Assembly (NCBI RefSeq): GCF_029873215.1
Contig: NZ_CP123620.1
Location: forward strand, 3,596,001 to 3,660,000
DNA length: 64,000 nt
Source of the DNA: Nocardioides sp. BP30
GTDB taxonomy: Bacteria; Actinomycetota; Actinomycetes; Propionibacteriales; Nocardioidaceae
Direction: 5' to 3'
Under the pieces are notes generated by a model. That model made no database searches and was not told where the DNA came from. It was given only the letters and a program-made list of their open reading frames with translations. Shown here in pieces: positions 1-64,000 of the stretch; the stretch's first letter is position 1; each line of letters starts with the position of its first letter. Both the position numbers and the translations under genes were made by a program.

Positions 1-228
1 CCGGTTGAGTCGCTCCCACTCCGAACGGGTCAGCAGCCTGCCCGCCCGGCGCTCCCGCGCGACGCACTCGGGATGCGCGTGCCGGCGTCGCTCGCGGTCG
101 CCCTCCGGGGAGAGCAGCACGTTGGGCACCATCGCCAGGAACAGGCCGTGGCAGATCGGGCAGGTGTAGGTCTTGGGCTGCCGGCTCTGCGCGGGACGGA
201 TCTCCCACCACCGCGCCGGCTCCGCCAT
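1..228 (-). CDS. Small zinc-ribbon-like protein, 3' end cut off by the window
   Basis: The reading frame opens at an ATG on the minus strand (bases 228-226) and runs off the left edge after 76 codons. The protein has a short Trp-rich start, then Cys23-x2-Cys26 and, after a basic linker, His50/His52 and Cys55, which looks like a small zinc-binding ribbon. The rest is rich in Arg and Glu. Similar short proteins of unknown role occur in actinobacteria (recalled). Function not assigned. The frame is open throughout and has strong third-position G/C bias. Confidence 0.7.
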   Translation of the reverse strand, partial: MAEPARWWEIRPAQSRQPKTYTCPICHGLFLAMVPNVLLSPEGDRERRRHAHPECVARERRAGRLLTRSEWERLNR

Positions 229-307
229 GCGGCAACAGTACGGCGGGCGTAGGGGCGGCTCGGAACCGTGCGGGCCGGCCTCCGGCTGCGACGAGCACAC
301 TGGACCC

Positions 308-673
308 ATGACAGTGGTGAGGTCGGTGGTCGCGCGGGTCTTCGTCGACGATCTCGACACCGCGCTGCCGGCGTACGAGGCGCTGGCCGGCGGTGTGGAG
401 ACGAAGCGGTTCGAGTTCCGCGACGTACGGCTGGCCTGGGTGGGGCCGTTCCTGCTGCTGCAGGTCGCTCCCGAGCGACGAGCGGAGTACGAGCGTCGGG
501 CGACGCTGATCGTCGACGACATCGAGGCGGCGCGGTCGGTCGTCGAGGAGTACGGCGGCGAGGTCCTGGAGGGCCCGGCACCCGCGCCGAACGGAGCCCG
601 GATGATCGCGCGGCACGTCGACGGGGCGGTGTTCGAGTACATCGCGCCGGACGGGCCGGCCCTCAGTCGTTGA
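308..673 (+). CDS. VOC (glyoxalase/dioxygenase-like) domain protein
   Basis: A 121-residue single-domain protein. It has the VOC pattern: an opening strand RVFVDDLDTALPAYEALAG, a central VGPFLLLQV strand, a DDIEAA helix start, and a final DGAVFEYIAP strand carrying the usual Glu near the C-terminus. VOC proteins bind a metal in a paired beta-alpha-beta-beta-beta fold; the substrate cannot be told from the sequence. ATG at 308 was chosen because upstream extensions lose the fold pattern. Its last 11 bases overlap the end of the convergent phosphoesterase gene. Confidence 0.8.
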   Translation: MTVVRSVVARVFVDDLDTALPAYEALAGGVETKRFEFRDVRLAWVGPFLLLQVAPERRAEYERRATLIVDDIEAARSVVEEYGGEVLEGPAPAPNGARMIARHVDGAVFEYIAPDGPALSR

Positions 674-1202
674 GAGCGGGAGTGGATCGCGGTGGCAGGC
701 GGTGCAGCGTGACCTCGACCAGCGCGCCGGCGTTCGCCACCGCGGTGAGGTAGGTGCAGTGCGGCTGGCGGCGGCGGTCGGTGGGCGAGCCGGGGTTGAG
801 CAGTCTCAGACCCGTCTCGGAGGTGGTGTCCCACGGGATGTGGCTGTGGCCGAAGACGAGGACGTCGAGGTCGCCGAAGCGCTCGCTGCAGCGGCGTTCG
901 CGGCCGGTCGAGGGGCCGGTCTCGTGCACCACGCCGAACCGCAGCCCGTCGATCTCGCACCGGGCCACCTCGGGAAGTCGGTCGCGCAGGACGCCGTGGT
1001 CGTTGTTGCCGTACACGCCGACCAGCCGGCGCGATCGGTGCTCCAGCTCGTCGAGCAGTGCGGCGTCCACCCAGTCACCGGCGTGGACGACGACGTCCGC
1101 CTCGTCCACGGCGGTCCACAGCTCGGCGGGCAGGTCCCGGGCGCGCTGGGGCAGGTGGGTGTCGGACATGATCAGCAGCCGCGTCGGCACCGTGCCATTC
1201 AA
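663..1202 (-). CDS. Metallophosphoesterase, YfcE/MJ0936-like
   Basis: A 179-residue calcineurin-like phosphoesterase. The metal-site motifs occur in order: DTH near residue 14, GDW near 42, GNNDH near 65 and GHSH near 117, ending with an LNPGSPT segment typical of the YfcE/MJ0936 group. Enzymes of this group are small Mn- or Ni-dependent phosphodiesterases acting on model diesters or 2',3'-cyclic nucleotides; the natural substrate is unknown. It is convergent with the VOC gene and its 3' ends overlap by 11 bases. Confidence 0.88.
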   Translation of the reverse strand: MNGTVPTRLLIMSDTHLPQRARDLPAELWTAVDEADVVVHAGDWVDAALLDELEHRSRRLVGVYGNNDHGVLRDRLPEVARCEIDGLRFGVVHETGPSTGRERRCSERFGDLDVLVFGHSHIPWDTTSETGLRLLNPGSPTDRRRQPHCTYLTAVANAGALVEVTLHRLPPRSTPALND

Positions 1203-1270
1203 GCGGCGCGGTCAAGAGCGGGGCGCTCACGAGCGCCGAAAATGGCGCACAGCCTCGTCAGGCGCTGCCC

Positions 1271-1276
1271 TACGCT
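1271..1276 (+). promoter_or_regulatory. TANNNT -10 hexamer (TACGCT) for the gene at 1283
   Basis: TACGCT ends six bases before the GTG at 1283 and no Shine-Dalgarno sequence precedes that start. This spacing fits a leaderless transcript as common in actinobacteria. Confidence 0.5.
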
Positions 1277-1282
1277 GCGCCG

Positions 1283-1639
1283 GTGATCGAGATCGGCTCC
1301 CGCACGAAGGCACTGCCCCCGCCGGTGCGAGTCGTGTTCGACTCCCTCGTCGATCCGCACGCCCCTGGCGCGCGCCCGTGGCTCGACCTGTATCGCGACG
1401 AGATCGAGCCTCGGGTGCTCGAGGCCGTCCGTCCCACGCGCGTGGTCTGGTCGACGCTGTGGCCGAGCCGCCCCGACGACCGGATCCGGTTCGACCTGGC
1501 GGACCGAGGTGGTTCGACGCTGTTGACGTTCACCCTGCTCACGCCGTCCGACCCGCCGGACGAGAAGACCGCCGGCCACCTTCGCTACCGCATGAACGTC
1601 CTGCTCTACGCCGACCTGCGCTACTCCTACGGCCAGTAG
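1283..1639 (+). CDS. Hypothetical protein, possibly SRPBCC-like
   Basis: A 118-residue protein with no signal peptide or membrane segment. It has a Pro-rich start with several aromatic residues, and a C-terminal half (VVWSTLWPSRPDDRIRF, then LLTFTLLTPSD, then a final helix with RYRMNVLLYADL) reminiscent of the small START/SRPBCC fold. That resemblance is weak, so function is left open. The GTG start is supported by the TACGCT hexamer six bases upstream. Confidence 0.7.
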   Translation: MIEIGSRTKALPPPVRVVFDSLVDPHAPGARPWLDLYRDEIEPRVLEAVRPTRVVWSTLWPSRPDDRIRFDLADRGGSTLLTFTLLTPSDPPDEKTAGHLRYRMNVLLYADLRYSYGQ

Positions 1640-1755
1640 ACCCTGCCGATCACCTGAAAACGCTGCGCGTGCACTCGCGCGTGCCGCACAGTGTCAATCC
1701 GCCGGAATGACCCGCGAGTGGCGCGGAGCGGCCGGATCGAGAAAGCGAGCTCCCC

Positions 1756-1905
1756 ATGTTCTGGCCCATCGTAGGCCTGGTCTTCGCCGCGATCCTGGCG
1801 GTGGGCGTCTGGGTCGACCGCAAGGGCAGCCCGTCGCACGTCAACCACGATGCGGTCCAGGAGGGGAAGCGCCGGGCGCGGGCGGCCAAGCGCTGGGGTC
1901 GGTGA
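1756..1905 (+). CDS. Small single-pass membrane protein, 49 residues
   Basis: A short frame from ATG 1756 to TGA 1905. Residues 2-20 (FWPIVGLVFAAILAVGVWV) form one clear membrane helix, followed by a cytoplasmic-looking tail rich in Lys, Arg and His ending AAKRWGR. A purine-rich stretch (GAAAGCGAG) lies 6 to 14 bases upstream as a possible ribosome site. Tiny proteins of this kind are common in actinobacterial genomes, but no function can be given. Confidence 0.6.
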   Translation: MFWPIVGLVFAAILAVGVWVDRKGSPSHVNHDAVQEGKRRARAAKRWGR

Positions 1906-1906
1906 C

Positions 1907-2188
1907 CTACGGGTTCGCTCCCCGCACCGGCGGTAGCCCGGGAGGCGAGGGAACGCCCCAGTGCTCGGCGGCTCTGACTACGTCCTCCAGCCTTACCGGC
2001 GGGCGCTGTGACCCCACACCAGGCGGCCCGAGGCAGGACTGGAGCATTGCTTGGATCGTGTGGCGGGTGTGAGCGTTCTTCCCGGTGAGCTCGTCGATCT
2101 CGTAGATCAGACGTGTGAACACCTCGACCTCGCGACCGGTGACCGCCCTGAGCTCGCCCTGCTCGATCGGGTCGTCAGCGGTGTGCAT
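1907..2188 (-). CDS. Hypothetical protein, 93 residues
   Basis: The start was placed at the internal ATG (2188); the longer frame begins in sequence that does not look coding. The protein has an amphipathic helical centre (TGREVEVFTRLIYEIDELTG) and a Pro/Gly-rich tail. No catalytic motif, signal or membrane segment is visible and the family is not recognised. Its 3' end is one base from the small membrane protein gene on the other strand. Confidence 0.5.
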   Translation of the reverse strand: MHTADDPIEQGELRAVTGREVEVFTRLIYEIDELTGKNAHTRHTIQAMLQSCLGPPGVGSQRPPVRLEDVVRAAEHWGVPSPPGLPPVRGANP

Positions 2189-2220
2189 CCTGCCACGGTG
2201 CCCCTGCGACACTCGCCACC

Positions 2221-2787
2221 ATGACCTCAGCACACAGACCCCGGCGCCCGGACGTGACGACGGTCGAGCTCGTCGGTGGGGTGGAGCGGCGCACGCTGGA
2301 GCTGGTGGACCACGATCCGCGGTGGGCGGCGGCGTACGAGGAGCACCGACGACGCATCCGTACGGCGCTCGGCCCCACCGCCCTCCAGGTCGAGCACATC
2401 GGCTCGACCTCGGTGCCGGGCCTGGCCGCGAAGCCGATCGTCGACATCCTGCTCACCGTGGCGGACATCACCGCCGAGGAGGACTACCTGGACCAGCTCC
2501 TCGAGGCCGGTTATCTGCTGCGCACCCGCGAGCCCGGGCATCGCCTGGTGCGCACCCCTGCGCGCGACGTGCATGTGCACGTCCTTGAGGTCGGCGACGA
2601 GGCGGCGGCGGACTACCTGCTGCTCCGCGACCAGCTGCGCAGCAGCACCACTGACCGCGAGCTGTACGAGCGGGTCAAGCGCGAGCTCATCACCCGGGAC
2701 TGGGCCGACATGAACGCGTACGCCGACGCGAAGACCGACGTCATCGTCGCCATCAAGGAGCGTGCCCGCGCCGCCCGGTCGGCCTGA
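2221..2787 (+). CDS. GrpB family protein (nucleotidyltransferase fold)
   Basis: A 188-residue protein. HIGSTSVPGLAAKPIVDI at about residues 60-77 is the hallmark of the GrpB/UPF0157 family, a member of the nucleotidyltransferase superfamily whose biological reaction is not settled. The GST motif and the downstream Asp are the expected core residues, and the family's HVHVLE strand is present near residue 120. Length is normal. The last 35 bases overlap a small gene on the opposite strand. Confidence 0.88.
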   Translation: MTSAHRPRRPDVTTVELVGGVERRTLELVDHDPRWAAAYEEHRRRIRTALGPTALQVEHIGSTSVPGLAAKPIVDILLTVADITAEEDYLDQLLEAGYLLRTREPGHRLVRTPARDVHVHVLEVGDEAAADYLLLRDQLRSSTTDRELYERVKRELITRDWADMNAYADAKTDVIVAIKERARAARSA

Positions 2788-2971
2788 GGGCTCGCGGACG
2801 GGTGTGGTCGGACGCGTACGCGAGACCAAGGAACTGCAGCACCCGCAGGATCGGCCCCGGATGCTCGATACGAGACCACTGCTCCGCGGTGATGTACGGC
2901 GCCCGCCCGAACACGACGCGACCGTCTCGACGGTAGACACCCAGCATGTCGGCGAGCGTGCGGCGAGGCAT
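2753..2971 (-). CDS. Hypothetical small protein, 72 residues
   Basis: The internal ATG at 2971 was chosen (MPRRTLADMLGVYRRDG) over the longer frame. It is a compact basic protein: a helix, a short beta segment (GRVVFGRAPYI), then a helix with WSRIEHP and LRVLQFLGLAYASD. It resembles small actinobacterial proteins of unknown role. It overlaps the GrpB gene end-to-end by 35 bases, so the C-terminal tail is the least certain part. Confidence 0.5.
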   Translation of the reverse strand: MPRRTLADMLGVYRRDGRVVFGRAPYITAEQWSRIEHPGPILRVLQFLGLAYASDHTRPRALRPTGRRGHAP

Positions 2972-3032
2972 GCGGGAAAGGTAGCGCGCATCCGCCGCCC
3001 CGGAACGCGTTTCGCAGGGACATGATGGGAGC

Positions 3033-3584
3033 GTGGTCACCATCCTCCCGCCGCACGTCGCCGCGTCACTCCGCGCGGCGGAGCTCACCTACCCAGCGGT
3101 GGGAGCGACCGGCGAAGGCACTACCCCGCCGGGCCACCACTCCTTCCAGCGCACCCGCCTGCTGCAACGGCGTGACTTCGACGCGGCCGGGCGCGAGCTG
3201 CTCGGCTGGCAGGTGCAGGAGTACGCCGGCGTCCGCGTGGCGGCGTCAGCGCCACGCGCCGAGGCCGGCGCCGTCGTGCTGATGCGCCTCGGGATCGGGC
3301 CGCTCGCCGTACGCATCCCCTGCCGCGTGATCTCCGTGGTCGAGGAGCCCGACCGCGTCGGGTTCGCCTACGGGACGCTGCCCGGGCACCCGGAGAGCGG
3401 CGAGGAGCGCTTCGTGCTCGAGCGCTGTGACGACGGCCGCCTCCGCTTCACCGTCTCCGCCTTCTCCCGGCCGGCGACCCTGCTCGCGCGGGCCGGCGGC
3501 CCGCTGACGACCTGGACCCAGCGGTGGATGACCGCCCGCTACCTCCGCGCCCTGGACGCGCTGCCGCCGTCGGCTGCGCGCTGA
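3033..3584 (+). CDS. DUF1990 (UPF0548) family protein
   Basis: A 183-residue cytoplasmic protein with the family pattern: LTYPAVGAT near the N-terminus, PPGHHSFQRTRLL, WQVQEYAGVRV, a central CRVISVVEEPDRVGFAYGTLPGHPESGEERF block, and a helical C-terminus with WTQRWMTARYLRAL. The family occurs in plants and actinobacteria; its biochemical function is unknown (recalled). The gene reads toward the molybdenum hydroxylase operon with a 74-base gap, so it is probably not co-translated. Confidence 0.85.
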   Translation: MVTILPPHVAASLRAAELTYPAVGATGEGTTPPGHHSFQRTRLLQRRDFDAAGRELLGWQVQEYAGVRVAASAPRAEAGAVVLMRLGIGPLAVRIPCRVISVVEEPDRVGFAYGTLPGHPESGEERFVLERCDDGRLRFTVSAFSRPATLLARAGGPLTTWTQRWMTARYLRALDALPPSAAR

Positions 3585-3658
3585 AGGCCGGCTCGCCGGC
3601 TCGCGACAGCACCCCCGCCGCAGGGATGGTTCGCCCGCACCCGGGTATCGGCTTGGGC

Positions 3659-4171
3659 ATGGAGACGGTGATCAGGCTGACGGTCGACGGCGCTGCCCGG
3701 GAGATCACCGTCGACACCCGAACGACGCTCCTCGACGCGCTGCGGGAGCGGTTGGGGAACACCTCGCCCAAGAAGGGCTGCGACCACGGCCAGTGCGGGT
3801 CGTGCACCGTGCTGGTGGACGGTCGCCGGCAGCTGACCTGCCTCGCCCTGGCCCTGTCCTACGACGGCGCCGAGGTCACCACCGCCTCCGGGCTGGGCGT
3901 CGACGGTCCGCATCCGATGCAGGAGGCGTTCCTGGCCAAGGACGCCTACCAGTGCGGCTACTGCACGCCGGGGCAGGTGTGCTCGGCGGTCGGGATGCTG
4001 GACGAGGTCGCCCACGGCCATCCCAGCCATGTCACCGAGGACCTGGATCGCCCGACCACGATCGAGGACCTGACCGATGCCGAGATCCGCGAGCGGATGA
4101 GCGGCAACGTGTGCCGCTGCGGTGCGTACGTCGGCATCCTCGACGCCGTTCGCGAGGTGGCGGGAGCATGA
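3659..4171 (+). CDS. Molybdenum hydroxylase, [2Fe-2S] subunit (PaoA/YagT-like)
   Basis: A 170-residue small subunit that carries electrons from the molybdenum centre to FAD. It holds a plant-type cluster (Cys41, Cys46, Cys49, Cys61) and a C-terminal helical cluster domain with Cys99, Cys102, Cys152 and Cys154. ATG 3659 is chosen because the beta-strand VIRLTVDG follows at once, as in the family. No Tat signal is visible, so the enzyme is probably cytoplasmic, unlike periplasmic E. coli PaoA. The stop overlaps the next start (ATGA). Confidence 0.93.
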   Translation: METVIRLTVDGAAREITVDTRTTLLDALRERLGNTSPKKGCDHGQCGSCTVLVDGRRQLTCLALALSYDGAEVTTASGLGVDGPHPMQEAFLAKDAYQCGYCTPGQVCSAVGMLDEVAHGHPSHVTEDLDRPTTIEDLTDAEIRERMSGNVCRCGAYVGILDAVREVAGA

Positions 4172-5172
4172 GGGAGCTGGGCTACGTCCGCGCCAGCGAT
4201 CCGGCGCAGGCCGTCGCGACGGTCGCCGACGACCCGACCGCCCGCTTCCTCGCCGGCGGCACCAACCTGGTCGACCATCTCAAGCTCGGCATCGCGGACC
4301 CCGAGACGCTGGTCGACGTGGGTCACCTGCCGCTGGACGGCATCGAGGAGACCGAGGACGGCCTGCGGATCGGCGCCAACGTGCGCAACAGCGACCTGGC
4401 GGCCGACCTGCGCGTGCGGACCGGGTGGCCGGCCGTGACCCGCGCCCTGCTCGCCGGTGCGTCGGGCCAGATCCGCAACCAGGCCACCACCGGCGGCAAC
4501 CTGCTGCAGCGAACCCGGTGCGTCTACTTCCAGGATCCGACCACGCCCTGCAACAAGCGTGAGCCCGGCTCCGGCTGCTCGGCCGCGGAGGGCTACGGCC
4601 GCTACAACGCGATCCTGGGCGCCAGCCCTGCCTGCGTCACGGTCCATCCCTCCGACCTCGCCGTGGCGCTGGCAGCCGTCGACGCCACGGTGCTGACGCT
4701 GCGACGCGAGGGTGAGCGTCGGATCCCGGCCGACGCGCTGCACCGCCTGCCGGGCGAGGAGCCCGAGCGGGACACCGTCCTCGACCACGGCGAGCTCATC
4801 ACCGCCGTCGAGCTGCCGGCAAGTCCGACGTACCGCCGCTCCACCTACATCAAGGTGCGCGACCGCGCGTCCTACGCCTTCGCCCTCGTCTCCGTCGCAG
4901 CGGCGCTGGACCTCGACGAGGCCACCGGCACGGTCCGAGACGTACGGATCGCCTGGGGCGGCGTGGCGCACAAGCCCTGGCGCGCGCACCGCGCCGAGGA
5001 GGCCCTGCGTGGAGCGGTCCTCACCGAGGACGCCGTCCGCGCCGCCGCCCAGACCGAGCTGGAGGCGGCCCGCCCGACCCCCGAAACGGCGTACAAGACG
5101 ACGATGGTGCGCAACGCGACGGCGCTCGCGTTCCGCCGGCTCGTTCCCGACCTGCTCGAGGAGACGCCGTGA
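4168..5172 (+). CDS. Molybdenum hydroxylase, FAD subunit with extra iron-sulfur site (PaoB/YagS-like)
   Basis: A 334-residue CO-dehydrogenase flavoprotein-type subunit. FAD-binding motifs are LAGGTNLVDHLKLG near residue 28 and TTGGNLLQRTRC near 106. Cys118, Cys128, Cys137 and Cys156 sit in an inserted loop. In E. coli PaoB a loop with four cysteines here binds an additional [4Fe-4S] cluster (recalled), so this belongs to the PaoABC branch rather than plain xanthine dehydrogenases. Start and stop overlap both neighbours, so translation is coupled. Confidence 0.92.
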   Translation: MRELGYVRASDPAQAVATVADDPTARFLAGGTNLVDHLKLGIADPETLVDVGHLPLDGIEETEDGLRIGANVRNSDLAADLRVRTGWPAVTRALLAGASGQIRNQATTGGNLLQRTRCVYFQDPTTPCNKREPGSGCSAAEGYGRYNAILGASPACVTVHPSDLAVALAAVDATVLTLRREGERRIPADALHRLPGEEPERDTVLDHGELITAVELPASPTYRRSTYIKVRDRASYAFALVSVAAALDLDEATGTVRDVRIAWGGVAHKPWRAHRAEEALRGAVLTEDAVRAAAQTELEAARPTPETAYKTTMVRNATALAFRRLVPDLLEETP

Positions 5173-7274
5173 CCGAGCTGCGCACCACCCCCATCACCGC
5201 CCGGGCGATGGGCACCGACCTGCGCCGCGTCGACGGTCTGGAGAAGGTCACCGGCCGCGCTGCCTACGCTGCCGACCAGCGCATCCCCGAGGCGCTCTCG
5301 TGCTGGCTGGTGCAGTCGACTGTCGCACGCGGCCGCGTCAGCCGGGTGGACGCCACCGCCGCGTTGGCCCATGAGGGCGTCCTCGCCGTCATCGACCACA
5401 CCACCGCCCCGCGCCTGGAGGACACCAGCAACCGGGAGCTGGCCATCCTGCAGGACGACCGGATCCACTTCCGCGGGCAGATCGTCGCTCTGGTGATCGC
5501 CGCGACCTCCGAGGCGGCGCGTGAGGGCGCCCGGCTGGTTCGGGTCGAGCAGGAGGCCGAGCCGTTCGAGGCCGAGCTGCGCGAGGACAACGCCACCTAC
5601 CGGCCCGACTCGGTCAACCCCGACAAGGAGACCGACACCGAGCAGGGCGACGTCGACGCCGCCCTCACCGCTGCCGACGTGCTGGTCGAGGCGACCTACC
5701 GCACCGCCTACGAGTTCAACAGCCCGCTCGAACCGCACGCCACCGTCGCCTGGTGGAGCACCGAGGACGGGCGCGAGACACTGACCATGTACGACGCGAG
5801 CCAGGGCGTGCACGGCGTCGCGCAAGCGCTGGCCCCGATGCTGGGCCTGGCCGAGGACCAGCTGCGCGTGATGGCGCCGTACGTCGGCGGCGGCTTCGGC
5901 AGCAAGGGTCAGCCGCACGCGCACGTGATGGCCGCCGCGCTCGCCGCCCGGACCACCCCCGACCGGCCGGTCCGACTGGCCGTGACCCGTCAGCAGATGT
6001 TCGCCCTGACCGGCTACCGGACGGCGACGATCTCGCACGTCCGGCTCGGCGCCGGTCGCGACGGCCGGCTCACAGCGATCGAGCACCGCGTTCAGGAGCA
6101 GACCTCCGCGGTCAAGGAGTTCGCCGAGCAGACGGCCACCCCGACCCGGATGATGTACCAGGCACCCCACCGGCGCACGAGCCACCGCCTCGCCGTCCTG
6201 GACGTCGCCGTGCCGTCGTGGATGCGTGCGCCCGGCGAGATGCCGGGCATGTTCGCCCACGAGGTCGCGATGGACGAGCTGGCCGTGGCCTGCGGCCTCG
6301 ACCCGATCGAGCTGCGCCGGCGCAACGAACCCGACGTCGACCCCGAGACCGGCCTGCCGTTCGACACCCGCCGGCTGACCGAGTGCTTCGAGCGGGGCGC
6401 GGCGAGGTTCGGCTGGGCGGATCGGCCCACCCGCCCCCGCGCGACGCGGGACGGCGAGTGGTGGGTCGGCACGGGCGTCGCCTCGGCCACGTACCCGGCC
6501 ATGAGGATGCCGGGCAACGTCGCCCGGGTCGAGTCGCTGGACGGCGGTTGCTACGCGGTCTCGATCGGGTCCGTCGACATCGGTACCGGCGCGCGCACCG
6601 TGCTCACCCAGATCGCCGCGGACGCGCTCGAGGTCGGCACCGAGGCGATCGACCTGCACATCGCCGACTCCTCGCTGCCGATGGCCAGCGTCGCCGGCGG
6701 ATCGTCGGGGACGAGCTCGTGGGGCTCGGCGATCGTCGCAGCCGCCCAGCAGTTCCGCCACGACCACGGCGACCGGCCGGACCCGGGACTGCGCTCGGAG
6801 GCCTCCGCGATGCGCGGCGACGAGGTCGAGCAGTACTCCTTCCACTCCTTCGGCGCCGTCTTCGCGCAGGTCCGCATCCACCGCTATACCGGCGAGCTGC
6901 GTGTCCCCCGGATGCTGGGTGTCTACAACGTCGGCCGGGTGATCAACCCGACCACCGCCCGCTCCCAGTTCCTCGGCGGACTGATCATGGGTCTCTCCGC
7001 CGCCCTCTTCGAGGAGGGCGTCCGCGACCCCCGGTTCGGCCACATGGTTACCCAGGACCTGGCGAGCTATCACGTCGCCTCGCACGCCGACGCCCTCGGC
7101 ATCGAGGCCGAGTGGCTCGAGGACGAGACCCCGGTCTTCACGCCGATGGGCTCGCGCGGGATCGGCGAGATCGGCATCGTCGGCACCGCCGCCGCGATCG
7201 CCAACGCCGCCCACCACGCCACCGGCGTACGGGTGCGGAGCATCCCCCTCACCGCCGACCGCTTCCTCGGGTGA
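5169..7274 (+). CDS. Molybdenum hydroxylase, molybdopterin-binding catalytic subunit (PaoC/YagR-like)
   Basis: A 701-residue large subunit beginning with GTG, four bases inside the FAD-subunit gene. GGGFGSKG near residue 238 is the conserved cofactor-domain glycine motif, and GSRGIGEIG near the C-terminus supplies the catalytic Glu667 that deprotonates the Mo-OH group. Length and order match aldehyde oxidoreductase PaoC, which oxidises aromatic aldehydes. The true substrate here (aldehyde or N-heterocycle) cannot be decided from sequence. A convergent xdhC-like gene follows after 19 bases. Confidence 0.93.
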   Translation: MTELRTTPITARAMGTDLRRVDGLEKVTGRAAYAADQRIPEALSCWLVQSTVARGRVSRVDATAALAHEGVLAVIDHTTAPRLEDTSNRELAILQDDRIHFRGQIVALVIAATSEAAREGARLVRVEQEAEPFEAELREDNATYRPDSVNPDKETDTEQGDVDAALTAADVLVEATYRTAYEFNSPLEPHATVAWWSTEDGRETLTMYDASQGVHGVAQALAPMLGLAEDQLRVMAPYVGGGFGSKGQPHAHVMAAALAARTTPDRPVRLAVTRQQMFALTGYRTATISHVRLGAGRDGRLTAIEHRVQEQTSAVKEFAEQTATPTRMMYQAPHRRTSHRLAVLDVAVPSWMRAPGEMPGMFAHEVAMDELAVACGLDPIELRRRNEPDVDPETGLPFDTRRLTECFERGAARFGWADRPTRPRATRDGEWWVGTGVASATYPAMRMPGNVARVESLDGGCYAVSIGSVDIGTGARTVLTQIAADALEVGTEAIDLHIADSSLPMASVAGGSSGTSSWGSAIVAAAQQFRHDHGDRPDPGLRSEASAMRGDEVEQYSFHSFGAVFAQVRIHRYTGELRVPRMLGVYNVGRVINPTTARSQFLGGLIMGLSAALFEEGVRDPRFGHMVTQDLASYHVASHADALGIEAEWLEDETPVFTPMGSRGIGEIGIVGTAAAIANAAHHATGVRVRSIPLTADRFLG

Positions 7275-7293
7275 GGGCTGGGCGACAGCGGGC

Positions 7294-8418
7294 TCAGGCC
7301 GGGCCGTGGATGCGGCCGGTGGTCGCCTGCAGCCGGCGACCGGTGCCTCCCCACCGGCCCGCGATGATCTCGGCCGCGATGCTGACGGCCGTCTCCTCCG
7401 GCGTCCGGCCCCCGAGGTCGAGACCGATCGGGCTGGAGAGCCGCGCCAGTGCGTCTTCGTCCAGTCCGGCCTCGCGCAGCCGGGCGAGGCGGTCCTCGTG
7501 TGTCCGCCGTGAGCCCATCGCCCCGACGTAACCGATCTCGGGCAGCCTCAGCGCGACCGCCAGCAGGGGGACGTCGAACTTCGGGTCGTGGGTGAGCACC
7601 GTCACGACGGTACGGCTGTCGATCCGGCCGGCCTCGCTCTCGGCCGCCAGGTAGCGGTGCGGCCAGTCGACCACCACCTCGTCGGCGTCGGGGAAGCGCC
7701 GGGGCGTGGCGAAGACCGGCCGGGCGTCACAGACCGTCACCCGGTAGCCGAGGAAGGCGCCGACCGAGGCCACCGCCGCGGCGAAGTCGATGGCTCCGAA
7801 GACGAGCATGCGTGGCCTGGGCGCGGCCGTCCACACGAAGACGCGCATGCCCTCCCCCCGACGCTCGCCGTCCGGGCCGTAGGTCAGGGTGGCGCTGCTG
7901 CCCGAGGCGAGCAGGCCGAGGACGTCGTCGTCGACCGCATCGTCGACCCGGGCCGAACCCAGCGTCCCGGCCGGCTCCCGGTCCGGCCGCACGACCAGGC
8001 GGCGGCCGAGTCGCTGAGGATCGGGGTGCTCGATGACGGTGGCCACCGCCACCGGCCGGCCGGCCTCGACGTCGGCGGCGACCTCGGCCAGCTCGGGGAA
8101 GCTCGCCCGGTCGACCCGTTCGACCCAGACGTCGATGATGCCGCCGCAGGTCAGGCCGACGGCGAAGGCCTCCTCGTCGGAGACCCCGTAACGCCGCAGC
8201 AGCGGCGTACCGCTCTCCCGCACCTCCTGCGCCAGCTCGTAGACCGCTCCCTCCACGCAGCCGCCTGACACCGAGCCGGCGACAGCGCCGTCGGCACAGA
8301 CCAGCATCGAGGATCCCGGCGGGCGTGGTGCCGAGGAGAAGGTGCCCACGACCGTGGCGAGGGCCACCGTCTCACCGGCCCGCCAGCGCTGCGTCAGCTC
8401 GCCGAGCACGTCACGCAC
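7294..8418 (-). CDS. XdhC/CoxI family molybdenum-cofactor maturation protein
   Basis: A 374-residue protein of the family that binds, sulfurates and inserts molybdenum cofactor into hydroxylases. The N-terminal domain carries GSVSGGCVEGAVYE and LTCGGIIDVW, and the C-terminal Rossmann domain carries MLVFGAIDFAAAVASVGAFLG and YVGAMGSRRTHEDR. It is convergent with the hydroxylase operon, so it has its own promoter, but its position implies that it serves that enzyme. Only the XdhC part is present, without a fused MobA domain. Confidence 0.9.
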   Translation of the reverse strand: MRDVLGELTQRWRAGETVALATVVGTFSSAPRPPGSSMLVCADGAVAGSVSGGCVEGAVYELAQEVRESGTPLLRRYGVSDEEAFAVGLTCGGIIDVWVERVDRASFPELAEVAADVEAGRPVAVATVIEHPDPQRLGRRLVVRPDREPAGTLGSARVDDAVDDDVLGLLASGSSATLTYGPDGERRGEGMRVFVWTAAPRPRMLVFGAIDFAAAVASVGAFLGYRVTVCDARPVFATPRRFPDADEVVVDWPHRYLAAESEAGRIDSRTVVTVLTHDPKFDVPLLAVALRLPEIGYVGAMGSRRTHEDRLARLREAGLDEDALARLSSPIGLDLGGRTPEETAVSIAAEIIAGRWGGTGRRLQATTGRIHGPA

Positions 8419-8516
8419 ACGTCACCTCGTTGCTCCTCCGGATCAGCCGACGCCTGGGCAGGTACCCGGGGCGGGACTCCCCCAGCGATCCCGTGGCCTG
8501 ACCGCTCGGACTTTCG

Positions 8517-8522
8517 TACCGT
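8517..8522 (+). promoter_or_regulatory. TANNNT -10 hexamer (TACCGT) for the gene at 8530
   Basis: TACCGT ends seven bases before the ATG at 8530, with no ribosome site between them, fitting a leaderless transcript. Confidence 0.5.
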
Positions 8523-8529
8523 TGCGCTC

Positions 8530-8889
8530 ATGAGCGAATCGGGCAGCGCCGCGAAGGACACCACCCTGCACCTGGCCCTCCTGGGCGGCCTCGACCGGCG
8601 CGGCCCGTGGGAGGTACGCCGCCGCACCGTCGCCATCTCGCCGGTGGGCGGCATCGACCTCGACCTGACCGAGGCGACCCTCCCCGAGGGCGGCGCGACC
8701 ATCGTCAAGGTGTCCTTCGTCGGTGGCGCCAAGCTCCGGGTGCCGGCCGGGGTCAACGTCGTGGTCGAGGGCTTCAACGTGATCGGCCGGCGCACCCGCG
8801 ACACCGGGCCGTCGATGCCGGGCGCGCCGACCGTCCGGCTGCTCGCCTACGGCATCTTCGGCGGCGTCAGGGTCGAGCGCGCCCGATAG
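8530..8889 (+). CDS. LiaF-like C-terminal domain protein (cell-wall stress response type)
   Basis: A 119-residue protein. Its core (ISPVGGIDLDLTEATLPEGGATIVKVSFVGG and KLRVPAGVNVVVEGFNVIGR) is the beta-helical repeat of the LiaF/YvqF C-terminal domain. In larger relatives this domain follows DUF1707 or membrane helices; here it stands alone and lacks membrane segments. A role in sensing envelope stress is known only for LiaF itself, so the function is inferred loosely. Confidence 0.75.
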   Translation: MSESGSAAKDTTLHLALLGGLDRRGPWEVRRRTVAISPVGGIDLDLTEATLPEGGATIVKVSFVGGAKLRVPAGVNVVVEGFNVIGRRTRDTGPSMPGAPTVRLLAYGIFGGVRVERAR

Positions 8890-8929
8890 CCGGGCCGTTG
8901 TCCGGTCGCTGGTCGGTCCCCGCCGGCCG

Positions 8930-9322
8930 TCAGGAGCTGGCGCCGAGGCGATCGCCGCCGTACAACGCGGCCGCGACCAGGACGGGCTGGAAGAACAGCC
9001 TGACCAGCCGCTTGCGGTCGCTGTCGAGGCCGAAGGCGTCGCGGTGCTCGGTGTACTGCGCGATGTTGCCGGGGAAGACCCCGACGTAGAACGCGCCGAG
9101 CGCCGTGCCGATCACCCGCCGGTGCCGCGGCAGCGCGACGAAGGCGGCGCCGAGCGCCACCTCGACCACCCCGGAGGCCAGCACCGTGGCGTCCTCGTCC
9201 ACGGGGAACCACGGCGGCACCTGGGCGCGGAACTCCTCGCGCGCCACCGTCAGGTGGCTGACGCCGGCCCCGATCATGGCGGTGCCGAGCAGGACACGGG
9301 TGAGGGTGCGGCCGACGCTCAT
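8930..9322 (-). CDS. DoxX family membrane protein
   Basis: A 130-residue integral membrane protein with four hydrophobic segments (about residues 8-26, 46-64, 69-86 and 107-122). The pattern FPGNIAQYTEHRDAFGL between segments 3 and 4 is typical of DoxX-like proteins in actinobacteria. Members of the family have been linked to redox or thiol stress and to quinone-linked oxidation, but this branch has no assigned reaction. ATG start at 9322; the gene lies just downstream of the RsbP-like gene on the same strand with a 58-base gap. Confidence 0.82.
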   Translation of the reverse strand: MSVGRTLTRVLLGTAMIGAGVSHLTVAREEFRAQVPPWFPVDEDATVLASGVVEVALGAAFVALPRHRRVIGTALGAFYVGVFPGNIAQYTEHRDAFGLDSDRKRLVRLFFQPVLVAAALYGGDRLGASS

Positions 9323-9380
9323 CCCGCCACGCTACCCGGATGCGGAAGCGCGCACTCGGGAGGTCCGGTGCTCCGACGGG

Positions 9381-10517
9381 TCACGGCTGCGGGGCGAAGG
9401 TGACGATCGCGATGTCGTCGCTCGCGTCCCCGTTCTGGAACTCCAGGACGGCCCGGGCGATGCCGTCGGTGACCGCCTGGACGTCCGCAGGCAGGTCGCG
9501 GACGAGGTCGTGGAGCCGCTCGTCGCCGTACATGCCGTCCGCTCCGCGTCCCTCGGTGACGCCATCGGTGAAGAGCGTCACGCTGCTGCCCGCGCGGAGG
9601 CGGTGCCGGACCGTGGTGAAGCGCGGGTGCTCGACCAGCCCGACCGGGGTTCCGAAGACCCCCAGCTCGCTCACCTCCCCTCCCGAGGATCGCAGCAGGG
9701 CGGCCGGCTGGCCGGCCAGGCTCAGCGCGAGCTCCCAGCCGTCGCCGTGACGCTCGAGGCGCGCCACCACCAGGGTGCAGTAGTGCCGGGTGTCGTTCGC
9801 GGAGAGGACCGCGTCGACGCGGCCGAGAAGGTCGGCCGGGTCGGGATGGTCGATGGCGAAGGACCGAACCGTGTAGCGCACCAGCGAGGTGACGGTGGCA
9901 GCGGAGACGCCCTTGCCGCTCACGTCGCCCAGCGCGACGATCCACGCACTGGCACTGACCTGGAACACGTCGTAGAAGTCCCCACCGACCTCCCGCCCGG
10001 CACCCGCCGGCCGATAGGCGGCGGCGATGTCCAGCCCGGGGATGTGCGGCGGCGCGGGCGGGATCAGGGTCTGCTGGAGCGTCTCGGCGAGGGCTGCGGC
10101 CTCCTCCCGGGCGTGGTCGGCGGTGCGTTTCGCGTGCCGCAGGTCCTCCTCGTAGCGGTGCCGGTCCCGAGCCTCGACGAACACGGCCAGCACCGACCGG
10201 TCCCCGCCGGGCGAGGCCAGGCCGGCGTTGAACAGCACCGGCACCCGCCGACCGCCGGCGGTGACCAGGTCCAGGTCGATCTCGCGGATGACCCGGCTGT
10301 GCTCGAGCATCGGGAAGAGGTGCGTCTCGAGGAGGATGCGCCCGGCGACCGATACGAAGCTGGCGAGGGTGCGCACCGAGACGATCTCGGCGGCCGTCAC
10401 CTCGACCATGCGGAGGAACTCCGCGTTCGCGCGGACGATCACACCCTCGCCATCGGTGACGACGTAGCCGCAGGGCGCCCGTTCGAAGGGGTCGGCCGTG
10501 CCGTGCGCGGGCTCCAT
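9381..10517 (-). CDS. rsbP: PAS-PP2C serine phosphatase, RsbP-like
   Basis: A 378-residue protein: PAS domain (about 10-115), coiled-coil linker (118-155), and a SpoIIE-type PP2C domain (160-378). Metal-binding acids are visible at Asp180 and Asp183 (GGDFYD), Asp198 (GDVSGKG) and Asp367/Asp368 (SDDIAIV). Architecture and length match Bacillus RsbP, which dephosphorylates the anti-anti-sigma factor RsbV under energy stress. It sits five bases after an RsbQ-like hydrolase gene, the same pairing and order as in Bacillus. No rsbV, rsbW or sigma factor gene lies beside it, so the target is elsewhere. Confidence 0.88.
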   Translation of the reverse strand: MEPAHGTADPFERAPCGYVVTDGEGVIVRANAEFLRMVEVTAAEIVSVRTLASFVSVAGRILLETHLFPMLEHSRVIREIDLDLVTAGGRRVPVLFNAGLASPGGDRSVLAVFVEARDRHRYEEDLRHAKRTADHAREEAAALAETLQQTLIPPAPPHIPGLDIAAAYRPAGAGREVGGDFYDVFQVSASAWIVALGDVSGKGVSAATVTSLVRYTVRSFAIDHPDPADLLGRVDAVLSANDTRHYCTLVVARLERHGDGWELALSLAGQPAALLRSSGGEVSELGVFGTPVGLVEHPRFTTVRHRLRAGSSVTLFTDGVTEGRGADGMYGDERLHDLVRDLPADVQAVTDGIARAVLEFQNGDASDDIAIVTFAPQP

Positions 10518-10522
10518 CGGGG

Positions 10523-11320
10523 TCAGCGCCGGTCCAGGAACTCTCGTAGGGCGGCAACGGTCTCGACCGGCGCGCTGAGGTGCGGGCAGTGACCGTGGGT
10601 CTCGATGACGGTGAAGATCGAGTCGGGGATCTGATCGCGGATGAACGCGCCGGCGGACATCGGCGCCACCGCGTCGTCGCTCGATTGCACGATCAGCGTC
10701 GGCACGCGTACGTCGACGAGGTCGGCGCGGTTGTCGCCGCGGAAGGTCACCGCGGCGAACTGTGCGGCGATGTCGGGGCGCGTGCGGCAGAAGCTGTCCT
10801 CCAGCTCCAGCTTCACCTCGGCCGGCGCTGCACCGGCGACCAGCCCGGCGAGCGGATCCTGCCAGCCCAGGTGGTTGCGCTCCATCAGGCCGAGCAGCTC
10901 CTCGATGTCACGTTCGGAGAAGCCCCCCAGGTAGCCCTCGTCGTCGAGGTAGCGCGCCGAGGGGGCCACCAGCACCAGGGCACCCACTCGTCCGGGAGCG
11001 GCGTTGGCGACCAGGACGCCGATCATCGCCGAGACGGAGTGACCGACGAACACCGCGTCGGTCAGGTCGAGCTCCTCCAGCAACGCGACCAGGTCGTCGC
11101 GGTAGGCCTCCAGGCCGGTGTATCGCTCCGGCCGGTAGAGCGACAGGTCCGAGTCACCCGCGCCGGGCAGGTCGAGCAGGACCACCCGATGGTCCTCGGC
11201 GAAGGCGGGCGCGACGTGGCGCCACATCAGCTGGCCGCAGCCGAAGCCGTGCACGAACACGATCGGACGCGCCTCGGCAGGTCCGTGCATCGCGACGTTC
11301 AGGCGCGGGGCCAGGTTCAT
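10523..11320 (-). CDS. rsbQ: Alpha/beta hydrolase, RsbQ-like activator of RsbP
   Basis: A 265-residue alpha/beta hydrolase with triad Ser95 (GHSVSA), Asp215 or Asp216, and His244 (HGHCPHLS). The GGFSERDIEELLGLMERNH segment and the GHCPH motif closely match Bacillus RsbQ, which binds a hydrophobic small molecule and activates RsbP. The related plant karrikin and strigolactone receptors share this fold, so it may act as a receptor rather than a bulk hydrolase. Its ATG overlaps the stop of the ERCC4 nuclease gene, and a possible internal promoter lies just upstream. Confidence 0.9.
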   Translation of the reverse strand: MNLAPRLNVAMHGPAEARPIVFVHGFGCGQLMWRHVAPAFAEDHRVVLLDLPGAGDSDLSLYRPERYTGLEAYRDDLVALLEELDLTDAVFVGHSVSAMIGVLVANAAPGRVGALVLVAPSARYLDDEGYLGGFSERDIEELLGLMERNHLGWQDPLAGLVAGAAPAEVKLELEDSFCRTRPDIAAQFAAVTFRGDNRADLVDVRVPTLIVQSSDDAVAPMSAGAFIRDQIPDSIFTVIETHGHCPHLSAPVETVAALREFLDRR

Positions 11321-12174
11321 GATCGCAGCGTATCGGTGCCGGCGCTCGCCCCGACCACCTCGCCGGTGAGGCCGTCGATCAGCTGGGCGCCGTCGGCGGC
11401 GGCCCGCAACGCACGCAGCGCTATCGCCCGGCGGTCGAAGGACTGCGGCTCCGAGCCGCCGTCCGGCTCGGCCAGGATCCAGCGCCGCGGCGTACGGGGA
11501 CCGCGGACGGGCCGGTCGGGCTCGGGATCACGGTCGATCGGAGCGACGTACGACCCGTGCAGTGCCTCGGCGAGCCGAGCCGCCCGGACCCGGCCGATGC
11601 CCGGGTGGCCGCGCAACCCGTCGGGAGCGGCCGCGGCGACGGCCGCGAGGCTGCCGTAGGCGGCCAGGAGGCTGCGGGCCATCGTCGGCGAGATGCCCGG
11701 CACGACGGAGAGCATCACCTCGGCCTGCGCCGAGGGGTGCCGGGGCGCCCGGCGCGGACCCTCGGACCGGGCGGTGGGCGCCGTCCGCCGTGCCCGCTTG
11801 GCGAGGCGGACGATCCAGGCCGCGCTGTCCTCGGCGTCCAGGCTGTGCAGCACGGTGAACCCGTCCTCGACGAGCCGGCACACCGCGCCGCGCCAGGCGT
11901 CCTCGACGATGCCGCGCGGCTCGCCCTCGATCATCAGGACCGCCTGGGGGAACGCCGACTGCAGTCGCACCGCCTGGTCGAAGATGCGGCCGTCGCGGAT
12001 CGAGGCGCCCAGGTCGTGCGGCCCCTTGCGCTCCACGGCCAGCCCCGGTCCGAGCACGTAGTCGCCGACCGGCAGATCCGTGAGCCGTACGTCGAGGCCC
12101 GCGGCGGACAGCGCCTCCGGGATGGTGCTGTTCCGCTCGCGGTGGTCGACCAGCACCGGACCCGACTCGACCAC
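11317..12174 (-). CDS. ERCC4-domain nuclease with helix-hairpin-helix motifs
   Basis: A 285-residue XPF-like nuclease. The signature VERKGPHDL at residues 47-55, with Asp10, gives the metal-binding active site of the ERCC4 family; two helix-hairpin-helix motifs follow at about 154-205 (VVPGISPTMARSLLAAYG and GHPGIGRVRAARLAEAL). The tail is Pro/Arg-rich. The layout resembles archaeal and eukaryotic XPF nuclease domains that cut branched DNA. The GTG start is preceded by a short gap from the flavoprotein gene. Its stop overlaps rsbQ, so the three genes probably share a transcript. Confidence 0.85.
   Translation of the reverse strand: MVESGPVLVDHRERNSTIPEALSAAGLDVRLTDLPVGDYVLGPGLAVERKGPHDLGASIRDGRIFDQAVRLQSAFPQAVLMIEGEPRGIVEDAWRGAVCRLVEDGFTVLHSLDAEDSAAWIVRLAKRARRTAPTARSEGPRRAPRHPSAQAEVMLSVVPGISPTMARSLLAAYGSLAAVAAAAPDGLRGHPGIGRVRAARLAEALHGSYVAPIDRDPEPDRPVRGPRTPRRWILAEPDGGSEPQSFDRRAIALRALRAAADGAQLIDGLTGEVVGASAGTDTLRS
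11327..11332 (-). promoter_or_regulatory. Possible internal -10 hexamer (TACGCT) for rsbQ-rsbP
   Basis: Read on the minus strand, TACGCT ends six bases before the rsbQ ATG, inside the end of the ERCC4 gene. This would give a leaderless rsbQP transcript independent of the nuclease gene. Confidence 0.4.
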
Positions 12175-12231
12175 GCCACCACGCTACCCGGGCTCCGTGC
12201 GGCCGGTCGGCCGGTCGGTCGGGTCGGGCGG

Positions 12232-13944
12232 TCAGGAGACCGGCGTCGCGGCGGGCTCGGTCTCGGGCGCCGGCGCGAGGTAGGCGTGCACCAGCGGTAC
12301 GGCGGAAGCACCCTCGCCGCTGGCAGCGGCGACGCGCTTCATCGACCCGGACCTGATGTCCCCCGCCGCGAAGACACCTGGGACCGTCGTCGCGAGGCTG
12401 GCCGGGGGCAGCCCGTCGACCCAGCGCTCCCGCGGGACGTCGCGGCCGGTGAGGACGAAGCTGTTCTTGTCCCGGGCCAGCTCCGGCGGCAGCCAGTCGC
12501 ATCGCGGCTCCGCGCCGAGCAGCAGGAAGAGGCCGTGCGCCGGGGTGGTCGTGCGCTCGCCGGTGGTCAGGTCCTCCAGGCAGAGCCACTCCAGCTGGCC
12601 CTCTCCCCCGCCGTCGACCACCCGGGTGCAGGGCAGCACCCGGATCCGCTCGTTGTAGCCGATCTCGTCGATCAGGTAGCGCGACATGGTCTCCTCCAGA
12701 CCCGGCCGGCGCACAGCGATCGTGACCGAGCGCGCGAACCGGGCCAGATGCAACGCCGCCTGACCGGCGGAGTTGCCGCCGCCGACCACGACGACGTCGC
12801 TCCCCTCCATCTCGCGGGCAGCGGTCATCGCCGCGCCGTAGTTCACACCGGCGCCGACCAGCTCCTCCAGGGGTGGCACGCCGAGCTTGCGGTAGGCCAC
12901 GCCGTTGGCGATCAGCACCGTGCGGGCATGGACGTCACCGCCGTCGGTGCACAGCCGATGCGGCTCCCCGTCGTATCCGGGGATCAGCTCGGTGACCTCC
13001 CAGCCGGTGTAGAAGTCGGTGCCGAACCGCAGGGCCTGGTTGCGAGCGCGCTGTGCCAGCCGCATGCCCGAGATGCCCCGCGGGAAGCCGAGGTAGTTGC
13101 GGATCATCGAGCTGGTGCCCGCCTGGCCGCCGATGGCCTCGGCCTCCAGCACGACGACCGACAATCCCTCCGAGGCGCCGTAGACGGCCGCGGCGAGGCC
13201 TGCCGGCCCACCGCCGACGATCGCCAGGTCGACGACGCCGTCGACCTGGAGGTCACCGGGGCGGCCGTAGATCGAGACGGCGACGTCGCGCACCGTACGG
13301 GCCTGGACCGGCACCCGGTTGGATGCGTAGACGACCGGGTAGCGCAGGTCCTCGACGCCGAGTCGGTCCTTGATCATCCGCAGGTAGTCGGCGATCGCCG
13401 GGTCGTCCGGGTGCCAGACCTTGTTCTGCATGCCCATCCGGTCCAGGAAGTCGCGGATGCCCATCGTCAGGGCGTCGGCCTGGGGCGAGATGATCTTGGC
13501 GCTCACCACCTCGGGCTGTGGCACCGTGGAGCCCCAGTCCGAGAGCAGGTCGGTGATGGCGTTGTGGAACTCCTCGTCCCGACGGCCCCGGGGCATCAGC
13601 AGGTAGGCGTCGTACTTGCCCTTGGCCAGGCCGATCCGCAGCGGCGGCCCGTCCTCGACGAAGTGGTCCCAGTGTGCCGCGACCACCTTCCGGGCCGTCG
13701 GGATCACCTGCCGCCAGCGGTGGAGCGCGGTGAACAGGTTGTCGGCGTCGGGCAGGCGCGAGTCGCTCACGAACAGTGCGATCGTCCCGCCGCTGTCGCA
13801 GATCTCCCGCGCGATCGCCTCGGCCTCCGCCGCACCGGCGGCGAGCCGGAGGTCGTAGTCGCGCTCGTAGCGGCTGCGGAACTCCTCCAGGAGCACCTCG
13901 CCGTGCTCACCGGAGACGAGGATGATCGCGGGGTCGCCTTCCAC
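12232..13944 (-). CDS. Receiver-like/thioredoxin-reductase-like fusion flavoprotein lacking the redox CxxC
   Basis: A 570-residue fusion. The N-terminal 140 residues look like a response-regulator receiver (ALFVSDSRLPDADNLF around residue 60), a central segment follows, and residues 236-550 form a thioredoxin-reductase-like unit with FAD motif GGGPAG at 244-249, NADPH motif GGGNSAGQ at 388-395, and ATTVPGVFAAGD near the end. Where thioredoxin reductase has CATC, this protein has AAMT (about 371-374), so no disulfide relay is possible. It probably passes electrons from NADPH to another acceptor. It is divergent from a UBP zinc-finger gene, 76 bases away. Confidence 0.85.
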   Translation of the reverse strand: MEGDPAIILVSGEHGEVLLEEFRSRYERDYDLRLAAGAAEAEAIAREICDSGGTIALFVSDSRLPDADNLFTALHRWRQVIPTARKVVAAHWDHFVEDGPPLRIGLAKGKYDAYLLMPRGRRDEEFHNAITDLLSDWGSTVPQPEVVSAKIISPQADALTMGIRDFLDRMGMQNKVWHPDDPAIADYLRMIKDRLGVEDLRYPVVYASNRVPVQARTVRDVAVSIYGRPGDLQVDGVVDLAIVGGGPAGLAAAVYGASEGLSVVVLEAEAIGGQAGTSSMIRNYLGFPRGISGMRLAQRARNQALRFGTDFYTGWEVTELIPGYDGEPHRLCTDGGDVHARTVLIANGVAYRKLGVPPLEELVGAGVNYGAAMTAAREMEGSDVVVVGGGNSAGQAALHLARFARSVTIAVRRPGLEETMSRYLIDEIGYNERIRVLPCTRVVDGGGEGQLEWLCLEDLTTGERTTTPAHGLFLLLGAEPRCDWLPPELARDKNSFVLTGRDVPRERWVDGLPPASLATTVPGVFAAGDIRSGSMKRVAAASGEGASAVPLVHAYLAPAPETEPAATPVS

Positions 13945-14020
13945 GCCATCAGCCTAAGGCAGCCGAGGGGCCTGGAGGGAGGGCTTGTCCCCGTGCCGAC
14001 GGACGGCCAGGGTAAGAGCC

Positions 14021-14371
14021 ATGAGCACTGATCCGGGCATCGACCTGTTGGCCGTTCCGAGCGGGACGGGCTGCGCCGACTGCGAGCGGACGGCGGGATG
14101 GTGGCTGCACCTGCGGCGCTGCACGCAGTGCGGCCACATCGGCTGCTGCGACTCCTCGCCCGGCCAGCACGCCAGCCACCACGCTGCCGAGACCGGCCAC
14201 CCCTACGTGCGCAGCTTCGAGCCCGGTGAGGACTGGTTCTGGGACTACCAGCGCCAGGAGTACGCCGACGGTCCGCAGCTGCCCGACCCGCAGTCGCACC
14301 CGCTGTCCCAGCCCGTGCCCGGCCCGGCCGGCCGGGTCCCGGACGACTGGCAGGAGCGGTTGCACGCCTGA
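14021..14371 (+). CDS. UBP-type zinc-finger protein
   Basis: A 116-residue protein made of one UBP zinc finger: Cys18, Cys21, Cys34, Cys37, Cys42 and His residues between 50 and 60 (CTQCGHIGCCDSSPGQHASHH). In eukaryotes this domain in deubiquitinases binds the free C-terminus of ubiquitin. Bacterial versions have no established ligand. The TWO-WFWDY-like aromatic tail (EDWFWDYQRQEY) follows. It is divergent from the CxxC-less flavoprotein; I recall the two families as frequent neighbours in bacteria, so a shared job is likely. Confidence 0.87.
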   Translation: MSTDPGIDLLAVPSGTGCADCERTAGWWLHLRRCTQCGHIGCCDSSPGQHASHHAAETGHPYVRSFEPGEDWFWDYQRQEYADGPQLPDPQSHPLSQPVPGPAGRVPDDWQERLHA

Positions 14372-14389
14372 GCTGCGGCAGGTCCTGAG

Positions 14390-15652
14390 TCACGAGGTCA
14401 ATGTGCGCCGGCGAGACTCCTGGGCGCGGCGCTCGAGGATCGCGCGCTCGCTCTCGTTCCGACTGCGGCCCGCGGCCTCGGTGAACGCGGCGTGCGCCCC
14501 GGCGTGCTGCCCCGCACGCTCCAGCAGGTCCCCCCGCACGCTCGGCAGCAGCGGGGAGTCGCCGAGGAGCGACGGATCGAGCGCTGCCAGGACCGCCAGT
14601 CCCGCGTCCGGACCGAACGCGCGACCGTGCGCCACCGCACGGTTCACCTCCACGACGGGGCCCGGCGCGGCCTGGGCCAGGACGTCGTAGAGGGCCGCGA
14701 TCCGCCGCCAGTCGGTGTCCTCGGCACGCTGTGCCCGGGCGTGCTGAGCGGCGATCGCGGCCTGCAGGAAATACCTCCCGACGGGCCGCCCGCGCGTCGC
14801 GTGCGACTCCGCGCGGCGCAGCGCGGCGAGTCCACGCCGGACGAGCAGCGGATCCCACCGGGAGCGGTCCTGGGCCTCGAGCAGCACCGGCGCGCCGGTG
14901 TCGTCGATGCGAGCCGGCATCCGGGAGCCCTGGAGCTCCAGCAGCGCCTGGAGACCGAGCACCTCGGGGTCGTCGGGGACCAGCGCTGCGAGCATGCGGG
15001 CCAGCCGCATCCCCTCGCGGGCCAGGTCCGGCCGCATCCAGTCCGCACCGGCCGTGGCGGCGTACCCCTCGTTGAAGATCAGGTAGACCACTGCCATGAC
15101 GTCGTCGAGACGCTGCGCCCGTTCCGCACCGCTGGGCAGCTCGAACGGTGCCCGCGCGTCCGCCAGCGTCCGCTTGGCCCGCGAGATGCGCTGGCCCATG
15201 GTCGACTCGGTGACGAGGAACCCGCGCGCGATCTCGGCGGTGGTCAGGCCGCCGACCAGCCGCAGGGTCAGCGCCGCTCGGGACTCCGCGCTCAGGGCCG
15301 GGTGGCAGGACAGGAAGATCAGCCGCAGGACATCGTCCTCGATGTGGTCGACCTGAGCGTCGAGGTCGGGCATCACGGCCTCCTCTTCCGCGGCGTGCTC
15401 GAGCTCGGCCACCTTCTGTCGCAGGCTGTCGGCGCGACGGAAGTGGTCGATGGCGCGCCGCTTCGCGGTGGTCATCAGCCACGCCCCCGGGTTCTCCGGG
15501 ACGCCGGAGTCCGGCCACTGCTCGAGTGCCGCCACCAGAGCGTCCTGGGCGAGGTCCTCGGCGAGCCCCACGTCCCGGGTCATCCGGGTCAGGGCGCCGA
15601 CGAGGCGGGCCGACTCGGCCCGCCACGCGGCGACCACGGCTGCGTGCGACAC
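14390..15652 (-). CDS. ECF42-type RNA polymerase sigma factor with C-terminal extension
   Basis: A 420-residue sigma factor. Region 2 spans about 10-75 (DVGLAEDLAQDALVAALEQWP, NPGAWLMTTAKRRAIDHFRR), region 4 spans about 115-165 (LTTAEIARGFLVTESTMGQRIS), then a long C-terminal extension (DVMAVVYLIFNEGY onward) of the DUF6596/TPR-like type found in the ECF42 group. That group has no anti-sigma factor and is encoded beside DGPF (YCII) proteins, as here. The GTG at 15652 is chosen since homologous sequence starts there; the longer frame runs into the upstream gene. Confidence 0.92.
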   Translation of the reverse strand: MSHAAVVAAWRAESARLVGALTRMTRDVGLAEDLAQDALVAALEQWPDSGVPENPGAWLMTTAKRRAIDHFRRADSLRQKVAELEHAAEEEAVMPDLDAQVDHIEDDVLRLIFLSCHPALSAESRAALTLRLVGGLTTAEIARGFLVTESTMGQRISRAKRTLADARAPFELPSGAERAQRLDDVMAVVYLIFNEGYAATAGADWMRPDLAREGMRLARMLAALVPDDPEVLGLQALLELQGSRMPARIDDTGAPVLLEAQDRSRWDPLLVRRGLAALRRAESHATRGRPVGRYFLQAAIAAQHARAQRAEDTDWRRIAALYDVLAQAAPGPVVEVNRAVAHGRAFGPDAGLAVLAALDPSLLGDSPLLPSVRGDLLERAGQHAGAHAAFTEAAGRSRNESERAILERRAQESRRRTLTS

Positions 15653-15675
15653 GCAGCCCAGCGTAGTGAGATCGC

Positions 15676-16053
15676 TCAGGCGTCGGCCGGGTTGTCCGGC
15701 CCGGTCGAGATCTGACGCAGGGTCGCCACCATGCTGACCTCGGGCCAGTACTTCGCGTGCAGCTCGGCGAACTCCTGCTGCCCCGCGACCGCCTCCTCGA
15801 GGGTGTCGTACTGCATGATCGCCCATCCGCCGACGACCTCCTTCGCCTCGGCGTAGGGCCCGTCGACCCGGCTGACCTCGCCCTTGCGGACCACGAAGTT
15901 CACCGCATCCTCGGTGCCGTAGAGGCCGCCGCCGTCGAGGAAGATCCCCCGGGCGGCCTGGTCGCCGATGTAGGTGTCCATCGCCTCGAACAGCTCCTGC
16001 GGCGGCGTACCGATCCCCTCTTCCATCCTCACGAATCCCATGAAACGCGGCAT
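15676..16053 (-). CDS. YCII-related DGPF-motif protein
   Basis: A 125-residue small protein with the DGPYAEAKE signature near residue 78, the DGPF motif of YCII-like proteins that accompany ECF42 sigma factors. Its own activity is unknown; in ECF42 systems it is the main target gene. A strong ribosome site (AGGAGG) precedes the ATG at 16053 by 8 bases, which fixes the start. It is the first gene of a two-gene unit with the sigma factor (22-base gap), preceded by an ECF42-like promoter. Confidence 0.92.
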   Translation of the reverse strand: MPRFMGFVRMEEGIGTPPQELFEAMDTYIGDQAARGIFLDGGGLYGTEDAVNFVVRKGEVSRVDGPYAEAKEVVGGWAIMQYDTLEEAVAGQQEFAELHAKYWPEVSMVATLRQISTGPDNPADA

Positions 16054-16099
16054 CTCGGTTTCCTCCTGTTGGTTGCTGGGCCTTGCTTCTCGCACGTAC

Positions 16100-16126
16100 G
16101 TCGAACGGCCGCGCGCGTCTTCGACA
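16100..16126 (-). promoter_or_regulatory. ECF42-like promoter (TGTCGA-17-CGAC)
   Basis: On the minus strand TGTCGA (16126-16121) is followed after 17 bases by CGAC (16103-16100), about 47 bases before the DGPF gene. TGTCGA at -35 with a C/G-rich -10 is the motif I recall for ECF42 sigma factors, so the pair is probably autoregulated. Confidence 0.5.
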
Positions 16127-16182
16127 TCGGCGCGGAAGTTTTTTCCGGCCCCCCGCCGATCGTCACGGGGCATGCTGGAGGC

Positions 16183-16605
16183 ATGGAGATCTCCGAGGCC
16201 CTCGAGGCCGCTCGCGCCCGGCAGCAGTCAGTGCTCACCACCCTCAAGCGCGACGGCCTGCCCCAGCTGTCCAACGTCGTGCACGCCGTCGGCGAGGACG
16301 ACACCATCCGGATCTCGATCACCGCGACCCGCGCCAAGTACCACAACCTGCGTCGTACGCCGTGGGCAGCACTGCACGTCAACGGACCTGACTTCTGGTC
16401 CTACGCGGTGCTGGAGTGCGACGCCGAGCTGTCCGCTGTCGCCGCCGATCCGCACGACGAGGCGGCCGACGAGCTCGTCGCCCTCTACGCGGCCGTGGCG
16501 GCCAAGGACCACCCCGACTGGGAGGAGTACCGGCGCGCCATGGTCACCGACCGGCGCGTCGTCCTGCGGCTGCGTCCGCAGCGCGCCTACGGCCTGCTGC
16601 GCTGA
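16183..16605 (+). CDS. PPOX-class F420-dependent oxidoreductase family protein
   Basis: A 140-residue split-barrel flavin/deazaflavin-binding protein. Motifs are ARQQSVLTTLKRDGLPQLSNV near the N-terminus, ISITATRAKYHNLRRTPWAALHV centrally, and RRAMVTDRRVVLRLRPQRAYGL at the end, the pattern of the TIGR03618-like F420 group. Members use F420 or FMN; the substrate is unknown. ATG 16183 is preceded by TGGAGG. It stands alone between the ECF42 unit and convergent genes. Confidence 0.85.
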   Translation: MEISEALEAARARQQSVLTTLKRDGLPQLSNVVHAVGEDDTIRISITATRAKYHNLRRTPWAALHVNGPDFWSYAVLECDAELSAVAADPHDEAADELVALYAAVAAKDHPDWEEYRRAMVTDRRVVLRLRPQRAYGLLR

Positions 16606-16606
16606 G

Positions 16607-16933
16607 CTACAGGTACAGCCCCGTCGACTCGCTGGCGACGCGGTCGGCCGCGACAGCGTGCACGTCACGCTCCCGCATGACGATGTAGAGCTCGCCGGCG
16701 ACCTCGACCTCGGCCTTGTCCTCGGCGTCGAAGAGCACGCGGTCGTCCACCTCGACGGCACGCGCGTGCGGCCCGACGGCCACCACCCGCGACCAGGTCA
16801 GCCGGCGCGCGCCCATCGCCGCTGTCGCGGGGATGACGATCCCGCCCGAGGACCGGCGCTCCCCCGACTCCCGGTCGAGCTCCACCAGGATGCGGTCGTG
16901 GAGCATCTTGATCGGGGTCTTGGCGCTGCTCAC
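16607..16933 (-). CDS. GroES-like co-chaperonin family protein
   Basis: A 108-residue protein with the Cpn10 fold pattern: IKMLHDRILVELDRESGERRSSGGIVIPATA, a WSRVVAVGPHARAVEVDDRVLF strand set, and YIVMRERDVHAV at the end. The mobile-loop region (ERRSSGGIVIP) is GroES-like. No groEL lies nearby, and real groES genes are normally paired with it, so this is probably an accessory paralogue. Start is GTG 16933, overlapping the stop of the upstream DUF3618 gene. Confidence 0.8.
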   Translation of the reverse strand: MSSAKTPIKMLHDRILVELDRESGERRSSGGIVIPATAAMGARRLTWSRVVAVGPHARAVEVDDRVLFDAEDKAEVEVAGELYIVMRERDVHAVAADRVASESTGLYL

Positions 16934-17190
16934 GATCGGGAGGAGAGCTTGCGCAGCGTGATGAAGAGGACCACGACGCCGAGCACCGCGCCGGCGGTCT
17001 TGGCGATGTTGACCGTGTTCGGCTCGCCGGTGCGCGGGTCGACGTAGAGCGCCTTCACCGCCGCCGCCTGACGTGACGCGATGGTCTTGGGGTTGGTGCG
17101 GTAGATCAGCTGGTCGATGGTGCCGGCCAGCTGCTCCCGCGTCTCCTCGATCTCGCGCTCCAGCTTGGAGTTGCGGTCTGCGTTCGCCAT
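16930..17190 (-). CDS. DUF3618 single-pass membrane protein
   Basis: An 86-residue protein with an N-terminal charged helix (LEREIEETREQLAGTIDQLIYR) matching the DUF3618 motif, a short linker, and a membrane helix at about 60-80 (GAVLGVVVLFITLRKL) near the C-terminus. Function unknown; the family is common in actinobacteria beside membrane-stress genes. The ATG at 17190 was preferred over one three codons upstream. It overlaps the GroES-like gene (GTGA) and is divergent from bcp. Confidence 0.85.
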   Translation of the reverse strand: MANADRNSKLEREIEETREQLAGTIDQLIYRTNPKTIASRQAAAVKALYVDPRTGEPNTVNIAKTAGAVLGVVVLFITLRKLSSRS

Positions 17191-17212
17191 GCTGCACAAG
17201 ATAACGGACCGG

Positions 17213-17218
17213 TAGATT
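17213..17218 (+). promoter_or_regulatory. TANNNT -10 hexamer (TAGATT) for bcp
   Basis: TAGATT ends seven bases before the bcp ATG at 17226 with no Shine-Dalgarno sequence, consistent with leaderless transcription. Confidence 0.5.
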
Positions 17219-17225
17219 CGCCCTC

Positions 17226-17693
17226 ATGAGCCGTCTCTCCGCTGGTGACCCCGCCCCCGAGTTCAGCCTCGCCGACGACACCGGTGCCACCGTCTCGCTG
17301 GCCGACCTGCGCGGCCGGAAGGTGATCGTCTACTTCTACCCAGCGGCGATGACGCCCGGCTGCACCAAGCAGGCCTGCGACTTCACCGACTCCCTCGCCT
17401 CGCTGCAGGCGGCCGGCTACGAGGTCGTCGGGATCTCGCCGGACAAGCCGGAGAAGCTGGCGAAGTTCCGTGAGCGGGACAGCCTCACCATCCGGCTGCT
17501 CTCGGATCCGACCAAGGAGGTGCTCGCGGCCTACGGCGCCTTCGGGGAGAAGAAGCTCTACGGCAAGGTCGTGGAGGGCGTCATCCGCTCCACGGTCGTG
17601 GTGGACGAGGACGGCAAGGTCGAGCTGGCCCAGTACAACGTCAAGGCGACCGGCCACGTGGCCAAGCTTCGGCGCGACCTGCAGCTGGACTGA
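17226..17693 (+). CDS. bcp: Thioredoxin-dependent thiol peroxidase (Bcp/PrxQ)
   Basis: A 155-residue peroxiredoxin reducing hydrogen peroxide and organic hydroperoxides in the cytoplasm. The active-site segment TPGCTKQACDF holds peroxidatic Cys46 and resolving Cys51, five residues apart as in atypical two-Cys PrxQ enzymes. GDPAPEFSLADDTG and VIVYFYPAAMTPG are family motifs, and length is typical. It has its own promoter and is divergent from the DUF3618 gene. Confidence 0.95.
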   Translation: MSRLSAGDPAPEFSLADDTGATVSLADLRGRKVIVYFYPAAMTPGCTKQACDFTDSLASLQAAGYEVVGISPDKPEKLAKFRERDSLTIRLLSDPTKEVLAAYGAFGEKKLYGKVVEGVIRSTVVVDEDGKVELAQYNVKATGHVAKLRRDLQLD

Positions 17694-17720
17694 CGGGCCG
17701 TCGCCGCAGCCGGGGCGGAG

Positions 17721-18374
17721 CTAAGCCCCGCGCAGCGCGCCGAGCCGCGCGCGCAGGCCGAGCAGCATCGCCGCCAACCCGGCTTCGAACGCCGCGTCGG
17801 CGGGCCGGGCCCGACCCAGTGCCGCCCGCTGGGCGGCGTAGGCCGCGACGAACGCCGGCGCCGCCGCAGCGCCGGCCGGGTCGAGCATGTCGTCGGGCGC
17901 CACGACGTCGAGCGCCGAGCCCAGGATCAGGTTCTCGAGGGCGACGACGGTGGTGAGGATGTCCTCCTCGGGCCAGCCGGCCTCCGCGAACGCCCGGATG
18001 ACGCGCTCGTACATCGCGATCGTGCGATCCGCCCGCACCACCGGCAGTGTCGCGAACAGGGCCACCGTCACCGGGTGGGTGGAAAACGCGATCCGGTACG
18101 AGCGCGCCCAGACCGGCAGCGCCTCCTCCAGGCCCAGCCGGTCGAAGACCCCGACGTCGATCCGGTCGCTGACCAGCTCCCGGACGCGCGCGAGCACCTC
18201 GTCCTTGCCGGCGACGTGGTTGTACAGCGCCGAGGCCTGTACGCCGAGCGCACGGGCCAGCTCGGCCATCGAGAAGTCGCCGCGCTCGTCGAGCAGCGCC
18301 AGCCCGGCCGCGGCGATGCCGTCGACGCTCAGCACCGCTGTGAGCGGGCGACCCGCCCTGCGTCGACCCGTCAC
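17721..18374 (-). CDS. TetR/AcrR family regulator
   Basis: A 217-residue repressor-type protein. The N-terminal helix-turn-helix (FSMAELARALGVQASALYNHVAGKDEVLARV, about 35-65) is followed by a TetR_C-like ligand domain. The GTG start at 18374 faces the amidohydrolase gene across 95 bases that contain a 19-base inverted repeat; a close match precedes the kinase/aminotransferase gene at 24490. This regulator is therefore the best candidate for controlling both units. Ligand unknown. Confidence 0.88.
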   Translation of the reverse strand: MTGRRRAGRPLTAVLSVDGIAAAGLALLDERGDFSMAELARALGVQASALYNHVAGKDEVLARVRELVSDRIDVGVFDRLGLEEALPVWARSYRIAFSTHPVTVALFATLPVVRADRTIAMYERVIRAFAEAGWPEEDILTTVVALENLILGSALDVVAPDDMLDPAGAAAAPAFVAAYAAQRAALGRARPADAAFEAGLAAMLLGLRARLGALRGA

Positions 18375-18436
18375 GCGGAATCCGTTGCCACAAGGGTCTT
18401 CACAGTCACGAGCGGAAATACTAGTGTCCCGCGATA

Positions 18437-18455
18437 AAACGAACGGTCTTCATTT
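18437..18455. promoter_or_regulatory. TetR-type operator, site 1 (7-5-7 inverted repeat)
   Basis: AAACGAA-5-TTCATTT just before the AAGGA ribosome site of the amidohydrolase gene. The arms pair with one G/A-type mismatch. The near-identical AAATGAA-5-TTCACTT lies at 24508-24526. Confidence 0.6.
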
Positions 18456-18469
18456 AAGGACGCTCCGCC

Positions 18470-20107
18470 ATGCCAGTGCTGGTCTTCCTCAACGGGTCGC
18501 TGATCTGCGACCTCGGCTCGGACCGGGCGCCGTACACCTCCCCCGGCCCGGTGCTCGTCGTCGACGACGACCGCGTGCTCGCGCTCGGCGAGCGGGCGAC
18601 CGGCGCCGTGGACCTCGCCGACCCGGACGTGCGCATCGTCGACCTCGCCGGCGGCGTGCTCGCTCCAGCGCTCGCCGACGGCCACGCCCACCTGCCGCAG
18701 GGCGGCCTGGAGTGGCTCGGCCCGCAGATCCGTGCCGCGCGGAGCGTCGCCGACATCGTCGCGGCGGTCGGCGCGTGGGCCGACGAGCATCCCGAACAGG
18801 AGTGGATCTACGGCGCGAGCTACGACGCGACGCTCGCGGCCGGTGGCCTCTTCGACGCGCGATGGCTCGACGAGGTCTGCCCGGACCGCCCGGTGGTCCT
18901 GCAGGCGTGGGACTACCACACCGTCTGGGTGAACTCCGAGGCCTTGCGGCGGGCCGGCATCGACGCGGACACCCCCGAGCCCGAGCTCGGCAGGATCGTG
19001 CGCCGCGAGGACGGCAGCCCACTGGGCATCCTGCAGGAGCCCGGCGCGGTCGACCTCGTCTCGGCGGTGGCGCCGGGCCGCTCGCACGAGGAGGTCGTCG
19101 AGGCGATCCGCCGCGCGACCCGGCACTACGCCGGCCTCGGCCTCGGCTGGGCGCAGGACGCGTGGGTCGAGCACGACGACCTCGAGGCCTACCTCGACGC
19201 CGCCCGTCGCGGCCTGCTCGCCATCCGGGTGAACCTCGCGCAGCGGGCCGACCCGCGCGGGTGGCGCGACCAGCTCGACAGCTTCGCCGAGGGACGCGAC
19301 CGCGTCCGGGCGCTCGGCCATCCGCTGCTCACCGCCGACACCGTCAAGGTCTTCGTCGACGGCATCGTGGAGAACCACACCGCCGCGATGCTGGCCGAGT
19401 ACGCCGACCGCCCCGGCGACCGCGGCCTGCCGAACTGGACCCGTGCCGACCTGCTGGAGACGGCGATCGCCTTCGACGCGCTCGGCTTCCAGCTGCACTT
19501 CCACGCCATCGGCGACGCCGCCAACCGGCTCGCCCTCGACGTCTTCGAGACCGTGCAGGAGCGCAACGGGCCGCGCGACCGCCGGCCCGTGATCGCTCAC
19601 GCGCACGTGCTCGACCCGAGCGACGTGCCCCGGTTCGCCGCGCTCGGCGTGGTGCCGGACTTCCAGCCCCTGTGGGCCCGCTGCGACGGCGTCATGCGGG
19701 ACCTGACGATGCCGCACCTGGGTGAGGAGCGCAGTCGCTGGCAGTACGCCATCCGCAGCGTGCTCGACGCGGGCGCCGCCGTCTCCTTCGGCAGCGACTG
19801 GCCGGTGACCGGCGCGGACTGGCGGGCCGGTGCTGCCACCGCCGTCGCGCGCCGCACCCCCGGCCGGCCCGAGGAGGACAGCTGGCTGCCCGAGCAGCGC
19901 ATCGGCCTGGCCGAGGCGCTGGCGGCGTACACCACCGGCGTGGCCCACCAGGCCTTCGCCGAGGGACGCCGCGGCGTCCTGGCACAGGGGTACGACGCCG
20001 ACCTGGTCTGGCTGGACGCGGATCCGCGTCAGGCCGACCCCGACAGCCTCGTCGACGTCCAGGTCCTGGGGACCTGGGTCGCCGGCAGGGAGCGGTTCCG
20101 GCAATGA
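18470..20107 (+). CDS. Amidohydrolase family protein (Amidohydrolase_3, YtcJ-like)
   Basis: A 545-residue metal-dependent hydrolase. Visible site motifs are DGHAHLPQGG near residue 68 (HxH), KVFVDGIVENHT near 303, FHAIGDAAN near 345, HAHVLD near 377 and FGSDWPV near 440 (metal Asp). The family cleaves amide or related C-N bonds of varied small molecules. It starts the rightward unit of the TetR locus, with the APC permease gene 64 bases downstream. A second amidohydrolase of the same length lies at 46024, also in a catabolic block. Confidence 0.88.
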   Translation: MPVLVFLNGSLICDLGSDRAPYTSPGPVLVVDDDRVLALGERATGAVDLADPDVRIVDLAGGVLAPALADGHAHLPQGGLEWLGPQIRAARSVADIVAAVGAWADEHPEQEWIYGASYDATLAAGGLFDARWLDEVCPDRPVVLQAWDYHTVWVNSEALRRAGIDADTPEPELGRIVRREDGSPLGILQEPGAVDLVSAVAPGRSHEEVVEAIRRATRHYAGLGLGWAQDAWVEHDDLEAYLDAARRGLLAIRVNLAQRADPRGWRDQLDSFAEGRDRVRALGHPLLTADTVKVFVDGIVENHTAAMLAEYADRPGDRGLPNWTRADLLETAIAFDALGFQLHFHAIGDAANRLALDVFETVQERNGPRDRRPVIAHAHVLDPSDVPRFAALGVVPDFQPLWARCDGVMRDLTMPHLGEERSRWQYAIRSVLDAGAAVSFGSDWPVTGADWRAGAATAVARRTPGRPEEDSWLPEQRIGLAEALAAYTTGVAHQAFAEGRRGVLAQGYDADLVWLDADPRQADPDSLVDVQVLGTWVAGRERFRQ

Positions 20108-20171
20108 GGCCGGGGACGACGACGCCGACTCGGCGGCCCGGGCACCATCCACCAACAGAATGGGGAACCCC

Positions 20172-21536
20172 ATGACGGCAACAGACGCGGCCGGCGCCAC
20201 CGGCCTGCGCAGAGCGCTCGGCCCCGGCGCTCTGATCCTCTTCGGCCTGACCTACCTCGCACCGGTGACGGTCTTCACGACGTACGGGATCGTCACCCAG
20301 CAGACCGACAACCACCTGCCCTCGGCCTACCTCGTGGCCCTGGTGGCGATGCTGTTCACCGCGCTGAGCTACGGCCGGATGGCGCGGCTCTACCCGGTCT
20401 CGGGATCGGCGTACACCTACTCGCAGCAGTCCTTCGGCGGCCACGTCGGCTTCCTCACCGGGTGGGCGCTCATGCTCGACTACCTGCTGCTGCCGATGAT
20501 CAACTTCCTGCTGATCGGGATCTACCTGCACGGTCAGTACCCGAGCATCCCGCAGTGGATCTTCGTGCTCGCCTCGCTCGTGCTCTCGCTGGCCTGCAAC
20601 GTCCTCGGCGTCACCCTCATCAACCGGCTCAGCTGGGTGGTGGTCGGCGTCTCGGTGCTGCTGGTGCTGGTCTTCGCGGTGCTCGCCGTCGTGCACGTGG
20701 CACGGCACCCCGACGCGTCGCGGCCCGGCTTCTTCTCCCCGCTGCTGCCCGGCTCGGGCGGGGTCGGCTCGGTCTTCTCGGGCGCGGCGGTGCTGGCGCT
20801 GAGCTTCCTGGGCTTCGACGCCGTCTCCACGATGTCGGAGGAGAGCAAGAACCCCAAGCGGGACATCCCACGGGCGATCGTGTGGACCACCGTGCTCGGC
20901 GGTGCCCTCTTCCTGGTCGTGAGCTGGATCGGCGCGTTCGTGATCCCGGACTGGCACGGCTTCGCCGACCTCGACAACGCCGGCGTGGACCTGATGGTGA
21001 AGGTCGGCGGCTCGTTCTTCTCCACGATCTTCGTGTGGGTGTACGTCGTGGGCGCGTTCGGCTCCGGCATGACGACGCAGGTCAGCGTCTCGCGGATCAT
21101 CTTCGCGATGGGTCGCGACGGCATCCTCCCGCGGATCTTCGGGCGGCTGCACGAGCGCTACCGCACGCCGTACGTCGCCGCGCTGTTCGTCTCCGCCGTC
21201 TCGTTGCTGGCGCTGGTGCTCTCGCTGTCGACAGCCGCCTCCACGATCAGCTTCGGTGCGCTGGCAGCGTTCTCGATGGTCAACCTGGCCGTGACCCGGT
21301 CCTTCCTGCGGGGCGGGACCGCCGGCCGCAGTGCGGGTGCCTGGGTGCGCGGCGTGGTGCTGCCCCTGATCGGCTTCGGCCTGACGGTGTGGCTGTGGAC
21401 CTCGCTGTCGCGGCACACGCTGACACTGGGGCTGATCTGGCTGGCCATCGGCGCCGCCTACCTGGCCGCGTCGACGGGGATGTTCCGGCGGCAGCCGCCG
21501 GTCCTGGACTTCAGCGAGTCGGTGGCGGAGGCCTGA
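20172..21536 (+). CDS. APC superfamily amino acid/amine permease
   Basis: A 454-residue protein with about 12 hydrophobic helices. The APC signature is at the start (RRALGPGALILFGLTYLAPVTVF), and SFLGFDAVSTMSEESKNPKRDIPRAI is the conserved helix 6 to loop region; FAMGRDGILPRIFGRLHERYRTPY precedes helix 9. APC carriers import amino acids, amines or related compounds by proton symport or exchange. Its position after the amidohydrolase suggests uptake of that enzyme's substrate. A strong hairpin terminator follows. Confidence 0.9.
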   Translation: MTATDAAGATGLRRALGPGALILFGLTYLAPVTVFTTYGIVTQQTDNHLPSAYLVALVAMLFTALSYGRMARLYPVSGSAYTYSQQSFGGHVGFLTGWALMLDYLLLPMINFLLIGIYLHGQYPSIPQWIFVLASLVLSLACNVLGVTLINRLSWVVVGVSVLLVLVFAVLAVVHVARHPDASRPGFFSPLLPGSGGVGSVFSGAAVLALSFLGFDAVSTMSEESKNPKRDIPRAIVWTTVLGGALFLVVSWIGAFVIPDWHGFADLDNAGVDLMVKVGGSFFSTIFVWVYVVGAFGSGMTTQVSVSRIIFAMGRDGILPRIFGRLHERYRTPYVAALFVSAVSLLALVLSLSTAASTISFGALAAFSMVNLAVTRSFLRGGTAGRSAGAWVRGVVLPLIGFGLTVWLWTSLSRHTLTLGLIWLAIGAAYLAASTGMFRRQPPVLDFSESVAEA

Positions 21537-21562
21537 GCCTGCTGGCGTGACGACGCCCGGAG

Positions 21563-21595
21563 GTGACACGGTGTCCGCGCGGCACCGTGTCACCC
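21563..21595. terminator. Bidirectional hairpin terminator
   Basis: A perfect 12-base inverted repeat (GGTGACACGGTG and CACCGTGTCACC) with a nine-base loop lies between the convergent permease and kinase/aminotransferase genes. No U-tract follows on either side, as is common in high-GC actinobacteria. Confidence 0.75.
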
Positions 21596-21601
21596 CGCGC
21601 G

Positions 21602-24490
21602 TCAGCCGCCCAGCTCGGTCAGCACCTCGTCCAGCGCATCGCAGACGAAGTCGACGCTGCGCTGGGTGATGACCAGCGGCGGCTTGATCTTCAGCACGTT
21701 CTTGAAGTCACCGGTCGGCTGCACGATGCACCCGCGCCACAGCAGCTCCTCGCAGACCCGGTCCGCCAGGGCGCCGTCGGGCGTGAACGCCGCTCGGTCC
21801 GAGACCAGCTCGACGCCCAGGTAGAGCCCCATGCCGTGCACCGCGCCCATCGAGGGGTGCCGCTCCGCGAGGGCCAGCAGCCGCTCGCGGAAGTGGCCGC
21901 CGACCACCCGGGCGTTGTCCTGCAGCCCCTCGTCGCGGACCACGTCGAGCACCGTCAGCCCGATCCGTGCGCTGACCGGGCTGCCGCCCGCGGAGGAGAA
22001 GAAGCTGCCCTCGGCCGCGAACGCCTCGGCGATCGCCCGCGTCGTCAGCACGGCGCCGAGCGGCTGGCCGTTGCCCATCGCCTTGGCGATCGTGATGATG
22101 TCCGGCACCGCACCCTGCTGCTCGAAGCCCCAGAAGTGGTCGCCGAGCCGGCCGTAGCCGACCTGCACCTCGTCGGAGATGCACAGGCCGCCCAGCGCGC
22201 GCACCCGGTCGTAGACGCCCGCGACGTACCCCTGGGGCAGGAGCACGCCACCGCCGTTGCCGAAGATCGGCTCCAGGATCACGCCGGCCAGCTCCTGGCG
22301 GCCGGCGGCGCCGAGGGCGTCGAGCTGGGCGTCCAGATCCGCCAGGTAGGCAGCCGCGGAGTCCGGACCGCGGTGCGTGCCGCGGACGGGGTTGGGAGCA
22401 TCCATCAGCTCGACCCAGGCGGGCCGGCTCTCCAGCGCCCGCGGGTTGTCGCCGAGCGAGGTCGACACGGCGTCGGAGCCGATGGTCCAACCGTGATACG
22501 CCTCGCGCGCCGCCAGGATCCGCGGTCGCGCCGTGGCCGTCTGGGCCAGCCGCAGCGCGAGGTCCACCGCCTCGCTGCCGCTGTTGACGAGGAAGACGTG
22601 GTCGAGGCCGTCGGGCGCCAGCTCCGCCAGGCGCTCGGAGAGCTCGGCCACGACGGCGTAGTGGAACCGCGCGTTGGTGTTGAGCAGCGCCCACTGGCGC
22701 GCCGCGGCCTCGACCAGGCGAGGGTGCGAGTGACCCAGCGTGGCCACGTTGTTGACGGCGTCGACGTACACCTGGGCGGTGGTGTCCACAAGCAGCTCGC
22801 GCCAGCCCCGCTCGATCTGCGGCGGCCGGCGGTAGTAGTGCTCCTGCACCTGGGCGTAGGCGGCGTCCCGTCGTGCCAGCACGGAGTCGGCGTCGACCGG
22901 CTCGGCCGCTACGTCGACACCGAGGAGGGCCGACGGGTCCGGACTGATCCGGCGCCACAGCCGCTCGCAGCGAGGCGCGACGAACGCCGGAGGCCGGACG
23001 CCGAGCAGCGCGCTCAGCTGCACCCGCAGCCTGCCCGTCACGCGGGCCAGCTCGGCACCCTGCGCCGCCGCGCCCTTGGCACTCCCCGCCGGAGCGTGCT
23101 CCAGCCGGCCGTGCAGGAACAGGTCGATCCCCTCGCCCCGCAGCACCAGCCCGTCGTCGGTCGGCTCGATGCCCCCGGCGAACGGCGCCCTGAGCACCGT
23201 CTCGGGCGGCAGGACGAGGTCGACGGCCAGCGCCAGCGTCGGTGAGCCGTTGCGTGCCGTCAACGGGCGCGCGCGGGTGAGCCGATACTCGGCCCAGCGG
23301 GTGACGGCGACACCGCCGCCGTCGGCGCCGTGCTCGAGGAGACGGTCCTCGATGTCCTCCTCCAGCCAGGCTCCGCCGTCGAGGGCGGGGCTGAGCACCG
23401 ACAGGTCGAGGACGGCCGGCGCCAGACCCGCCGGCAGCATCGGTCCGAAGGGGTGCTGATGCTGCCCGAGCCTGCCGGCGGCCGCACGGACGAGCGCGTC
23501 CATCTCGTCGGGATCCCACGAGCTGGCGAGTGCGAAGGAACGCCACTCCGCCGCACGGCGGACGTCGGCGTACTCGTTGTCACCGTCGAGGGCGACCTGC
23601 TGCTCGCCGCTGACGACCAGCACGGCGGTGCGCAGCCACACCAGCGGCCACAGCGCCGTCAGCTCGGCGTCGTCCAGCGGGACGTGGGCGGTGAAGGCCT
23701 CCACGGCACCGAGCAGCAGCGCCGGATCGGGGTCGCGGGTCAGCGTCGCGGCGCAGGTCGCGGCGAGCTCGGCGACCCGCCAGCTGCGCTGCAGGTCGCC
23801 GAAGTCGATCACCCCGACCCTCCCGGCGGCGTCGCGCACCACGTTGTCGTCGGTGATGTCGGCGTGGATGGTCTGCTCGCGCAGCCGGCCGGCCACGGGC
23901 GCGAGCCGGCGCAGCGCCTCCTCGCGTGCGGCGGCCAGGCGGGTCCGACGATCCTCGTCGGGCACGTGGTCGAGCAGCGCGGCGACCACGTCGCCGGCCA
24001 GCCGCAGGTCCCACTGGTTGCGCCGGTGCAGCCCGGGATGGTCGAAGTCGACCAGCGCGGCCACCACCCGACCGGCCGTGTCGCCCAGCAGCGCCGCCTG
24101 CTCGAGCCCGAAGTCCTCCACCTCGATGAGCGGCTCGCCCTCGACGAAGGTCAGCAGCCGGGTCAGCAGACGCTCCCCCTCGACATCGGTCGCACTCAGC
24201 TCGGCACCGTCGCCGTCGGCCACCGGCAGGGGTACGCCGAGGCCGGCCGCGGCCAGCTGGCGCAGAGCCAGGTGCTGCGCCTCCAGCTCAGCCGTGCCGG
24301 TCGCGGCGTTCGCCAGCTTGAGGACGAACCGACCCCGCTCGGTGGTGACCAGGAAGTTGCGGTCCTGCTGACTGCCGAGCTCGACCAGCGGGGCGGTCAC
24401 CGCGCCGTAGCGCGCCGCCACCTCTGCGGCCCGCTCGGGGCTCACCCGCGGGCGGGACAGACCACCGAGCTCGAACGGTTCAGCTGCCAC
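21602..24490 (-). CDS. Trifunctional kinase / barrel domain / class-III aminotransferase-fold fusion
   Basis: A 962-residue fusion. Residues 1-335 form an aminoglycoside-phosphotransferase-like kinase with IHADITDDNVV (catalytic loop) and VIDFGD (metal Asp). A beta-rich linker domain (about 360-520) resembles the M23-like insert. Residues 535-962 form a class-III aminotransferase fold with SDEVQVGYGRLG and PLP-lysine Lys803 (IITIAKAMGNG). In animals, hydroxylysine kinase and the ethanolamine-phosphate or phosphohydroxylysine phospho-lyases are separate proteins of these two folds, so this is probably a kinase plus phospho-lyase for an amino alcohol. GTG start with AGGAGG eight bases upstream. 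Confidence 0.87.
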   Translation of the reverse strand: MAAEPFELGGLSRPRVSPERAAEVAARYGAVTAPLVELGSQQDRNFLVTTERGRFVLKLANAATGTAELEAQHLALRQLAAAGLGVPLPVADGDGAELSATDVEGERLLTRLLTFVEGEPLIEVEDFGLEQAALLGDTAGRVVAALVDFDHPGLHRRNQWDLRLAGDVVAALLDHVPDEDRRTRLAAAREEALRRLAPVAGRLREQTIHADITDDNVVRDAAGRVGVIDFGDLQRSWRVAELAATCAATLTRDPDPALLLGAVEAFTAHVPLDDAELTALWPLVWLRTAVLVVSGEQQVALDGDNEYADVRRAAEWRSFALASSWDPDEMDALVRAAAGRLGQHQHPFGPMLPAGLAPAVLDLSVLSPALDGGAWLEEDIEDRLLEHGADGGGVAVTRWAEYRLTRARPLTARNGSPTLALAVDLVLPPETVLRAPFAGGIEPTDDGLVLRGEGIDLFLHGRLEHAPAGSAKGAAAQGAELARVTGRLRVQLSALLGVRPPAFVAPRCERLWRRISPDPSALLGVDVAAEPVDADSVLARRDAAYAQVQEHYYRRPPQIERGWRELLVDTTAQVYVDAVNNVATLGHSHPRLVEAAARQWALLNTNARFHYAVVAELSERLAELAPDGLDHVFLVNSGSEAVDLALRLAQTATARPRILAAREAYHGWTIGSDAVSTSLGDNPRALESRPAWVELMDAPNPVRGTHRGPDSAAAYLADLDAQLDALGAAGRQELAGVILEPIFGNGGGVLLPQGYVAGVYDRVRALGGLCISDEVQVGYGRLGDHFWGFEQQGAVPDIITIAKAMGNGQPLGAVLTTRAIAEAFAAEGSFFSSAGGSPVSARIGLTVLDVVRDEGLQDNARVVGGHFRERLLALAERHPSMGAVHGMGLYLGVELVSDRAAFTPDGALADRVCEELLWRGCIVQPTGDFKNVLKIKPPLVITQRSVDFVCDALDEVLTELGG

Positions 24491-24507
24491 CGGACACCCC
24501 TCCTCTT

Positions 24508-24526
24508 AAATGAATGCCATTCACTT
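24508..24526. promoter_or_regulatory. TetR-type operator, site 2 (7-5-7 inverted repeat)
   Basis: AAATGAA-5-TTCACTT directly upstream of the AGGAGG ribosome site of the 962-residue fusion gene. It includes a perfect TGAATG-C-CATTCA core and matches site 1 at 18437 in arms and spacing. TTCATTTAAG is identical in both (read on opposite strands), and each site abuts the ribosome-binding site. Confidence 0.6.
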
Positions 24527-24561
24527 CCAGAGTCTTCCACAACCGAGGTGCTCGACGACAG

Positions 24562-24627
24562 TGTTCTCCAGCGGTCTCCGGGCGGTCTCCGGGCGGGCTC
24601 CGGGCGTTCTCCAGGCGTTCTCCATGC
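24562..24627. repeat. Six tandem 11-base repeats
   Basis: Six consecutive copies of an 11-mer near GGTCTCCGGGC (two exact copies, four with 1 to 5 changes) lie between the fusion gene promoter and the tRNA. Eleven bases is close to one helical turn, so the CTCC blocks fall on the same DNA face. No coding frame of interest crosses it. Confidence 0.7.
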
Positions 24628-24672
24628 CTTCTGCCCGGCCCGGCCACCAGCCGACGCGGGACCGGCCTCGCG

Positions 24673-24746
24673 TGCGCCCGGTGAGACTCGAACTCACACT
24701 GGTGCGGACCTAAACCGCATGCCTCTGCCAATTGGGCTACGGGCGC
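24673..24746 (-). tRNA. tRNA with UAG anticodon and short variable loop (nominal Leu)
   Basis: A 74-base cloverleaf. The acceptor stem GCGCCCG/CGGGCGC is fully paired with A73; the D arm has a three-pair stem and a GG-containing loop; the anticodon stem is TGCGG/CCGCA with loop TTTAGGT, giving anticodon TAG followed by G37; the T arm is GTGAG/CTCAC with loop TTCGAGT. CCA is not encoded. Anticodon UAG reads CUA, a Leu codon, yet the variable loop is only five bases, whereas bacterial tRNA-Leu is type II with a long variable arm. The amino acid identity is therefore uncertain. Confidence 0.88.
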
Positions 24747-24954
24747 TCAGCGGCATCCTAGGGTCCGCGCCAGCGGGCGGCGAACATCGGGTGAACAGCT
24801 CCCACCCCGCTCTGCGAGCCGCCTGAGGCCGCCTAGCCAGCCCGCCATGTCGAGCGCTCGTCGGCAGGCCGGCCGGGCCGTGGCCGTGCCGATCGTGGCG
24901 GCGCCCCGCACGCTCGCACCGCGGGTGGACGCGCCGGCTGACACACTGACCGCC

Positions 24955-25557
24955 ATGACCACCCTCGTGCTGGCCTCGCAGTCCCCCGCCCGCCTGCAGA
25001 CCCTGCGCAACGCCGGGATCGAGCCCGTGGTGATCGTCAGCGGCGTCGACGAGAGCCGGCTCGACGGCCTCGCGCCCCGCGAGCTCGCCCTCGGATTGGC
25101 CGAGCTCAAGTGTCGCGCGGTCGCGGAGCGGGCCGAGGTGCCGCACGGCGCGCTGGTGCTGGGCTGCGACAGCGTGCTCGAGCTCGACGGTCGCCCGCTG
25201 GGCAAGCCGCACACCGCCGCCGTCGCCACGGCGCGCTGGCACGAGCTGCGCGGCCGCAGCGGCGTACTGGTGACCGGGCACGCCCTGCTCGACACCGCCA
25301 CCGGTCGCCTGGTCAGCCGCACCGCTGAGACGACGGTGCACTTCGCGGAGGTCACCGACGCCGAGATCGAGGCGTACGTCGCCACGGGCGAGCCGCTGCA
25401 CGTCGCGGGAGCATTCACGATCGACGGGCTCGGTGGCGCGTTCGTGACAGGCATCGAGGGTGACCACCACAACGTGGTCGGCGTCAGCCTGCCGCTGGTC
25501 AGGAACCTGGTCGCCGCTCTGGGGCACCAGTGGACGGCGCTGTGGGCTCCTCGGTGA
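24955..25557 (+). CDS. maf: Maf family nucleotide pyrophosphatase
   Basis: A 200-residue protein. LASQSPARLQTLRNAGI at the N-terminus (the SxxR motif of Maf), GCDSVLELDGRPLGKP near 72 and the terminal FTIDGLGGAFVTGIEGDHHNVVGVSLPL are Maf signatures. Maf enzymes hydrolyse non-canonical NTPs or dTTP/UTP to monophosphates and affect septation. ATG 24955 starts exactly at the conserved beta-strand. The last 59 bases overlap the convergent gtrA-like gene. Confidence 0.93.
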   Translation: MTTLVLASQSPARLQTLRNAGIEPVVIVSGVDESRLDGLAPRELALGLAELKCRAVAERAEVPHGALVLGCDSVLELDGRPLGKPHTAAVATARWHELRGRSGVLVTGHALLDTATGRLVSRTAETTVHFAEVTDAEIEAYVATGEPLHVAGAFTIDGLGGAFVTGIEGDHHNVVGVSLPLVRNLVAALGHQWTALWAPR

Positions 25558-26065
25558 GCACGCCGACCCCGCTGCCCTCCGCCGCACCGGGCAGGACGCT
25601 CGGGTCGTCGTAGACCTCGATGTAGTGGATCGGCCGGTGGAAGACGAACCGCCGGAAGAGGTAGAACCGCGCCACCTGGGAGATCAGCAGACCCACCACG
25701 TTGCCGGAGATGTTGTCGGCCAGGCCGCTCTGCAGGTCGAGCACGTGCCGGCTGAACCACAGACAGCCGACCGGGATCGTGATCATCGTGATGATGTTGA
25801 TGACGGCGTAGGACAGGAAGCCCTCGCCGGGCTTGCGATCGGCGCGCTCCTTGAACGTCCAACGCCGGGAGAGCTCGTAGGAGACCAGCATCCCGACGGC
25901 GTGGGAGACGATGTAGGCGGTCGTGATGTGGCGGTGCAACGGGGACCACAGGCGGTAGGGCTCGTAGGCCAGCCAGTTGTAGAGCAGCACGGCGACGGCG
26001 GTCGAGACGGCGCCTACCGCCATGAACCGCCCAGCCTCGCCGACGATGCGGCTCACCCTTGACAC
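25499..26065 (-). CDS. GtrA-like membrane protein
   Basis: A 188-residue integral membrane protein with four hydrophobic segments (about 13-32, 46-64, 86-104 and 119-140). The GtrA pattern is FMAVGAVSTAVAVLLYNWL at the start and SHAVGMLVSYELSRRWTF after helix 2. GtrA-type proteins are thought to move polyprenyl-linked sugars across the membrane. The C-terminal 40 residues are hydrophilic and overlap the maf gene. GTG at 26065 or at 26056 could both be the start. Confidence 0.88.
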   Translation of the reverse strand: MSRVSRIVGEAGRFMAVGAVSTAVAVLLYNWLAYEPYRLWSPLHRHITTAYIVSHAVGMLVSYELSRRWTFKERADRKPGEGFLSYAVINIITMITIPVGCLWFSRHVLDLQSGLADNISGNVVGLLISQVARFYLFRRFVFHRPIHYIEVYDDPSVLPGAAEGSGVGVLTEEPTAPSTGAPERRPGS

Positions 26066-26184
26066 GACGCCAACCCTACGGGTCCGAGTCGCGTAACCTC
26101 CGTCACACCCCGCGCAGTCATCCGGCCGGTACAGTCGCCCCGTTCGCCCATGACTGGGCGCGATGAGCCGAACGAGGAGTGACG

Positions 26185-27969
26185 TTGAGCAAGCCGCTGG
26201 CCAAGGTGCTGATCGCCAACCGCGGAGAGATCGCCGTCCGGGTGATCCGCGCGTGCAAGGACGCGGGCATCGGGTCCGTCGCCGTCTACGCCGAGCCCGA
26301 CCGCGACGCGCTGCACGTGCGCCTGGCCGACGAGGCCTACTCCCTCGGCGGCTCGACGCCGGCCGAGTCCTACCTCTCGATCGAGAAGATCGTCGCGGCG
26401 GCGAAGCAGTCGGGTGCCGACTCGGTCCACCCCGGCTACGGCTTCCTGGCCGAGAACGCCGACTTCGCCCAGGCCGTCATCGACGCCGGGCTGATCTGGA
26501 TCGGCCCGCCGCCGGCGGCGATCGAGGCGCTGGGCGACAAGGCCAAGGCCAAGCACATCGCCGAGCGGGCCAACGCGCCGCTGGCGCCGGGCACCAAGGA
26601 CCCGGTCAAGGACGCCGACGAGGTCGTGGAGTTCGCCAAGGCCAACGGCCTGCCGGTCGCGATCAAGGCCGTCTTCGGCGGCGGCGGTCGTGGCCTGAAG
26701 GTCGCCCGCACGCTCGAGGAGATCCCTGACGCCTACGAGTCGGCGGTGCGCGAGGCGGTCACCGCCTTCGGCCGCGGCGAGTGCCTGGTCGAGAAGTTCC
26801 TCGACAAGCCCCGGCACGTCGAGACCCAGTGCCTGGCCGACCAGCACGGCAACGTCGTGGTGGTCTCCACCCGCGACTGCTCGCTGCAGCGCCGCAACCA
26901 GAAGCTGGTCGAGGAGGCACCGGCGCCGTTCCTCACCGAGGCCCAGGTGAGCGAGCTCTACGAGTCCTCCAAGCGGATCCTGAAGGAGGCCGGCTACTAC
27001 GGCGCCGGCACGTGCGAGTTCCTGGTCGCGCAGGACGGCTCGATCTCCTTCCTGGAGGTCAACACCCGCCTGCAGGTCGAGCACTGCGTCTCCGAGGAGG
27101 TCAGCGGCATCGACCTGGTCCGCGAGATGTTCCGCGTCGCGGCCGGCGAGGAGCTCGGCTACGGCGACCCCGAGATCATCGGCCACTCCATCGAGTACCG
27201 GATCAATGCCGAGGACGGCGGCCGCAACTTCATGCCCGCCCCCGGCACCCTGACCGCGTGGAACCCGCCCCAGGGCCCCGGCGTACGGGTCGACGGCGGC
27301 TACGAGAACGGGGAGACCATCCCCGGCTCGTTCGACTCGCTGATCGCCAAGCTGATCGTCACCGGCCGCGACCGCACCCAGGCCCTGGAGCGTTCGCGAC
27401 GCGCGCTGGACGAGTTCGTCGTCGACGGCATGCCGACGGTGCTCCCCTTCCACCGGGCGGTCGTGAACGACCCGGCCTACGTCGGCCCCTCGACCCCGAG
27501 CGGCGAGGGCTCCTTCGACGTCTACACCCAGTGGATCGAGACCGACTTCGACAACCAGATCGAGCCGTACTCCGGCGCCGCCGGCGAGGCGGCCGAGGAC
27601 GGCGAGCGGCAGACCGTCGTCGTCGAGGTCGGCGGCAAGCGGCTCTCGGTGGTCATCCCGGCCGGGCTGGGAGGCCTCTCCGCCGGCGCCGCCGCGACCG
27701 GTGCGAAGAAGCCCAAGCGCGCCAGCGGCAAGAAGGCCGGCGCCGCCGTCTCCGGGGACGCCGTCACCTCGCCGATGCAGGGCACCGTGGTCAAGGTCGT
27801 CGTCGAGGAGGGCCAGACGGTCGCCGAGGGCGAGACCATCGTGGTCATCGAGGCGATGAAGATGGAGCAGCCGCTCAAGGCCCACAAGGCCGGCACCGTG
27901 ACCGGGCTCGCCGCCGCGGTCGGCGAGACCGTCGGCAACGGCGCCGTCATCTGCGAGCTCAAGGACTGA
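26185..27969 (+). CDS. accA: Acetyl-/propionyl-CoA carboxylase biotin carboxylase + BCCP subunit (AccA3-like)
   Basis: A 594-residue biotin-dependent carboxylase alpha chain. The biotin carboxylase part spans about 1-450 ([51 protein letters not shown]). A Lys-rich linker leads to the biotinyl domain with EAMKMEQP, where Lys559 carries biotin. It charges biotin with CO2 for partner beta subunits encoded elsewhere, for fatty and mycolic-type acid or propionyl-CoA metabolism. TTG 26185 is preferred to GTG 26179 because GAGGAG sits five bases before it. Confidence 0.93.
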
Positions 27970-28006
27970 CCTTCCCGATCCCGCGGGGGTGTGACTCACG
28001 ACGAGG

Positions 28007-28030
28007 CTGATCGGTCCGGGACCCGATCAG
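28007..28030. terminator. Hairpin after the biotin carboxylase gene
   Basis: An eight-base inverted repeat CTGATCGG/CCGATCAG with an eight-base loop, 38 bases after the stop of the carboxylase gene. No U-tract is present. Confidence 0.55.
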
Positions 28031-28063
28031 GTGACGGTCGGGCAGAAGGCGCATGATGGAGAC

Positions 28064-28231
28064 GTGCTCCTTCTGGCTGCGACCGACAACACCCAGAGCC
28101 ACGATGTGGCCGGCGTGGTGGCGGTCATCGGTGTGTTCGTGGTGATGCTGGCCCTCTTCTCCGGTCTGATCTGGCTGGCCTTCCGAGCCGCCAGGCGCGG
28201 GCGGGCCACCTGGGCGGACGACGACAGGTGA
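28064..28231 (+). CDS. Small membrane protein, 55 residues
   Basis: A short frame with one clear membrane helix (GVVAVIGVFVVMLALFSGLIWLAF as two joined stretches) followed by a basic then acidic tail (RRGRATWADDDR). The GTG at 28064 is chosen; the other in-frame GTG (28031) abuts the terminator hairpin and has no ribosome site. Function unknown. It lies between the two biotin-enzyme genes on the same strand. Confidence 0.5.
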   Translation: MLLLAATDNTQSHDVAGVVAVIGVFVVMLALFSGLIWLAFRAARRGRATWADDDR

Positions 28232-28327
28232 GGGTGGGCGAACCCGCGACGGGGTGACTCATCGGTAACTTCCGGCACGGGCGTCGCAGCCTGTGAGACG
28301 CCCCTGTCACGGTCGACCCGCGACCAA

Positions 28328-28333
28328 TACGTT
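28328..28333 (+). promoter_or_regulatory. TANNNT -10 hexamer (TACGTT) for pyc
   Basis: TACGTT ends seven bases before the pyc ATG at 28341 with no Shine-Dalgarno sequence, so pyc is probably leaderless. Confidence 0.5.
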
Positions 28334-28340
28334 GGCCCGC

Positions 28341-31300
28341 ATGTTCCGGAAAATCCTGGTGGCCAACCGTGGTGAGATCGCGATCCGAGCTTTCCGCGCG
28401 GCCTATGAGCTCGGCGCCAAGACCGTCGCCGTCTACCCGTACGAGGACCGTGGGTCCGAGCACCGTCTCAAGGCCGACGAGGCCTACGAGATCGGCGAGC
28501 TCGGCCACCCCGTCCGCACCTACCTCGATCCCGAGGCCATCGTGGCCGCGGCCGTGCAGGCCGGCGCCGACGCGGTCTACCCCGGCTACGGCTTCCTCTC
28601 GGAGAATCCCGCGCTGGCCGAGGCGTGCGCCCGAGCCGGCATCACGTTCATCGGCCCCAGCGTCGAGGTCCTGGAGCTGACCGGGAACAAGGCCCGCGCG
28701 ATCGCGGCCGCCCGCGAGGCCGGCGTACCGACGCTGCAGAGCGTCGCCCCCTCGACGGATGCCGACGAGCTCATCGCCGCGGCCTCCGCGCTGCCCTATC
28801 CGCTGTTCGTCAAGGCCGTCGCCGGTGGCGGTGGCCGGGGCATGCGGCGCGTCGACGAGGCCGGCGAGAACGACAGCAAGCTGCGCGAGGCGGTCGAGAC
28901 CTGCATGCGGGAGGCGGAGGCCGCGTTCGGCGACCCCACCGTCTTCATCGAGCAGGCGGTCGTGGAGCCGCGGCACATCGAGGTGCAGATCCTGGCCGAC
29001 GCGACCGGCGAGGTGATCCACCTCTTCGAGCGCGACTGCTCGGTGCAGCGCCGCCACCAGAAGGTCGTGGAGATCGCGCCGGCCCCCAACCTCGACCCCG
29101 AGCTGCGGGCCCGGATCTGCGCCGACGCGGTCCGGTTCGCCAAGGCGATCGGCTACTCGTGCGCCGGCACGGTGGAGTTCCTGCTCGATCCGGCCGGCAA
29201 CTACGTCTTCATCGAGATGAACCCCCGCATCCAGGTCGAGCACACCGTGACCGAGGAGGTCACCGACGTCGACCTCGTGCAGTCCCAGATGCGGATCGCC
29301 TCCGGTGAGACGCTGGCCGACCTCGGCCTCGCCCAGGAGACGGTGCAGCTGCGCGGTGCGGCGCTGCAGTGCCGGATCACCACCGAGGACCCGGCCAACG
29401 GCTTCCGGCCCGACACCGGGGTGATCACCACCTACCGCTCCCCCGGCGGCGCCGGTGTGCGCGTCGACGGCGGCACCACCTTCACCGGCGCCGAGATCAG
29501 CCCGCACTTCGACTCGATGCTGGCCAAGCTCACCTGTCGCGGCCGGACGTTCGAGGACGCCGTCAAGCGCGCCCGCCGCGCCGTCGCTGAGTTCCGCATC
29601 CGTGGGGTGGCCACCAACATCCCGTTCCTGCAGGCGCTGCTGGACGACCCGGACTTCGACGCGGGCCGGATCACCACCTCGTTCATCGAGACCCACCCGC
29701 AGCTGCTGACCGCGCGGGCCTCGGGTGACCGCGGCACCAAGCTGCTGACCTACCTGGCCGACGTCACCGTCAACAAGCCGTACGGCGAGGCGCCCGTCTC
29801 GGTCAGCCCCGTCACGAAGCTGGCACCGCTCGACGCCACCGCCCCGGTGCCGGCCGGCACCCGGCAGCAGCTGCTCGAGCTCGGGCCCGAGGGCTTCGCC
29901 GCCGCGCTGCGCGCCCAGACCGCCGTGGCGGTCACCGACACCACCTTCCGTGACGCGCACCAGTCGCTGCTGGCCACCCGGGTCCGCACCCGCGACCTGC
30001 TCGACGTGGCCGGCCACGTCGCCCGCACGACGCCGCAGCTGTGGTCGCTGGAGGCGTGGGGTGGCGCGACGTACGACGTGGCCCTGCGTTTCCTCTCCGA
30101 GGACCCGTGGGAGCGGCTGGCGGCACTGCGCGAGGCGGTGCCCAACATCGGCCTGCAGATGCTGCTGCGCGGCCGCAACACGGTCGGCTACACGCCCTAC
30201 CCGGTCTCGGTGACCAACGCCTTCGTGGCCGAGGCCGCCGCGACCGGCATCGACGTCTTCCGGATCTTCGACGCGCTCAACGACGTGGAGCAGATGCGGC
30301 CCGCGATCGAGGCCGTCCGCGCGACCGGGACCACCGTGGCCGAGGTGGCGCTGTGCTACACCGGCGACCTGTCCAACCCGGCCGAGAAGCTCTACACCCT
30401 CGACTACTACCTGCGGCTGGCCGAGCAGATCGTCGAGGCCGGGGCGCACGTGCTGGCGATCAAGGACATGGCCGGTCTGCTGCGCGCACCCGCGGCCCGG
30501 ACGCTGGTGACGGCGCTGCGGGAGAGCTTCGACCTGCCGGTGCACCTGCACACCCACGACACCCCCGGCGGCCAGCTGGCCACGCTCACCGCCGCGATCG
30601 AGGCCGGGGTCGACGCCGTCGACGCCGCCTGCGCAGCGATGGCCGGCACCACCTCCCAGCCGCCGCTGTCCTCGCTGGTCGCCGCGACCGACTTCACCGA
30701 GCGCGCCACCGGCCTCGACCTGGCGGCCGTCAACGCGATCGAGCCCTACTGGGAGGCCGTGCGGCGCGTCTACGCGCCCTTCGAGTCCGGGCTGCCGGCC
30801 CCGACCGGCCGCGTCTACCGGCACGAGATCCCCGGCGGTCAGCTCTCCAACCTGCGCCAGCAGGCCATCGCCCTGGGCCTCGGCGAGCGGTTCGAGGACA
30901 TCGAGGACATGTACGCCGCCGCCAACGACATCCTCGGCCGCGTCCCGAAGGTCACCCCCTCCTCCAAGGTGATCGGCGACCTGGCGCTGGCCCTGGTCGC
31001 CGCCGGCGCGGATCCGGTGAAGTTCGCCGAGGACCCGGCCTCCTACGACGTGCCGGCCTCCGTGATCGGATTCCTGCACGGCGAACTCGGTGACCCGCCG
31101 GGCGGCTGGCCCGAGCCGTTCCGCTCGCGCGCGATCGAGGGCCGGCCGTGGACGCCGCCGGCCGAGGAGCTCGCCGCGGACGACGAGGCAGCGCTGGCCG
31201 GCGACGCGGGGACCACCGACGCGACCCGCCGTGCCACCCTCAACCGGCTGCTGTTCCCCGGCCCGACGCGCGACTTCGCCGAGGCCCGCTCCACCTGGGG

Positions 31301-31751
31301 CGACGTGTCGGTGCTGACCACGCTGGACTACCTCTACGGGCTGCGCGCCGGCGAGGAGCACGTCGTCGAGCTCGAACCCGGCGTGCAGCTGTTCGTCGGC
31401 CTGCAGGCCGTCTCCGAGCCCGACGAGCGCGGCTACCGCACCGTGCTGGCCACCCTCAACGGCCAGCTGCGCCCGGTGTCGGTGCGCGACCGTTCGGTCT
31501 CCGCCGAGGCCGCCGCGGCGGAGAAGGCAGACATCGCAGTGCCCGGCCAGGTCGCGGCCCCGTTCCAGGGCGTGGTGACCGTCGGCGTCGAAGTCGGCGA
31601 CACCGTCGCCGCAGGCGACACGGTGGCCACCATCGAGGCGATGAAGATGGAGGCCGCCATCACCGCACCCGTCGGCGGCACCGTCCGCCGGGTCGCGCTG
31701 AGCGGCACGCAGTCGGTCGAGGGCGGCGACCTCGTGCTGGTGATCGGCTGA
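28341..31751 (+). CDS. pyc: Pyruvate carboxylase
   Basis: A 1136-residue single-chain enzyme making oxaloacetate from pyruvate and bicarbonate. It has a biotin carboxylase domain (1-450: ILVANRGEIAIRAFRAAYE, HPGYG-type YPGYGFLSENP, AGGGGRGMR, EMNPRIQVEHT), a carboxyltransferase domain (about 530-800: DTTFRDAHQS near 533 and metal-binding HLHTHDTPGG near 735), and a biotinyl domain ending with EAMKMEAA, where Lys1102 carries biotin. Length and order are normal for the alpha4 type. ATG 28341 is right at the conserved start, and a leaderless -10 precedes it. Confidence 0.97.
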   Translation: MFRKILVANRGEIAIRAFRAAYELGAKTVAVYPYEDRGSEHRLKADEAYEIGELGHPVRTYLDPEAIVAAAVQAGADAVYPGYGFLSENPALAEACARAGITFIGPSVEVLELTGNKARAIAAAREAGVPTLQSVAPSTDADELIAAASALPYPLFVKAVAGGGGRGMRRVDEAGENDSKLREAVETCMREAEAAFGDPTVFIEQAVVEPRHIEVQILADATGEVIHLFERDCSVQRRHQKVVEIAPAPNLDPELRARICADAVRFAKAIGYSCAGTVEFLLDPAGNYVFIEMNPRIQVEHTVTEEVTDVDLVQSQMRIASGETLADLGLAQETVQLRGAALQCRITTEDPANGFRPDTGVITTYRSPGGAGVRVDGGTTFTGAEISPHFDSMLAKLTCRGRTFEDAVKRARRAVAEFRIRGVATNIPFLQALLDDPDFDAGRITTSFIETHPQLLTARASGDRGTKLLTYLADVTVNKPYGEAPVSVSPVTKLAPLDATAPVPAGTRQQLLELGPEGFAAALRAQTAVAVTDTTFRDAHQSLLATRVRTRDLLDVAGHVARTTPQLWSLEAWGGATYDVALRFLSEDPWERLAALREAVPNIGLQMLLRGRNTVGYTPYPVSVTNAFVAEAAATGIDVFRIFDALNDVEQMRPAIEAVRATGTTVAEVALCYTGDLSNPAEKLYTLDYYLRLAEQIVEAGAHVLAIKDMAGLLRAPAARTLVTALRESFDLPVHLHTHDTPGGQLATLTAAIEAGVDAVDAACAAMAGTTSQPPLSSLVAATDFTERATGLDLAAVNAIEPYWEAVRRVYAPFESGLPAPTGRVYRHEIPGGQLSNLRQQAIALGLGERFEDIEDMYAAANDILGRVPKVTPSSKVIGDLALALVAAGADPVKFAEDPASYDVPASVIGFLHGELGDPPGGWPEPFRSRAIEGRPWTPPAEELAADDEAALAGDAGTTDATRRATLNRLLFPGPTRDFAEARSTWGDVSVLTTLDYLYGLRAGEEHVVELEPGVQLFVGLQAVSEPDERGYRTVLATLNGQLRPVSVRDRSVSAEAAAAEKADIAVPGQVAAPFQGVVTVGVEVGDTVAAGDTVATIEAMKMEAAITAPVGGTVRRVALSGTQSVEGGDLVLVIG

Positions 31752-31761
31752 GCCCGGGCTC

Positions 31762-31800
31762 GTGGAGTGTCACGGTGACCGTGTCAGCGTGACACTCCAC
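31762..31800. terminator. Bidirectional hairpin terminator overlapping a gene end
   Basis: A perfect 12-base inverted repeat (GTGGAGTGTCAC and GTGACACTCCAC) with a 15-base loop, between pyc and the convergent SpoIID-like gene. It overlaps the last 17 bases of the latter's coding sequence. Confidence 0.7.
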
Positions 31801-33031
31801 GGCGGTGGGCGCTGGGGCTGGGCGACGTGGTCCCGCTCGGCAGGGTGATGCTGAACCACGTCGAGCGCAGCCCGGCGAAGCTGCGGAACGCATCCCCGCT
31901 GACGGTGACGCTGCCACCGGTCCCGCTGAGCGTCACCGTGGCGACGTAGCCGGCGCCGGGTGCGTTGGCGCTCGACGGGGTCACCTTCACGCCCGTGAGC
32001 TGGCCGATCGCCGGCCAACGCTGCTCGATGGCGGCCGGCGTCACGCTGGTGCTCCAACCCCTGTACGGCGAGACCGCTGCGTCGTACCGATCCGTCTGCG
32101 AGACCAGGTACGGCTGGCCGCCGGCCAGGCTGGCGCCGCCGTTGCTGGCGGAGAACTGGGTGAAGGCTGGCTGGCCGGCGTAGGTCAGGATCTGGCCGGC
32201 GGTGGCGGTGACGGCCGCGTTGGAGGCGGCCTGCTCGCCGCTGTAGCCGCCGTAGACCTGGCAGGCGGAGGTGTCGCAGATCTGGTAGTAGCCGTGCTGG
32301 CCGGCGCGCTCGAAGGCGGCGTAGGTGCGGGCGGCCACCGCCTGCGCCTCGACGGCGGCGGTGTGCCACAGCGCCGGCATCTCGCGCGGCACCACGCCCT
32401 GCAGGTAGCGATCCAGCGGCAGGATGTTGACCGTGTCGCGGTCCAGGCCGCCGGGGTGCGGGCTGGCAGCGCGCAGGGTGCCGCGGTAGGCGACCGTGCG
32501 GTGACCCGGCAGCACCAGCGTGACCGGTGCGCCCGCGGCGGCGAACTGCAGATCACCGCTGACGGTGGCGAGCTTGTGCCACGCCTTGAGCTTGTACTGC
32601 ACCTTGCTGCGCCCGCCCGCGAGCGGCACGATCCGCCACCGGGTGGCGTGCGGCTGGCGCTTCGTGAGCCTCCAGGTGCGGGCGTGGCCGACCCAGCGGG
32701 CGGTGAGCCCGTCCCGCGCCAGCACGACCACCGAGCGGGTGGTGTCCGCCGTGATCAGCACGCGGACATTCCCGGTGGCGCTCCCCCATGCCGTGCCCGG
32801 GTAGTAGAAGCCGACGATCCTGCGGTAGTCCAGGCCCTGGCGGGCGGCGCCCTCGGCCCCCCACTGCGACATCCCGTGGCCGTGACCGTAGCCGTTGCCG
32901 CGCACTGTCAGCGGCCCCGTGACCACCGCGCCGGGCTTGGCCTGGGCGGCGGGTGCGGCGAGCGGCAGCACCGCGGCGAGGAGGCCGAGGACCAGACCGG
33001 CGATCGGGGCGAGCGGGCGACGTACGGACAT
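31784..33031 (-). CDS. Secreted SpoIID/LytB-domain protein
   Basis: A 415-residue exported protein. Residues 1-32 are a signal peptide ending APAAQA. GNGYGHGHGMSQWGAEGAA (about 45-63) and the SpoIID core (LDRYLQGVVPREMPALWHTAAVEAQAVAARTYA, about 205-237) follow. SpoIID domains bind or cleave glycan strands of peptidoglycan; in non-sporulating actinobacteria they are thought to act in wall remodelling. GGASLAGG and the C-terminal beta-rich part complete the protein. A terminator hairpin overlaps its 3' end. Confidence 0.9.
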   Translation of the reverse strand: MSVRRPLAPIAGLVLGLLAAVLPLAAPAAQAKPGAVVTGPLTVRGNGYGHGHGMSQWGAEGAARQGLDYRRIVGFYYPGTAWGSATGNVRVLITADTTRSVVVLARDGLTARWVGHARTWRLTKRQPHATRWRIVPLAGGRSKVQYKLKAWHKLATVSGDLQFAAAGAPVTLVLPGHRTVAYRGTLRAASPHPGGLDRDTVNILPLDRYLQGVVPREMPALWHTAAVEAQAVAARTYAAFERAGQHGYYQICDTSACQVYGGYSGEQAASNAAVTATAGQILTYAGQPAFTQFSASNGGASLAGGQPYLVSQTDRYDAAVSPYRGWSTSVTPAAIEQRWPAIGQLTGVKVTPSSANAPGAGYVATVTLSGTGGSVTVSGDAFRSFAGLRSTWFSITLPSGTTSPSPSAHRRGVSR

Positions 33032-33114
33032 GGATGTCTCCTCCGTCGTTCGGGGGTACGGCGACGGTAACCCATCGGCAGCCGCACGATCCGGACGAGT
33101 GAAGACCCGAGCGC

Positions 33115-33147
33115 CGAGACGTCACTTCTCGCGGGTCGAGACGTCAC
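33115..33147. repeat. 11-base direct repeat (CGAGACGTCAC)
   Basis: Two exact copies, 22 bases apart start to start, lie in the 149-base gap upstream of the SpoIID-like gene. Each holds the palindromic core GACGTC, so these could be a protein-binding pair or part of a dispersed intergenic repeat. Confidence 0.4.
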
Positions 33148-33180
33148 ATCCGGGAGGTCGAGTGGCCGGAGGCGGCCGGC

Positions 33181-34590
33181 TCAGTCGACGCGGTGCAGGC
33201 GCCGGGCGGCTTCGGCCGTGGAGCCGCTCAACGACGGGTAGACCGTGAACGCGTTGGCGAGCTGGTCGACTGTCAGGTTCGCCTTGACCGCCAGGCTGAT
33301 CGGATGGATCAGCTCGCTGGCCCGCGGGCCCACGACGACCCCGCCGACAACGACACCGCTGCCGCGTCGCGCGATGAGCTTGACGAAACCGTCGGTGATG
33401 CCCTGCATCTTGGCGCGCGGGTTGCCGTTGAGGTCGAGCTTGACCACGTCGGCCTCGATCGCGCCGCTGGTCACCGCGGCCTCCGACCAGCCGACGGTGG
33501 CGATCTCGGGGCTGGTGAAGACGTTGGAGCTGATCTCCTTGAGGTCGACCGGCTGGACCGCGTCACCGAGGAAGTGCCGCATCGCGACCCGGCCCGCCAT
33601 CGCCGCCACGCTGGCGAGCATGAAGCCGCCCGTGCAGTCGCCGGCGGCGTACACGCCGGGGGCGGTGGTGCGGCTGACCTTGTCGATCCTGATGAAGCCG
33701 CCGTCGTCGACCTGGACGCCGGCCGCCTCGAGGCCGAGGTCCTCGGTGTTCGGGATCGAGCCCAGGGCGAGGATGCAGTGGCTGCCGGTGACCGTGCGGC
33801 CGTCCATCAGGGTGACGGTGACAGCGTCACCCTCACGGGCGACCGAGGCCATCCGCGAGTTGCCGAGGATGTTCATCCCGCGTCGCTCGAGCACGTCCTG
33901 GAGAACCTCGGCGGCGTCGGCGTCCTCCCCGGGCAGCACCCGGTCGCGGCTGCTCACCAGGGTGACCTGCGAGCCGAGGGCGAGATAGGCGCTGGCGAAC
34001 TCCGCGCCGGTGACCCCCGAGCCGACCACGATCATGTGCTCGGGCCGCTCGTCCAGGTCGTAGACCTGCTCCCAGGTGAGGATCCGCTCACCGTCGGGCT
34101 GCGCCGAGGCGAGCACGCGTGGCCGGGCTCCGGTCGCGATCAGAACGCTGTCCGCGTGCAGGACCTCCTCGGAACCGTCGGGTGCGGTGGCGATCACCTC
34201 GCCGCCGGCGGCGCCGGCGCCCGGGCCGAGCCGTCCGGTGCCCTTGACGATGCGGATGTCGCGCCGGGACAGGCGGCCCTCGATGTCGGCGGACTGCGCG
34301 GCGGCCAGCGACTTCACCCGTGCGTTCACCTTGGCCAGGTCGACGCCCAGCTGCGTCGCGGCGTCACCGTCGTGGTCCTCGAAGCTGATGCCCAGCTCGG
34401 CGGCCTGGGCCATGTCGGTCATCACCTCGGCGGTGGCGATCAGGGTCTTGCTCGGCACGCAGTCGGTGAGGACGGCGCTGCCGCCGATGCCGTCCCGGTC
34501 GACGACGGTAACCTCGGCTCCGAGCTGCTGGGCCACCAGCGCCGCCTCGTACCCGCCGGGTCCCCCACCGATGATCACGACCTTTGGCAT
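33181..34590 (-). CDS. NAD(P)H-quinone reductase of the flavoprotein disulfide reductase family (LpdA Rv3303c-like)
   Basis: A 469-residue FAD enzyme. FAD motif GGGPGGYEAA is at 8-17 and the second nucleotide motif VVGSGVTGAEFA near 190. The redox site reads GGSAVLTDCVPSK: Cys44 is present but the partner Cys is Ala39, so it cannot act as a lipoamide dehydrogenase. The Mycobacterium tuberculosis LpdA/Rv3303c group shows the same single-Cys site and reduces quinones (recalled). The canonical lipoamide dehydrogenase is separate, at 49336. Confidence 0.9.
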   Translation of the reverse strand: MPKVVIIGGGPGGYEAALVAQQLGAEVTVVDRDGIGGSAVLTDCVPSKTLIATAEVMTDMAQAAELGISFEDHDGDAATQLGVDLAKVNARVKSLAAAQSADIEGRLSRRDIRIVKGTGRLGPGAGAAGGEVIATAPDGSEEVLHADSVLIATGARPRVLASAQPDGERILTWEQVYDLDERPEHMIVVGSGVTGAEFASAYLALGSQVTLVSSRDRVLPGEDADAAEVLQDVLERRGMNILGNSRMASVAREGDAVTVTLMDGRTVTGSHCILALGSIPNTEDLGLEAAGVQVDDGGFIRIDKVSRTTAPGVYAAGDCTGGFMLASVAAMAGRVAMRHFLGDAVQPVDLKEISSNVFTSPEIATVGWSEAAVTSGAIEADVVKLDLNGNPRAKMQGITDGFVKLIARRGSGVVVGGVVVGPRASELIHPISLAVKANLTVDQLANAFTVYPSLSGSTAEAARRLHRVD

Positions 34591-34673
34591 GGCGTCATCC
34601 TCTCATCAGGCGCGGGCGGGCTAGAAAACGGCCGAGAGGTCAGGTCGTTGCCGTCGAGACGGCCGGCGAGGGC

Positions 34674-35315
34674 TCAGACCGCGCCATCGGGGAAGGCGAT
34701 GACGGACAGGAACCGGATCGGGACGTCGATGAGCTCCACCGGGCCGTGCGCACCCTCGCCGTCGAGCGTCAACGAGTCCCCTGCCGTGAGGCGGTAGACC
34801 TTGCGGCCGTGGCCGTAGTCGATGGTGCCCTCGAGCATGTAGATGAACTCGGTGCCCGGATGCTGGAAGAGCGGATAGGTCTCGCTGGTGCCGGTCAGGG
34901 TGACCAGCAGGCACTCGAGCCGCTTGTGCTCGCCGCGGAGTGCCCCCAGGAGCTGGTACTCGTGCCCGGCCTGGGTGCCGTTGCGCACGATCGGCGTACC
35001 GCGCCCGGCCCTGACGTAGGACGCCGGCCGCTCGGTGTCGGCGCCTCGAAACAGCGACGTGACGGGCACGTCGAGCCCCTTGGCGAGCAGCGCGAGGGTG
35101 CCCAGGCTGCACGAGGTCTGGGCGTTCTCCACCTTGGAGAGCATCGCCTTGGAGATGCCGATCTCGCCGGCCATGTCGGCCACCGAGAGACCACGCTGGA
35201 GGCGCAGCTCGCGCACGTTGCGGGCGATGGCCGCCTCGAGCTCCAGCTCCTCGATCGGCTCCTCGGCGCCGCGGCGACGCGCCGTCCCGGTATTGCGCAG
35301 CAGCTCATCCGCCAT
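34674..35315 (-). CDS. XRE-cupin regulator
   Basis: A 213-residue two-domain regulator. The helix-turn-helix is at about 33-85 (LSVADMAGEIGISKAMLSKVEN), and a C-terminal cupin at about 115-205 carries HPGTEFIYMLEGTIDYGHG and LTAGDSLTLDGEGAHGP. Cupins in such regulators usually sense a small metabolite. It lies 41 bases downstream of the allantoate-type hydrolase gene and may be co-transcribed with the nitrogen operon. A second XRE-cupin gene is at 44154. Confidence 0.9.
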   Translation of the reverse strand: MADELLRNTGTARRRGAEEPIEELELEAAIARNVRELRLQRGLSVADMAGEIGISKAMLSKVENAQTSCSLGTLALLAKGLDVPVTSLFRGADTERPASYVRAGRGTPIVRNGTQAGHEYQLLGALRGEHKRLECLLVTLTGTSETYPLFQHPGTEFIYMLEGTIDYGHGRKVYRLTAGDSLTLDGEGAHGPVELIDVPIRFLSVIAFPDGAV

Positions 35316-35356
35316 GGGGTGAACCTTACGGGACGGCGTTTCCCCGCAGTGGTCGC

Positions 35357-36577
35357 TCAGCGAGCGATCAGCACCTCCAACGCTGCCGCGAGCGCGGCGG
35401 CCCCGGCCTCGGCATCGTCGTCCTCGACATGCTCCCCGGGGGCATGGGAGACCCCCGTCGGGTTGCGGACGAACAGCATGGCGGTCTCGACGTGCCCGGT
35501 GAGCACGCCCGCGTCATGACCCGCCCCCGTGCCGAGCAACGGTGCATGACCCAGCGCGGCGGCGAGGTCGTCGCGCAAGCGGGAGTCGAAGTCGACGGTG
35601 GAACTGAAGGACTCCTCCGTCAGGGTGACGTCGCAGCCCTCCTCCTGCGCGACGACGGCAGCGGCCTGCCCGATCTGCTCCACCAGCGCACGCGTCACCA
35701 CGTCCTCCGGATGTCGTACGTCGACCCACACGTCGACCTGCGACGCGATCACGTTGGTGCCACCGGGGATCGGCTGCAGGCGTCCGACCGTCGCCCGAGC
35801 ACCGGGTGTCGCGCGCGCGAGCCGCTGCACCGCCACCACGGCCTGAGCCGCAGCCACCATCGGATCACGGCGCTCGGGCATCAGCGTGGTGCCCGCGTGG
35901 TTGCCCTCTCCGGTGAAGGAGAGCCGCCAGCGTCCGTGTCCGAGGATCGAGGAGGCGACCGCCACCGGTCGGTCGAGATCGACCAGCCCACGCCCCTGTT
36001 CGACGTGGAGCTCGACGAAGGCGCCGAGGCGGCCGAGCCTGTCGGCGTCGCGGCCCACGCGGGCCGGATCGAGGCCACCTGCCGCCATGGTCTCGGCGAA
36101 GGTCCGCCCGTCGGCGTCGGTGAGGGCCAAGGCGCGCTCGGGCCGGATCGCGCCGGTGAGCAGGCGCGAGCCGAGGCACGCCACACCGAAGCGCGAGCCC
36201 TCCTCCTCGGGGAAGACGGCGATCGCGCGCGGCCTGCCGGTGACGTCGCTCGCGGCCAGACGGTCGAAGGCGACGAGGGCGGAGGCGACGCCGAGCGGCC
36301 CGTCGTACGCGCCGCCGCCCGGCACGGAATCGAGGTGACTCCCGGTGACGACGGCGTCCGCGCCGGGGGTGCCGGCCCACGCCCAGATGATGCCGTTGGG
36401 GTCCGTCTCGACGTCCAGGCCGCGCTTGCCCGCATGAGCGAGGAACCACGCGCGCAGGTCGAGCTCGGCCGCCGAGTAGACCGGGCGCGTGTATCCGCCG
36501 CGGACCGCATCCCGCCCGAGGTCGGCGATCTCGGCCAGCAGGCCGGCAACCGTGTCGTTCGTCGAAGTGTCGTTCAT
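35357..36577 (-). CDS. Zn-dependent hydrolase, allantoate amidohydrolase / N-carbamoyl-amino-acid hydrolase type
   Basis: A 406-residue M20-fold amidohydrolase of the AllC/HydC group. Dinuclear-metal motifs are TGSHLDSVPGGGAYDG near residue 79 (His, Asp), PEEEGSRFG near 123 (Glu pair), ELHVEQG near 190 (His) and GAGHDAG near 352 (His). The group releases ammonia and CO2 from N-carbamoyl or ureido compounds. Its ATG overlaps the stop of the hutD-like gene (ATGA), so it is part of the same operon. Substrate unproven. Confidence 0.9.
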   Translation of the reverse strand: MNDTSTNDTVAGLLAEIADLGRDAVRGGYTRPVYSAAELDLRAWFLAHAGKRGLDVETDPNGIIWAWAGTPGADAVVTGSHLDSVPGGGAYDGPLGVASALVAFDRLAASDVTGRPRAIAVFPEEEGSRFGVACLGSRLLTGAIRPERALALTDADGRTFAETMAAGGLDPARVGRDADRLGRLGAFVELHVEQGRGLVDLDRPVAVASSILGHGRWRLSFTGEGNHAGTTLMPERRDPMVAAAQAVVAVQRLARATPGARATVGRLQPIPGGTNVIASQVDVWVDVRHPEDVVTRALVEQIGQAAAVVAQEEGCDVTLTEESFSSTVDFDSRLRDDLAAALGHAPLLGTGAGHDAGVLTGHVETAMLFVRNPTGVSHAPGEHVEDDDAEAGAAALAAALEVLIAR

Positions 36578-37014
36578 CGAAGTCCTTCCAGGTGGATGTC
36601 GGCGACGATCGGCCCGAGCAGGACATGGAGGTCCGGAGTGTCGGGAGCAGCCGATCGGGCCGGCCGGAGCACGACGCGCGGACTCCTGCCGAGGTCGCGG
36701 TGCGTCATCACGTTGAGCGCCCGTGTCGGCATGGCGAGCACCACCTCGACGGCAGCCTCACCGGCGAAGCGGTGCTGCTCGCCGGGCAGCAGATCGACGG
36801 CCGTCCCGTCCACGACGAGCCGCACCGCTCCCATCGGGACGAACAGCCGGTCCAGGCCCGGGAAGAGCGAGAACGGCGCGGAGTGGGTCAGGTCGGCCAC
36901 ACTCACCCGCCACCGCACCTCGCCGTCGGGACCGCGATCCATCGCGAGCTCCCGCGTGGTCCCGGCGCCGTTGGGCCACGGCACCGGGACCACCCCGGAC
37001 GGGTCGAGCGTCAC
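36574..37014 (-). CDS. HutD family protein
   Basis: A 146-residue cupin-like protein. PWPNGAGTTRELAMD near the N-terminus matches the PWxNGxGxTRE motif of HutD/Ves, and FSLFPGLDRLFVPMGAVRLVVDG follows. HutD is linked to histidine use in Pseudomonas as a modulator of hut expression. There is no other hut gene here, so its presence in a nitrogen operon suggests a general metabolite-sensing or buffering job. It is five bases downstream of the amine oxidase gene. Confidence 0.85.
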   Translation of the reverse strand: MTLDPSGVVPVPWPNGAGTTRELAMDRGPDGEVRWRVSVADLTHSAPFSLFPGLDRLFVPMGAVRLVVDGTAVDLLPGEQHRFAGEAAVEVVLAMPTRALNVMTHRDLGRSPRVVLRPARSAAPDTPDLHVLLGPIVADIHLEGLR

Positions 37015-37019
37015 GACGC

Positions 37020-38201
37020 TCAGCGCATCTCCCCCGCGCCGACGTACGGGTGCAGGCTGCTCAGCGGCTTGCCCTCGGCGAACCGCTCGAGGCGGAAGTC
37101 GGCCGCCGGGATGTCGGGGTCGGTGCTGTCGCCCTCCAGGACGAGATCCGCCACCAGGTCTCCGACGGCGGGGCTGATCTTGAAGCCGTGGCCGGCGAAT
37201 CCGGCGGCGAGGATCAGCCCGTCGAGACCACCGACCGGAGCGATGACGGGGTTCCAGTCGGGTGGTACGTCGTAGACCCCGGCGTAGGTGTGCGTGACCG
37301 AGGGATCCGGGAAGCCGGGGAAGCGATGGAGCAGCTTCTCGGCGTACCGCTCGATGCTGGCGTCGGCAGCCATGTTGGAGTAGGCGTCCGGGTCGGCGAA
37401 CTTCTTCTGGAAGTCGGCGTGGTCGCTGTTTCCGACCAGGAACTGGCCCGCGCCCTCCAGCCGGCAGTACTGCAGGCTGATCAGGTCGGACACCACGGGA
37501 AGGTCCGGAAGCGGCTCACCCGCGTCGACGATCAGCAGCTCCGAGCGGTAGGCCTCGACGGGGAAGTCGATGTCGAGGTCGGCGAGCAGCCGCTTGGACC
37601 ACCACCCACTCGCGACGACGACCAAGTCGGCCTCGACCGTCTCGCCGTCCGCCAGCTCGACACCGGTGACCTTGTCGCCCTCGGTCAGGATGCGCGCGAC
37701 CGGGGCGTTCTGCCGGATCCGGGCGCCGTGATCGCGAGCGACCCGGCCGAAGTGCAGCGCCAGCTGGGTGGCGTCCGCGAACCCGCCGCGCGGTTCGTAG
37801 GAGGCCAGCGCGACGTCGTCGACGTTCATCATCGGCCACAGCTCCTGGAGCCGCTCGGGATCGATGAGGTCGACCTCGATCCCCAGGCTCTGGTGCATCG
37901 CCGTGTTGGCCGTGAGCGGCTCGACGTTCTCCCGTCCCACGATGACCGTGTAGCCGACCTGGCGGAAGCCGACCTCCGCCCCGAGCTGCTCGAAGACCGG
38001 CAGGCTTCGCCACGACATCGCCGCGATCGACGGTACGCCGTAGTGCATCCGGACGATGCCCGACGACTTGCCGGTACCGCCGCTGGCGAGCTGGTGCCGC
38101 TCGAGCACGAGGACGTCGCTGATGCCGCGGGTGGCCAGCGCCCGCGCGATGGACAGCCCGATGAGTCCGCCGCCGATCACGACGGCCCTGCGGCTCGCCA
38201 T
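37020..38201 (-). CDS. FAD-dependent amine oxidase/dehydrogenase (DAO family, sarcosine oxidase beta-like)
   Basis: A 393-residue flavoprotein. The FAD motif GGGLIGLSIARALATRG is at about 9-25, SGGTGKSSGIVRMHYG near 42 is the sarcosine/dimethylglycine oxidase-type flavin site, and AGFAGHGFKISPAVGDLVAD near 337 is the C-terminal FAD motif. Enzymes of this family oxidise N-methyl or secondary amines. Its place behind three N-methylglutamate-synthase-like subunits suggests it oxidises an N-alkylglutamate. ATG overlaps the glutamate-synthase-like gene (ATGA). Confidence 0.87.
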   Translation of the reverse strand: MASRRAVVIGGGLIGLSIARALATRGISDVLVLERHQLASGGTGKSSGIVRMHYGVPSIAAMSWRSLPVFEQLGAEVGFRQVGYTVIVGRENVEPLTANTAMHQSLGIEVDLIDPERLQELWPMMNVDDVALASYEPRGGFADATQLALHFGRVARDHGARIRQNAPVARILTEGDKVTGVELADGETVEADLVVVASGWWSKRLLADLDIDFPVEAYRSELLIVDAGEPLPDLPVVSDLISLQYCRLEGAGQFLVGNSDHADFQKKFADPDAYSNMAADASIERYAEKLLHRFPGFPDPSVTHTYAGVYDVPPDWNPVIAPVGGLDGLILAAGFAGHGFKISPAVGDLVADLVLEGDSTDPDIPAADFRLERFAEGKPLSSLHPYVGAGEMR

Positions 38202-39577
38202 CACAGCCCACCGTTCAGGCCGGGGATCCACGTCGTGCCGGCGAGCGGAACGCGTGCCATCGCGGCCGCCTCGATAGAGATGGCGACCATGTCCTCGGGC
38301 TCGAGATGGTTGACGTGCGCCTTGCCGCAGGCTCGCGCGATGGTCTGCGCCTCCATGGTCAGCACGCGCAGGAAGTTCGCGATCCGGCGGCCGCCCTCGA
38401 CCGGGTCGAGGGCCTTCTGCAGCTCGGGGTCCTGGGTGGTGATGCCGGCCGGGTCCAGGCCGGCCTGGAACTGGTCGTAGAAGCCTGCCGCCGACCCGAG
38501 CCGCTCGTACGCGGCGCTGTGCTTCGGGTCGTTGTCGCCCAGGGCGATGAGCGCGGCGGTGCCGATCGCGACCGCATCCGCGCCGAGGGCGAGCGCCTTG
38601 GCGACGTCGGCGCCGTTGCGGATGCCGCCCGAGACGATCAGCTGCACGCCGTCGGGACGCTTGTGCACGCCGAGCTCCTGCAGCGCCTGCACGGCCTGCG
38701 GTACGGCGGCGAGCGTCGGGATGCCGACGTGCTCGATGAACACCTCCTGGGTCGCGGCGGTGCCGCCCTGCATGCCGTCGACCACCACGACGTCGGCGCC
38801 GGCATGCACGGCCAGCTTGACGTCGTAGTAGGTGCGCGAGGCACCGACCTTGACGTAGATCGGCTTCTCCCAGTCGGTGATCTCGCGCAGCTCGTTGATC
38901 TTGATGGTGAGGTCGTCCGGTCCGGTCCAGTCCGGGTGGCGCGAGGCGCTGCGCTGGTCGATGCCCTGGGGCAGGTCGCGCATGCCTGCGACGCGCTCGG
39001 AGACCTTCTGGCCGAGCAGCATGCCGCCCCCGCCCGGCTTCGCGCCCTGTCCGAGGACGATCTCGATCGCATCGGCCCGGCGCAGGTCGTCGGGGTTCAT
39101 GCCGTACCGGTTCGGGAGGTACTGGTAGACGAGGTGCTTGGAGTGGCCGCGCTCCTCCGGCGTCATGCCGCCGTCGCCGGTCGTGGTCGACGTACCGACC
39201 TCGGAGGCCCCCCGGCCGAGCGCCTCCTTCGCGTGGGCGCCCAGGGCGCCGAAGGACATGCCGGCGATCGTCACCGGAATGTCGAGGTGCAGCGGGAAGC
39301 GCGCGTTGCGTCCGCCGAGGACGACGTCGGTCCCGCACCTCTCGCGGTATCCCTCCAGCGGGTAGCGCGACATCGACGCCCCCAGGAACAGCAGGTCGTC
39401 GAAGTGCGGCAGCGCGCGCTTGGCGCCCCACCCGCGGATGTCGTAGATGCCGGTCTGCGCGGCGCGCTGGATGGCGGCGATGGTGGGCCGGTCGAACGTG
39501 GCCGACTCACGCAGGCCCCAGTCACGGCCCTCGGCGGACGAGCGTCCGCCCTCGTTGGTTGAGCTTGTCGAAACCAT
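38201..39577 (-). CDS. glxD: FMN-binding glutamate synthase-like subunit (MgsC/GlxD)
   Basis: A 458-residue FMN/Fe-S domain of glutamate synthase type. Visible core is MSFGALGAHAKEALGRGASEVGTSTTTGDGGM, GQGAKPGGGGMLLG, and the glycine-rich phosphate site DGMQGGTAATQ with VSGGIRNGADVAKALALGADAVAIG. Such proteins, with split GATase and GXGXG partners, form N-methylglutamate synthase (MgsABC) or the related Glx proteins. ATG 39577 is just ten bases after the GXGXG gene. Confidence 0.88.
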   Translation of the reverse strand: MVSTSSTNEGGRSSAEGRDWGLRESATFDRPTIAAIQRAAQTGIYDIRGWGAKRALPHFDDLLFLGASMSRYPLEGYRERCGTDVVLGGRNARFPLHLDIPVTIAGMSFGALGAHAKEALGRGASEVGTSTTTGDGGMTPEERGHSKHLVYQYLPNRYGMNPDDLRRADAIEIVLGQGAKPGGGGMLLGQKVSERVAGMRDLPQGIDQRSASRHPDWTGPDDLTIKINELREITDWEKPIYVKVGASRTYYDVKLAVHAGADVVVVDGMQGGTAATQEVFIEHVGIPTLAAVPQAVQALQELGVHKRPDGVQLIVSGGIRNGADVAKALALGADAVAIGTAALIALGDNDPKHSAAYERLGSAAGFYDQFQAGLDPAGITTQDPELQKALDPVEGGRRIANFLRVLTMEAQTIARACGKAHVNHLEPEDMVAISIEAAAMARVPLAGTTWIPGLNGGL

Positions 39578-39587
39578 GACTCCCCGA

Positions 39588-40262
39588 TCAGTACGTGTTG
39601 TCGGCGTGGAAGTGGTACAGCGTCCGGGCCGAGCCGTAGCGCTTGTAGGAGGCCGGGTCATCGTCCTCGTAGCCGGCGGCCTTGAGCAGGCCGGTCAGCT
39701 CCTCGAGGTGCTCGGGACCCATCTCCTTCTCGACGCAGTCGGCACCGAGCGAGCTCACCGAGCCGCGGACGTAGAGGCGCGCCTCGTAGATGGAGTCGCC
39801 GAGCGCGTCGCCGGCATCACCGCGTACGACGAGCCGCCCGCGCTGCGCCATGAACGCACTCATGTGGCCGACGGAGCCTCCGACCACGATGTCGAGCCCC
39901 TTCAGCGAGATCCCGCAACGGGCGGCGGCGTCACCGTCGATGACGAGCAGGCCCCCGCGGCCGGTGGCGCCGGCGGACTGGGACGCGTTGCCGGTCACGT
40001 GGACGACGCCGCTCATCATGTTCTCCGCCACGCCCTGCCCGGCATTGCCCTCGATGGTGACCTCGGCCTGCTGGCTCATGGCGGCGGCGTAGTAGCCGCA
40101 GTGCCCCTGGATCGTCACCTTCACCGGGGCGTTCAGCCCGACGGCGACGTTGTGTGCTCCGCGCGGGTTCTGCACCAGGATCTCGCCCTCGAGGCCGTCG
40201 GCGTGCAGGGCGGCGTTGACCTCGCGCAGCGGGGTGAGGGCCAGGTCGAAGGCGGCGGTCAT
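39588..40262 (-). CDS. glxC: GXGXG-motif glutamate synthase-like subunit (MgsB/GlxC)
   Basis: A 224-residue beta-helix subunit. Repeated G-x-x-G-x-x-x-G turns (VTIEGNAGQGVAENM, VHVTGNASQSAGATGRGG, LDIVVGGSVGHMSAFMAQRG, LVVRGDAGDALGDSIYEAR) are the GXGXG domain of glutamate synthase, here as a separate chain. In the full complex it positions the GATase and the FMN domain. Its start overlaps the GATase gene stop by four bases, so translation is coupled. Confidence 0.9.
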   Translation of the reverse strand: MTAAFDLALTPLREVNAALHADGLEGEILVQNPRGAHNVAVGLNAPVKVTIQGHCGYYAAAMSQQAEVTIEGNAGQGVAENMMSGVVHVTGNASQSAGATGRGGLLVIDGDAAARCGISLKGLDIVVGGSVGHMSAFMAQRGRLVVRGDAGDALGDSIYEARLYVRGSVSSLGADCVEKEMGPEHLEELTGLLKAAGYEDDDPASYKRYGSARTLYHFHADNTY

Positions 40263-41182
40263 ACGAGGACCTCCTCGCGGTCGGCGGAGCGGGTCCAGGC
40301 ATAGATGACCTCGGGCTCCGGCTCCCAGATCCGGGCCTGGTCGATGCCGGGCAGGTGCGCGAGAGCGCGGAACTCGCTGGCCATCGCGACCCAGTCATCG
40401 GTCTCGGCGATGACGGCCGGCTTGCAGGCGATGGCATCGCGGACGACCGCGAAGGAGTCCCGGTTGGAGACGAGCAGCGTGTAGAACCCGTCGAACGTCG
40501 TGGTCAGGTCGGTGAGTGCCGTCTCGACATCGGCCCCCTCGGCGAGCTCGTGGGCCACGAAGCGGGCGCCCACCTCGGTGTCGTTCTCGGAGTCGAACTC
40601 CACCCCCGCCGCCCTGAGGTCGCGACGGATGGTGGCGTGGTTGGAGAACGAGCCGTTGTGCACCAGGCACTGGTCGGGACCCACGGCGTAGGGATGAGCA
40701 CCGCCGGGAGTCACCGCCGACTCCGTCGCCATCCGGGTGTGCCCCACACCCTGCCAGCCCTGGGCGCGCTCCAGCCCCCAGGCCTCGGCGAGGACGCGCG
40801 GGCTCCCGACGCCCTTGAGGACCGCGAGATCCTCGCCGAAGCCGCCGACCAGCACGTGCGGGTAGAGCGCCTTGGCGGCCGCGAGCAGTGCCTGGGCGTC
40901 GACGTGGCCGTGCGCGAGCACCGAGTTGTCGACCGCTGTGGCGGTGACCTCGGTGCCGAGCGCGCCGCTCAGCGCACGGGCCGCCTCCTCGGCAGGAACG
41001 TCAAGGTCGATGAGCGAGATCGAGCTCTGTCCGGCGGGCGACCAGCCGGGATCGCCGTACACAGCGATGCCGGCGGAGTCCGACCCCCGGTCCTCCATCT
41101 CGCAGAGCATGCCGGTGAGGAGCTCACCGAGGCGCGGATAGAGCTCAGGGTTGCGCAGGTGCAACCCGACGATGCCACACAT
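40259..41182 (-). CDS. glxB: Class II glutamine amidotransferase-like subunit (MgsA/GlxB)
   Basis: A 307-residue N-terminal-nucleophile amidotransferase. The chain starts MCGIVGL, so Cys2 is the nucleophile; GVGHTRMATESAVTPGGAHPY near 146 and LVHNGSFSNHATIRRDL near 175 are glutamine-site motifs. In N-methylglutamate synthase this chain takes the gamma-glutamyl amide. An AAAGGA ribosome site lies eight bases upstream. The 44-base gap from the ligase gene suggests the same transcript. Confidence 0.9.
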   Translation of the reverse strand: MCGIVGLHLRNPELYPRLGELLTGMLCEMEDRGSDSAGIAVYGDPGWSPAGQSSISLIDLDVPAEEAARALSGALGTEVTATAVDNSVLAHGHVDAQALLAAAKALYPHVLVGGFGEDLAVLKGVGSPRVLAEAWGLERAQGWQGVGHTRMATESAVTPGGAHPYAVGPDQCLVHNGSFSNHATIRRDLRAAGVEFDSENDTEVGARFVAHELAEGADVETALTDLTTTFDGFYTLLVSNRDSFAVVRDAIACKPAVIAETDDWVAMASEFRALAHLPGIDQARIWEPEPEVIYAWTRSADREEVLV

Positions 41183-41226
41183 GTGGGGTGTCCTTTCGAA
41201 GGTCGTTGAGAGGCTCGGGAGCCAGG

Positions 41227-42567
41227 TCAGAAGGCGGTGAGGTAGCGGTCGTGCTCCCAGGACCCGACGTCGGAGTGCCAGGTGAAGAACTCCTCGCGCT
41301 TGAGCCGGCCGAAGTAGGCGGCGACGCTGCCGATGTCCGTGGCGTCCCAGGACCCCAGGGCGGCGTCGAGCGCTCCGGTGATCACCGGATCGGCGTCGAA
41401 CGCGTCGACCGCGTGGACCAGTGTGAGCGGCAGCGACGCGCCCGGACCGCTGCCGACGGCACCGGGATCGAGGCTGCGCTTGACCCCGTCGAGACCGGCC
41501 GCGAGTGCCGCGGCGACGGCGAGGTAGGGGTTCGCCGAGCCGTCACCGCCGCGGAGCTCGAGTCGCTGGTCGTCGGGGACGCGGATGTAGTGGGTGCGGT
41601 CGTTGCCACCCCATGTCGGCGTACGGGGTGCCCAGCTCGCGCCGGAGGCGGTGGCGACGGCACCGGTCCGCTTGTAGCTGTTGACGGTCGGTGCGATCAC
41701 CGCCTGCAGCGCGCAGGCATGCTCCAGGATGCCCGCCAGGAAGGAGTACGCCGTGCCCGATAGGCCCAACCCCTTGGCGTCCTCCGCCTCGTCGGCGGGG
41801 AAGACCGGGGCTCCGCCGCTGGTCAGCGAGACGTGCAGGTGCAGGCCCGAGCCGGTCTTGTGGGCGAACGGCTTGGGCATGAACGTCGCGATCATGCCGC
41901 GTTCGGCCGCCATCACGTTGAGCAGGTAGCGCAGGGTGATGACCCGGTCACAGGTGGTGAGGGCCTCGGCGTACTTGAAGTTCTGCTCGAACTGTCCCGA
42001 GCCGTCCTCGTGGTCGTTGGCGTAGTTGCCCCAGCCGAGCTGGTTCATCGCGCTGCTGATCGCCGTGAGGTGGTCGTACATGCGCGTCACCCCGCGGGCG
42101 TCGTAACAGGGTTGGGCGGCGACGTCCTGGTCGTCGGCGGGCACGAGCTCACCCGACGCGTTCCGCTTGAGCAGGAAGTACTCGACCTCTGCGCCCACCC
42201 ACGGCTCGAAACCTGCGTCCGCCGAGCGCTGCACCATCGCCTTGAGGATGTTGCGCGGAGCGTAGGGCCACGGCCTGCCCTCGACGTACGGATCGCAGTG
42301 CACGATCGCGAGCCCCTCCTTCACGAACGGAATCGGGGCGAAGGAGGCGGGATCGGGGATCACCATCAGGTCCGGGTCCTTGGGCTCCTGCCCCATCGCG
42401 CCGACGGCGTAGCCGGCGAAGCCGACTCCGTCGGCGGCCAGCTCGTCCACCGCCTCCACCGGCACCAGCTTCGCGCACGGTTTGCCATGGAGATCGACGA
42501 ACAGGGCGAGGATGAACCTCGTCCCGGTCTGCTCCGCCAAAGCGGCGAGCTCACTGCGCTGCGTCAT
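41227..42567 (-). CDS. glnT: Glutamine synthetase-like ligase (GlnT / gamma-glutamylmethylamide synthetase type)
   Basis: A 446-residue glutamine-synthetase-fold ligase. Metal- and ATP-site motifs are visible: GAEVEYFLL near 123, DHEDGSGQFEQNF near 185, HKTGSGLHLHVSL near 236, NSYKRTGAVATASGASWAPRT near 300 and RLELRGGDGSANPYLAVAA near 333. The GmaS/GlnT branch joins glutamate to methylamine or ammonia. It is the first gene of the long leftward nitrogen operon, next to Glx-like subunits. AGGAGG lies eight bases before the ATG. Confidence 0.9.
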   Translation of the reverse strand: MTQRSELAALAEQTGTRFILALFVDLHGKPCAKLVPVEAVDELAADGVGFAGYAVGAMGQEPKDPDLMVIPDPASFAPIPFVKEGLAIVHCDPYVEGRPWPYAPRNILKAMVQRSADAGFEPWVGAEVEYFLLKRNASGELVPADDQDVAAQPCYDARGVTRMYDHLTAISSAMNQLGWGNYANDHEDGSGQFEQNFKYAEALTTCDRVITLRYLLNVMAAERGMIATFMPKPFAHKTGSGLHLHVSLTSGGAPVFPADEAEDAKGLGLSGTAYSFLAGILEHACALQAVIAPTVNSYKRTGAVATASGASWAPRTPTWGGNDRTHYIRVPDDQRLELRGGDGSANPYLAVAAALAAGLDGVKRSLDPGAVGSGPGASLPLTLVHAVDAFDADPVITGALDAALGSWDATDIGSVAAYFGRLKREEFFTWHSDVGSWEHDRYLTAF

Positions 42568-42612
42568 CGGTCATGCCTCCTGGTGTCCACTGTAGTGAAT
42601 CACTGTTCACGA

Positions 42613-42760
42613 CCAGTAGACGGACCGATTGTTTCCAAAGTGTCACCGAGCAGATAAATCCGCGTCTCGCCGAGGGATTCGGCGGGGCGATCCGCCGCGG
42701 CTCGTTCATCGAGCCGTTACGGCATCGGACCATCTACGCAAAGGAAACATCGTCTACTGG
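42613..42760. repeat. Inverted repeat flanking the glnT-amt divergent promoter
   Basis: CCAGTAGACG then GTTTCC (42613-42636) recurs as GGAAAC then CGTCTACTGG (42743-42760) in opposite orientation. The two copies point at each other and flank the divergent start regions, as expected for a shared regulator acting on both genes. Confidence 0.6.
42631..42646 (-). promoter_or_regulatory. GlnR-like box upstream of glnT/amt
   Basis: On the minus strand GTGAC-6-GAAAC, matching the GTnAC-6-GAAAC half-site pair of the actinobacterial nitrogen regulator GlnR. A second GAAAC is found in the inverted copy at 42744-42748. Confidence 0.5.
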
Positions 42761-42805
42761 TGATCAACGGGTCCGGAGCCTGGACCCACGTCGCAAGGAG
42801 ATGAC

Positions 42806-44050
42806 ATGGACACAGGAACCACAGCCTTCATGCTGTGCTGCATCATCGGGCTCACGATCATGATTCCGGGCCTGGCGCTGTTCTACGGCGGCATGGTGAG
42901 CGTCAAGAGCTCGATCAACATGATGATGATGACCTACGGCGCCGTCGCGATCGTGGGCGTCCTCTGGGTGCTCTTCGGCTTCTCGATGACCTTCGGCGAC
43001 TCCCACGGCGGCTTCGTCGGCAGTGTCACCGAGTTCGCCGGGATGAAGCATCTGCTCGATCCGATGACGACGATCGACGGCCTGCCGGTGAGCCTCTTCG
43101 CGCTGTTCCAGGCGCTGTTCGCCGCGCTCACCGTCGCCATCGTGTCGGGCGCCGCCGCCGACCGGATGAAGTTCTCCGCATGGATGACCTTCGCCACCCT
43201 GTGGGCGGTGCTCGTCTACTTCCCGGTCGCGCACTGGGTCTTCGCCTTCGACGGCGTCGTGACCAAGAACGCGACCGGCGGCTGGATCGCCAACAAGCTC
43301 CACGCGGTCGACTTCGCCGGCGGCACCGCCGTCCACATCAACGCGGGCGCCGCGGCGCTCGCCGTGGCGATCGTGCTCGGCAAGTCGGCGACGTGGAGCT
43401 CGCGCAAGCCGCACAACGTCCCGCTGACCCTGCTCGGCGCCGGCCTCCTGTGGGCAGGCTGGTACGCGTTCAACGGTGGCTCCGCGCTGACGGCGGGGAA
43501 CTCGGCGGCGATCGTGATGGTGACCTCGTTCACCGCGACCTGCTCCGCCACCCTCGGCTGGCTGGCGGTGGAGAAGTTCAAGGACGGTCACGTGACAGGC
43601 ATCGGTGCGGCCTCGGGCGCCATCACCGGCCTGGTCGCGATCACGCCGGCGTGCGGCGCCGTCACCCCCATCGGCGCCCTCTTCGTCGGCCTGATCCCCG
43701 CGATGATCTGCCCGTTCGCGATCGGGCTCAAGGAGCGGTTCGGGTACGACGATTCGACCGACGTCGTGGGCGTCCACCTCGTCGGCGGCATCATCGGCAC
43801 CCTGCTGATCGGGTTCTTCGCCAGCTCCGGCATGCCCAACGGCGTGGACGGCCTGTTCTACGGCGGCAGCATCAGCCTGCTGCTCAAGCAGGCCGCGGCC
43901 GCCGGCTCCGTGCTGGCCTACTCCTTCGTGGTCGCGCTCGTCATCGCCTGGGCGATCAAGCGGACCATCGGCATCCGGATCTCGCCCGAGGAGGAGGAGG
44001 ACGGCATCGACGCCATCCTGCACCGCGATCCGGCGTACGAGCTCGTCTGA
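42806..44050 (+). CDS. amt: Ammonium transporter (Amt)
   Basis: A 414-residue membrane protein with 11 helices, moving ammonium into the cell. GGTAVHINAGAAAL (helix 5 His) and GVHLVGGIIGTLL (helix 10 His) give the twin-His pore, and MIPGLALFYGGMVSVKSSINMMMM is the N-terminal Amt signature. The C-tail is short and acidic. ATG 42806 is used rather than 42801 because AAGGAG lies five bases before it. No glnK/glnD follows. Divergent from glnT over a GlnR-like box. Confidence 0.95.
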   Translation: MDTGTTAFMLCCIIGLTIMIPGLALFYGGMVSVKSSINMMMMTYGAVAIVGVLWVLFGFSMTFGDSHGGFVGSVTEFAGMKHLLDPMTTIDGLPVSLFALFQALFAALTVAIVSGAAADRMKFSAWMTFATLWAVLVYFPVAHWVFAFDGVVTKNATGGWIANKLHAVDFAGGTAVHINAGAAALAVAIVLGKSATWSSRKPHNVPLTLLGAGLLWAGWYAFNGGSALTAGNSAAIVMVTSFTATCSATLGWLAVEKFKDGHVTGIGAASGAITGLVAITPACGAVTPIGALFVGLIPAMICPFAIGLKERFGYDDSTDVVGVHLVGGIIGTLLIGFFASSGMPNGVDGLFYGGSISLLLKQAAAAGSVLAYSFVVALVIAWAIKRTIGIRISPEEEEDGIDAILHRDPAYELV

Positions 44051-44085
44051 TCGCACCGGCCCTGACCGAGGAAGCACCATCCGGC

Positions 44086-44148
44086 CGTTCGGGCGCCCAC
44101 CGGACGTGGTCGCGGCATCCCGCACCACGACGCTGGCGCGCCCGAACG
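44086..44148. terminator. Large hairpin between amt and the XRE-cupin gene
   Basis: An 11-base perfect stem (CGTTCGGGCGC and GCGCCCGAACG) encloses a second hairpin (CGTGGT and ACCACG with a GCGG/CCGC extension). It lies between convergent genes and would terminate both. Confidence 0.7.
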
Positions 44149-44153
44149 TGTCG

Positions 44154-44723
44154 TCAGAAGATCGGCGGGCTCATCACCCAGATCGAGGTGACCGGCGCCT
44201 GGCCGAGGTTCTGGTAGCGGTGCGGAAGCTTCGGGTCGAGCATCAACGAGTCGCCGGTACCGAGCGTGTAGCTCTCCCCGTCCACCCAGACCTCCAGCTC
44301 GCCGGCCAGGATGATCACGCACTCCTCGTCGGCCGCATGGGTGTACGGCTCCTCACCGGACCCTTCCCCCGGACCGATCGCGGCATGGATCACCTGGAGC
44401 GTCTTCGCCGAGGGCGGCGTGAGCATCAGCTCCTCGTGCGTGCCCTCCGTGTGCACCAGACGTCGCCCCTGCCCGGCGCGGATCACCCGCGTCGGGCTGT
44501 CGCCTCCGACGAAGAGCGAGCCGACGTTGACGCCGATCGCGCCGGCGATCCGAGTCAGGGACGCCATCGACGGATGCGCGACGCCTCGCTCGACCTGTGA
44601 CACGAAGCTCTCCGAGACGTCGGCCGCATCGGCGACCTGACGCAGGGTGATGTTCGCGCGACGCCGGATCTCCCGGAGGCGCCTGCCGAGCGATCCGTCC
44701 TCAGCGCTGTTGCGCGTGGCCAT
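44154..44723 (-). CDS. XRE-cupin regulator
   Basis: A 189-residue regulator: helix-turn-helix at about 14-66 (ITLRQVADAADVSESFVSQVERG) and cupin at about 100-185 (HAADEECVIILAGELEVWVDGESYTLGTGDSLMLDPKLPH split across two strands). It is divergent from the flavin monooxygenase gene; the 146 bases between them hold palindromes that could be its operators. With the XRE-cupin at 34674 it brackets the nitrogen island. Ligand unknown. Confidence 0.9.
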   Translation of the reverse strand: MATRNSAEDGSLGRRLREIRRRANITLRQVADAADVSESFVSQVERGVAHPSMASLTRIAGAIGVNVGSLFVGGDSPTRVIRAGQGRRLVHTEGTHEELMLTPPSAKTLQVIHAAIGPGEGSGEEPYTHAADEECVIILAGELEVWVDGESYTLGTGDSLMLDPKLPHRYQNLGQAPVTSIWVMSPPIF

Positions 44724-44765
44724 CAGGCTCCCCTCTCTCGAGGCCTCACTCTAGCGCCACGACCG

Positions 44766-44791
44766 CTGAAGAAACTTAAACGTAACTTCAG
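44766..44791. promoter_or_regulatory. Inverted repeat CTGAAG-14-CTTCAG
   Basis: Exact six-base arms in the divergent region between the XRE-cupin and monooxygenase genes. The left arm recurs in the palindrome at 44837, so it may be part of one operator family. Confidence 0.45.
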
Positions 44792-44836
44792 AAAGCCTTG
44801 TGAGCCGCACCACTCCTGACCTAATGTCCCTCGCAA

Positions 44837-44853
44837 CTGAAGTAGTACTACAG
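44837..44853. promoter_or_regulatory. Palindrome around GTAGTACTAC
   Basis: CTGAAGTAGTACTACAG contains a perfect 10-base palindrome (44842-44851) with CTG/CAG flanks, six bases before the GGGAG ribosome site of the monooxygenase gene. Position fits a repressor operator. Confidence 0.5.
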
Positions 44854-44869
44854 ATTCTGGGAGTTGGTT

Positions 44870-46027
44870 GTGACTAGCCGAGGACATGTCGAGATCGCCG
44901 GAGCAGGCCTCGCCGGCCTGACTGCCGCCACCGCCCTGGCCCAGCGTGGCTGGTCGGTCCGCGTGCACGAGCGCGGCAGCGCGCTGCGGGAGATCGGTGC
45001 CGGCATCTACCTCTGGGAGAACGCGCTGCGCGCGCTGGAGGACATCGGCGCCTACGACGATGCCACCCGCAACGCCGAGCACGTACGCAACCCGGAGCTG
45101 CGGGATCACCGCAACCGCGTGCTGCAGCGGGAGTGGCTGCGGGAGGGCAGGCTCTGCACGGTGGCGCGCCGGGAGCTCCATGCGGCCCTGGCCACCGCGG
45201 CGGAGAAGGCGGGCGTCGAGGTCGTCACCGGATCACCCGTGGACGGCGCCACGCCGGAGGGACGGCTGCGGCTGCTCGACGGCACCGAGTACGAGGCGGA
45301 TCTGGTGATCGGCGCCGACGGCGTCTTCTCCCGGGTCCGCGAGACCCTGGGTCTGACCAAGCAGATCACCAACCTCGGCGACGGCGGCGGACGCCACATG
45401 ATCAAGCGGACCGAGGACGACCCGGTCGACGGGGTGATCGAGGAGTGGAACGCCGGACGTCGCATCGGGATCGTGCCGTGCTCGCCGGACCAGACCTACA
45501 TCTTCTTGTGCTGCCCCGCCGACGACGCCGCGGGCGTCCGGCAGCAGCCCTTCGAGCGGCAGACCTGGATCGACTCCTTCCCCGAGTTCCGCTCCCAGCT
45601 CGAGCGCATCCCCGACGATCCCGAAGGACGCTGGGCCTCCTTCACCGACGTGGTGGTGTCGAAGTGGTCGCGTGGACGCGCGGCACTGATCGGCGACGCC
45701 GCCCACGCCATGTCACCCAACCTCGGCCAGGCGGCCTGCGTGGCGATGATGAACAGCGTCGCCCTCGCCCAGGCGCTCGACGCGCACGACATCGACACCG
45801 CGCTGGAGGTCTGGGAACGCAGCGAGCGACCCGTCATCGACCGGGTGCAGCGCTACTCCCGCTACTACGGCACCATCGGCACGCGTTGGCCGCAGGGACT
45901 CCTCGACGTCCGCTCCGCACTCGTCTGGGGCCTGGGTGCCTCGAAGGCCGCGCAGCGGCGGGTCCAGTCCGCTGCCCTCTACTTCCCGAGCCTGGACGCC
46001 GGCCTGGCACCGGCGAGCAGCCGATGA
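44870..46027 (+). CDS. FAD-dependent aromatic monooxygenase, MHPCO-like (ring-opening type)
   Basis: A 385-residue class A flavin monooxygenase. FAD motif AGAGLAGLTAATALAQRGW is at about 9-27, IGAGIYLWENALRALEDIG near 45-63, DLVIGADGVFSRVRE near 145, and ALIGDAAHAMSPNLGQAA near 270. IGAGIYLWENALRALE and HERGSALREIGAGIYLW closely resemble 2-methyl-3-hydroxypyridine-5-carboxylate oxygenase (recalled sequence), which hydroxylates and opens a pyridine ring. GTG 44870 is used rather than TTG 44864 because GGGAG lies six bases upstream. ATGA overlap with the next gene. Confidence 0.88.
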   Translation: MTSRGHVEIAGAGLAGLTAATALAQRGWSVRVHERGSALREIGAGIYLWENALRALEDIGAYDDATRNAEHVRNPELRDHRNRVLQREWLREGRLCTVARRELHAALATAAEKAGVEVVTGSPVDGATPEGRLRLLDGTEYEADLVIGADGVFSRVRETLGLTKQITNLGDGGGRHMIKRTEDDPVDGVIEEWNAGRRIGIVPCSPDQTYIFLCCPADDAAGVRQQPFERQTWIDSFPEFRSQLERIPDDPEGRWASFTDVVVSKWSRGRAALIGDAAHAMSPNLGQAACVAMMNSVALAQALDAHDIDTALEVWERSERPVIDRVQRYSRYYGTIGTRWPQGLLDVRSALVWGLGASKAAQRRVQSAALYFPSLDAGLAPASSR

Positions 46028-47661
46028 GCGCCTCGTCCAGGCCCTTCGTCGTCACGGGTCGCATCGCGACGGTGGCGGGCGCGGCGGACGCGCGGGCGAT
46101 GCTCGTCCGCGAGGGACGGGTCGCCGAGGTCGGCGACAGCCGGATCGCCGACCAGGCCGCCGACGCAGGCATCGAGGTGCACTCCTTCGGCGAGCGCCTC
46201 ATCGTGCCGGGCTTCGTCGATCCGCACATCCACCTGCGCCACCTCGCCACCGGCCGCGGCCGCGGCGTCGACTGCCGGTTCCCGCACTGCGTGAGCATCG
46301 CCGACGTGCTCGACGCCTTGCGCGACGGGCTGGCGAACGTGTCGGCGGGCGATTGGCTGATCGGCTACGGCAACCTGTTCTTCGACCAGAAGATCGCCGA
46401 TCGACGGGTCCCGACACGCGCCGAGCTCGACCAGGTGAGCGACAGGGTGCCGATCGTGCTGCACATGGGCGGCCACTCCTCGGTGCTCAACACCCCGGCC
46501 CTGCGCCTCGCCGGAGTCGAACGGTTCCTGTCCGGTGCCGCAGGCGGCTGGGGTGCCCCGATCGTCGACGTGGACGAGCACGGCGAGCCCACCGGTCTGG
46601 TCGCCGAGATCGACCCGATGCTCCCCATCCCCGAACCCGACACCGCCGAGACCGAGCAGTACGTCGCACAGACCTACGCCGAGCTGTTCACCCGCTACGG
46701 CGTCACCACCATCGGTGAGATGGTCGAGCGCCTCGACACCGCCGACCTGCTCTCCGGGCTGATCGGCTCAGGGCGGATGCCTGCTCGCGCCGTGCTGTAC
46801 CTCATGGTGCCGGCCGCGCTGCCGCTCCACGACGCGGTGGAGTGGGCCAGCGGACACCGCACGATCTCGGACAGGGTCTCGGTCGCCGGCCTGAAGATGT
46901 TCGCGGACGGCGGGTACTCCTCGCGCAACGCGGCCAGCAAGACGCCGTACGCCGTCGACCACGCACCGCACCCGGGCTACCACGGCGTCCTGAACCTGAC
47001 CTATCCGTCGCTGCGGACCGCGCTGGAGGCCACCCGGGCGGCGGACCTCCAGCTCGCCGTCCACACCAACGGGACGGCGGCGCAGGAGGAGGTCCTCACC
47101 GCCGTCCTCGGCGCCGGTGACCCGATGGGCCATCCCGCCGTCCGGATCGAGCACCTGGGCAACGTGCTCGCCGATCCCGCCGACATCGCCACCTGGCGTC
47201 GCGCCGGCGTACGACCGGTCCTGCAACCCGCCTTCCTGCACAACTTCGTCGGCGACTTCGTCCCGATGCTGCTCGGAGACGCGGGCACCCGAGGACGCCT
47301 GCCGCTGCGGTCGATCCTCGACGGCGGCGTCATCCCGGCCGGGAGCTCCGATGTCGCGCTCGGGGCCGAGGACCAGCAGTCGAACCCGTTGTTCGGGATC
47401 TGGTGCCTGCTGGCCCGGCGCAGCTACTGGCAGCGCCACATCGAGCCGTCCGAGGCCATCACCTTCAGCGAGGCCCTCCGGCTCTTCACCCTCGAAGGTG
47501 CCCGAGCGCTCGGTCTCGCCGACGAGATCGGCTCGCTCGAGCCGGGCAAGCGCGCCGACTTCGTGGTGTTCGACCGCGATCCCCGCGCCCATGCCGACGA
47601 CCTGCTGCGCACGTCCGTGGACGCCGTCTACCTTGACGGCGCCCCACTCCCGACCAGGTAG
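46024..47661 (+). CDS. Amidohydrolase family protein (Amidohydrolase_3)
   Basis: A 545-residue metal hydrolase. Site motifs are DPHIHLRHLATG near residue 66, GLKMFADGGYSSRNA near 291, LAVHTNGTAAQEEVL near 343, IEHLGNVLADPA near 374 and AGSSDVALGAEDQQSN near 440. It follows the monooxygenase with a four-base overlap, so it probably hydrolyses the amide or enamide released by ring opening, as in the pyridoxine pathway. Same length as, but diverged from, the amidohydrolase at 18470. Confidence 0.88.
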   Translation: MSASSRPFVVTGRIATVAGAADARAMLVREGRVAEVGDSRIADQAADAGIEVHSFGERLIVPGFVDPHIHLRHLATGRGRGVDCRFPHCVSIADVLDALRDGLANVSAGDWLIGYGNLFFDQKIADRRVPTRAELDQVSDRVPIVLHMGGHSSVLNTPALRLAGVERFLSGAAGGWGAPIVDVDEHGEPTGLVAEIDPMLPIPEPDTAETEQYVAQTYAELFTRYGVTTIGEMVERLDTADLLSGLIGSGRMPARAVLYLMVPAALPLHDAVEWASGHRTISDRVSVAGLKMFADGGYSSRNAASKTPYAVDHAPHPGYHGVLNLTYPSLRTALEATRAADLQLAVHTNGTAAQEEVLTAVLGAGDPMGHPAVRIEHLGNVLADPADIATWRRAGVRPVLQPAFLHNFVGDFVPMLLGDAGTRGRLPLRSILDGGVIPAGSSDVALGAEDQQSNPLFGIWCLLARRSYWQRHIEPSEAITFSEALRLFTLEGARALGLADEIGSLEPGKRADFVVFDRDPRAHADDLLRTSVDAVYLDGAPLPTR

Positions 47662-47685
47662 CGGACCGGAGCTCAAGCCGGTCCG
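47662..47685. terminator. Hairpin between amidohydrolase and permease genes
   Basis: CGGACCGG and CCGGTCCG with an eight-base loop, starting at the stop codon of the amidohydrolase gene. No U-tract, so it may attenuate rather than stop transcription into the permease. Confidence 0.5.
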
Positions 47686-47768
47686 GAGCCGCTCCCAGCA
47701 CCCTGTCTTCCCCGCACGACAACGCTGTCGCACCCCTACCGCACGACCCGACGAGAAAGGCACTTTCG

Positions 47769-49190
47769 ATGACGGCACCCGCACAGCGCTCCGGGGCGCA
47801 GATCCAAGGAGTGGAGCAACGCTCCATCGACTACATCCCGCCGGAGGAGCGCCACGGCGTGGTCTGGCACCAAGGACCGTTCTGGATGACCGGTGGCATG
47901 GTGCTCAGCTCGCTGCTCGTCGGCTTCATCGGACCCGGCCTGGGCCTGGGCGTCGGCTGGTCGTTGCTCGGGGTGACCGCCGGGATGGCGTTCGGCACCC
48001 TGTTCATGGCGCTGCACGCCAACCAGGGTCCCCGCCTCGGACTGCCCCAGATGATCCAGTCGCGGGCGCAGTTCGGCAGCCGCGGCGCGATGTTCCCCAT
48101 CGCCGTCGCCGTCTTCATCTACATCGGCTACAACGTCTTCCAGCTCATCTTCGCCGGCGAGGCGATGCACGTGGCGCTGCCCGGCCAGAAGGTCTGGTAC
48201 GTCGTCTTCGCCGTGGTCGCCTTCGTGCTGGCCACCGTCGGGCACGACCTCCTCCACACCTTCCAGCGGTGGTCCAGCTATCTGATGCTCGTCATCTTCG
48301 GTCTGCTGACCATCGTGACGATCGTGCACTTCCCCGGCTCCGGTGTGTCACCCCAGGTGTCGGGATGGTCGTTCAAGGCCTTCCTGGTCCAGTTCGCCGC
48401 GGCAGGCGGCTACCAGATCAGCTACGCGATCTACGTCTCCGACTACAGCCGCTACCTGCCCGAGGACGCCCCCGCCGGCAGGCTCATCGGCTGGACGTTC
48501 GGCGGTGCGATGGTGGGAGCGGGGTGGATGGGCTGCCTGGGCGTCCTGCTGGGCAGCTACGTCCCGAACCCGGACGCGATCGGCGCCATCCACCAGGTCG
48601 GCAACTACCTGTTCCCGGGTTTCGGCGTCATCGCCGCGCTCGGGACGCTGCCCGCGCTCATCGGGACCTCGGGGGTCAATGCGTACGGCGCCATGCTCAC
48701 CGGCGCGACCATCGTCGACGGGGTCCGCCAGATCAAGCCGACCGTGCGGACCCGCGTCACGGGCCTGCTCGTGGTCAGCATCATCGGTGCTGCGATCGCG
48801 CTCTTCATGCCGGAGGACTACCTGGACAGCTTCAACACGTTCCTCGCGATCATGGTCTACCTGCTGGTTCCGTGGACAGCGGTCAACCTGATCGACTTCT
48901 ACGTCGTCCGTCGCCAGCACTACAGCATCGCCGACATCGTCGATCCGAACGGCAGGTACGGCCGCTGGTCGATGCGCGGCCTGACCGCCTACTTCGCGGG
49001 CTTCGTCGCGATGATCCCGTTCTTCTCCCTCAGCTTCTACGTCGGCCCGATCACCAAGGCCCTCGGCGGTGCGGACTTCTCCTTCGTCGTCGGGCTGCTC
49101 GTCTCCGCCGGCGCCTACTGGCTGCTCTCCCGAACCCTTCACGAGCGCGCGGGCACGGAGTCGGCCACCTCCCCCGTGGTCACCGGCTGA
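47769..49190 (+). CDS. NCS1 family permease (purine/cytosine/hydantoin type)
   Basis: A 473-residue carrier with about 12 helices. GPFWMTGGMVLSSLLVGFIGPGLG, YQISYAIYVSDYSRYLP near 219 and AMLTGATIVDGVRQIKPTVRTR near 300 are typical of nucleobase-cation-symport-1 carriers, which import nucleobases, allantoin, hydantoins or vitamin B6-like heterocycles. It ends the rightward unit of the nitrogen island. Substrate unknown, but it fits uptake of a nitrogen heterocycle for the monooxygenase. Confidence 0.9.
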   Translation: MTAPAQRSGAQIQGVEQRSIDYIPPEERHGVVWHQGPFWMTGGMVLSSLLVGFIGPGLGLGVGWSLLGVTAGMAFGTLFMALHANQGPRLGLPQMIQSRAQFGSRGAMFPIAVAVFIYIGYNVFQLIFAGEAMHVALPGQKVWYVVFAVVAFVLATVGHDLLHTFQRWSSYLMLVIFGLLTIVTIVHFPGSGVSPQVSGWSFKAFLVQFAAAGGYQISYAIYVSDYSRYLPEDAPAGRLIGWTFGGAMVGAGWMGCLGVLLGSYVPNPDAIGAIHQVGNYLFPGFGVIAALGTLPALIGTSGVNAYGAMLTGATIVDGVRQIKPTVRTRVTGLLVVSIIGAAIALFMPEDYLDSFNTFLAIMVYLLVPWTAVNLIDFYVVRRQHYSIADIVDPNGRYGRWSMRGLTAYFAGFVAMIPFFSLSFYVGPITKALGGADFSFVVGLLVSAGAYWLLSRTLHERAGTESATSPVVTG

Positions 49191-49210
49191 CGCACCGCGC
49201 GAACTCCATC

Positions 49211-49248
49211 GCTCGCCGGGCCGACTCCCGGTTCCCCCACCGGCGAGC
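49211..49248. terminator. Hairpin terminator, first of two
   Basis: GCTCGCCGG and CCGGCGAGC, a nine-base stem, directly after the permease gene and before a second stem at 49258. Confidence 0.6.
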
Positions 49249-49257
49249 GAGAAGGGG

Positions 49258-49297
49258 ACAGCCCCCGATGCCGCAATGTCGCGGTGTCGGGGGCTGT
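49258..49297. terminator. Bidirectional hairpin terminator, second of two
   Basis: An 11-base stem (ACAGCCCCCGA and TCGGGGGCTGT) with an inner CCGC/GCGG stem lies between the convergent permease and lpd genes. Confidence 0.75.
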
Positions 49298-49335
49298 TCC
49301 GTGCACTGTTCGCGCAGGTCACCGACCTGCGAGCG

Positions 49336-50736
49336 TCACAGGTTGATCATGTGGCCGGCGATGCCGTGGATGGCTTCCTTGACGGCCTCGGAGAGCGTGG
49401 GGTGGGCGAACACGTTGCGACCCACCTCGTCTGCGGTCAGGTCCCACTGCTGCGCCAGCGTGAGGACCGGCAGCTGCTCGGTGACGTCCGGGCCGATCAT
49501 GTGGGCGCCGAGGATCTCGTTGTGCTCGGCATCGGCGACGACCTTGACGAAGCCGACCGCGTCCCCGAGGCCCTGGGCCTTGCCGTTCGCGGAGAAGGGG
49601 AACTTCGCGACCTTGACGTCGTACCCCTTGTCGCGGGCCTGCTGCTCGGAGTAGCCGAAGGAGCCGATCTGCGGCTGGCAGTAGGTGGCCCGCGGGATCA
49701 TGTCGAAGTTGATCTCCATGGTCTCCGCGCCGGCGATGGTCTCCGCGGCCACGATGCCCATCGACTCCGCGACGTGGGCGAGCATGAACTTGCCGGTGCA
49801 GTCACCGATGGCGTAGACGCCCTCGACGTTGGTGCGCCCGCGCGCGTCGACGGCGACCGCCTTGCGCTCGGTCAGCTCGACGCCGGTGTTGTCCAGCCCG
49901 TAGCCCTCGACCCGCGGCGCGAAGCCGAACGCGGCCAGGAACTTGCCGGCCTCGAGCACCTGCTCGTCCCCGCCCGCGGCCGGGGCGACGGTCACCCGGA
50001 CGCCCGAGCCGGTGTCCTCCACGCCCTTGACGGCGGTCGAGAGCAGCACGTTGACGCCCAGCTTCTTGTAGTGCCGCAGGAGCTCCTTGGAGATCTCCTC
50101 GTCCTCGGTCGGGACCATCCGGTCGAGGAACTCGATGATGGTGACGTCGACGCCGAAGTTCTTCAGCACATAGGCGAACTCGACGCCGATCGCGCCGGAG
50201 CCGCCGATGATGATCGAGCTCGGCAGCTGATCGGTGAGGATCTGCTCCTCGTAGGTCACGATGTTCTGACCATTCGGCACCACGCCCGGGACGCTGCGCA
50301 CGGTGGCGCCGGCGGCGATGATGAGGTTGTCGAAGCTGTACGACGTGGTGGCGCCGTCCTTGCCCTTGACGTCGATCCCCTTGGGACCGGTGAGCGTGCC
50401 CCAGCCGTCGATCTCGGTGATCTTGTTCTTCTTCATCAGGAAGTGGACACCCTTGGCCATCCCCCCGGCGACCTGGCGCGACCGCGCGTGCGTCGGGCCG
50501 AACGACATGGTCGCGTCGCCCTCGATGCCGTACTTCGCCTTCTCGTGGGTCAGCACGTGCGCGAGCTCGGCGTTCTTCAGCAGGGCCTTGGAGGGGATGC
50601 AGCCGACGTTGAGGCACACACCGCCCCAGTACTTGTCTTCCACGACAGCGACGGACTTGCCGAGCTGGGCGGCGCGAATGGCGGCGACGTAGCCACCGGG
50701 GCCAGCGCCGAGGACGAGGACATCGAAGTGGGTCAC
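49336..50736 (-). CDS. lpd: Dihydrolipoyl dehydrogenase (E3)
   Basis: A 466-residue FAD enzyme that reoxidises lipoamide in the pyruvate and 2-oxoglutarate dehydrogenase complexes. FAD motif [17 protein letters not shown] is at 10-26, the redox pair is Cys41 and Cys46 ([13 protein letters not shown]), the NAD motif [18 protein letters not shown] near 180, and the C-terminal catalytic pair is His445 and Glu450 (HPTLSE). Length is normal. It starts GTG at 50736 with a leaderless-type -10. Confidence 0.96.
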
Positions 50737-50742
50737 GGCTCA

Positions 50743-50748
50743 AGCGTA
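50743..50748 (-). promoter_or_regulatory. TANNNT -10 hexamer (TACGCT) for lpd
   Basis: On the minus strand TACGCT ends six bases before the GTG start of lpd with no ribosome site between them. Confidence 0.5.
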
Positions 50749-50769
50749 GACGGCTGGGGCCTGCCACCC

Positions 50770-50787
50770 GGTGTCGCCTTCGACACC
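50770..50787. promoter_or_regulatory. Perfect hairpin GGTGTCG/CGACACC in divergent promoter
   Basis: A seven-base stem with a four-base loop between the divergent lpd and gamma-glutamylcyclotransferase genes; it overlaps the expected -35 area of the latter. Confidence 0.35.
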
Positions 50788-50793
50788 CGCCGG

Positions 50794-50799
50794 TAACGT
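50794..50799 (+). promoter_or_regulatory. TANNNT -10 hexamer (TAACGT) for the gene at 50807
   Basis: TAACGT ends seven bases before the GTG at 50807, consistent with leaderless transcription. Confidence 0.5.
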
Positions 50800-50806
50800 T
50801 CGCCCC

Positions 50807-51259
50807 GTGAGCCTGTACGCCGCCTACGGGGCCAACCTCGACCCCGCCCTCATGGCGCAGCGCTGCCCGCACTCCCCGATGCACACCACCGGCTGGCTCG
50901 GCGATTGGCGCCTGACCTTCGGTGGCGAGGAGCACGGTTGGGACGGTGCGCTCGCCACCATCGTGCCGGACCCCTTCGAACAGGTCTTCGTCGCCGTCTA
51001 CGACGTGACCCGCGAGGACGAGCGAACGCTGGACGAGTGGCAGTCGACGGACACCGGGCTCTACCGGCGCACCAAGGTGCGGGTCAACACCATGACCGGT
51101 GACCTGGTGGCCTGGACCTACGTGCTGGACGCCTACGAGGGTGGTCTGCCCTCGGCGCACTACCTGGGCACCATCGCCGCCGCGGCCGAGGCCGCCGACG
51201 CCCCGGCCGACTACGTGCGCTGGCTGCGCACGCGGCCGTGCCGCTCCATCGAGCAGTAG
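50807..51259 (+). CDS. Gamma-glutamylcyclotransferase family protein
   Basis: A 150-residue protein beginning SLYAAYGANLDPALMAQRCP, the YGxNL motif of the gamma-glutamylcyclotransferase fold. FVAVYDVTREDERTLDEWQ carries the conserved aspartate/glutamate region, and LVAWTYVLDAYEGGLPSAHYL ends the core. The fold cleaves gamma-glutamyl amines or amino acids to give 5-oxoproline. In other actinobacteria a gene of this type lies between lpd and purine phosphorylase genes (recalled), as it nearly does here. Confidence 0.85.
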   Translation: MSLYAAYGANLDPALMAQRCPHSPMHTTGWLGDWRLTFGGEEHGWDGALATIVPDPFEQVFVAVYDVTREDERTLDEWQSTDTGLYRRTKVRVNTMTGDLVAWTYVLDAYEGGLPSAHYLGTIAAAAEAADAPADYVRWLRTRPCRSIEQ

Positions 51260-51317
51260 GAACGGCTCCGCAGGTCGGTCCTGCACGAGGACGGCGCCGC
51301 CATGGCAGGGTGGGCCC

Positions 51318-52328
51318 ATGGCCCCCACCCTGCGACGCGCAGTCGTCGCCGTGCTCGCCCTGGCGGCAGCGGCCGCGCCCTTCGGCGTACCTGCCTCCGC
51401 CCAGGCCCGTCCCGCCGGACTCGATGTCACCGGCTGGGTGCTCTCCGGCGACTCCCCTGCCGTCGTGCAGAGCAACGCCTCCGGACTGACGACGGTCTCG
51501 GTCGACGGGATCACGCTGAGGCACAGCGGCCGGGCGCTGGCGAACCCCGACCGGGCCAACGCCCTCCAGCTGACCCGGACCGGGCATGCGGCCGGTCTGC
51601 ACGTGGAGCTCGTGCTGAGCAACTACAGCAACCGGATCGGCGACTTCGACCGTACGGCGCTGCATCGGCTGCTCTCCTCGCCCCGACACCGCGGGCGCAT
51701 CGCCGGGCAGCTCGCCCGCGCCGTCCGCCAGGGCGGGTACGACGGGGTCAACGTCGACCTCGAGCTGGTCGGGCGGCGTGACGCGGGCGGCCTGGTGGCC
51801 TTCGTCCGAACGCTCCAGTCCCGGATGCCGCGCGCCCGCACCGTGTCGATCGACGTGAGTGCGCAGACCTCGCGAGCCGCCTATCTCGATCACGGCTATC
51901 GGCTGCGGCAGCTGGGTCGAGTCGCGAACGTGATCGACCTGATGACCTACGACGATCACGGACCCGGCTGGAGCGGCCCAGGTCCGATCGGACCGTTGGC
52001 GTGGCAACGCGCGGCGATGACGGCGCTGCTCGACCAGGTGCCGGCGCGCAAGGCACAGCTGGGATTCGGCGGCTACGGCTACACCTGGGCCCCGAAGGGC
52101 GGTGGTGGCACGGTGACCGACGCGGAAGCGCGAGCCCTGGTCGCCGCCGACCACGCGACGCCCACGTGGAACACCGCCGCCGGCGAATGGACGGCGCGGC
52201 TCTCCGACGGGACGGTCCTCTGGTGGGCCGACGGGCGCTCCTACCGGCTCCGGCTGCAGCTGGCCACGAGCCTGGGCGTCCGCGGCGTCGCCGTCTGGCG
52301 ACTCGGCTCGGTCGACCGGCTCAGCTGA
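51318..52328 (+). CDS. Secreted glycosyl hydrolase family 18-like protein
   Basis: A 336-residue exported protein. Residues 1-29 are a signal peptide ending PASAQA. The catalytic segment DGVNVDLEL (Asp142, Asp147, Glu149) matches the DGxxxDxE motif of GH18 enzymes, and LMTYDDHGPGWSGPGPIGPL is the TIM-barrel loop that follows. Members cleave chitin or peptidoglycan glycans; this one lacks a LysM or other binding domain. Its last 8 bases overlap the convergent gene at 52321. Confidence 0.87.
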   Translation: MAPTLRRAVVAVLALAAAAAPFGVPASAQARPAGLDVTGWVLSGDSPAVVQSNASGLTTVSVDGITLRHSGRALANPDRANALQLTRTGHAAGLHVELVLSNYSNRIGDFDRTALHRLLSSPRHRGRIAGQLARAVRQGGYDGVNVDLELVGRRDAGGLVAFVRTLQSRMPRARTVSIDVSAQTSRAAYLDHGYRLRQLGRVANVIDLMTYDDHGPGWSGPGPIGPLAWQRAAMTALLDQVPARKAQLGFGGYGYTWAPKGGGGTVTDAEARALVAADHATPTWNTAAGEWTARLSDGTVLWWADGRSYRLRLQLATSLGVRGVAVWRLGSVDRLS

Positions 52329-52776
52329 GCGCACCCGGCCGCATCGCCCGCCCGAGAACCTCGTCGGCCGGGAGCGCCCAGATGTCGTCGTCCGTGGCCA
52401 GGTGGATCGGCTCCAGCGGGACGCCGGCGCCACGGCATGCGGTGTAGAGCCCGTCGGCGATCTCCCGGTCGATGCCGTTGGGGCCACCGCCGCCCGGACG
52501 CACGAGCAGCAGCGCGACGCGACCTTCGGGGAGGAGGTCGTCGAGGAGCTCGCGCCACAGCTCGGCCGCGGCCGCGTGGCCGTCGGGGTCGATCTCATCG
52601 GGCAGCTCGGCGATCTCGCAGATCCGTGGCAGCGGGCGGTCGTCGGCAGCGACCAGCACGAACCAGAGGGCACGGGCACGCCAGCCGAGCGGCTGCATCA
52701 GCGCGCGCCACATCTGCTCGACGTCGGTCTGGGACAGCAGGGTCGGAGCGAAGGGCTCCTTGTCGAATACGGTCAT
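52321..52776 (-). CDS. Hypothetical protein, 151 residues
   Basis: Start placed at ATG 52776 (MTVFDKEPFAPTLL); the longer frame runs through repeat-rich intergenic DNA. The protein has an N-terminal Leu-rich helix, a central strand WFVLVAADDRPLPRICEI, and a second LLLVRPGGGG strand with a following His-x8-Ala-Asp segment. The pattern resembles actinobacterial proteins of unknown function with a RadC/JAB-like flavour, but the metal motif is not complete, so no function is given. Confidence 0.6.
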   Translation of the reverse strand: MTVFDKEPFAPTLLSQTDVEQMWRALMQPLGWRARALWFVLVAADDRPLPRICEIAELPDEIDPDGHAAAAELWRELLDDLLPEGRVALLLVRPGGGGPNGIDREIADGLYTACRGAGVPLEPIHLATDDDIWALPADEVLGRAMRPGALS

Positions 52777-52816
52777 GGCTCCACGCTCCGATCGCCGCCC
52801 GACCGGAGCAACCGGG

Positions 52817-52909
52817 TCTCCACAGCAGGTACCTACGCCGGCGATGCCCGTCCACAGGGAGCGCGCCGGAACCTGTTCTCCACAGCGCGATCCGCCGACG
52901 CCCGTCCAC
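52817..52909. repeat. Imperfect direct repeat in the deoD/punA upstream region
   Basis: TCTCCACAGC recurs 60 bases apart (52817, 52877) and CGAYGCCCGTCCAC 54 bases apart (52842, 52896), giving an imperfect tandem duplication of about 55 bases upstream of the phosphorylase promoter. Confidence 0.45.
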
Positions 52910-52948
52910 GAGGCCACCGCCGCTTCCGCGCGTCGTCGTCTCAGGCCG

Positions 52949-52954
52949 TAGGGT
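52949..52954 (+). promoter_or_regulatory. TANNNT -10 hexamer (TAGGGT) for punA
   Basis: TAGGGT ends seven bases before the ATG at 52962 with no Shine-Dalgarno sequence. Confidence 0.5.
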
Positions 52955-52961
52955 CGCCTTC

Positions 52962-53762
52962 ATGACCGAGGCAACCCCGTACGAGCTCGCTCAGGAGGCG
53001 GCCACCGCGCTCGCCCGGATCACCGGAGTCGAGCGCCATGACGTCGCGCTGGTCCTGGGCAGCGGTTGGCTGCCCGCCGTCGACGCCCTCGGCACCCCGG
53101 TCGCCGAGATCGACACCACCGACCTGCCGGGCTTCAGCGCCGCCGCCGTCGCCGGGCACAGCGGCAAGATCCGCAGCGTCCGGGCCGGCGAGAAGAACCT
53201 GCTCGTCTTCCTCAGCCGTACCCACTACTACGAGGGCAAGGGCGTGGCCTCGGTCGTGCACCCGGTCCGCACCGCTGCCGCCGCCGGGTGTCGCGCGATC
53301 GTGCTGACCAACGGCTGCGGCGGTCTCGATCCGACCTGGTCGCCCGGCACCCCGGTGCTCATCAGCGACCACATCAACCTGACCGGCACCAGCCCCCTCG
53401 TCGGCGCCAACTTCGTCGACCTCACCGACCTCTACAGCTCGCGGCTGCGCGCCCGCGCCCGCGAGCTGGACCCGAGCCTGGAGGAGGGCGTCTACGTCCA
53501 GTTCCCCGGCCCGCACTACGAGACGCCGGCCGAGGTCAGGATGGCCGGCATCATCGGCGGCAGCCTGGTCGGCATGTCCACCACGCTCGAGGCGATCGCC
53601 GCACGGGAGGCGAGGATGGAGGTCCTGGGCATCAGCCTGGTCACCAACCTGGCCGCCGGCATCAGCGACCAGCCGCTGAACCACGCCGAGGTGCTCGAGG
53701 CCGGTCGCGCGGCCGCCAGCCGGATGGGCGACCTCCTCGCCCGCATCGTCCCCGAGATCTGA
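52962..53762 (+). CDS. punA: Purine nucleoside phosphorylase (trimeric type)
   Basis: A 266-residue phosphorylase splitting purine nucleosides with phosphate. LVLGSGW near 29 and GHSGKIRSV near 66 form the phosphate site; HYYEGKG near 89, LTNGCGGLDPTWSPG near 113 and MSTTLEAIAAREARMEV near 204 are base- and sugar-site motifs; NLAAGISDQPLNHAEV ends the active site. Length is typical of the trimeric PNP group. Leaderless -10 upstream; a TetR gene follows 62 bases later. Confidence 0.94.
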   Translation: MTEATPYELAQEAATALARITGVERHDVALVLGSGWLPAVDALGTPVAEIDTTDLPGFSAAAVAGHSGKIRSVRAGEKNLLVFLSRTHYYEGKGVASVVHPVRTAAAAGCRAIVLTNGCGGLDPTWSPGTPVLISDHINLTGTSPLVGANFVDLTDLYSSRLRARARELDPSLEEGVYVQFPGPHYETPAEVRMAGIIGGSLVGMSTTLEAIAAREARMEVLGISLVTNLAAGISDQPLNHAEVLEAGRAAASRMGDLLARIVPEI

Positions 53763-53810
53763 GTCGGGGCGGCCCGGGGCTCACCGGGGCGCTTCCCGGT
53801 CGCGGGTGTC

Positions 53811-53816
53811 CTAGAG
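53811..53816 (+). promoter_or_regulatory. TANNNT -10 hexamer (TAGAGT) for the TetR gene
   Basis: TAGAGT ends eight bases before the GTG at 53825, with no ribosome site in between. Confidence 0.45.
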
Positions 53817-53824
53817 TCGTCGCC

Positions 53825-54394
53825 GTGCCGCGGATCGAAGCCGAGAACCTGCCCGCGCACCGCAAGCAGGTGCACGAGCGGGTCTTCCGTGCCTTCGCCG
53901 AGCTGATGGCGGAGCGGAGCTACGACGCGATCACCATGGCCCACCTGGCCGAGCGCGCCGGTCTGGGCAGGACGGCGATCTACCACCACTTCCACGACAA
54001 GGAGGCGGTGGTCGTCGCGTACGCGACCCACGAGACCGACCGGTACATCGACGGCCTGCGAGACCTGCTCGCCACCACGGACGACCCGACCGCACAGCTG
54101 CGGCTCTACGTCCGCAACCATCTCGACTCCGGCGAGCGGTTCCACATGGGCCTCGGACCGCAGCTGTACGGCGTCCTCGGTGCCTCCTCGCGTGCGGAGA
54201 TCCGCGATCACGTCCTGGCTGTGGAGGACGTCCTGCGGGGCATCCTGGTCGCCGGGGCCGACCGAGGAGCGTTCGCCATCGACGACCTACCGGCCACCAC
54301 CTCCCTGATCCACACCTGCCTGACGCCGCGGGACCTGCCGCCGGTCGCCGTGGAGGAGTTCGTGCTGCGCGCCGTCGGTGCCTCGACCACCTGA
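53825..54394 (+). CDS. TetR/AcrR family regulator
   Basis: A 189-residue regulator. The DNA-binding domain is at about 15-62 (SYDAITMAHLAERAGLGRTAIYHHFHDKEAVVVAY), and the C-terminal half is helical and ligand-binding. GTG 53825 starts right after the -10-like hexamer. Its neighbours are purine phosphorylase (same strand) and the convergent heme operon; no operator near either could be singled out, so the target is unknown. Confidence 0.85.
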   Translation: MPRIEAENLPAHRKQVHERVFRAFAELMAERSYDAITMAHLAERAGLGRTAIYHHFHDKEAVVVAYATHETDRYIDGLRDLLATTDDPTAQLRLYVRNHLDSGERFHMGLGPQLYGVLGASSRAEIRDHVLAVEDVLRGILVAGADRGAFAIDDLPATTSLIHTCLTPRDLPPVAVEEFVLRAVGASTT

Positions 54395-54423
54395 TGCGCC
54401 GAGCGACGCCGGACGGGAGCCCG

Positions 54424-54439
54424 GCGCCGCTCACGGCGC
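54424..54439. terminator. Short GC hairpin between convergent genes
   Basis: GCGCCG-4-CGGCGC lies between the TetR gene stop and the end of the heme operon; compact stem without U-tract. Confidence 0.5.
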
Positions 54440-54450
54440 TCAGTCGGCGA

Positions 54451-56064
54451 TCATCTGACCTTCGCTGTCTTCGCGCTCGCCACGGTGACGGTCGTGTAGC
54501 CCGGCCGGCTGATCGTCGTGCGGACACTGAGTCGCTTGCCGCGGAAGGCCTTGGTGACCTTCAGCGTCCGGGTGGTCGCGCCCTTGATCGCCTTCGCGCC
54601 CTTGAACCACTGGTACGTCGCGCGCGCATCGGCCGGCGCGACGACGGTGGCCGTGAGCCTCTTGCCGACCTTGGCCTTGCCCTTCAGGCTCGGCTTCGCG
54701 ACCGCCAGCGTCGCGGCTGCGACCTTGACCGCCGCCGACGTCTTCACGACCGGGGCCGGTGCACCCGCCAGCGTGCCGGTCACCGCGACGGTGATGCGCC
54801 TGCCGACGAGAGCGGGCGTCAGGTCCAGAGCGGTCGAGGTCGCGCCGCTGATGGCGTGATCGTCGGCGAGCCACTGGTAGGCGAGTGCCACGCCGTCGGG
54901 CCCCCAGGTGCCGGCGGTCGCACCGAGCGTGTGACCGACCGTCGCCGTGCCGCTGATCGTCGGCGTCGCGGCCCGGACGGCGGCGAGCCGCGACCAGTCG
55001 ATGGCGACAGGCGTCTCGGTGTCCTGGAGCGTGGTGGAGTGGGAGTGTGCCTGCCAGGTGTAGAGCGAGTAGCTCTTCGCCGGGTCGAGCTTGGAGCGTG
55101 GCACCGTCACGCTGGAGGTGAAGGTGCCGGCCACGATGCTCGACGGCATCACCCAGTTGGCGCCGGCGAAGCCTGCGATCGCGTCCGGGGAGGAGACGTC
55201 TGGGAGTCCGCCGGAGGGCGCCAGGCCCACGTACACGCCCTGATCGCCCGCGTTCACGGCCGGGCTGAACCCGGCGCCGGTCACCGGCAGGGTCACGGCG
55301 TCGTCGGCGACCGTGCCGGTTCCGACGGTGACGCTCGGACCGGGGACGGTGGCGGTGAAGGCGGCCGGCGCCTTCAGGTCCTGACTGGCCGTCGAGGAGG
55401 ACTTGTAGAAGAACGGGCTCACCGATGTCGGCAGCGCATCGACCAGCTCCGGCGACCAGCTGGCATTGTCGACGGGCGTCGCCGTGCCGCTGCTGGTGGC
55501 GTAGCTGGTCCCGGCCGGTACGGCGTTCGTCCACGCGGGTGTGGCCTCCAGGCCGTAGCCGTCCCAGGCGTCGCCGGAGGAGGTGAACGTCGTGAGTGTG
55601 ACGTCGTCCTTCGAGCCGGTCACCGGAGTAGCGCCGGCGATGGACCAGTCGACGTCGGCGCGAATCTCGCCGTTCCCGGCGGCGTCGATCACGATGCTGG
55701 GGTCGGTGAAGTGGAACAGGTAGCGACCGGTGTAGCCGAACTGCAGGCTGCCGCGGTAGTCGACCTCGGTCTGGTGCGTTGCCAGGTCGGTGCGACCGGT
55801 GCCGCCGCTGAACGTCGCCGTCTTCGCGGCGGTGTCCACGGTGGCCCCCTCCGAGCCGACGAAGTCGGCCATGCTGAAGGAGAACGTGCCGGTGGCGGCG
55901 GTGACGTAGCCGGACACGCCCCACGTGAAGGTGGCGCCCGGAGACTCCGCGGCTTGGGCGGACGGCGTCGGCGCGATGAGGGCCGCGCCCGCCGCCGCGA
56001 CGGCTGCCGCGACCAAGGTGGCGACGGATCGGCCAACGGGCCTCCGCCTGCTGAGGTGGATCAT
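54451..56064 (-). CDS. Secreted HtaA-domain heme-binding protein with Ig-like repeats
   Basis: A 537-residue exported protein. Residues 1-39 are a signal peptide ending PSAQA. An HtaA-type domain (about 42-210: GATFTWGVSGYVTAATGTFSFSMADF, GSLQFGYTGRYLFHFTDPS) is the heme-binding module of actinobacterial heme uptake. Two Ig-like repeats with YQW cores follow (about 385-537). There is no C-terminal membrane helix, so it is probably released or held by another surface protein. Last gene of the heme operon; ATGA overlap upstream. Confidence 0.87.
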   Translation of the reverse strand: MIHLSRRRPVGRSVATLVAAAVAAAGAALIAPTPSAQAAESPGATFTWGVSGYVTAATGTFSFSMADFVGSEGATVDTAAKTATFSGGTGRTDLATHQTEVDYRGSLQFGYTGRYLFHFTDPSIVIDAAGNGEIRADVDWSIAGATPVTGSKDDVTLTTFTSSGDAWDGYGLEATPAWTNAVPAGTSYATSSGTATPVDNASWSPELVDALPTSVSPFFYKSSSTASQDLKAPAAFTATVPGPSVTVGTGTVADDAVTLPVTGAGFSPAVNAGDQGVYVGLAPSGGLPDVSSPDAIAGFAGANWVMPSSIVAGTFTSSVTVPRSKLDPAKSYSLYTWQAHSHSTTLQDTETPVAIDWSRLAAVRAATPTISGTATVGHTLGATAGTWGPDGVALAYQWLADDHAISGATSTALDLTPALVGRRITVAVTGTLAGAPAPVVKTSAAVKVAAATLAVAKPSLKGKAKVGKRLTATVVAPADARATYQWFKGAKAIKGATTRTLKVTKAFRGKRLSVRTTISRPGYTTVTVASAKTAKVR

Positions 56065-57473
56065 GGTTGTTCCTTCCTGTCTGTGGCGCCGATGCGCCCT
56101 GGTGCGCCGCCCGAGAGCGCTGTGGGGGTGAGGTGCGTGGCCGTGGGTCGGACGCAGCGACCCGCGACCAGACCGGACGCGGCGAGCGCGAGTGCGCCGA
56201 GCACCCACGGCCACACCGGAGCGGGGGCGGGTGACGCCGGCGCCGAGGCGAGCGCGAGGACGGTCGGGGCCGGAGCTGCCGGGGGGAACGACGCGACGGT
56301 CGTCGACGGTTCGGCCCGGCTGGGGGCGGCCGGTACGGCGACCGGGCGGGCCGAACTCACCGCGGTAAGCGTGACGCTGGTGGTCGCCGCCGGTGACGGC
56401 GCTGCGATCGCCGCGTTGGAGACGACGTCGACGGGCCGCGCGGTCGGCGTGGGCACGGGCGCCCGCACCGGGGCGTCGGCCGAGTAGCTGACAGTCAGGG
56501 GCTGAGGGACCTTGCGGGCATCGGCCGAGCTGCCGCTGGAGTACCAGTAGGAGCTGAGTCCGGAGCGGACCTGGAAGTCGACGTAGGACTGCGGGAAAGC
56601 GCCCCAGTCGGGGCCGGTGCGGTTCTGCGGGGTCGAGCCCGCGGGCAGCGTGACACCGACACCGCGGTACGCCGGGGCCACCGAGAACCCGCCTTCCCCA
56701 CCGAGGTCGACCGGCCCGAGGTCAGCCAGTCTCACCGGGGTCGCCGGGAGCGCCACCCAGGTGCCGGCGTCGGTCTGGGACGAGCCGTACCCGCTCAGGG
56801 TGGCGTCGAGCTTCCCCGTCCCGGCGGTCACGGTGAGCACCGGATCGGAGAGGGAGAAGAATTCCAGGCCCGAGTAGTAGACGACCGTGGCCGAGCCCGA
56901 CCACCGGATCACGGCGTTGCCGGCCTCTCGGTCGACGCTGCCGATGCCGCCGTCCCACACGATCTGGTGTCCGCTGACGGCGCCGGTGGTCAGGGGCCGG
57001 CCGGAGGTGTCCTGGAAGAGCCCCGCCCAGCTGGCAGCGACGTACGACCCGGAGGCGGACAGCTTCTCGATGGCGACGTGGCCATCGCGCTGGCGCCACT
57101 CGGAGGCGGCCACCGTATGGTTGGCCCCCTTGTTCGCGAGCCTCCCCGCGGAGAAGAAGTTGGTCCCGACCGGCGCGGTGCCGTTGGACTCGTCGTTGAG
57201 GCCCCAGCGCAGCTGAGCATCCGACACCTCGGTCGCGCCATTAGCGGACGGCGATGCGGTCGGCGATGCGGTCGGCGACCCGGACGGCGATGCGGTCGGC
57301 GACCCGGACGGCGATGCGGTCGGCGACCCGGACGGCGACGACGTGCTGTCCACAGGATCGGTCACCGCCGCAGCCCGACCGCCGGACGCGACCGTGCCGA
57401 GGAGCGTGCCAGCGGCGAGGAGAAGGGTCGTCAGCGCGACGGCGCTCCGTCGCCGCCGCAGCTCAGCGGACAT
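56061..57473 (-). CDS. Surface-anchored HtaA-domain heme-binding protein
   Basis: A 470-residue protein with an N-terminal signal (1-36), a low-complexity Ser/Pro/Gly/Thr/Ala segment (about 45-75), an HtaA-like domain (about 85-270: LRWGLNDESNGTAPVG, GLFQDTSGRPLTTGAVSGHQIVWDGG, ATLSGYGSSQTDAGTWV), a Pro/Ala-rich spacer, and a C-terminal membrane helix at about 418-440 with a basic tail. It would hold heme outside the membrane and pass it to HmuT. Coupled to both neighbours by overlaps. Confidence 0.87.
   Translation of the reverse strand: MSAELRRRRSAVALTTLLLAAGTLLGTVASGGRAAAVTDPVDSTSSPSGSPTASPSGSPTASPSGSPTASPTASPSANGATEVSDAQLRWGLNDESNGTAPVGTNFFSAGRLANKGANHTVAASEWRQRDGHVAIEKLSASGSYVAASWAGLFQDTSGRPLTTGAVSGHQIVWDGGIGSVDREAGNAVIRWSGSATVVYYSGLEFFSLSDPVLTVTAGTGKLDATLSGYGSSQTDAGTWVALPATPVRLADLGPVDLGGEGGFSVAPAYRGVGVTLPAGSTPQNRTGPDWGAFPQSYVDFQVRSGLSSYWYSSGSSADARKVPQPLTVSYSADAPVRAPVPTPTARPVDVVSNAAIAAPSPAATTSVTLTAVSSARPVAVPAAPSRAEPSTTVASFPPAAPAPTVLALASAPASPAPAPVWPWVLGALALAASGLVAGRCVRPTATHLTPTALSGGAPGRIGATDRKEQP
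57250..57333. repeat. 24-base coding tandem repeat, 3.5 units
   Basis: Three exact 24-base units (57262-57333) and a 12-base partial unit (57250-57261) encode the repeated peptide SPSGSPTA in frame. Exact copies suggest recent slippage, so the spacer length may vary between strains. Confidence 0.8.
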
Positions 57474-58647
57474 CGGAGGACTCCTCGCGACCGGCCGAGG
57501 GGGTCGCCGACACCAGCCGTTGCCATCGCCGGAGCCGGCCGCGCAGCGAGGCCACGACCACCGTGATCACCAGCGCGAGGAGGCCGACTGCAAGGAAGAG
57601 GTACGGCGCCCGGTGGCCGGCTGCCGTCGTCCTGCTGGAGACCGGCACCACCACCGCGAAGTCGGCGGTCGGCTTCAGCCCGGACGCGGCGCCGGTGATG
57701 GCGAGCTCGTGGGTGCCCGCCTGCAGCCGCAGCGGCAACCGCACAACGCCCGCGATCTCACCGCTGGCGCCGGCGGAGAGGGGCCCGACCGCTGCCACGC
57801 CATCGTCCAGACTGACCACCACCTGCTCGCCGGGCCGGAAGCCCGCGCCCACGAAGGTCATCGCTCGGCCGGCCACGGCGGTGGCGCGATCGACGGTGAC
57901 GGTCGCGCCGGCGGCCCTGCCGGTCGCCGCAGTCGCACCCGCAGCCGAGCCGGCGGAGGCCCCGGACGACGTTTCGGCCGGCGGCAGGCCGCCACTGCTC
58001 GTCCCGGCAGACGCGGCGGCGGTCGCCGATGTGCTCGGCGACGGCTGCGCCGCCGGCCCGGCAGCCGACCGGGTCAGGCTCGAGAACCGCACCGGCGTGA
58101 AGGTCTCGTTCGCGCTGTTGGCGACACCGTGCGCCCCGATCGTGATGACCCCGCAGGTCACCTTGCGGCAGTCGATCGTGGTGGCTCTGCCGTCATGATC
58201 GAGCGTGTGCAAGGTCGCCCCGGGTACCTCGAGCGTCGTTGACCAGGTGCCGTCGGCCTTCAGAACACCGCCGTTCGCGGCGGTCGCGGTCGCGCTGCTG
58301 GGAAACGCCACGAACCTCTGGAAGCCGGCGTTGTCCTTGGTCTCGGAGTCCGGGACGTAGAAGTAGTCCTGTCCGGCCTGACCACCCCGACTCGGCCGCC
58401 AGCTGCCCTCGACCGTCCCGAACAGCACGTAGACACCGCCGTACCCACCCTTGATGGACTGGAAGCCGCGCCCCGTCACCGTCAGCCGTGTCGCGTACGT
58501 CGGGTCGGCGACCGCGTCGCCGTCGGCGTTGGCGACGCTGACCCGGGCGGCCGCGTCGGCCGGCGGGGCGATCGCGAGCGGCAGTAGCAGGCTGCCGAGC
58601 AGGGCCGCCGTCGAGGCGGCGACGCGGATCAGCGGACGGCGCGCCAT
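57463..58647 (-). CDS. Cell-surface membrane-anchored protein of the heme operon
   Basis: A 394-residue exported protein: signal peptide 1-33 (ending DAAA), a beta-rich domain with GYGGVYVLFGTVEG and a Cys pair in IDCRKVTCGVITIGAHG near 165-180, a Ser/Ala-rich linker (200-240), an Ig-like segment (TFVGAGFRPGEQVVVSL), and a C-terminal membrane helix at about 348-368 with a basic tail. Proteins of this shape accompany HtaA proteins in actinobacterial heme loci. It overlaps hmuV by 19 bases and the next gene by 11. Confidence 0.8.
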   Translation of the reverse strand: MARRPLIRVAASTAALLGSLLLPLAIAPPADAAARVSVANADGDAVADPTYATRLTVTGRGFQSIKGGYGGVYVLFGTVEGSWRPSRGGQAGQDYFYVPDSETKDNAGFQRFVAFPSSATATAANGGVLKADGTWSTTLEVPGATLHTLDHDGRATTIDCRKVTCGVITIGAHGVANSANETFTPVRFSSLTRSAAGPAAQPSPSTSATAAASAGTSSGGLPPAETSSGASAGSAAGATAATGRAAGATVTVDRATAVAGRAMTFVGAGFRPGEQVVVSLDDGVAAVGPLSAGASGEIAGVVRLPLRLQAGTHELAITGAASGLKPTADFAVVVPVSSRTTAAGHRAPYLFLAVGLLALVITVVVASLRGRLRRWQRLVSATPSAGREESSDVR

Positions 58648-59468
58648 GGCGACCCTCCTGACTCCCCCGTGTGGCCCGGGTCCTCGGTCCGGTCGCCCGC
58701 CGGCACCGTGTGCAGGCGACGCGGTACGACGACGAGGCGGCCGCGGTGCCGCAGTACCTCGACCGGGTGCTCGTAGACCTCGCTGAGCAGCGCCGGTGTG
58801 AGCACCTCCTCGGGGGTGCCGTCCGCGACGAGCGCACCGCCGGACAGCACGCAGATCCGGTCCGCGTAGGCGGCCGCCACGCTCAGGTCGTGCACGATGG
58901 CGGCCACTGCCCGACCGCCGGTGGCGAGACGCCGCGACTCGGCGAGGACCTGGTCCTGGTGGCGCAGGTCGAGCGCGGCGGTGGGCTCGTCCAGCAGCAG
59001 CAGCTCGGTGTCCTGCGCGAGGATGCGCGCGAACGAGGTGCGCGCCTTCTCACCGCCGGACAGCGACGGGAACACCCGTTCGGCGAGGTGCGTGACGTCG
59101 GTGCGGGCCATCGCCGCGGCGACGGCCGCGTCGTCGTGGTCCTCGCGGGCCCCCCGCTCCCACGGCGCCCGGCCCATCCGCACGACCTCCTCGGCCCGGA
59201 AGCCGAACGCCAGCCGGTGCTCCTGTGGCAGCACGGCGCGGCGGCGGGCGAGCTCGAGAGGTCGCCAGGCGGCCAGGTCGACGCCGTCCAGGGTGACGCT
59301 GCCCTCGGTCGGGGCGAGGTCGCCGGCCATGACGCCGAGCAGCGTCGACTTGCCGGCGCCGTTGGGCCCGACCAACGCGACCATCTCCCCGGCGCCGACG
59401 CGGAGGCTGATCCGGTCGATGATCGCGCGTGCACCGACTCGGACGGTGGCCCCCATGACGTGCAGCAT
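58629..59468 (-). CDS. hmuV: Heme ABC transporter ATP-binding protein
   Basis: A 279-residue ATPase for heme import. Walker A is GPNGAGKST near 37, the Q-loop lies in AVLPQEHRLAFGF, the signature is LSGGEKAR near 136, and Walker B is ELLLLDEPTAALD near 153, with H-loop AIVHDLSVAAAYADR. It matches the HmuV/FecE type. ATG 59468 overlaps the permease stop (ATGA). The last 19 bases overlap the downstream surface-protein gene. Confidence 0.93.
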   Translation of the reverse strand: MLHVMGATVRVGARAIIDRISLRVGAGEMVALVGPNGAGKSTLLGVMAGDLAPTEGSVTLDGVDLAAWRPLELARRRAVLPQEHRLAFGFRAEEVVRMGRAPWERGAREDHDDAAVAAAMARTDVTHLAERVFPSLSGGEKARTSFARILAQDTELLLLDEPTAALDLRHQDQVLAESRRLATGGRAVAAIVHDLSVAAAYADRICVLSGGALVADGTPEEVLTPALLSEVYEHPVEVLRHRGRLVVVPRRLHTVPAGDRTEDPGHTGESGGSPWRAVR

Positions 59469-60547
59469 CAGGCCCACCCGCCCGCGGATCCGCGGGTGCG
59501 GCGTAGCAGCCAGAAGAAGAACGGCCCACCGACCAGCGCCGTCAGCATCCCGATCGGCAGCTCGGCGGTCGCGACCGCCGTCCGGGCGACGAGGTCGGCG
59601 CACACCAGGAGCAATGCGCCGCCGAGGGCGCTCGCCGGCACCAGCACGCGATGCGCTGGTCCGAGGCCCATCCGAACCAGGTGCGGTACGACGAGGCCGA
59701 CGAACCCGATGATCCCCGCGAAGGAGACCGCAGCCGCCGTCAGCAGCGCCACCAGCACGATCGAGACCATCCGCAGCCTCTCGACGTCGACCCCGACGTG
59801 CCGGGCGGCTCGGTCGCCGAGCGCGAGCACGTCGAGGCGACGGGCGACCAGCAGCGCTCCGGCAAGCCCCACGGTGACGAACGGGACGACCGCCGCGACG
59901 TACACCCAGCGGGTGCCGTTGAGGCTGCCGAGCTGCCAGAAGACGATCTCCTCCCGCGCCTGGGTGTCGGCCAGGAAGAGCATGAGGGCGAGCCCGGCGC
60001 TGCACACGGCGTTGACGGCGATCCCGGTCAGGACCAGCGTGACGACCTCGGTGCGTCCCGCGGAGCGGGAGAGCAGGTAGACCGACACCGTCGTCACCAG
60101 ACCGCCGACGAAGGCGAACACCGGCACGGTCCACGCACCGACCAGGCTGAACTGGAAGACGATCACCACCGCTGCTGCCGCCGCGGCACCGGTAGAGACG
60201 CCCACCACGCCGGGCTCAGCCAGCGGGTTGCCGAACACGCCCTGCATCAACGCTCCCGCGGCGGCCAGCGCGGCGCCGACGACGACACCGAGCACGATCC
60301 GCGGGAAGCGGACCGTCCACAAGGTGGCCTCCCCCTGCGCCTGGTGCGGCATCGGCCCGACGTGGAGGCCGACCCGGTGGAGCACCGAGCCGAGGACCTC
60401 GTCGGCCGGGATGTGCATCTGGCCACGCCCCGCGGAGACCACGATCATGGCCGCCAGCGCGAGACTCATCGTGGTGAGGAGCAGCGCCGTACGTCCCACC
60501 CGCGCTCGGGCCAGCGTCCGCTCGACCGGCATTCCCGCGGCCGTCAC
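59468..60547 (-). CDS. hmuU: Heme ABC transporter permease (FecCD family)
   Basis: A 359-residue membrane protein with about 10 helices of the BtuC/FecCD type. Family motifs are TLWTVRFPRIVLGVVVGAALAAAGALMQGVFGNPLAEPGVVGVSTGAA (in separate strands) and GIIGFVGLVVPHLVRMGLGPAHR near 278, the coupling-helix region. GTG start overlaps the hmuT stop by four bases. It forms the membrane pore with HmuV and takes heme from HmuT. Confidence 0.93.
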   Translation of the reverse strand: MTAAGMPVERTLARARVGRTALLLTTMSLALAAMIVVSAGRGQMHIPADEVLGSVLHRVGLHVGPMPHQAQGEATLWTVRFPRIVLGVVVGAALAAAGALMQGVFGNPLAEPGVVGVSTGAAAAAAVVIVFQFSLVGAWTVPVFAFVGGLVTTVSVYLLSRSAGRTEVVTLVLTGIAVNAVCSAGLALMLFLADTQAREEIVFWQLGSLNGTRWVYVAAVVPFVTVGLAGALLVARRLDVLALGDRAARHVGVDVERLRMVSIVLVALLTAAAVSFAGIIGFVGLVVPHLVRMGLGPAHRVLVPASALGGALLLVCADLVARTAVATAELPIGMLTALVGGPFFFWLLRRTRGSAGGWA

Positions 60548-61689
60548 TTCGTCACCCCGCTCGGCTGCGGCGCGTAGATCGCCACTGCCAGCGAGTTCAG
60601 CACCTGCGGGGTCCGGGGGCCGTAGCCGAGGATCGCCGAGTCGGTCATGTCCACGACTCGGTGGTGCCTGCCTGCGGGGGTCTGCGCGAGCGCCGGCAGC
60701 CGCTTCAGCAGCCCGTCGACGCCGCCGACCGACGCCAGCCCGTCGGTCATCATCAGGATCAGCTCGGGCTGGGCGGAGATGATCGCCTCGTCGGTAACGG
60801 GCTTCATCCCCGACCAGCCGATCTCGTGGGCGACGTCGTAGCCGCCCACGGCATCGATCAGGCTGCCGGCACCGGAGCCGTCGCCGAAGAGGTAGTAGAT
60901 CCCGGACTGGCCGCGAACGTAGAGGAAGATCGTGCGCAGCTTGTCCTGGACCGTACGGGGGGCGACCTTCGCGATCGAAGCCTGCGTCGCCCTGACCTCG
61001 GCGTCGGTGCGCGCGGCGAGTCGCTTCCCCGCTGCGGCTACGCCGAGAGCGGCGGCGACCCGCTCGGTCAGCGAGCCGATGCTGGCGATGCTGCGCTTCG
61101 CAGGGAGCACCACGACCGGGATGCCCGCCTCACGCATCTGCAGGATCACGTTCCACGGCCCGAGCGAGGTGTCGGTCAGGATGACCGTCGGGTCGAGCGC
61201 CAGGATCTTCTCCGCGATCAACTCGTGACCCTGCCCGGTCACCAGCGGCAGCCTGGCCGCCTCGGCGAACTGGGTGGAGACGTCCCGGCCCACCACGTCC
61301 TCGCCGAGGCCGAGGTCGAAGACCGTCTGCGCGAGGGTGCCGTAGATGTCCAGGGCCAGGATCCGACCGGTGTCCTCAATCGTCACTCTCGTCCCCTGCG
61401 CGTCTGTCACGGTGACCGGCAGGTCCTGGACGGGGCTCAGCTCGATGGGGTCGATCGCCTGGTCGGGAAGGCCTGCGTGGACCGCGCCGTCGTAAGACTT
61501 GGGATCGGCCAGTGGCTTCACCTGCGAGAGGGGCACGGTGACGGCGTCGCGGCCGCCTTCACCGGCGGCTGCCTCGCCATGGCCTCCGACAGGCGGAACG
61601 CTGCCGCAGGCGGTGAACGCGAGGAGGAGCAGCAGCACGGCGATCACCGCTCGGGCGATAGCGGGGCGGGAGAAGTGCGCGGCGGGCAC
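60544..61689 (-). CDS. hmuT: Heme ABC transporter substrate-binding lipoprotein
   Basis: A 381-residue lipoprotein: signal with lipobox FTAC near residue 27, then a periplasmic-binding fold of the BtuF/HmuT class (RILALDIYGTLAQTVFDLGLGEDVVGRD, EKILALDPTVILTDTSLGP, EIGWSGMKPVTDEAIISAQPELILMMTDGL). It delivers heme from the surface HtaA proteins to HmuUV. First gene of the operon; the two DtxR-type boxes at 61718-61751 lie just upstream. Confidence 0.93.
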   Translation of the reverse strand: MPAAHFSRPAIARAVIAVLLLLLAFTACGSVPPVGGHGEAAAGEGGRDAVTVPLSQVKPLADPKSYDGAVHAGLPDQAIDPIELSPVQDLPVTVTDAQGTRVTIEDTGRILALDIYGTLAQTVFDLGLGEDVVGRDVSTQFAEAARLPLVTGQGHELIAEKILALDPTVILTDTSLGPWNVILQMREAGIPVVVLPAKRSIASIGSLTERVAAALGVAAAGKRLAARTDAEVRATQASIAKVAPRTVQDKLRTIFLYVRGQSGIYYLFGDGSGAGSLIDAVGGYDVAHEIGWSGMKPVTDEAIISAQPELILMMTDGLASVGGVDGLLKRLPALAQTPAGRHHRVVDMTDSAILGYGPRTPQVLNSLAVAIYAPQPSGVTK

Positions 61690-61717
61690 GAATCGTCCTT
61701 CGTTCCAGGGAGTCTTG

Positions 61718-61731
61718 TTAGGTAAACCTAA
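61718..61731. promoter_or_regulatory. DtxR/IdeR-type iron box, site 1
   Basis: TTAGGTAAACCTAA, a TTAGGT-2-ACCTAA palindrome, 29 bases upstream of the hmuT start. It matches both half-sites of the iron box used by DtxR/IdeR, so the heme operon should be repressed by iron. Confidence 0.7.
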
Positions 61732-61732
61732 A

Positions 61733-61751
61733 AGAGATTAGCCTTACCTAA
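61733..61751. promoter_or_regulatory. DtxR/IdeR-type iron box, site 2
   Basis: A 19-base site ending TTAGCCTTACCTAA, matching the right half of the DtxR consensus well and the whole at about 15 of 19 positions. It is next to site 1 and nearer to heme oxygenase, so both directions are probably iron-regulated. Confidence 0.65.
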
Positions 61752-61772
61752 GTCGGAGCTTGTCACGCGTGC

Positions 61773-61785
61773 TGACACTGTGTCA
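61773..61785. promoter_or_regulatory. Perfect palindrome TGACAC-T-GTGTCA upstream of hmuO
   Basis: A 6-1-6 perfect palindrome, 54 bases before the heme oxygenase start and outside the iron boxes. It could be a site for a second, possibly heme-responsive regulator. Confidence 0.4.
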
Positions 61786-61838
61786 ACATCTTCTCGACAG
61801 TTCGTCGAGAAAGCTCGAAGACCAACGCAGGGAGTTCC

Positions 61839-62498
61839 ATGTCCGTCGCACAGATCGACCCCTCCGCCGTGCTCTCCGCCGCCATGCGCGACGGATCCCG
61901 CGCCGAGCACGAGGCGGCCGAGGGCTCGAGCTTCATGGCGGAGCTCCTGGCCGGTCGCGTCAACGCCACCGGCTACGCGGAGTACCTGCGTCGCCTGCGA
62001 CCGGTCTACGCGGCGATGGAGTCGCTGGCCCGCGACCAGCGCGAGGACCCGATCGTCGCGGCGGTCCACGACCCGGCGCTGGATCGACTGGCGGCCCTCG
62101 ACGCCGACCTGGACCACTGGGCACCGGGCGAGCCGCGGGAGACCGACTCCCCCGCGGCGCAGGCCTATCGCGCACGGGTGCAGGCCTCCGGCTCCTGGGG
62201 CGGGCTGCTGGTCGCGCACCACTACACGCGCTACCTCGGTGATCTCTCCGGGGGACAGGCCATCGGCCGCATCCTCGACCGCTCCTTCGACCTCGACGGG
62301 CGGGGCATCGCGTTCTACGACTTCCCCGCCATCCCCAAGCCCAAGCCGTACAAGGACGCCTACCGCGCGCGCCTGGACGCGCTGGCTCTCGCCGCGGAGG
62401 AGGTCGACCGCGTCGTCGCCGAGGTGAAGGTCGCCTTCGCCCTCAACCAGGAGCTCTTCGCCGAGCTCGGCGAGGGGCTCGGGGCCTACCGGCGCTGA
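61839..62498 (+). CDS. hmuO: Heme oxygenase (biliverdin-producing)
   Basis: A 219-residue heme oxygenase, opening heme to biliverdin, CO and iron. The proximal ligand is His24 (DGSRAEHEAAEGSSF), and the distal helix carries YLGDLSGGQAIGR near 128-140, the glycine-rich motif of HmuO. FYDFPAIPKPKPYKDAYRARLDAL follows. GGGAG lies five bases before the ATG. It is divergent from hmuT and shares the iron-box region, so iron is recovered from imported heme. Confidence 0.95.
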   Translation: MSVAQIDPSAVLSAAMRDGSRAEHEAAEGSSFMAELLAGRVNATGYAEYLRRLRPVYAAMESLARDQREDPIVAAVHDPALDRLAALDADLDHWAPGEPRETDSPAAQAYRARVQASGSWGGLLVAHHYTRYLGDLSGGQAIGRILDRSFDLDGRGIAFYDFPAIPKPKPYKDAYRARLDALALAAEEVDRVVAEVKVAFALNQELFAELGEGLGAYRR

Positions 62499-62950
62499 GC
62501 CCCCGTGTCCGGCGATGGCGGCGCAGCCAGCCGGCGGTCGAGACCCGCGCGGCCACCCGCCATCATCCGGGCGTGGTTCCAGCGCAGGAACGGGCGGCCC
62601 AACGTGGCGGCCGGCGCCAGCCAGCCGTGCACCGTCACGCTCTGCTCCCAGGTCAGCTCCGTGTTCTCGCCGTACGAGGTGAGCGTCCACCGCACGTAGC
62701 CCTCGAGATGGCCGCCGATCCCCACCTCGATGGTGGGGAGCTCCCTGCTGATCGCGTGCAGTCGCAGCTCCAACGTGTAGGGCAGCACGGAGCGGCAGAG
62801 CACCACCGCGTCGTCCTCGCCCAGCTTCGCCACCGCCACCACCTGCGGCCACCACTGCGGGTAGTGCTCCAGGTCGATCAGGACCTCGCGGACCCGGTCG
62901 GGGGACGCCGGAACGGTCCAGCGCTCAGCGAAGTCGTAGGGCCTCGTCAT
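62486..62950 (-). CDS. SRPBCC family protein (polyketide cyclase/dehydrase-like)
   Basis: A 154-residue protein with the START-like ligand pocket pattern: FAERWTVPASPDRVREVLIDLEHYPQWWPQVVAVAKLG at the start, LPYTLELRLHAISRELPTIEVGIGG in the middle, and a long C-terminal helix with RPFLRWNHARMMAGGRAGLDRRL. Ligand unknown. ATG 62950 is used; the longer frame runs into the upstream gene on the other strand. The last 13 bases overlap hmuO. Confidence 0.85.
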   Translation of the reverse strand: MTRPYDFAERWTVPASPDRVREVLIDLEHYPQWWPQVVAVAKLGEDDAVVLCRSVLPYTLELRLHAISRELPTIEVGIGGHLEGYVRWTLTSYGENTELTWEQSVTVHGWLAPAATLGRPFLRWNHARMMAGGRAGLDRRLAAPPSPDTGAQRR

Positions 62951-62969
62951 GTCACCATCCTGCCGCCGA

Positions 62970-62975
62970 TAGCGT
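62970..62975 (+). promoter_or_regulatory. TANNNT -10 hexamer (TAGCGT) for the mutase gene
   Basis: TAGCGT ends six bases before the ATG at 62982, with no ribosome site between them. Confidence 0.5.
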
Positions 62976-62981
62976 TCGACC

Positions 62982-64000
62982 ATGACCACGTCGCTGCTGG
63001 AGGCCGCCCGCGCCTGGCTGGCCGAGGATCCCGATGCCGAGACCCGCGCCGAGCTCAGCGAGCTGATCGACGCCGCGGCGACCGACGGCGACGCCGCGGC
63101 CGACCTGGCCGACCGGTTCAGCGGCATGCTCCAGTTCGGCACCGCCGGGCTGCGCGGAGCCCTCGGCGCCGGCCCGAACCGGATGAACCGCGTGGTGGTG
63201 ATCCGGGCCGCCGCCGGCCTGGCCGCCTATCTGAAGGAGACCGGGGCCCGGGGCCCGGTCGTGATCGGGTACGACGCCCGTACGAACTCCGACGTCTTCG
63301 CCCGCGACACCGCCGAGGTGATGACCGGGGCAGGCCTCGAGGCGTTGCTCCTGCCGGGTCCGCTGCCCACGCCTGTGTTGGCCTTCGCGATCCGCGACCA
63401 GGGCGCGTCCGCCGGTGTGATGGTGACCGCCAGCCACAACCCGCCGCGGGACAACGGCTACAAGGTCTACCTCGGCGACGGATCCCAGATCGTGCCGCCG
63501 GCCGACGCGGAGATCGCCGCTCGCATCGACGCCGTGGGTGCGCTCGCCGACGTCCCCCGCGGTGCGGGCGGCCGGGTGCTGGGCGACGACCTGGTCGATC
63601 GCTACCTCACCCGCGTCGCCGCCCTGGTCGGCGCCGGCGGCCCCCGCGAGGTGAGCGTGGTGCACACCGCGCTGCACGGCGTCGGCTCGGACATCATGCT
63701 CCGCGCGCTGCGGCTGGCCGGCTTCCCGGAGGCGACCAGTGTCGCCGAGCAGGCCGAGCCCGACCCGGCGTTCCCGACGGTCGCCTTCCCCAACCCCGAG
63801 GAGCCCGGCGCGATGGACCTCGCCCTGGCCAGGGCTGCGGAGGTGGGTGCGGACCTGGTCGTGGCCAGCGACCCGGACGCCGACAGGTGCGCGGTCGCCG
63901 TACCCGCTCCGGACGGCTGGCGGATGCTGCGCGGCGACGAGGTCGGCGCGCTGCTCGCCGACCACCTGCTGCGCACCGGCGTGCACGGCGCCTACGCCTG
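62982..64000 (+). CDS. Phosphomannomutase/phosphoglucomutase family enzyme, 3' end cut off by the window
   Basis: The first 339 codons of an alpha-D-phosphohexomutase (the family is usually 540-570 residues in this PmmB/ManB branch). FGTAGLRGALGAGPNRMN near 52 is the N-terminal motif, the active serine is Ser151 in VTASHNPPRDNGYK, and the metal loop is ASDPDADR near 295. These enzymes interconvert hexose-1- and hexose-6-phosphates. The gene follows the purine phosphorylase/heme block; in other actinobacteria deoD and pmmB are neighbours (recalled). Confidence 0.92.
   Translation, partial: MTTSLLEAARAWLAEDPDAETRAELSELIDAAATDGDAAADLADRFSGMLQFGTAGLRGALGAGPNRMNRVVVIRAAAGLAAYLKETGARGPVVIGYDARTNSDVFARDTAEVMTGAGLEALLLPGPLPTPVLAFAIRDQGASAGVMVTASHNPPRDNGYKVYLGDGSQIVPPADAEIAARIDAVGALADVPRGAGGRVLGDDLVDRYLTRVAALVGAGGPREVSVVHTALHGVGSDIMLRALRLAGFPEATSVAEQAEPDPAFPTVAFPNPEEPGAMDLALARAAEVGADLVVASDPDADRCAVAVPAPDGWRMLRGDEVGALLADHLLRTGVHGAYA

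Follow-up and report, generated by a model that had tools for sequence, protein, structure and literature searches.

The window, the 64,000-nucleotide stretch of Nocardioides sp. BP30 DNA analysed here, carries three consecutive genes on its forward strand. The first encodes a FAD-dependent monooxygenase (FMO) that is related to MHPCO yet falls in a clade of its own (44870–46027, +; ORF, Pfam, structure search and tree). Its reading frame has two possible starts, 44864 or 44870, of which the GTG at 44870 appears the likelier, with GGGAG in front of it. The FMO gene overlaps by four bases (ATGA, 46024–46027) with the gene of a metal-dependent amidohydrolase of the Amidohydro_3 family (46024–47661, +; ORF, Pfam and ligand alignment), and after a gap of 107 nt follows an NCS1-type permease (47769–49190, +). 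The first-pass annotation had described exactly this order and overlap, and the coordinates and Pfam matches agree with it. Divergent from the FMO lies a gene for an XRE-cupin, PuuR-like regulator (44154–44723, −), a palindrome stands between the two (44837–44853), and a further group of genes, block A, adjoins (34674–44050; profile matches and neighbours in other genomes). Pattern scans yielded no terminator-like pattern in 44000–49400 and no sigma-70 promoter pattern.

The regulator matches the Pfam families HTH_31/HTH_3 and Cupin_2; against the PuuR model it scores 62 bits, below the cut-off of 211. The palindrome, CTGAAGTAGTACTACAG, has one mismatch to the consensus CTGAAGTNNNACTTCAG, and no second site in the 4.28 Mb genome comes within one mismatch of that consensus. 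With the consensus derived from the same loci in which sites were counted, and the counts circular to that extent, sites with at most two mismatches occur in the window and in L011, L015, L019, L040 and L083, with a divergent regulator in 6/6, and sites with at most three lie ahead of the operon in 6 of the 17 loci with an ABC-type importer (11/17 have none). The three NCS1 loci of another subclade (L030–L032) contain no such palindrome at up to three mismatches, and the L040 contig ends before any NCS1 gene could appear. The palindrome at 44837–44853 is thus probably an operator, as predicted from these site scans. We claim no wider regulon, because at up to three mismatches the host genome has 109 sites per strand versus 182 for the reversed control.

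Module and block A together occupy a segment of about 14.7 kb (34.6–49.3 kb) that is missing in three of four relatives. In these three (L115–L117) the flanking ORFs are adjacent, their matches separated by gaps of 58 to 1277 bp; the segment was therefore gained here or lost there. In the fourth, L114, the left flanking ORF was not found in the stretch compared. GC content does not change sharply at the segment ends, and the longest direct word shared between them is only 10 bases.

To place the FMO (Pfam FAD_binding_3, E 8.8e-27), we compared it with protein models, solved structures and homologues. Among the best 25 of 64 NCBIfam matches none reached its cut-off (top match 181 bits versus 365). 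The closest solved structure is MHPCO (E 6e-63; 128 of 327 aligned residues identical), followed by 6-hydroxynicotinate 3-monooxygenase (4e-26), which bears out the resemblance to MHPCO suggested earlier. A maximum-likelihood tree was computed from 81 rows (82 kept, from which L001, the window's own copy, was removed); rows whose extracted stretch contained a stop or fell short of 300 residues were left out, and L012, L013, L028, L040, L072 and L083 are absent for that reason. Five of these six have the amidohydrolase, and in L040 the contig ends inside the FMO. In the tree the FMO falls in its own 44-row clade (support 100/99). MHPCO shares a 13-row branch (98/90) with three quinolone-locus enzymes and without the window FMO, while FMOs with kpi-like neighbours form a separate 14-row clade (100/100). 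Several long branches, MHPCO included, were flagged by the tool, and the joining of the three groups is tentative. Since it has a clade of its own, the FMO groups neither with MHPCO nor with a known non-ring-opening group; firm clustering with the latter, the outcome that would have spoken against the first-pass annotation, was not seen.

Pocket residues gave a similarly mixed picture. We considered Arg181, Arg211, Tyr223, Tyr82 and Tyr270 (MHPCO numbering), which we take to be the functionally relevant positions. The first three are each kept in all 17 rows of the subclade containing the window FMO. Arg181 and Tyr223 do not discriminate, because all three quinolone-locus enzymes keep both as well; of the positions kept only Arg211 does so, being lost in two of those three enzymes and kept in one. 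In all 17 subclade rows Tyr82 is replaced by Pro and Tyr270 by Phe. These replacements, together with the position outside the MHPCO branch, count against an MHPCO-like reaction. Within the host lineage, the FMO is found in 2 of 58 genomes, the window's included, and the second copy is only 41% identical.

Is the arrangement peculiar to this genome? Genomes were scanned with an alignment built from the window FMO and 19 homologues, out of 120 listed and 1479 found. The 79 loci returned, together with 8 plasmid loci and two from whole genomes (L001, L002), make a set of 89. L001 and four loci without a half-length FMO match (L084, L085, L088, L089) were left out of the counts, leaving 42 + 7 + 35. 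Neighbours were counted by tblastn, because self-trained gene calls gave wrong-strand shadow ORFs in several high-GC loci. In the window-FMO subclade, the amidohydrolase, an importer and the XRE-cupin regulator were each present in 16/16 other loci, not all of them independent, as L003/L005 and L023/L024 nearly duplicate each other and L014/L020 come from one strain. The amidohydrolase lies at most 1.6 kb from the FMO in 15 of the 16 and 8 kb away in L019. By the same method, none of the 35 loci with other related FMOs had the amidohydrolase, NCS1 or the regulator, and none had a CUT2 binding protein at 28% identity or above; related CUT2-type ATPase or permease genes occur in nine of them, and L067 has a binding protein at 26%. 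Of seven more loci outside the tree, six contain the amidohydrolase. Gene order varies across modules from overlapping to divergent, with linkage kept. On three plasmids, two from Rhodococcus and one from Arthrobacter, the FMO gene is followed, in this order, by those of a TorT-like binding protein, the amidohydrolase, an ABC ATPase, a permease and the regulator.

FMO and amidohydrolase distances correlate (r 0.78, n 29; none of 2000 permutations reached this value), a value inflated by shared descent. The link between the two genes is above chance. An SSADH-like aldehyde dehydrogenase gene sits just downstream in 5/16 subclade loci; the two products scanned (531 and 557 bits) remain under the SSADH cut-off of 646. 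None of the 16 loci contains a kpi-type Amidohydro_1 protein, an FAA hydrolase, the alpha/beta-hydrolase types searched for or a quinolone (HOD-type) dioxygenase partner, and the single LigB match, in L003, lies about 10 kb off among other catabolic genes. We found no characterised member of the module, and the available portions of the literature on homarine, trigonelline, deformylase and N-methylglutamate genes and on MHPCO relatives contain no similar cluster except kpi; the available text of a paper on vitamin B2 catabolism has no bearing on the module. The module, probably one for an N-heterocycle, is real and conserved, and it is probably regulated.

The amidohydrolase matches Amidohydro_3 (PF07969) at 221 bits (cut-off 29.7, E 5.7e-65) and has no second match in the host genome at E≤1e-10. 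Among solved structures it comes closest to two uncharacterised hydrolases (2.5e-18 and 3e-17), followed by guanine deaminase (5e-9). H68, H70, K291, H347, H377 and D443, which are presumably the metal ligands as in the superfamily, are invariant in 19/19 aligned sequences. These ligands fail as a test of a hydrolase versus a KpiC-like dioxygenase, since by eye the protein of the kpi-like locus L056 keeps the HxH pair. The permease matches Transp_cyt_pur (PF02133) at 154.3 bits (cut-off 23.5, E 6e-45) and scores 109.7 against TIGR00800, below the cut-off of 353.1. The structure search returned no solved relative for it. Homologues in related modules are 62–75% identical, and the one other match in the host genome at E≤1e-10 is 31% identical. 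Across the subclade, the importer is of the NCS1 type in 3/16 loci and a CUT2-type ABC system (binding protein) in 13/16.

The sister subclade of the window FMO consists of nine proteobacterial rows. Both subclades share Pro82 and Phe225 (9/9 and 17/17 rows), and Tyr54 occurs in 9/9 sister and 14/17 window-subclade rows, a pattern that the remaining subclade of the 44-row clade does not share; the window and sister subclades part at positions 272 and 294. In 8/9 sister loci, two alpha/beta-hydrolases take the place of the amidohydrolase; they share the fold of the second enzyme of the B6 pathway (3kxp), an observation in favour of an MHPCO-like order of reactions. Genes for the betaine importer ProX, ProV and ProW are likewise present in 8/9, and in L046 the binding protein scores 332.6, above the ProX cut-off of 215. 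At the positions that we take to form the ProX ligand cage, two of three tryptophans are kept, and Ile stands in place of the third.

Block A comprises an M20 amidohydrolase, a DAO oxidase, MgsC/B/A-like proteins, a type III glutamine synthetase, Amt and one regulator-like ORF. Judged by this content, it is possibly an N-methylglutamate (methylamine) pathway loosely linked to the module. One Streptomyces plasmid has homologues of it adjoining an S-(hydroxymethyl)mycothiol dehydrogenase gene, and an Acinetobacter plasmid has them next to sarcosine-oxidase-type genes. Of all the loci searched, only the window and L022 (Microbacterium Root53) have block A adjacent to the module; two relatives contain it without the FMO. 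A MgsC homologue was found in 9 of 17 genomes with window-type modules versus 4 of 19 other actinobacterial genomes (p 0.05). Without G074, a genome in both sets, p is 0.06, and 0.20 when five control genomes with other-subclade modules (MgsC in 0/5) are removed as well, so the co-occurrence is not robust. Among relatives of the window, 2/55 have a MgsC homologue; in the proteobacterial subclade 5/9 genomes do, one at 52% identity. Together, the ProXVW importers and block A hint weakly at an N-methylated substrate.

What could such a module do? Our leading reading, which we regard as evenly poised between right and wrong, is the regulated uptake, MHPCO-like ring opening and subsequent hydrolysis of a small hydroxylated N-heterocycle. 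This would most likely be a zwitterion of the pyridine type, imported by the NCS1 permease. The FMO would add one oxygen beside the ring nitrogen and the ring would open to an N-acyl enamide, as in MHPCO; the amidohydrolase would then hydrolyse the N-acyl bond. The products would be a small acid, an amine, which could be ammonia or methylamine, and a semialdehyde open to oxidation by an aldehyde dehydrogenase. The XRE-cupin protein may repress the operon via the palindrome at 44837–44853 until substrate comes. Since the other hydrolases and dioxygenases searched for are absent from 16/16 loci, opening and cleaving would fall to the FMO and the amidohydrolase unless these steps are encoded elsewhere. 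Because the FMO clade lies apart from the MHPCO, quinolone and kpi-like types, we infer ring opening rather than observe it. Of the uptake and ring-opening module proposed in the first-pass annotation, the three genes have held up as a conserved unit, now with a regulator; the ring-opening half stays a proposal, with an FMO outside the MHPCO branch.

The main rival explanation, and a serious one, is the division of labour described in the accessible part of the report on the kpi cluster of Arthrobacter sp. IN13 (PMC7356986). There KpiA, an FMO, only hydroxylates 4-hydroxypyridine to 3,4-dihydroxypyridine, ring opening with O2 falls to KpiC, a 475-aa protein of the amidohydrolase fold, and the permease KpiP is NCS1-like. 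Correspondingly, the window FMO would only hydroxylate a pyridone-type ring, which the amidohydrolase-fold protein would open with O2 after NCS1 import. A related FMO clade does sit with such partners: at 13 loci of the 14-row clade, Amidohydro_1 or LigB was found in 9, FAA hydrolase in 8 and RidA in 8, kpi-likeness being judged by gene content, independently of the KpiA sequence. The window FMO lies outside this clade, however, and its partner is an Amidohydro_3 protein that shares only short BLASTP stretches with the Amidohydro_1 protein of L056, which stood in for KpiC in the comparison. Neither an FAA hydrolase nor a searched alpha/beta-hydrolase accompanies the pair in 16/16 loci. Given the lack of kpi-type partners and the different hydrolase family, opening by the FMO followed by hydrolysis is favoured, if unproven, and we consider the kpi-like scheme rather unlikely.

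Alternatively, the amidohydrolase could act first or elsewhere, removing an acyl or amide side chain from a compound brought in by the importer, and the FMO could hydroxylate the freed ring and leave it unopened. We find this doubtful. Fold alone cannot tell whether a ring product or a side chain is hydrolysed, and the available text on karnamicin biosynthesis offers a precedent, in which KnmE, a metal-dependent amidohydrolase, takes leucine off a pyridine compound beside the MHPCO-like hydroxylase KnmB1 (PMC9838390). Yet it is importers and, at some loci, aldehyde dehydrogenases that accompany the pair, not biosynthetic genes, and without ring opening a catabolic route would be incomplete.

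An equally improbable refinement of the leading reading is that the module breaks down an N-methylated, betaine-like hydroxypyridine: the FMO would open the quaternary ring, the amidohydrolase would free methylamine and block A would assimilate it. The fragile MgsC co-occurrence lowers its odds. Least likely is that the two are orphan enzymes of pathway II of B6 degradation, with the FMO as 5-pyridoxate oxygenase and the amidohydrolase cleaving its N-acetyl enamide, the enzyme steps presumed for that pathway. The accessible part of one source describes pathway II, ending in 2-(hydroxymethyl)-4-oxobutanoate, in Arthrobacter Cr-7 and Pseudomonas IA (PMC3538738), Arthrobacter does carry the module (L004, L023, L024, L038), the FMO keeps Arg211 but has other residues for Tyr82 and Tyr270, and the titles and abstract openings consulted contain no gene assignment for the pathway; against it, no recurring pyridoxine-oxidising gene was noticed by eye in the modules, and the betaine importers of the sister subclade are no special fit.

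If the leading reading is right, a recurring soil module and a 44-row FMO clade akin to both MHPCO and the quinolone enzymes gain a function. Evolution would then seem to have combined oxygenase–hydrolase ring opening with hydrolases that can be swapped (amidohydrolase or alpha/beta), and likewise with interchangeable importers (NCS1, CUT2 ABC, ProXVW). This would offer a testable way into the recycling of nitrogen by soil bacteria from cyclic and N-methylated compounds. The N-methyl version, if true, would amount to a route from N-methylpyridinium compounds to methylamine that needs just a single-component flavoenzyme plus a metal-dependent amidohydrolase, its outline common to actinobacteria (NCS1 or ABC import) and proteobacteria (ProXVW betaine import).

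Among known systems, karnamicin biosynthesis resembles the module in pairing an MHPCO-like FMO with a metal-dependent amidohydrolase; it differs in being biosynthetic and, according to the accessible text, in that KnmB1, 45% identical to MHPCO, hydroxylates without opening the ring (PMC9838390). Such MHPCO relatives that only hydroxylate, KpiA among them, and oxidative opening by the amidohydrolase fold, as in KpiC, speak against the leading reading. With kpi, as far as the available text describes it (PMC7356986), the module has in common a FAD_binding_3 FMO, an amidohydrolase-superfamily protein and an NCS1-like permease; KpiC is however an Amidohydro_1 ring-opening dioxygenase, the FMOs with kpi-like neighbours sit in another clade, and kpi also includes an alpha/beta-hydrolase and an FAA hydrolase, neither of which was found in the module here. 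The quinolone 3-monooxygenases of plasmid loci with aqdC1 and meqE are 39–42% identical to the window FMO. Their function is presumed, in part from their neighbours; they belong to another clade, Arg211 is lost in two of the three, and their partner is a cofactor-independent 2,4-dioxygenase. MHPCO of Mesorhizobium loti B6 pathway I is the closest solved relative and has Arg181, Arg211 and Tyr223 in common with the window FMO, which differs in its separate clade and in Pro and Phe for Tyr82 and Tyr270. Its partner in pathway I, (E)-2-(acetamidomethylene)succinate hydrolase (3kxp), has an alpha/beta fold whereas the enzyme here is an Amidohydro_3 protein, a difference of family already noted in the first-pass annotation and upheld by the profile match. 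What the two systems would share is the proposed logic of an oxygenase followed by a hydrolase.

The stretch from 34.6 to 49.3 kb of the window appears to be a genomic island: in three of the four related genomes that were read, the ORFs flanking it adjoin each other. Comparison of the two ends (34.6 and 49.3 kb) revealed no common direct word of more than 10 bases. The sole tRNA of the window lies at 24672–24746.

In the proteobacterial sister modules (L044–L051), two alpha/beta-hydrolases and a ProXVW importer accompany the FAD-dependent monooxygenase (FMO), and six of the eight contain a LysR-type regulator. One FMO clade is found together with Amidohydro_1 or LigB, an FAA hydrolase and RidA (L056, L058–L061, L064, L067, L070). 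These loci, hosted by Streptomyces, Geodermatophilus, Mycolicibacterium and proteobacteria, are probably 4-hydroxypyridine pathways of the kpi type known from Arthrobacter sp. IN13. FMO modules are present on three contigs of Planosporangium flavigriseum TBRC 198 (L014, L020, L029) and fall into different subclades. A regulator, NCS1, an amidohydrolase and an aldehyde dehydrogenase lie together in Planosporangium thailandense (L083, 9168–15098), where the FMO match is short, comprising the first 128 residues only.

Block A, which adjoins the module (34674–44050), encodes a regulator-like ORF, M20, DAO, MgsABC-like proteins, a type III glutamine synthetase and Amt. It looks like an actinobacterial methylamine/N-methylglutamate pathway in which DAO, a single protein, would stand in for the multi-subunit dehydrogenase of other bacteria.
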